Shown: in pieces, positions 1-16,445 of the stretch | How the letters are laid out: each line of letters opens with the position of its first letter | How positions within the stretch are numbered: the first letter of the stretch is position 1 | Assembly: GCA_016188625.1 (NCBI GenBank) | Contig: JACPHL010000012.1 | Span: 1 to 16,445, forward strand | DNA: 16,445 nucleotides | Source: Candidatus Rokuibacteriota bacterium | Lineage (GTDB): Bacteria; Methylomirabilota; Methylomirabilia; Rokubacteriales; JACPHL01 | Direction of reading: 5' to 3' | Notes under the pieces: generated by a model | Told to the model about the DNA's origin: nothing | Seen by the model: only the letters and a program-made list of their open reading frames with translations | Databases searched by the model: none | Translations under genes and position numbers: made by a program

Positions 1-686
1 ACGTCGGTCAGCAGCTCGTCGGCGGCCCGGACCAGCTCGGCCCGGCGCTCGCGCTCCTTGTAGGCCTTGGGGAGGCTCGCCCGGAGGAACTTGTCCACCC
101 GCCGGAGGATTGGCGAGAAGGCCCCGCCCGCGAAGCGCGGCTTGGCCTCGTAGAGGAGCCCCAGGGTGATGTAGGAGGGCGCCTCGAACTGGAAGGCGTA
201 CTCCTCCTCGGCCCCCTCCGCCTCCTCCTCGAGGAGGCCGCGGTACATCCGGATCACCTCGAGCGACTTCTCCTTCCGGTTGTGGGCCTTCTCGGTGTTG
301 AGGGCGAGGATCTGGTAGGCGACCTCGGGCTCGGGGATCAGGATGGCCGGGATCGCCTCGGCCTTGAGCTTGACCAGCGCGGCGCGGCGGTGGTTCCCGT
401 TGGGGGTCCAGTACTCCCCCGGTTTCGGGGAGACCACCACGACGGGGTCCACGAAGCGGTCGAGTTTCTTGATGACCTCCTGGAGGCGCTTGACGTGGGG
501 GGCCGAGAGGTCGCGCTGGTAGGGGGTCGGCTCGACCTTGTCGAGGGGGAGGAGGACGAAGAGCTGCCAGTGCTCCCCGACCGGGTCCCGGTAGGTCGCC
601 AGGACCTCGCCCCCGTCGGCCTCGACCCGCTCCGCCAGGGCCTTGAGGCTCGAGGGCGGCTCGTCCCCCTGCTGCCTCCTCGCCAT
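1..686 (-). CDS. ParB-like N-terminal domain protein (partial, 3' end outside window)
   Basis: The reading frame opens at ATG 686 on the minus strand and stays open to the window edge (about 228 codons), so the C-terminus is missing. Residues about 40-125 resemble a ParB/Spo0J N-terminal (sulfiredoxin-like fold) domain: a VEPTPYQRDL segment, a helix leading to VDPVVVVSP, then the NGNHRRAA motif at residues 96-103, equivalent to the GERRxxA nucleotide-binding box of ParB proteins. The following part, NTEKAHNRKEKSLEVIRMY, is helical and charged, as in ParB-like family members. There is no parA next to it in the window, so a role in chromosome segregation is not supported. Orphan ParB-like proteins can be CTP/ATP-binding switches or regulators. 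A promoter-like pair lies just upstream. The family call is fairly firm; the function is unknown. Confidence 0.8.
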   Translation of the reverse strand, partial: MARRQQGDEPPSSLKALAERVEADGGEVLATYRDPVGEHWQLFVLLPLDKVEPTPYQRDLSAPHVKRLQEVIKKLDRFVDPVVVVSPKPGEYWTPNGNHRRAALVKLKAEAIPAILIPEPEVAYQILALNTEKAHNRKEKSLEVIRMYRGLLEEEAEGAEEEYAFQFEAPSYITLGLLYEAKPRFAGGAFSPILRRVDKFLRASLPKAYKERERRAELVRAADELLTD

Positions 687-730
687 CGCCCCTCCGGGGC
701 CGGGCGCGTCCCGGGCCCCTCGCGGTCGAG

Positions 731-759
731 ATCGTAGCAGGAGGCGACCGCCCGCGCAA
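731..759 (-). promoter_or_regulatory. Predicted sigma70-type promoter of the ParB-like gene
   Basis: On the minus strand TTGCGC (759-754) and TACGAT (736-731) are separated by exactly 17 bases, and the ATG follows about 45 bases downstream at 686. The match to TTGACA/TATAAT is partial (3/6 and 4/6), so this is a prediction only. It would let the ParB-like gene be transcribed independently of the cysteine-rich gene upstream of it. Confidence 0.4.
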
Positions 760-764
760 CTGCG

Positions 765-791
765 TCAGAGGGGGGCAGCGCCCCCCTCTGA
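765..791. repeat. Perfect GC hairpin; core shared with 15956-15972
   Basis: An 11-bp arm at 765-775 (TCAGAGGGGGG) is the exact reverse complement of 781-791, and C776/G780 extends the stem to 12 bp with a 3-nt loop. It lies directly after the stop codon of the cysteine-rich gene at 793-1026 and could act as a terminator or 3'-end stabiliser. No U-tract follows on either strand, so a classical intrinsic terminator is not supported. The core GGGGGGCGCTGCCCCCC (minus-strand reading) recurs exactly at 15956-15972 after folK. Confidence 0.7.
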
Positions 792-792
792 A

Positions 793-1026
793 CTACCAGT
801 CGTCGCCGAGGGTGAGGACCATCCGGGCCCAGAGCCCGTCGCGCTCCCAGGCGGACCCGCCGTCCGCCATCCCCCAGGACCTGGTCTCCGCGCAGCGGGA
901 GCAGTAGGTGGCGCCCGGGAACTCGAACGCGCACGCCGGGCAGCACGGCCCCTTGCAGACGGTACACTGGAAGTCTTCGCGCCAGCCGTTCAGCGAGCTT
1001 TCGCACCCACCGCAGTATCTTTTCAT
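793..1026 (-). CDS. Small cysteine-rich (zinc ribbon-like) protein A
   Basis: This gene encodes 77 residues. The frame is open further upstream, but ATG 1026 is chosen because GAGGAG sits about 6 bases before it and the protein then begins directly with the cysteine motifs. Four CxxC pairs are visible: C5/C8, C21/C24, C29/C32 (with an extra C28) and C42/C45, which fits a double zinc ribbon binding two metal ions. The C-terminal 30 residues have no cysteine and are rich in W, D and G. The centre, CxxCxxPCCPAC, is shared with the protein at 2031-2201, so the two are paralogues. It lies 10 bases downstream of the isocitrate lyase/PEP mutase gene and is probably co-transcribed with it. The function is unknown. 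Confidence 0.75.
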   Translation of the reverse strand: MKRYCGGCESSLNGWREDFQCTVCKGPCCPACAFEFPGATYCSRCAETRSWGMADGGSAWERDGLWARMVLTLGDDW

Positions 1027-1036
1027 CGGCCTCTCC

Positions 1037-2005
1037 TCAGGGGGCTTCCCTCCCGTACCCGGCGGAGGCGCGATAGCGCTCACGCGTGGCCGGGATGTAG
1101 CGCGCCTCCAGCTCCTTCCAGTAGTCCACGCGGGCCATCTTGTGGTGGCTCTCCGTGGGGTGGCCCCCGGTCAGCTCCTCGAGGCGCCACTGGGCCCGCT
1201 CCTGGCCCTGGGCGAGGTCATCGAGGGCGTTCCAGACCGCGTACATGGCGGCGTGCGGCGCGTAGATGGTGATGAAGATGAACCGGTAGCCCAGCTCCCC
1301 GAGCTCCTTGAAGGTGAACGGCTCCGGGTCGGCGCTCCACCGGAAGGAGGACGAGTAGTTGAACGCCAGCGGGAGGTCCGGGTGGGTCCGGCGCATCGCC
1401 TCGGCGAAGGCCACGGCGGGGGCGCGCTCGGGCCCCGAGAGCTCGCACCACACCAGGTCCACCCCGAGGTCGGCGTAGGCTCGGCCCCGGCGGATGGCCT
1501 CGTCCAGGCTCCCCCCGACCGCCCCGTAGGCGTCGGTCCGGGCGATCAGCACGAAGTCCGGGTCCAGGCGGTCCCGCTCCTCCACGCCGGCCCTGAACTT
1601 GCCGACCGCCTCGTCGAAGGGGAGGATAGTCTTCCCGGCGATGTGGCCGCACCGCTTGGGGTACTGCTGGTCCTCCAGGTGGATCCCGGCCACCCCGGTC
1701 TTCACGAACTCCTGCACCGTCCTGAGGGTGTTGAGGGCGCTCCCGTAGCCGTCGTCGGCGTCGGCGATCACCGGCACCTCGACGGCGCCGGCGATGTGGG
1801 AGGCCATCCGGGTCACCTCGGTCATGGTCAGGAACCCCATGTCCGGCCAGCCGTGGAGCATGGAGACCGAGTAGCCGCTCATGTAGACGGCCTTGAGGCC
1901 CGCCCGCTCCGCGATCTGGGCGTCGAGGGGGGAGTAGACGCCCGAGGTGAAGACGTAGGGCTCCCGGGCCAGGAGCTCCCGGAAGCGACGCGCCTGGGTT
2001 CCCAT
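1037..2005 (-). CDS. Isocitrate lyase / PEP mutase superfamily enzyme
   Basis: This 322-residue TIM-barrel enzyme belongs to the isocitrate lyase/phosphoenolpyruvate mutase superfamily, whose members cleave or form C-C or C-P bonds next to a carboxylate using Mg2+. Seen in the sequence: DADDGYG (82-88, Mg2+-binding region), HLED (109-112), the catalytic-loop motif KRCGH (117-121) with Cys119, and ARTDA (155-159). FNYSSSFRW (215-223) is close to the isocitrate lyase NCSPSFNW motif. The N-terminal YMSGYSVSMLHGWPDMGFLTMTEV region instead resembles methylisocitrate lyase and PEP mutase. The length fits the short (about 300 aa) subfamilies rather than the 430-550 aa classical isocitrate lyases. 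The exact substrate (isocitrate, methylisocitrate or another 2-hydroxy acid) cannot be decided. ATG 2005 is preceded by GGAGGAGG. It lies between two paralogous cysteine-rich genes and opposite a LysR regulator. Confidence 0.88.
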   Translation of the reverse strand: MGTQARRFRELLAREPYVFTSGVYSPLDAQIAERAGLKAVYMSGYSVSMLHGWPDMGFLTMTEVTRMASHIAGAVEVPVIADADDGYGSALNTLRTVQEFVKTGVAGIHLEDQQYPKRCGHIAGKTILPFDEAVGKFRAGVEERDRLDPDFVLIARTDAYGAVGGSLDEAIRRGRAYADLGVDLVWCELSGPERAPAVAFAEAMRRTHPDLPLAFNYSSSFRWSADPEPFTFKELGELGYRFIFITIYAPHAAMYAVWNALDDLAQGQERAQWRLEELTGGHPTESHHKMARVDYWKELEARYIPATRERYRASAGYGREAP

Positions 2006-2030
2006 GACGGCTGATCCTCCTCCGGGTGCG

Positions 2031-2201
2031 TCATCCGGCGCGGGCCGTCCGGACGGCCTCGCGTCCGCGGCAGGCCAGGCACGTGGCGCGCCTCCCGTCG
2101 CGGTCCGAGCAGGCCGGGCAGCAGGGACGGGCGCACCGGGCGCACACCCAGCTCTCGTAGTGGCCTCTCAAGCGCTCGCCGCACCAGCACCGCTCGTCCA
2201 T
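2031..2201 (-). CDS. Small cysteine-rich (zinc ribbon-like) protein B
   Basis: This gene encodes 56 residues. ATG 2201 is chosen because a near-perfect Shine-Dalgarno (AAGGAGGT) lies a few bases upstream; a longer in-frame extension would translate this site. Metal-ligand candidates are C5/C7, C20/C23, C28/C31 (with C27) and C41/C44. The core VCARCARPCCPAC aligns with QCTVCKGPCCPAC of the protein at 793-1026. The stop lies 25 bases before the isocitrate lyase/PEP mutase start, so it is probably the first gene of a three-gene transcript (protein B, lyase, protein A). It could be a metal- or partner-binding accessory protein. No known family function is recognised. Confidence 0.75.
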   Translation of the reverse strand: MDERCWCGERLRGHYESWVCARCARPCCPACSDRDGRRATCLACRGREAVRTARAG

Positions 2202-2286
2202 CGGGACCTCCTTCCTCGCCTTCGCGGTCTTCGCGGTCGCCGCGCTGATCATGCCTCCAGCGTGCCCGCGGGATCGAGGCGGGGTC

Positions 2287-2364
2287 AAGACGATTGTCTT
2301 TATCGGGGCGATAGCGAACGCTGATGAGGCGGGGTTTATCGGGGTGATCAGGAACTCTGATCGG
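2287..2364. promoter_or_regulatory. Predicted LysR-type operator region with duplicated dyads
   Basis: This lies in the divergent region between the lyase cluster and the LysR gene. Two direct copies of TTTATCGGGGYGAT with partly conserved downstream sequence (2299-2328 and 2335-2364, about 23 of 30 positions equal, spaced 36 bp) are seen. Within copy 1, TATCGGGGCGATA is a T-N11-A dyad, the form known for LysR-type sites. Copy 2 contains GATCAG-5 nt-CTGATC (2346-2362), a perfect dyad. Another dyad, AAGAC-GATT-GTCTT, lies at 2287-2300. Binding by the neighbouring LysR protein is inference from position. Confidence 0.5.
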
Positions 2365-2386
2365 CGCCGAACTCGCGATTGCGGGG

Positions 2387-2392
2387 TATAAT
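2387..2392 (+). promoter_or_regulatory. -10 element TATAAT upstream of the LysR gene
   Basis: A perfect TATAAT lies 33 bases before the GTG start. No good -35 is present at 16-18 bp (GCGCCG instead), so expression may depend on a regulator bound at the repeats immediately upstream. Confidence 0.45.
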
Positions 2393-2424
2393 CGCCGGGA
2401 TCACGGCGGAGAGGGAGGGGCGGC

Positions 2425-3372
2425 GTGGAGATCGGTCAGGTCGAGGCCTTCGTCGCGGTCGTGACGTTCGGCGGCTTCCGCCGGGCGGCCGAGGCCCTCC
2501 GGCTCACGCAGCCGGCCGTGAGCGCCCGGATCAAGACGCTGGAAGGGGCGCTCGGCGTGGCGCTCTTCGAGCGGGGGCAGGCGGGGCTGGCGCTCTCAGC
2601 CGCGGGGCGGGCCCTCCGGCCGCACGCGGAGCAGCTCCTGCGCGCGGTCGCGCTCGCCCGCCAGGCGGTCCACGACCTGCGGCCGTCCAGCGGCGGCGCC
2701 CTCCAGATCGCGGCCTCGCTCTCCATCTGCACCTACCTCCTCCCGGACGTCCTCAAGCGCTTCCAGGCCGCCCGCCCGGCGGTCATGGTGACGGTCCGCT
2801 CGGGTCACTCCAAGGAGGTGCTGGAGATGGTCTTGCGGGGCGAGGCCGAGGTCGGTCTGGCGCGGTCGCTCCACCATCCGGCGGTGGAGACGGTGAGCCT
2901 GCGGGACGATCCCCTCCTCCTGGTCGTCCACCCCACCCATCCGGCGGCCCGGGCGCGTCGCGCCCGCCTCGAGGAGGTGGCGGACCGGCCGCTGATCTTC
3001 TTCGATCGCGGCTCGAGCGACTGGACGCTCAGCCACGGCCTCTTCCGGCGGGCCGGGCTGGTCCCGAACGTGGTGCTGGAGGTGGAGACGATCGAGACCG
3101 CGAAGCGGATGGTGGAGCGGGGGCTGGGGCTGGCCTTCCTCCCTCAACTGGCGGTCGCCGGCGACCTCCGCCGCGGGGCCCTCGTCGAGGTGAGGATCCT
3201 CGACGCCGAGCCTCTCAGCCGGAGCCTCGACGCGATCCATCCGCGGGACCGCTCGCTGAGCGAGGAGGCGCTGGCCCTCCTCAGGGTCCTCCGGGCCACG
3301 GTCAGCGAGGTGGATGCGGGCCGGAGGGGCGGCCGGCGCCGCGCCCGAGCCCGGCGGCGCGCCCCGCGCTGA
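2425..3372 (+). CDS. LysR-family transcriptional regulator
   Basis: This gene encodes 315 residues, the usual LysR length. Residues 1-60 form the winged helix-turn-helix, with the typical EAFVAVVTFGGFRRAAEALR and LTQPAVSARIKTLE segments and then LFER. Residues about 90-290 form the two-lobed periplasmic-binding-like effector domain (GALQIAASLSICTYLLPDVL, EVGLARS, LLLVVHPTHP, GLGLAFLPQLAV). The start is GTG 2425, with GGGAGGGG just upstream. The last 20 residues are very arginine-rich (GRRGGRRRARARRRAPR), unusual for the family, and end where the dispersed repeat at 3374-3555 begins. It is divergent from the lyase/zinc-ribbon cluster across a region with dyad repeats, so it is the likely regulator of that cluster and of itself. 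The effector is unknown. Confidence 0.92.
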   Translation: MEIGQVEAFVAVVTFGGFRRAAEALRLTQPAVSARIKTLEGALGVALFERGQAGLALSAAGRALRPHAEQLLRAVALARQAVHDLRPSSGGALQIAASLSICTYLLPDVLKRFQAARPAVMVTVRSGHSKEVLEMVLRGEAEVGLARSLHHPAVETVSLRDDPLLLVVHPTHPAARARRARLEEVADRPLIFFDRGSSDWTLSHGLFRRAGLVPNVVLEVETIETAKRMVERGLGLAFLPQLAVAGDLRRGALVEVRILDAEPLSRSLDAIHPRDRSLSEEALALLRVLRATVSEVDAGRRGGRRRARARRRAPR

Positions 3373-3373
3373 G

Positions 3374-3555
3374 CGCCCCGCGGGGGGCATCAGCCCCTCG
3401 CTCCACACGCTCCGCGGCGCACCCGTCAGTGGCTCGCCGGGCGGGGCCCCTCCTCTTTGTCATCCGCTCGCCTGTCGGCTTCCCCACCCGGCTCGCTCAC
3501 GACGGGGACCCGCGCCGCTCCGCTTACCGTTCCGCTCGGGGCCGACGCCTCCCCC
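3374..3555 (-). repeat. Dispersed intergenic repeat, copy 1 (inverted relative to 12072-12258)
   Basis: The reverse complement of this stretch matches 12072-12258 over nearly its whole length, roughly 85-90% by eye, with the main divergence in a central block of about 30 bp. Shared parts include AAGCGGAGCGGCGCGGGTCC, GTGAGCGAGCCGGGTGGGGA and GTGCGCCGCGGAGCGTGTGG. The ends are roughly inverted versions of each other (GGAGGCGTCGGCCCC at one end, GGGGGGCATCAGCCCC at the other), giving a MITE-like form, but no target-site duplication could be established. It fills the gap between the LysR stop and the rpoA stop and contains no credible gene. Confidence 0.75.
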
Positions 3556-4566
3556 TCAGGTCCAGGCCGCCGAAGGGGGCTGGCGCGGTGATCTTGGCGC
3601 AACGCTCTGACCGGTCCGCTTCGAGCGGCGGCTTCGCCGCCGCAACCTTGGGGGGAGGTTTGGGAACTTGATCTCGTTCAGGGACTTCTTGCCGAAGTTC
3701 TTGGTCTTGAGCAGCTCGGCCTCGGACTTCTGGACCAGATCGGCGATGTTGCGGATGTTGGCCGTCTTGAGGCAGTTGGCCGCCCGGACGGAGAGCTCCA
3801 GCTCCTCCACGCTCCTGAAGAGGTTGTCGCTGAGCTCGAACGTCGGCGTCTCGACCGGGACCTCCTCCGCGGGCTCGAGCCCGGTCGGGAAGCGGCAGAG
3901 GAGGTCGAAGTGGTCCTCGAGGATCAGGGCGGCCTCGCCCATGGCGTCGTCGGGGGCCACGCTCCCGTTGGTCCAGATCTCCAGCGTCAGCCGCTCGTGC
4001 CCCGGCTTCCGCCGGGCAGGGTCCACCTGGAAGTTCACGCGCTGGATCGGCGAGAAGTCGGCGTCCATGAGGAGGGCGTTGACCGGGAGGGACTCGAGCT
4101 CGCGCTTGTCGGCCGGCACGTAGCCGCGCCCCTTCTCCAGGCAGACCTCCATCTCGAGGACCCCGTCCCTGTCGAGGGTCGCCAGGACCTGGCCCGGGGT
4201 CAGGATCTCCACCTGGGCGTCGGGCTCGAAGGCCTCGGCCTTGACCGGCTTGGGGCCGGTGGCCTTGAGACGGATCAGCCGGCTCCGCTCCCCGTGGAGC
4301 TTGAAGACCACCTTGCGGAGGTTGGCGAGGATGTCCAGGGTGTCCTCGATGACGCCCGGGAGGTGGGAGAAGCCGTGGAGCACCCCCTCGATCTTTGCCC
4401 ACGTCGGCGCGGCCCCCTCGACGGAGGATAGGAGCACCCGCCTGAAGGCGTTCCCGACCGTCAGGGCGAAGCCCGGCTCAAAGGGCTCGATGACCACCTT
4501 CCCGTAGTCTGGTTTGAGGGTCTGCCACTCGTGTTTCTTCGGAAGCTGATACGTCTGGGTGCTCAT
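3556..4566 (-). CDS. rpoA: RNA polymerase subunit alpha with abnormal C-terminal tail
   Basis: This gene encodes 336 residues. The N-terminal assembly domain is clear ([44 protein letters not shown]). The C-terminal DNA/activator-binding domain carries [12 protein letters not shown] with the Arg and Asn equivalent to E. coli R265/N268, then [19 protein letters not shown] 4566 is preceded by AGGAGG. After NEIK (residue 300) the usual end (E-[IV]-L-x-x-[MR]-G-L-S-L-G-M) is absent. It is replaced by 36 residues, FPNLPP then an Arg/Ser/Pro-rich stretch, encoded by the hairpin repeat at 3609-3656 and sequence beyond. None of the three frames restores the normal end. The gene stands alone, without rpsM/K/D or rplQ, and divergent from ruvX. 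It may be a second rpoA copy or a relocated sole copy. Confidence 0.9.
3609..3656 (-). repeat. Hairpin module, copy 1 (second copy at 16076-16123)
   Basis: Read on the minus strand this is CCCCCCAAGGTTGCG, then an 8-bp perfect stem GCGGCGGC-GAA-GCCGCCGC (3643-3625), then CGCTCGAAGCGGACC. The same outer sequence occurs at 16076-16123 around a different stem that is also perfectly paired. A second, mutually exclusive small hairpin CCGCT-CGA-AGCGG overlaps the 3' arm. This copy lies inside the abnormal C-terminal coding tail of rpoA. Confidence 0.7.
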
Positions 4567-4617
4567 GCGTCCTCCTGGACTCGGGTTCTGACCGCCGGGG
4601 CTCCGGCGCGACCTCCC

Positions 4618-4623
4618 ATTATA
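4618..4623 (-). promoter_or_regulatory. -10 element TATAAT upstream of rpoA
   Basis: A perfect TATAAT on the minus strand lies about 50 bases before the rpoA ATG. The matching -35 position has TTCCCT, a weak match. This supports rpoA having its own promoter, back to back with the ruvX promoter. Confidence 0.45.
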
Positions 4624-4658
4624 GTCGGATCGCCCGCCGAAGGGAAGCACGACTCTGG

Positions 4659-4687
4659 TTGACAGCCCTCGCCGGGACCGGTAAAAT
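4659..4687 (+). promoter_or_regulatory. Strong sigma70-type promoter for ruvX and following genes
   Basis: TTGACA (4659-4664), a 17-base spacer and TAAAAT (4682-4687) give a near-consensus housekeeping promoter 43 bases before the ruvX start. It is followed by an AT-rich leader that stands out from the GC-rich surroundings. It could drive ruvX-mltG-plsC-argH. Confidence 0.75.
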
Positions 4688-4730
4688 CAAACAGAATTTA
4701 TGTTTTTTGGGGATTTCTGAGGTACCCTTG

Positions 4731-5168
4731 ATGCGCGTCTTGGCCCTTGATGTAGGGGATCGGAGCATCGGCTTGGCCGTCTCCGACGAGCTCGGGCTCA
4801 CGGCCCAGGCCCTCGAGACGCTGACGCGTCGCGGACTTCGGGCCGATCTGGCCGCCCTTCGACGGATCGTTGAGGAGCGCCAGATTGACGAGGTCGTGGT
4901 CGGCCTCCCCCTCCGGCTCGACGGCGGCATCGGTCCCCAGGCCGAGAAGGTCCAGGGCCTGGTCGAGGCCCTCCGCACCGTCCTGCCGGTCCCGGTCTGC
5001 CTCTGGGACGAGCGGCTCACCACCCAGGCCGCCGAGCGGGCCCTCCTCGAGGGGGGGGTCCGGCGGGCCCGCCGGAAGCAGGTGGTGGACCAGGTCGCCG
5101 CCGCGCTGATCCTCCAGGGCTACCTCGACCGGAAGCGCCATGGCAGGGACGCCGGGACCGAACGGTAG
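4731..5168 (+). CDS. ruvX: Holliday junction resolvase-like RuvX/YqgF family
   Basis: This gene encodes 145 residues, the usual size for the RNase H-fold YqgF/RuvX family, linked to Holliday junction resolution and to 5' processing of pre-16S rRNA. Motifs seen: LALDVGDRSIGLAVSDE (4-20) with Asp7, IDEVVVGLPLRLDG (52-64), WDERLTT (92-98) and VDQVAAALILQGYL (119-131) with Asp120, which together supply the acidic metal-binding residues. ATG 4731 is chosen because the conserved MRVLALD start begins there and TGAGGT lies upstream; upstream in-frame codons overlap the promoter. Its last 29 bases overlap mltG in another frame, suggesting translational coupling. The ruvX-mltG pairing is common in bacteria. 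Confidence 0.93.
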   Translation: MRVLALDVGDRSIGLAVSDELGLTAQALETLTRRGLRADLAALRRIVEERQIDEVVVGLPLRLDGGIGPQAEKVQGLVEALRTVLPVPVCLWDERLTTQAAERALLEGGVRRARRKQVVDQVAAALILQGYLDRKRHGRDAGTER

Positions 5169-6183
5169 GTCGGGCTCCTGGCGCGGCGTCCTGGCGGGCG
5201 GGCTCGCCTTCCTCCTCGCCCTGGTGGCGCTGACCGAAACCCTCCGGCTCTTCATCGCGGGGCCCGCGGTCCTCTATCGCGCCCGGACCATCGAGATCCC
5301 GCCCCAGATGGGGGTCCTCGAGCTGGCCCGCCACCTGGAGGATCAGGGGGTCATCCGCAACCGTTTTACCTTCGTCGCGCTTGCCCTGCTCCGCGGGACC
5401 GCCCGCACCCTCAAGGCGGGGGAGTACGAGGTCCCGCCCCGGACCAACGCCCTCGCGGTCCTCGCGCTCCTCGAGCTCGGGAAGGTCAAGCCGCACCTCC
5501 TGGTGCTCCCGGAGGGGTTCACCGTGCGCGAGCTGGCCCGGCAGCTGGAGGCCGAGGGGCTCGCCCCCTCCGAGGAGGTGCTCGCGGCCAGCCGCGACCG
5601 CCGGGTTCTCCAGATGCTCGGGATCGAGGCCGACAGCCTGGAGGGCTACCTCTTCCCCGACACCTACCGGGTCTTCAAGGGGATGCATCCGGGGGAGATC
5701 CTGGCCCGGATGGTCCAGCGCCTCCGGGAGGTCGTGACCCCGGACCTGATCGAGAAGGCCCAGGCCCAGGGGCTCGACCTCCACGGGCTCCTGACCCTGG
5801 CCTCGATCGTGGAGCGCGAGGCCGTCCTCCGCGAGGAGTTCCCCCTCATCGCCGCGGTCTTCTGGAACCGGCTCAAGCGGGACATGCTGCTCCAGGCGGA
5901 CCCGACGGTCGCCTACGCCGTGGGCAAGGACGGTCGGGCCCCCACCCGCGCCGACCTCATGGTGGATTCCCCGTACAACACCTACAAGTACCGCGGCCTC
6001 CCGCCCACCCCCATCGGCAATCCGGGCAAGGCCGCGATCCTGGCGGTCCTCAACCCCGCCAAGGTCCACTACCTCTACTTCGTCTCCGTCGACGACCGCC
6101 GGCACCACTTCTCCGCGACCCTGGACGAGCACAACGCGGCCGTGGCCCGCTATCGGCTCTTCCGGGCCCGCGGGCTCCTCTAA
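5140..6183 (+). CDS. mltG: Endolytic murein transglycosylase MltG (YceG-like)
   Basis: This gene encodes 347 residues. MltG is an inner-membrane lytic transglycosylase that cuts nascent peptidoglycan glycan strands and so limits their length. One N-terminal membrane helix is visible at about residues 17-40 (VLAGGLAFLLALVALTETL), giving an N-in/C-out protein. A LysM-like subdomain spans about 50-130. The YceG catalytic domain follows with EGYLFPDTY (168-176), the catalytic ASIVERE (221-227, Glu225), FWNRL (241-245), LQADPTV (251-257) and SPYNTYKYRGLPPTPIGNPG (277-296). ATG 5140 overlaps ruvX by 29 bases, and TAA 6181-6183 is followed closely by plsC. All motifs are intact and no truncation is seen. 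Confidence 0.95.
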   Translation: MAGTPGPNGRSGSWRGVLAGGLAFLLALVALTETLRLFIAGPAVLYRARTIEIPPQMGVLELARHLEDQGVIRNRFTFVALALLRGTARTLKAGEYEVPPRTNALAVLALLELGKVKPHLLVLPEGFTVRELARQLEAEGLAPSEEVLAASRDRRVLQMLGIEADSLEGYLFPDTYRVFKGMHPGEILARMVQRLREVVTPDLIEKAQAQGLDLHGLLTLASIVEREAVLREEFPLIAAVFWNRLKRDMLLQADPTVAYAVGKDGRAPTRADLMVDSPYNTYKYRGLPPTPIGNPGKAAILAVLNPAKVHYLYFVSVDDRRHHFSATLDEHNAAVARYRLFRARGLL

Positions 6184-6227
6184 CCATGTGTCCCGCTATA
6201 ACACCACGCGGCGCGGGGACGACCGGG

Positions 6228-6953
6228 ATGAGGGCGAGGGACGAGCGGGCGGTGGCGAGGGCTCCCGTCAATGGTGGGGCGACGGCCCCGGAGGCGGTGC
6301 CCGCTCTCTACGGCCTCCTCCGCCGGCTCACGCGCCCGCTCCTCCGCTCCCTGTTCCAGTTCCGGGTCCTCGGGCTCGAACAGGTCCCGGGGAGCGGGCC
6401 GTTCATCGTCGCCGCCAACCACGCCAACTACCTCGACGCGGTGGTCCTCGGGGCGGCCCTGCCGCGCTGGATCGCCTTCCTGGTCACGCCGTGGGTCTAC
6501 CGGGCCACCCCGCTCCACCCGTCCTTCCACCGCCACGTGGGCTCGATCCCGATCAACCTCGAACGCCCGGACCCCGGCGCGATCCGGCGGGCCCTCCGGG
6601 TGCTCGAGGGGGGGGGCGTGGTGGGGATCTTCCCCGAGGGTCCTTTCGGCCTGAACGGGCGCCTGATCGAGGGCCAGCCCGGGGTGGCCCTCCTCGCCCT
6701 CCGCTCCGGGGTTCCGGTGATCCCGGCGGCGATCGGGGGGACCTACGAGGCCCTGCTGGACCGGCGGTTTTACATCCCGAGGTGGACACCGCTCCAGGTC
6801 CGCTTCGGCGCGCCGCTTACCTTCCACCGCCCCGGGTCGAGGCCGCTGACGCAGCGGCTCCGTGAAGAGGTGACCCGCCGGATCATGGGGGAGATCGCCC
6901 GCCTCCTCGCTGCCGACGGCGACGCCCCGGGGCCGCCCGGGCCGAGGCGATGA
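6228..6953 (+). CDS. 1-acyl-sn-glycerol-3-phosphate acyltransferase family (PlsC-like)
   Basis: This gene encodes 241 residues from ATG 6228. The PlsC/LPLAT family transfers an acyl group to lysophosphatidic acid or a related acceptor at the inner membrane. The catalytic block I NHANYLD (H65-x4-D70) is clear, followed by GSIPINLERPDPGAI (glycerophosphate-binding region), the GIFPEGPFG block (FPEG 135-138) and VPVIPAAIGGTYEAL. An in-frame ATG at 6186, 2 bases after the mltG stop, is an alternative start. It has no Shine-Dalgarno, and the extra 14 codons use AT-rich triplets unlike the gene, so 6228 is preferred. The TGA overlaps the argH ATG (ATGA), so the two are translationally coupled. The acceptor substrate is not certain. 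Confidence 0.88.
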   Translation: MRARDERAVARAPVNGGATAPEAVPALYGLLRRLTRPLLRSLFQFRVLGLEQVPGSGPFIVAANHANYLDAVVLGAALPRWIAFLVTPWVYRATPLHPSFHRHVGSIPINLERPDPGAIRRALRVLEGGGVVGIFPEGPFGLNGRLIEGQPGVALLALRSGVPVIPAAIGGTYEALLDRRFYIPRWTPLQVRFGAPLTFHRPGSRPLTQRLREEVTRRIMGEIARLLAADGDAPGPPGPRR

Positions 6954-8347
6954 CCGCCACCCCTCCCCCCGGCGCGCCCTGGGGCGGTCGCTTCGTCCAG
7001 CCCACCGACCCGGCGGTCCGGGCCTTCACCGCATCCCTGCCCTTCGACCACCGCCTCTGGCCGTACGACCTCGAGGGGAGCGAGGCCTGGGCGCGGGCGC
7101 TGGCCAAGGGGGGGGTCCTGACCGAGGCCGAGCTGGAGGTCCTCCTCAAGGGCCTCGCCGCGATCCGGGAGGAGCTGGAGCGCGGCGCCTTCCCCTTCCG
7201 GCCGGAGCTCGAGGACATCCACATGAACATCGAGCGCCGCCTCCAAGAGAAGGTGGGCGAGGTCGGGGGGAAGCTCCACACCGGGCGCTCCCGGAACGAC
7301 CAGGTGGCGCTCGACATGCGCCTCTACCTCCGGGCCGAGATCCGCGCCATCCGCCAGGCCATCCGCGACTGCCAGGCCGCCCTCGTCGCCCAGGCCGAGA
7401 CCCACCCGGACGCCCCGATGCCGGGCTACACCCACCTCCAGCGCGCCCAGCCGATCCTCCTGGCGCACCACCTCCTGGCCTACGTCTTCATGCTCGAGCG
7501 CGACCGCGAGCGCTACCGGGACTGCCTGGGGCGGGTGGAGCGGCTTCCCCTCGGGGCCGGGGCGCTGGCGGGGACGACGGTCCCGGTGGACCGGCACGAG
7601 CTGGCGCGGGGCCTGGGCTTCGCGCTGCCCGCCCCCAACAGCGTCGATGCCGTCTCCGACCGCGACTTCGCCCTGGAGTTCCTCGGGACCTCGGCGATCC
7701 TGGCCATGCACCTCTCCCGCCTCGGGGAGGAGCTGGTCCTCTGGGCGAGCCAGGAGTTCGGGTTCGTGGAGCTCCCCGACGCCTTCGCCACCGGCTCGTC
7801 CCTGATGCCGCAGAAGAAGAACCCGGACGTGGCCGAGCTGATCCGCGCCAAGGCCGGGCGGGTCTACGGGGACCTGGTGGCCCTCCTCACGGTGATGAAG
7901 GGGCTCCCCCTCGCCTACCAGCGCGACATGCAGGAGGACAAGGAGGCCTTCTTCGACGCCGCCGACACCGTGAAGGCGTCCCTGGGGGTCCTCGCCCCGT
8001 TCCTCCGCGCCCTCGTCTTCCGGACCGACCGTCTCCGCGCCGCGGCCGGGGAGGGGTACACGACGGCCACCGATCTCGCCGACTACCTGGTCCGCCGGGG
8101 AACCCCGTTCCGCCAGGCCCACGAGCTGACCGGGCGGATCGTCCGCTACGCCATCGAGCAGGGCCGGCCGCTCGCCGGGCTCACCCTGGAGGAGCTCCGC
8201 CGGTTCTCGCCCCTCGTCGGCCCCGACGTCCACCAGGCCCTGACCGTCGAGGCGTCCCTGGCCGCCCGCGAGGTCTATGGCGGGACCGGGCCGGAGGCCG
8301 TCCGCCGGGCGCTTGCCGAAGCCCGGGCCCTCCTGGAGGCCCCATGA
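6950..8347 (+). CDS. argH: Argininosuccinate lyase
   Basis: This gene encodes 465 residues, the full family length. ArgH converts argininosuccinate to arginine and fumarate, the last step of arginine biosynthesis, and is a cytoplasmic homotetramer. Motifs seen: WGGRF (11-15), the GKLHTGRSRNDQV segment (107-119), GYTHLQRAQP (159-168, His162) and the fumarase/aspartase-superfamily signature GSSLMPQKKNPD (282-293) with the catalytic Ser in the flexible loop. The C-terminal DLADYLVRRGTPFR segment is also present. The ATG overlaps the plsC stop by 4 bases. It is the last gene of the ruvX-mltG-plsC-argH run and is followed by about 280 bp of repeat-rich intergenic DNA before the lipoprotein gene. 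Position next to lysA/dap genes is a known linkage in several phyla. Confidence 0.97.
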   Translation: MTATPPPGAPWGGRFVQPTDPAVRAFTASLPFDHRLWPYDLEGSEAWARALAKGGVLTEAELEVLLKGLAAIREELERGAFPFRPELEDIHMNIERRLQEKVGEVGGKLHTGRSRNDQVALDMRLYLRAEIRAIRQAIRDCQAALVAQAETHPDAPMPGYTHLQRAQPILLAHHLLAYVFMLERDRERYRDCLGRVERLPLGAGALAGTTVPVDRHELARGLGFALPAPNSVDAVSDRDFALEFLGTSAILAMHLSRLGEELVLWASQEFGFVELPDAFATGSSLMPQKKNPDVAELIRAKAGRVYGDLVALLTVMKGLPLAYQRDMQEDKEAFFDAADTVKASLGVLAPFLRALVFRTDRLRAAAGEGYTTATDLADYLVRRGTPFRQAHELTGRIVRYAIEQGRPLAGLTLEELRRFSPLVGPDVHQALTVEASLAAREVYGGTGPEAVRRALAEARALLEAP

Positions 8348-8599
8348 GGGGCGGACGGCCTCGGGCGGTGACCCTCTCGGGCTCCGTCGGCCTCCCCGCG
8401 GCGGACTACCGGTGCCCCTCCGGGCACCTCGCGCGGCTCCGCTGCGGGACCGCACATCGGGGACCGCGGTCCCGCTCCCTCGCCCCGGGCTCGGGCCGCT
8501 CCGCCGCGCTGAGTCCGCCTGCGGCTCAGCCGAAACGTCGCCCTCAAGGGTCACACGCCGAGGCCGGGCATGAAGTAGTTCTGCCTCGAGCCCCCGCGC
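8348..8599. repeat. Hairpin-rich intergenic region between argH and the lipoprotein gene
   Basis: An open frame crosses this block, but its product is low complexity (R, P, S, A, G) and the real lipoprotein start is further on, so it is read as non-coding. Three self-complementary elements are visible. They are GGTGCCC-CTCC-GGGCACC (8411-8428), the palindrome GGGACCGCGGTCCC (8460-8473), and GCTGAG/CTCAGC around CCGC-CT-GCGG with one bulged T (8508-8530). They could stabilise the argH mRNA end or be remnants of a repeat family. No promoter is recognised. Confidence 0.55.
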
Positions 8600-8625
8600 G
8601 GGAGGCGTCGGCCCCGAGCGGAACG
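8600..8625 (+). repeat. Solo end of the dispersed 185-bp repeat
   Basis: These 26 bases are identical to one end of the repeat copy at 3374-3555 (read on the minus strand) and nearly so to the end at 12074-12099. GGAGGCGTCGGCCCCGAGCG is the core. The rest of the repeat is missing. It ends only 6 bases before the lipoprotein ATG, so it supplies most of the leader, including the poor Shine-Dalgarno region. Confidence 0.65.
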
Positions 8626-8631
8626 AGAAGC

Positions 8632-9702
8632 ATGAAACGCGGCGTCCTGATCGTCGTCCTCGTCGGCCTGGCGCTCGTCGCCTGCGGCAGGCGCGGCCCC
8701 CTGGTCGCCCCCGAGCGGCGCCTCCCCGCCGCGGTCCAGGACCTCGCCGTCGCGGTCGAGGGCCCGGCGGCCGTCCTGACCTGGACCCTCCCCACCAAGC
8801 GCGTGGACGGGAGCCCCCTGAAGGACCTCGCGCGGCTCGATGTCTTCCGCCGCGAGGAGCCGGGCGAGGGGCCGCCGCGCCCCGCGGTGGCGAGCGGGCG
8901 CGGGGTGGCCGGCTTCGAGCGGGTCGCCGCCGTGAGGGTCGAGGAGCCGGCCCCGGCACGGGTCGAGGGCGGTCGCGCGACCGTCACCGACGCCGAGGGG
9001 ATCGAGTTCGGCCGGCGCTACACCTACGTCGTCCTCTCGGTCGATGCCCGGGGGCGGATGAGCCCGCCGTCGAATCGCGCGACCGTGGCCTTCCTGGCCG
9101 CGCCGCGGCCGCCCGAAGGGCTCCGGGCCACCGCGGGGGATCGCGAGGTCCGGCTCGCCTGGCAGCCGCCGGCGACCCTGGAGGACGGCTCCCCGGTCCC
9201 GGGCCCGCTCGTCTACCAGGTCTTCCGGAGCGACAGCCCCGACCGGCCGGCAACCCGCCCCCTCAACCCCGAGCCGCTCACGAGCCCGGCCTTCACCGAC
9301 CTCGGGGTCCGGAACGACGTGACCTACGTCTACACCGTCCGCGCGCTTCTCGGCCCCGGGGGGCCGGTGGGCCGGGCCTCCGAGGCGGTCCAGGCGACCC
9401 CCGAGGACCTGACCCCGCCCGCGGCCCCGCGGAACCTGTCGGCGGTCGCGGCCCCGGGCGCGATCCTCCTGGCCTGGGCGGCGGGGACCGAGCCGGACCT
9501 GGCCGGCTACCACGTCTACCGCTCCACCGCCCCGGGCCGGGGGTACGAGCGGCTCACCGCCGCGCCCCAGAGCGAGATCACCTATCAGGACACGGCCGTG
9601 ACGAAGGGGCGCACCTACCACTACGTCGTGACGGCCGTGGACCGTTCCCGCCGCGCCAACGAGAGCGTCCCGTCGTCGGAGGCGAGCGCGACGGTGCGCT
9701 GA
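8632..9702 (+). CDS. Lipoprotein with LptM-like N-terminus and three FN3-like domains
   Basis: This gene encodes 356 residues. A lipoprotein signal peptide is clear: MKRG, hydrophobic VLIVVLVGLALV, then the lipobox LVAC with Cys18 as the acylation site, so it is a membrane-anchored lipoprotein. Directly after the Cys comes GRRGPLVAPERRLP, close to the CGxKGPLYxP motif of LptM/YifL, the small lipoprotein that aids LptD assembly. Three fibronectin III-like repeats follow (about 33-155, 158-256 and 262-356), each with a W near the start (LTWTLP, LAWQPP, LAWAAG) and a Y-rich end (YTYVVLSVDA, YVYTVRAL, YHYVVTAVD). ATG 8632 is chosen over upstream starts because it gives the signal peptide. Its position between argH and lysA matches where LptM-like genes often sit. 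The function is inferred and not certain. Confidence 0.82.
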   Translation: MKRGVLIVVLVGLALVACGRRGPLVAPERRLPAAVQDLAVAVEGPAAVLTWTLPTKRVDGSPLKDLARLDVFRREEPGEGPPRPAVASGRGVAGFERVAAVRVEEPAPARVEGGRATVTDAEGIEFGRRYTYVVLSVDARGRMSPPSNRATVAFLAAPRPPEGLRATAGDREVRLAWQPPATLEDGSPVPGPLVYQVFRSDSPDRPATRPLNPEPLTSPAFTDLGVRNDVTYVYTVRALLGPGGPVGRASEAVQATPEDLTPPAAPRNLSAVAAPGAILLAWAAGTEPDLAGYHVYRSTAPGRGYERLTAAPQSEITYQDTAVTKGRTYHYVVTAVDRSRRANESVPSSEASATVR

Positions 9703-9708
9703 CGCGCC

Positions 9709-9737
9709 TTGACGGCGCCCGCGTCCCGTGCTAGGGT
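9709..9737 (+). promoter_or_regulatory. Predicted promoter of the lysA-dap gene run
   Basis: TTGACG (9709-9714), a 17-base spacer and TAGGGT (9732-9737) lie 25 bases before the lysA ATG, in a short gap that also holds the least GC-rich stretch here (AAAAACTTTT). The -35 is good and the -10 is weak. Confidence 0.45.
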
Positions 9738-9762
9738 CTGAAAAACTTTTCGCGGAGTGAAG

Positions 9763-11016
9763 ATGGAGGAGTTCGCCTACCGCGACGGCCAGCTCTGCTG
9801 CGAGGAGACCCCCCTCGAGGCCGTCGCCGAGAGCTGGGGCACCCCGACCTACGTCTACTCGCGGCGCGCCATCCTGGGCACCTACGAGGGCTACGAGCGG
9901 GCGCTGGCCGGCCTCCCGCACCTGGTCTGCTACGCCGTCAAGGCCAACGGCAACCTGGCGCTCCTCTCGCTCCTGGCCGGGGCCGGGGCCGGGGCCGACG
10001 TGGTCTCGGGCGGCGAGCTGTTCCGTGCCCTCCGGGCCGGGTTCGATCCCCAGCGGATCGTCTTCGCCGGCGTGGGGAAGACCCGGGAGGAGATCCGGGA
10101 GGCCCTCAAGGCCGACGTCCTCTGCCTCAACGTCGAGTCGGCGGCGGAGCTGGCCGTCGTGGACGAGGTGGCGCGGGCCGAGGGGGTCCGGGCGCGGGTG
10201 GCGATCCGGGTGAACCCGGACATCGATCCCCAGACCCACCCCTACATCGCCACCGGGCTCCGGACCTCCAAGTTCGGGATCGCCCACGACGAGGCGCTGG
10301 ACATCTACCGCGCGGCCGCCCGCCTCGGCGGGATCGAGGTCGTCGGGGTCCACATGCACATCGGCTCCCAGCTCCTCAAGGTCTCCCCGATCGCGGACGC
10401 CCTGGAGCGGGTGGCCGAGCTGGTCCAGGCGCTCCGGGGCGAGGGGTTCGCCCTCCGCTACGTGGACATCGGGGGCGGGCTCGGGATCCGCTACAAGGAC
10501 GAGGCCCCGCCGAGCCACGAGGAGTACGTCCGCGCCCTCCGCCGGACCCTCGAGGCCCTGGGCGTCACGGTCATCCTCGAGCCGGGGCGCTCCATCGTCG
10601 GGAACGCCGGGGCCCTCCTGACCCGGGTCCTCTACCGGAAGCGCACCGGGGGGAGGCAGTTCGTGGTGGTGGATGCGGCCATGAACGACCTCATCCGCCC
10701 GAGTCTCTACAACGCCTACCACGAGATCCTCCCGGTCCGGAAGGCCGCCGGGCCGCGGGAGACGGTGGACGTGGTGGGCCCGGTCTGCGAGTCGGGGGAC
10801 TTCCTCGCCAAGGAGCGCGAGCTGCCCGTCCTGCCGGAGGGGGCGCTCCTGGCCCTGATGTCGGCGGGCGCCTACGGCTTCGCCATGGCCTCGAACTACA
10901 ACGCCCGGCCGCGGCCGGCGGAGGTGCTGGTCGCGGGCGAACGCTCCGCCCTGGTCCGGCGGCGGGAGAGCTACGAGGACCTGCTCGCCGGGGAGCTGCT
11001 CGCCGACGACCTGTAA
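9763..11016 (+). CDS. lysA: Diaminopimelate decarboxylase
   Basis: This gene encodes 417 residues. LysA decarboxylates meso-diaminopimelate to L-lysine with PLP, the last step of lysine synthesis. It is a fold-type III (alanine racemase-like) enzyme. Motifs seen: the PLP lysine in CYAVKANGN (Lys60), VGVHMHIGSQL (194-204), the phosphate-binding DIGGGLG (235-241), EPGRSIVG (273-280) and the CESGDFLA segment (342-349), whose Cys and Glu help form the active site across the dimer. ATG 9763 is preferred to GTG 9757 because GGAG lies 5 bases upstream. It is the first gene of the lysA-dapA-dapB-FAH-dapL-folB-folK series. Its TAA is followed by a frame with no further stop up to dapA, which lies in the same frame. 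Confidence 0.97.
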   Translation: MEEFAYRDGQLCCEETPLEAVAESWGTPTYVYSRRAILGTYEGYERALAGLPHLVCYAVKANGNLALLSLLAGAGAGADVVSGGELFRALRAGFDPQRIVFAGVGKTREEIREALKADVLCLNVESAAELAVVDEVARAEGVRARVAIRVNPDIDPQTHPYIATGLRTSKFGIAHDEALDIYRAAARLGGIEVVGVHMHIGSQLLKVSPIADALERVAELVQALRGEGFALRYVDIGGGLGIRYKDEAPPSHEEYVRALRRTLEALGVTVILEPGRSIVGNAGALLTRVLYRKRTGGRQFVVVDAAMNDLIRPSLYNAYHEILPVRKAAGPRETVDVVGPVCESGDFLAKERELPVLPEGALLALMSAGAYGFAMASNYNARPRPAEVLVAGERSALVRRRESYEDLLAGELLADDL

Positions 11017-11061
11017 ACAGGGTGTCCGAATAAGGCGTTTGGGGGGAGGCAGGCCCCGAAG

Positions 11062-11109
11062 CCTTTCGCCAGCGGCGCAGCCGGACTGGCGAAAGGTGGG
11101 CTTCGCCCA
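11062..11109. repeat. Two adjacent hairpins between lysA and dapA
   Basis: Hairpin 1 (11062-11096) has perfect 11-bp arms (CCTTTCGCCAG and CTGGCGAAAGG) and an inner CGGC-GCA-GCCG stem with a 2-nt bulge. Hairpin 2 (11097-11109) is TGGGC-TTC-GCCCA. There is no T-tract, so termination is doubtful; they may set relative lysA/dapA mRNA stability or be repeat DNA. The sequence just before, TTGGGGGGAGG, also appears at the rpoA tail. Confidence 0.6.
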
Positions 11110-11110
11110 G

Positions 11111-11144
11111 GGCCGTCGGACGGGGTCCCCGCCGGGCCCGAAGT
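11111..11144 (+). repeat. Repeat module abutting the dapA start (shared with 15991-16026, inverted)
   Basis: The 19 bases ACGGGGTCCCCGCCGGGCC (11120-11138) recur exactly, inverted, at 15998-16016, and flanking GGCCGT and GAAG are shared on either side. The similarity runs to the first bases of the dapA GTG codon, so the module appears to have replaced the normal 5' end of dapA. Confidence 0.6.
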
Positions 11145-11997
11145 GGTCACCCCCTTCCGGGACGGCCAGGTGGACGAGGCCAAGCTCCGGGAGCTGGTGG
11201 AGCTCCACGTCGCCCACGGGACCGACGCCCTGGTCCCCTGCGGCACCACCGGCGAGTCCCCGACGCTCTCCCACGAGGAGCACAAGCGGGTCATCGAGGT
11301 GGTCATCGAGGCCGCGGCCGGGCGGATCCCGGTGGTGGCCGGGACCGGCTCCAACTCGACCGCCGAGGCGATCGACATGACCGTGCACGCGGCCAAGGCC
11401 GGGGCCGCCGGGAGCCTCCAGGTCGCGCCCTACTACAACAAGCCGACCCAGCAGGGGCTCTACGAGCACTTCAAGGCGATCGCCGAGGCGGCGGGGATCC
11501 CCCTCATCATCTACAACATCCCGGGGCGGACCGGGGTCAACATCCTCCCCGAGACCCTCGCCCGGCTGGCCGAGGTCCCCACCATCGTGGGGGTCAAGGA
11601 GGCCTCGGGGAACCTGGAGCAGATGACCCAGGTGATCCTGGCCTGCGGCCCCGAGGTCACGGTCCTCTCGGGCGACGACACCCTGACCCTCCCCCTGATG
11701 GCCGTCGGGGGGCGCGGGGTGATCTCGGTCATCGCCAACTTCCTCCCCCGCGAGACGGCGGAGCTGACCCACGCCGCCCTGGACGGGGACTGGAAGCGGG
11801 CGCGGGAGCTCCACCTCCGGCTCTTCCCGGTCTCGCAGGCCATGTTCTTCGAGACCAACCCGATCCCGGTGAAGGAGACCATGGCGATGCTCGGGATGCT
11901 CCGGGCCGAGTGGCGCCTCCCGATGTGCCCCATGAGCGAGGCCAACCGCCAGCGGCTCCGCGCCGTCCTCGCCAAGGCCGGGATCCTCAAAGGCTAG
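11143..11997 (+). CDS. dapA: 4-hydroxy-tetrahydrodipicolinate synthase, short N-terminus
   Basis: This gene encodes 284 residues. DapA condenses pyruvate with aspartate semialdehyde, the first committed step to DAP and lysine, through a Schiff base on a TIM barrel. Motifs seen: CGTTGES (33-39), YNIPGRTGVN (124-133, catalytic Tyr124) and GVKEASG (150-156, Schiff-base Lys152). Equivalent E. coli residues (T44, Y133, K161) are each about 9 higher, so the usual first 8 or so residues (MFxGxxxAL) and half of the first barrel strand are missing. GTG 11143 is the only standard start codon in frame after the lysA stop, and it has no clear Shine-Dalgarno. The upstream frame reads VPAGPE into VVTPF, encoded by repeat DNA. 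Either the start is truly shortened, or a non-standard start is used. Confidence 0.93.
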   Translation: MVTPFRDGQVDEAKLRELVELHVAHGTDALVPCGTTGESPTLSHEEHKRVIEVVIEAAAGRIPVVAGTGSNSTAEAIDMTVHAAKAGAAGSLQVAPYYNKPTQQGLYEHFKAIAEAAGIPLIIYNIPGRTGVNILPETLARLAEVPTIVGVKEASGNLEQMTQVILACGPEVTVLSGDDTLTLPLMAVGGRGVISVIANFLPRETAELTHAALDGDWKRARELHLRLFPVSQAMFFETNPIPVKETMAMLGMLRAEWRLPMCPMSEANRQRLRAVLAKAGILKG

Positions 11998-12071
11998 CCA
12001 GGGGGCCTCCACTGATCACGCTGATGCTGCTTCGCCGGCCCCACCTTGGGGGGAGCGACGGCCTCCCGGCC

Positions 12072-12258
12072 CGCGGGGAGGCGTTGGTCCCGAGCGGAAC
12101 GTTAAGCGGAGCGGCGCGGGTCCCCGTCGTGAGCGAGCCGGGTGGGGAAGCCGGCTCACGGGCTCAGAACGAAGGAGGAGGGGCCCCGCGCGGCGAGCCA
12201 CAGACGGGTGCGCCGCGGAGCGTGTGGAGCGAGGGGCCGACGCCTCCCGCGCGGGGCG
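12072..12258 (+). repeat. Dispersed intergenic repeat, copy 2 (inverted relative to 3374-3555)
   Basis: This copy matches the reverse complement of 3374-3555 nearly end to end, with a different central block (about 12155-12180). Its two ends are imperfect inverted repeats: GGGGAGGCGTTGGTCCC at the left, and the reverse complement of the right end reads CGGGAGGCGTCGGCCCC. The size (about 187 bp), terminal inverted repeats and lack of coding capacity give a MITE-like picture. It occupies most of the 280-bp gap between dapA and dapB; the remaining 12001-12071 holds only a TTGGGGGGAG motif shared with other repeat sites. Confidence 0.75.
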
Positions 12259-12277
12259 GAGCCCCCCTCCGAGTGTG

Positions 12278-13081
12278 ATGATCGACGTGGTGGTGGCCGG
12301 CGCGGCCGGCCGGATGGGGAGCCGGATCGTCGCCCTGCTCAGGGAGACGGAGGACCTCCGGCTGGCCGCCGCCCTCGAGCGCCCGGGCCACCCGGCCCTC
12401 GGCCGGGACGCCGGCGAGGTGGCGGGGGTCGGGCACGCGAATGTCCCCATCACCGCCGAGGTCGAGGCCGCCCTCGGGCAAGGCCGCGTCCTCGTCGAGT
12501 TCACGACCCCGGAGGCGAGCCTCGAGCACCTCCGGCTCGTCGCCGCCGGGGGCGGGCGCGCGGTCATCGGGACCACCGGCTTCGCGAAGGCCCAGCTCGC
12601 CGAGATCGAGATCCTCGCCCGCCGCGTCCCCGTCCTCCTCTCCCCCAACATGAGCGTGGGGGTGAACCTCGCCTTCCGGCTCCTCGCCCAGATGGCGGGC
12701 GTGCTGGGCGACGACTACGACGTCGAGATCACCGAGATCCACCACCGGGGGAAGAAGGACGCCCCGAGCGGGACCGCGCTCAGGATGGCCGAGGTGATCG
12801 CCCAGGCCCTCGGGCGGGACCTCGGGAAGGTCGCCGTCTACGGCCGCCAGGGGATGCCGGGCGAGCGGACCCGGAGCGAGATCGGGATCCAGGCCCTCCG
12901 GGCCGGGGACGTGGTCGGCGAGCACACGGTGGTCTTCGGCGGCCTCGGGGAGCGCCTCGAGCTGACCCACCGCGCCCACTCCCGCGACACCTTCGCGCGC
13001 GGGGCCCTCCGGGCCGTCCGGTTCATCGCCTCGGCCGCGCCGGGCCTCTACTCGATGCAGGACGTCCTGGGCCTCAAATGA
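12278..13081 (+). CDS. dapB: 4-hydroxy-tetrahydrodipicolinate reductase
   Basis: This gene encodes 267 residues, the usual length. DapB reduces the DapA product to tetrahydrodipicolinate with NAD(P)H, as a cytoplasmic tetramer. The Rossmann glycine motif GAAGRMG (8-14), VEFTTPEA (73-80) and IGTTGF (97-102) bind nucleotide. NMSVGVN (124-130) and the catalytic EIHHRGKKDAPSGTA (153-167, His155/His156/Lys159) define the active site. ATG 12278 follows GTG 12275, which could also be used; the Shine-Dalgarno is weak (a lone GAG). Because copy 2 of the dispersed repeat lies directly upstream, translation initiation or a promoter may be affected. The FAH gene follows after 16 bases. Confidence 0.96.
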   Translation: MIDVVVAGAAGRMGSRIVALLRETEDLRLAAALERPGHPALGRDAGEVAGVGHANVPITAEVEAALGQGRVLVEFTTPEASLEHLRLVAAGGGRAVIGTTGFAKAQLAEIEILARRVPVLLSPNMSVGVNLAFRLLAQMAGVLGDDYDVEITEIHHRGKKDAPSGTALRMAEVIAQALGRDLGKVAVYGRQGMPGERTRSEIGIQALRAGDVVGEHTVVFGGLGERLELTHRAHSRDTFARGALRAVRFIASAAPGLYSMQDVLGLK

Positions 13082-13097
13082 CCTCCGGGGAGCTGCC

Positions 13098-13865
13098 ATG
13101 AAGATCGTGCGCTTCACGACCGACGGGCGGGCGAGGTACGGCCTGCTCGAGCGGAACCAGGTGGTCGAGTGCCAGGGGACCCCGTACGGCCGGCTCACCC
13201 GGGGACGGCGCCGCTACCCCCTCAAGGCGGTCAGGCTCCTCCCCCCCTGCGTCCCGTCCAAGATCGTCGCCGTCGGGCTCAACTACCGGGACCACGCCGA
13301 GGAGGTCGGGCACGCCATCCCCCCGGAGCCGATCATCTTCCTCAAGCCGTCCACCGCCCTCATCGGCCCCGGCGACGACATCGTCTACCCGCCGATCACC
13401 GAGCGGGTGGACTACGAGGCCGAGCTGGCGATCGTCATCCGACGGCGGTGCCGAAACGTCACCGCCGCCGAGGCGCCCGGCTACATCCTGGGCTACACCT
13501 GCCTGAACGACGTCACGGCCCGCGACCTCCAGCGCCGCGACGGGCAGTGGACGCGGGCGAAGTCGTTCGACACCTTCTCGCCGATGGGTCCCTGCATCGT
13601 GACCGACATCGACCCCGACAACGTGGAGATCGAGGCCTACCTGAACGGCGAGCGGAGGCAGGCCTCCAACACCAAGCACTTCATCTTCCCGGTGGCCGAG
13701 GTGATCAGCTTCGTCTCCCGGGTCATGACCCTCCTCCCCGGCGACGTGATCTCGACGGGCACGCCGTCCGGGATCGGCCCCATGCAGGTCGGGGATCTGA
13801 TCGAGATCCGGATCGAGGGGATCGGGAGCCTGCGGAACCGTCTCGTCGCCCCCCGGGCCCGGTGA
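13098..13865 (+). CDS. Fumarylacetoacetate hydrolase (FAH) family protein
   Basis: This gene encodes 255 residues. FAH-fold enzymes are Mg2+-dependent hydrolases, decarboxylases or isomerases of beta-diketo acids, such as 2-hydroxyhepta-2,4-dienedioate isomerase, acylpyruvase or oxaloacetate decarboxylase. Seen: GLNYRDHAEE (60-69), PIIFLKPSTALIGPGDDI (78-95), the metal-ligand acids in DYEAELAIVI (Glu107, Glu109) and CLNDVTARDLQ (Asp138), KSFDTFSPMGP (155-165) and the C-terminal GDVISTGTPSGIG. The gene begins at ATG 13098 with GGGGAG upstream, 16 bases after dapB, and is followed 8 bases later by dapL. It has no defined role in DAP synthesis. The substrate cannot be read from sequence. Confidence 0.9.
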   Translation: MKIVRFTTDGRARYGLLERNQVVECQGTPYGRLTRGRRRYPLKAVRLLPPCVPSKIVAVGLNYRDHAEEVGHAIPPEPIIFLKPSTALIGPGDDIVYPPITERVDYEAELAIVIRRRCRNVTAAEAPGYILGYTCLNDVTARDLQRRDGQWTRAKSFDTFSPMGPCIVTDIDPDNVEIEAYLNGERRQASNTKHFIFPVAEVISFVSRVMTLLPGDVISTGTPSGIGPMQVGDLIEIRIEGIGSLRNRLVAPRAR

Positions 13866-13873
13866 GGGCGCCC

Positions 13874-15045
13874 GTGGTGATCTCCGTCCAGTGGGCCGAC
13901 CGCCTGAAGCGCCTCCCGCCCTACCTCTTCGCCGAGATCGACCGCCAGAAGAAGGAGGCCCGCGCCCGCGGCGCCGACCTGATCGACCTCGGGATCGGCG
14001 ACCCGGACATCCCGAGCCCGTCCCACGTCATCGAGGCCCTCGCCCGCGCGGCCCGCGACCCCAGGACCCACCGCTACCCGGACTACGAGGGGCTCCTGGC
14101 CTTCCGCGAGGCGGCCGCGGCCTGGTACCGGCGTCAGTTCGGCGTCACCCTGGACCCGGCCGCCGAGGTCCTCACCCTGATCGGCTCCAAGGAGGGGACC
14201 GCCCACATCCCCCTGGCCTTCTGCAACCCCGGCGACGTCGTCCTGGTCCCCGACCCCGGCTACCCGGTCTACCAGGCCGGGACCCTCTTCGCCGGCGCCG
14301 AGCCCTACTTCCTCCCGCTGCGCGGAGACCACGACTTCCTCCCCGACCTCGACGCGGTCCCGGCCGAGGTGGCCCGGCGGGCCCGGATGATCTTCCTCAA
14401 CTACCCCAACAACCCCACGGCCGCCTGCGCCCCGCTCGAGTTCTTCGAGCGGCTCGTCCGCTTCGCCGAGCGCTGGGGCCTCATCGTCTGCCACGACGCC
14501 ATGTACTCGGAGATCCGCTTCGACGGCGAGCGGCCGCCGAGCTTCCTCCAGGTCCCGGCGCCCGGGAGGTCGGGGTCGAGTTTCACTCCCTGTCCAAGAC
14601 CTACTCCATGACCGGGTGGCGGATCGGCTTCTGCGTCGGGAACCGCGAGGTCCTGGCCGGGCTCGGGAAGGTGAAGACCAACGTGGACTCCGGGGTCTTC
14701 CAGGCGGTCCAGGAGGCGGCCATCGCCGCGCTCACCGGCCCCCAGGAGTACGTGGCCGAGGTCCAGCGGACCTACCAGGAGCGGCGCGACGTGGTGGTCC
14801 AGGGGCTCCGGCGCCTCGGCCTCCCCGTCCTGGTCCCCCGGGCGACCTTCTTCGTCTGGGCCCCGGTCCCGGGCGGGGGCTCCTCGACCGAGTGGGCAGA
14901 GCGCCTCCTCCGGGAGGCCGAGGTGGTGGTGACCCCGGGGGTGGGGTTCGGCCCGCACGGGGAGGGGTACTACCGGATCGCCCTCACGGTGGAGAAGGCC
15001 CGGCTGACCGAGGCCATGGAGCGCCTGGCGAGGTTCGCCCTGTGA
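13874..15045 (+). CDS. dapL: LL-diaminopimelate aminotransferase, frameshifted near 14557
   Basis: DapL makes LL-DAP from tetrahydrodipicolinate and glutamate in one PLP-dependent step, replacing DapD/C/E. The first frame (from GTG 13874, GAGGG upstream) reads LKRLPPYLFAEIDRQKKEA, DLGIGDPDIPSP, TLIGSKEGTAHI, PDPGYPVYQAGT and NYPNNPTAA up to PPSFLQVP. It then goes out of frame and stops at 14611. The rest continues in the next frame with EVGVEFHSLSKTYSMTGWR, containing the PLP lysine (codon 14596-14598), to TGA 15045. Adding one G to CCGG at 14555-14558 would give QVPGAREVGVEFHSLSK and a single 390-residue protein, the usual length. So this is one gene with a one-base deletion, either a sequencing/assembly error or a real lesion. 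GTG 13862, overlapping the FAH stop, is an alternative start. Confidence 0.88.
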
Positions 15046-15428
15046 GCCCGGTCCGCCCCCCCCGCGGCGAGCATGATAAGATCCTTATCGAGGACCTCCG
15101 CTTCTTCGGCCACCACGGGGTCAACCCGGCGGAGCAGGAGCTGGGCGGTTGGTTCTCGACGGATGTCGAGTTGTCGCTGGACCTGACGCCGGCGGCCCTC
15201 TCGGACGACGTCGGGGCCACGGTGGACTACAGCGAGGTGGCCCGGCTGGTGGTCAGGATCGGGACCGAGCAGCGGGTCCGGCTCCTGGAGCGGCTGGCCA
15301 ACCCCCTGGTCGAGGCGCTCCTCCGCGAGTTCCCGGCCCGCGAGGTGTGTGTCCGGGTCCGGAAGCTGGCCCCGCGCCTCGGCGGGGCGCCCGGCGTGGT
15401 CGGGGTCGAGCTCCGGAGGTCGCGGTGA
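15042..15428 (+). CDS. folB: Dihydroneopterin aldolase
   Basis: This gene encodes 128 residues. FolB cleaves 7,8-dihydroneopterin to 6-hydroxymethyl-dihydropterin and glycolaldehyde in folate biosynthesis, as a homo-octamer. Seen: IEDLRFFGHHGVNPAEQELG (16-35) with Glu31, the conserved VDYSEV (61-66, Tyr63), LLERLANPLVEALL, and the catalytic Lys108 in VRVRKLAPRLGGAPG. The start GTG 15042 overlaps the dapL TGA (GTGA); an ATG at 15073 is out of frame and cannot be used. This gives about 11 extra residues before the usual start of the domain. The overlap predicts translational coupling with dapL, which matters because dapL is frameshifted here. folK follows after 1 base. Confidence 0.92.
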   Translation: MSPVRPPRGEHDKILIEDLRFFGHHGVNPAEQELGGWFSTDVELSLDLTPAALSDDVGATVDYSEVARLVVRIGTEQRVRLLERLANPLVEALLREFPAREVCVRVRKLAPRLGGAPGVVGVELRRSR

Positions 15429-15429
15429 G

Positions 15430-15945
15430 ATGACGCGGGTCTTTCTGGGCCTGGGCTCCAACCTGGGCGACCGCCTCCACCACCTCAGGGAGGCCCTGGC
15501 CCGGCTGGGCGCCCTCCCCGATGTCCGGCTCCTCGCCTGCTCCCGCTTCTACGAGACCGAGCCCTGGCCCGAGCGGCACGTGGCGCAGGGGCGGTGGTTC
15601 CTCAACTGCGTCGTCGAGGTCGAGACCGACCTCCAACCCCGGGTGCTCCTGGCCTGGCTCCAGGAGATCGAGACCCTCCTCGGACGGCCGCCCCACCCGG
15701 CCGGCCCCGGCCTCCTCGACTACGAGCCCCGGTCCCTCGACATCGACATCCTCCTCTACGGTGACCGGGTCGTCTCGGAGTTCGACCTCCAGATCCCTCA
15801 CCCCCTGATGCACGAGCGCCGCTTCGTCCTGGTCCCCCTGGCCGAGGTCGCCGCCGAGGTCGAGCACCCGATCTTCTACCGCCCGATCCGCGACCTCCTG
15901 GCCGAGCTGGACGACGACCTCGGGATCCTCCCCTTCCAGGCCTAA
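15430..15945 (+). CDS. folK: 2-amino-4-hydroxy-6-hydroxymethyldihydropteridine diphosphokinase (HPPK)
   Basis: This gene encodes 171 residues. FolK transfers pyrophosphate from ATP to the FolB product 6-hydroxymethyl-dihydropterin, giving the substrate for dihydropteroate synthase. Motifs seen: FLGLGSNLGDR (5-15), SRFYETEPW (38-46), FLNCVVEV (57-64) and the HPPK signature PRSLDIDILLYGD (100-112), whose Asp104 and Asp106 correspond to the metal-binding pair. IPHPLMHERRFVLVPLAE (122-139) is also present. ATG 15430 lies 1 base after the folB stop, with GGAGGT about 10 bases upstream. It is the last gene of the run and is followed by a dense block of hairpins. Confidence 0.96.
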   Translation: MTRVFLGLGSNLGDRLHHLREALARLGALPDVRLLACSRFYETEPWPERHVAQGRWFLNCVVEVETDLQPRVLLAWLQEIETLLGRPPHPAGPGLLDYEPRSLDIDILLYGDRVVSEFDLQIPHPLMHERRFVLVPLAEVAAEVEHPIFYRPIRDLLAELDDDLGILPFQA

Positions 15946-15955
15946 GTGCCTCGGA

Positions 15956-16065
15956 GGGGGGCGCTGCCCCCCAACCGAACACCCCACCGGGCCTTCCGGC
16001 CCGGCGGGGACCCCGTTCGAACGGCCCTCCCGGCGAAGCCGGGGCGTTCGCCCTTCGGCGAACGC
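15956..16065. repeat. Array of consecutive hairpins after folK
   Basis: Five stem-forming elements follow each other with few bases between them. They are 15956-15972 (GGGGGGC-GCT-GCCCCCC), 15982-16009 (11-bp stem with one mismatch, loop TTCC), 16013-16024 (palindrome CCGTTCGAACGG), 16030-16042 (CCGGC-GAA-GCCGG) and 16044-16065 (9-bp stem GCGTTCGCC, loop CTTC). The first shares its core with 765-791. The second and third contain the inverted copy of the module upstream of dapA (15991-16026). The array could protect or terminate the folK transcript, or be a nest of repeat insertions. No gene is seen. Confidence 0.7.
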
Positions 16066-16075
16066 ATCGGGCCTC

Positions 16076-16123
16076 CCTCCCCCAAGGTCGCGCGGGCCAA
16101 GCCCGCGCTCGGAGCGGACCACC
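16076..16123 (+). repeat. Hairpin module, copy 2 (first copy at 3609-3656, opposite strand)
   Basis: CCTCCCCCAAGGTCGCG is followed by a perfect 8-bp stem GCGCGGGC-CAA-GCCCGCGC (16090-16108) and then CTCGGAGCGGACC. The flanks match the copy in the rpoA tail, while the stem sequence differs but stays fully paired, which suggests that the fold rather than the sequence is kept. Confidence 0.65.
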
Positions 16124-16318
16124 CCCTCCGCGAGCCGATGGTCTAGGGCGCGGGAGCGCACCCTTTACTCGGACAGGGCCTGAGCCTCCGCCCTTCTGCG
16201 TTTCCCGCGTCCGGTCCTGTCTCCGGCCATCGCGCCGGGCGCGTCGCGCCGTCCGGGAGCCGAAGACCCGAGGAAGTCCGTCGGGGATAAGGCCGGAGCC
16301 GGCAGCCGACTTTTCCGC
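16124..16318. other. Intergenic stretch with one long-range stem, otherwise nothing recognised
   Basis: No credible gene is seen on either strand. GACAGGGCC (16172-16180) can pair with GGTCCTGTC (16213-16221) with one G-U pair around a 32-base loop, and CGGGCGCG/CGCGCCG-type self-complementarity lies at about 16232-16255. No known riboswitch or small-RNA consensus could be matched by eye. Confidence 0.3.
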
Positions 16319-16348
16319 TTGACGCCGGCCCGGCGGCCGCGGTAGATT
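16319..16348 (+). promoter_or_regulatory. Predicted sigma70-type promoter at the window end
   Basis: TTGACG (16319-16324) and TAGATT (16343-16348) are separated by 18 bases. Local AT content rises sharply after the -10, as expected at a transcription start. Two palindromes lie directly downstream. Confidence 0.5.
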
Positions 16349-16350
16349 TC

Positions 16351-16385
16351 TCTTATCTGAGATAAGATTTCTCACTATGTGAGAA
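16351..16385. promoter_or_regulatory. Two tandem palindromic operators
   Basis: TCTTATCT-G-AGATAAGA (16351-16367) is a perfect palindrome of 8-bp arms. One base later TTCTCAC-TAT-GTGAGAA (16369-16385) has perfect 7-bp arms. They overlap the expected transcription start of the promoter at 16319-16348, so repression by a dimeric regulator is likely. The two half-sites differ in sequence, so two regulators or two affinities are possible. The regulator is not identifiable. Confidence 0.6.
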
Positions 16386-16409
16386 TACATCGGCAACCGC
16401 TGGCACGCC

Positions 16410-16445
16410 GTGACATTGACCCTGGAGAGCTTTGAGGTCCGGGCC
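16410..16445 (+). CDS. Possible 5' end of a gene cut by the window edge
   Basis: GTG 16410 opens a frame (VTLTLESFEVRA) that is still open at the window end; TTG 16416 is another in-frame start. It lies about 55 bases after the predicted transcription start and beyond the two palindromes. No Shine-Dalgarno is visible, and 12 codons are too few for any family call. Support comes only from the promoter-operator arrangement. Confidence 0.25.
   Translation, partial: MTLTLESFEVRA

Follow-up and report, generated by a model that had tools for sequence, protein, structure and literature searches.

The alpha subunit gene of RNA polymerase, rpoA, found on a 16,445-nucleotide stretch of a Candidatus Rokuibacteriota genome (hereafter the window; GCA_016188625.1, contig JACPHL010000012.1, positions 1 to 16,445) raises the question of what has become of the conserved end of its C-terminal domain (CTD) and of what this means for the polymerase. 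The initial annotation had noted that this end is missing in all frames after GKKSLNEIK and that the protein instead runs for 36 residues through hairpin-repeat DNA. Both observations are borne out. The 336-residue translation resembles RpoA up to K300 (E. coli K304), the normal ending GEMGLSLGM occurs in no frame of the window, and the residues following GKKSLNEIK are dispersed-repeat DNA read as exactly 36 codons (3559-3666), with a stop codon at 3556-3558. Codon-position GC switches abruptly where the tail begins, from 0.66/0.38/0.96 in the body to 0.61/0.78/0.75, so the tail is unlike old coding sequence. The protein matches Pfam profiles PF01000, PF01193 and PF03118, the last over profile positions 8-62 of 67, and scores above the cut-off of the NCBIfam rpoA model TIGR02027. 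No terminator-like site was found on the rpoA strand in a promoter and terminator scan.

Table 1. Coordinates of the features discussed; positions refer to the window unless a locus is named.
Feature	Position	Strand	Basis
LysR-family gene, stop codon directly beside the far side of the repeat, with nothing left of the rpoA 3' end in between	2425..3372	+	
Core of the dispersed intergenic repeat	3374..3554	.	>35 copies in the assembly
Standalone rpoA paralog, alpha-NTD intact, alpha-CTD intact to K300	3556..4566	-	Translation, Pfam, NCBIfam TIGR02027
36 repeat-encoded residues and stop, replacing the ILGEMGLSLGM... end	3556..3666	-	Translation, relatives, composition
Order-wide hairpin element GCGGCGGC-gaa-GCCGCCGC, adjoining an AACCT/AGGTT stem, read here as rpoA	3608..3666	.	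Order-wide matches, paired stem changes
Sole alpha-CTD found in the assembly	3667..3831	-	Single PF03118 match in the genome; residue comparison
ruvX and mltG, divergent neighbours of the window rpoA	4731..6183	+	Names by inspection of translations
Operonic rpoA of the same genome (G000, contig C291): 237 aa, no CTD, 10-residue deletion of the beta-contact loop	L041:3404-4117		

The window gene belongs to a group of standalone rpoA genes that lie outside the ribosomal operon, as described below. An alignment of this group gives ILGEMGLSLGM or a close form at the C-terminal end of all 48 standalone relatives, including the closest one, which shares 77% identity (G003). Left out of this comparison were two loci, L096 and L097, whose frames break earlier: in these two Rokubacteria the standalone rpoA ends within the CTD in a frameshift-like manner, and at L096 a hairpin element lies a short way downstream of the broken gene. 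Since the relatives compared, G003 among them, have the normal end, the tail appears to be specific to its own genome or lineage; this genome belongs to the order Rokubacteriales and is the sole member of its family among the genomes compared. We rejected the idea of a lineage-wide feature, as the tail is absent from all these relatives, and that of a frameshift or alternative frame, as the normal end lies in no frame of the window and a degenerate search of the rest of the assembly with two mismatches returned control-level matches only.

The source of the tail is a repeat that spans 3373-3671 and is matched by a near full-length copy at 88% on contig C132 and by others at about 80% on C57 and C96. 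It is a mosaic of an approximately 180-bp core, a spacer of about 54 bp and a hairpin element. Copies of the core mostly share 88-99% identity, and many lie at contig ends. The initial annotation had the protein end at the border of a 185-bp repeat, which agrees with this core, the stop codon lying 2 bp away. The 22 copies examined lie between genes according to a composition-based gene call, mostly 3 to about 100 bp past a stop codon. A second copy in the window, at 12026-12257 and in opposite orientation, fills the gap between dapA and dapB; its core lies at 12075-12257. Matches to the repeat, mostly to its hairpin part, were found in 50 of the 59 genomes of the order. The hairpin element itself is abundant across Rokubacteriales (for example window 3608-3666 and L148-L156), and its stem is preserved by paired changes (GCGGCGGC/GCCGCCGC, GCGCCGGC/GCCGGCGC, GCGCGGGC/GCCCGCGC). 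We argue for a structure from these paired changes only, because single-sequence RNA folding of the region was not more stable than that of shuffled sequences (z = -0.9). The element may act in 3' end processing or termination, or may be mobile.

REP, BIME and ERIC-like intergenic repeats and Rickettsia palindromic elements are short dispersed palindromes located between genes and sometimes read into proteins. With its many dispersed intergenic copies and conserved hairpin, the repeat described here is REP/BIME-like. It differs from these families in being a mosaic, in replacing a C-terminus rather than forming an in-frame insert, and in lacking any Rfam match (3300-3750 searched, up to E = 1). 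Among the copies examined in the window's genome, four have a gene ending inside the repeat, namely rpoA, hisC on contig C331, an ABC transporter ATPase gene and mutY, so that protein ends made from the repeat recur in this genome. The hisC gene (L202:1093-2307) lacks the last of its 349 profile positions, about 54 in all, and has in their place about 80 residues encoded by the repeat and read in the same frame as the rpoA tail; a second hisC is found on contig C107.

The initial annotation proposed that a repeat insertion had overwritten the 3' end of the gene. A dispersed repeat does replace this end, but "insertion" is too simple a description: no rpoA 3' remnant lies beyond the repeat, and therefore either a deletion accompanied the insertion or the core hides an assembly join. 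The tail itself could also be an assembly artefact, with rpoA wrongly linked to some other copy of the repeat and the real gene having a normal end. A core present in more than 35 copies, many of them matching at contig ends, invites such an error, short-read assemblies can misjoin within a 180-bp repeat, and two genes, rpoA and hisC, share like ends. Yet the critical rpoA/hairpin join, at about 3666-3671, falls beyond the near-identical core, and among the loci of this genome that were compared no copy exceeds 91% over the length of the hairpin part. A query covering 3400-4100 gave no second match in the genome that crosses the junction, and the missing rpoA 3' end turned up on no other contig. 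A misjoin inside the core, moreover, would alter the LysR side and not the rpoA tail. We judge an assembly artefact of the gene end quite improbable. With the junction outside the near-identical core and no alternative contig, the rpoA/repeat junction and the tail are likely real, while LysR and rpoA may have become neighbours through a misjoin within the core, since repeat copies often sit at contig ends.

A search of the genome for another rpoA, suggested by the initial annotation, changes what the tail means. The overwritten gene does encode an RNA polymerase subunit, but a second, standalone alpha and not the rpoA of the ribosomal operon, which had been missed. The operonic gene lies on contig C291, has ordinary coding composition, and is followed by rplQ, which starts 14 bp past its stop codon. 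Its product terminates in an acidic linker, EEEDEEESEGARLGRADE, and has no match to PF03118 in a Pfam search; its 10-residue deletion removes the HEFS loop discussed below. Because a hairpin element of the window repeat's kind lies downstream of rplQ and the operonic alpha clusters with Rokubacteriales in the tree, C291 fits as part of this genome. Both alphas carry the two N-terminal matches of a bacterial RpoA (PF01193 and PF01000) and neither a complete CTD, the match being partial in the window copy and absent from the operonic one. The repeat-tailed CTD is thus the only alpha-CTD found in this assembly, which is 84% complete in 344 contigs, so that a further rpoA could be missing from the data.

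This remaining CTD is shortened in a defined way. All residues of the 265 determinant that we checked are present (R265, N268, C269, N294, G296, K298, S299 and E302 in E. coli numbering), and the second half of helix 4 is gone together with the segment that carries L307, L312, L314 and G315, positions that vary little or not at all among relatives. AlphaFold, run with 40 aligned sequences, places the last CTD helix at 293-299 and gives the tail a pLDDT of about 48; for a normal relative, modeled by the same procedure from an alignment without the window protein, the helix spans 293-305 with block-mean pLDDT of 86-88. The predicted reduction from 13 to 7 residues agrees with the earlier suggestion that the last helix region is altered. 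The remainder of the CTD is predicted with a pLDDT of about 80-88 in both proteins alike. The window CTD would thus keep its DNA- and activator-binding face on a shortened helix 4 without its hydrophobic end (L307, L312, L314). By this model the domain may be weakened, and we infer that it still works at least in part; the tail is basic and probably unstructured.

Two alphas are not peculiar to this genome. With few exceptions, Rokubacteriaceae genomes carry a pair of full-length rpoA genes: one belongs to an rpsM-rpsK-rpsD-rpoA-rplQ operon, and the other is standalone near mltG, which accompanies the standalone gene at 36 of 40 Rokubacteria loci. Nearly all genomes of other Methylomirabilota have a single rpoA match. 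In a tree of 61 proteins, the standalone copies (support 100/100) and the operonic copies (100/99) form sister clades (96/88), separate from Nitrospira and from other Methylomirabilota. Because both alphas fall in one order-specific clade, we conclude from the tree that they arose by duplication inside the order and not by transfer. The candidate donor considered, Nitrospira, whose RpoA shares 51% identity with the standalone protein, finds no support in the tree. A genome from a third family (G002, 73% complete) shows the operonic copy only, placed at the base of the operonic clade with the ancestral motif kept. Another genome of the order (G028, 97% complete) gave no rpoA or rplQ match, probably reflecting a missing contig. 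In a different family of the class, one genome (G078, locus L183) carries a pair of rpoA genes on a single contig, separated by about 3 kb; both have the beta-contact motif, and the pair looks like a separate duplication.

The two alphas differ at sites reported to matter for contacts with beta and beta'. Segment 65-75 of E. coli alpha is reported to contact beta, and K86 and position 200 to contact beta', assignments taken from the Francisella study and from E. coli work that it cites (PMC3294249). In an alignment that includes E. coli RpoA, whose numbering we use, a HEFS-type motif in the beta-contact segment is present in 48/48 standalone, 35/35 Nitrospira and 16/16 other Methylomirabilota proteins and in none of the 29 operonic copies; the window protein has HGFS where HEFS is expected. 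Reciprocally, K86 is replaced by arginine in 47 of 48 standalone proteins and K200 in all 48, whereas lysine is mostly kept in the operonic copies, including both positions in that of the window's genome. T196, D197 and the tyrosine at 198 are lost in standalone copies only. Sites of the CTD that are conserved in the outgroups are lost at 17/40 in operonic and 2/40 in standalone copies (Fisher p = 1e-4, with sites treated as independent though they are not truly so); the comparison of the beta segment by itself is small (4/7 vs 0/7, p = 0.07). R45 is kept by both alphas, so the orientation proposed here rests on the 65-75 loop and on conservative lysine-to-arginine changes.

These reciprocal changes suggest an oriented pair in which the standalone alpha would face beta and the operonic one beta'. 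We therefore infer a heterodimer and its orientation, and consider it fairly probable that, after duplication within Rokubacteriales had given two alpha subunits, the standalone copy became the beta-side alpha and the ribosomal-operon copy the beta'-side alpha in an oriented heterodimer. A regulatory CTD would then be needed on one alpha only. In the window's genome the operonic alpha has shed its CTD and the remnant of its beta-contact loop, and the standalone alpha has kept its CTD with the last ~30 residues swapped for the dispersed intergenic repeat. We advance more tentatively, as a possibility somewhat short of even, that the pair is obligate, with an NTD-only scaffold alpha and one regulatory CTD per enzyme, on the beta side and with a basic repeat-encoded tail.

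Either copy might instead be decaying. If the standalone gene were a pseudogene, the polymerase would use a homodimer of the CTD-less operonic alpha, whose gene, in a ribosomal operon, is presumably expressed; the repeat does remove conserved core residues of the CTD, and it also cuts short a hisC with a paralog elsewhere in this genome. Against this, the standalone gene reads without interruption through 300 codons, with a third-position GC of 0.96 and 77% identity to G003, and the gene is retained throughout the order; the operonic alpha, without its beta-contact loop, should by analogy with E. coli bind beta poorly as a homodimer. We hold this reading to be unlikely. The converse, in which the standalone alpha forms a working homodimer with two repeat-tailed CTDs, would account for the loss of both CTD and conserved 10-residue loop from the operonic copy, whose CTD is already diverging across the order. 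It is very improbable in our estimation, as the operonic gene still has an open frame, a coding composition and its position in the operon, and its product retains K86 and K200, both changed in the standalone copy.

Taken by itself, the repeat tail is a lineage-specific accident, of moderate interest as an example of how intergenic repeats can rewrite conserved protein ends, and a smaller matter than the order-wide split into two specialised alphas, which seems to have gone furthest in the window's genome and fits the loss of the operonic CTD there. This split is the part worth testing: an order with reciprocally specialised alphas, including an operonic alpha without a CTD, would open the transition from homodimer to asymmetric pair to experiment, and a single CTD, if true, raises the question of how activators work. 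In the library searched, we found no paper that combines rpoA and Rokubacteria.

Descriptions of bacterial RNA polymerase start from a homodimer of two identical alphas; the exception that has been tested is Francisella, where the beta and beta' contact sites served to argue for an oriented alpha pair (PMC3294249). Francisella RpoA1/RpoA2 (PMC3294249; solved chains 6wmp A and B) resemble the Rokubacteriales pair in that a lineage-specific duplication gave rise to rpoA genes that are not identical, only one of them lying within the ribosomal operon, and that differ at beta- and beta'-contact sites; the two origins are independent. In Rokubacteriales one paralog has lost beta-contact residues and the second has changes at beta'-contact positions, though R45 is kept in both. 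The Francisella alpha1, encoded in the operon, is the copy facing beta, and the R45 change is found in alpha2 (PMC3294249), whereas in Rokubacteriales it is the operonic copy that lacks the motif of the 65-75 loop and the standalone one that is likely on the beta side; the window's genome further differs in having one alpha entirely without a CTD. Chloroflexus and Streptomyces avermitilis have paralogous rpoA genes too, but in those of Chloroflexus the dimerisation and beta/beta' regions are reported to be free of drastic substitutions (PMC3294249), unlike the reciprocal changes seen here. Asymmetric alpha-like pairs are treated as an archaeal and eukaryotic step in a 2026 review (PMC13374769): in Rpo3/Rpo11 and Rpb3/Rpb11 it is the larger partner that binds the beta-like subunit, the smaller amounting to little more than a dimerisation domain (PMC3294249, PMC13374769). 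The Rokubacteriales alphas are bacterial and of recent common origin, making the likeness an analogy and not a homology of the pair; an NTD-only scaffold joined to a CTD-bearing alpha, if true, would be a bacterial parallel to the asymmetry of Rpb3/Rpb11.
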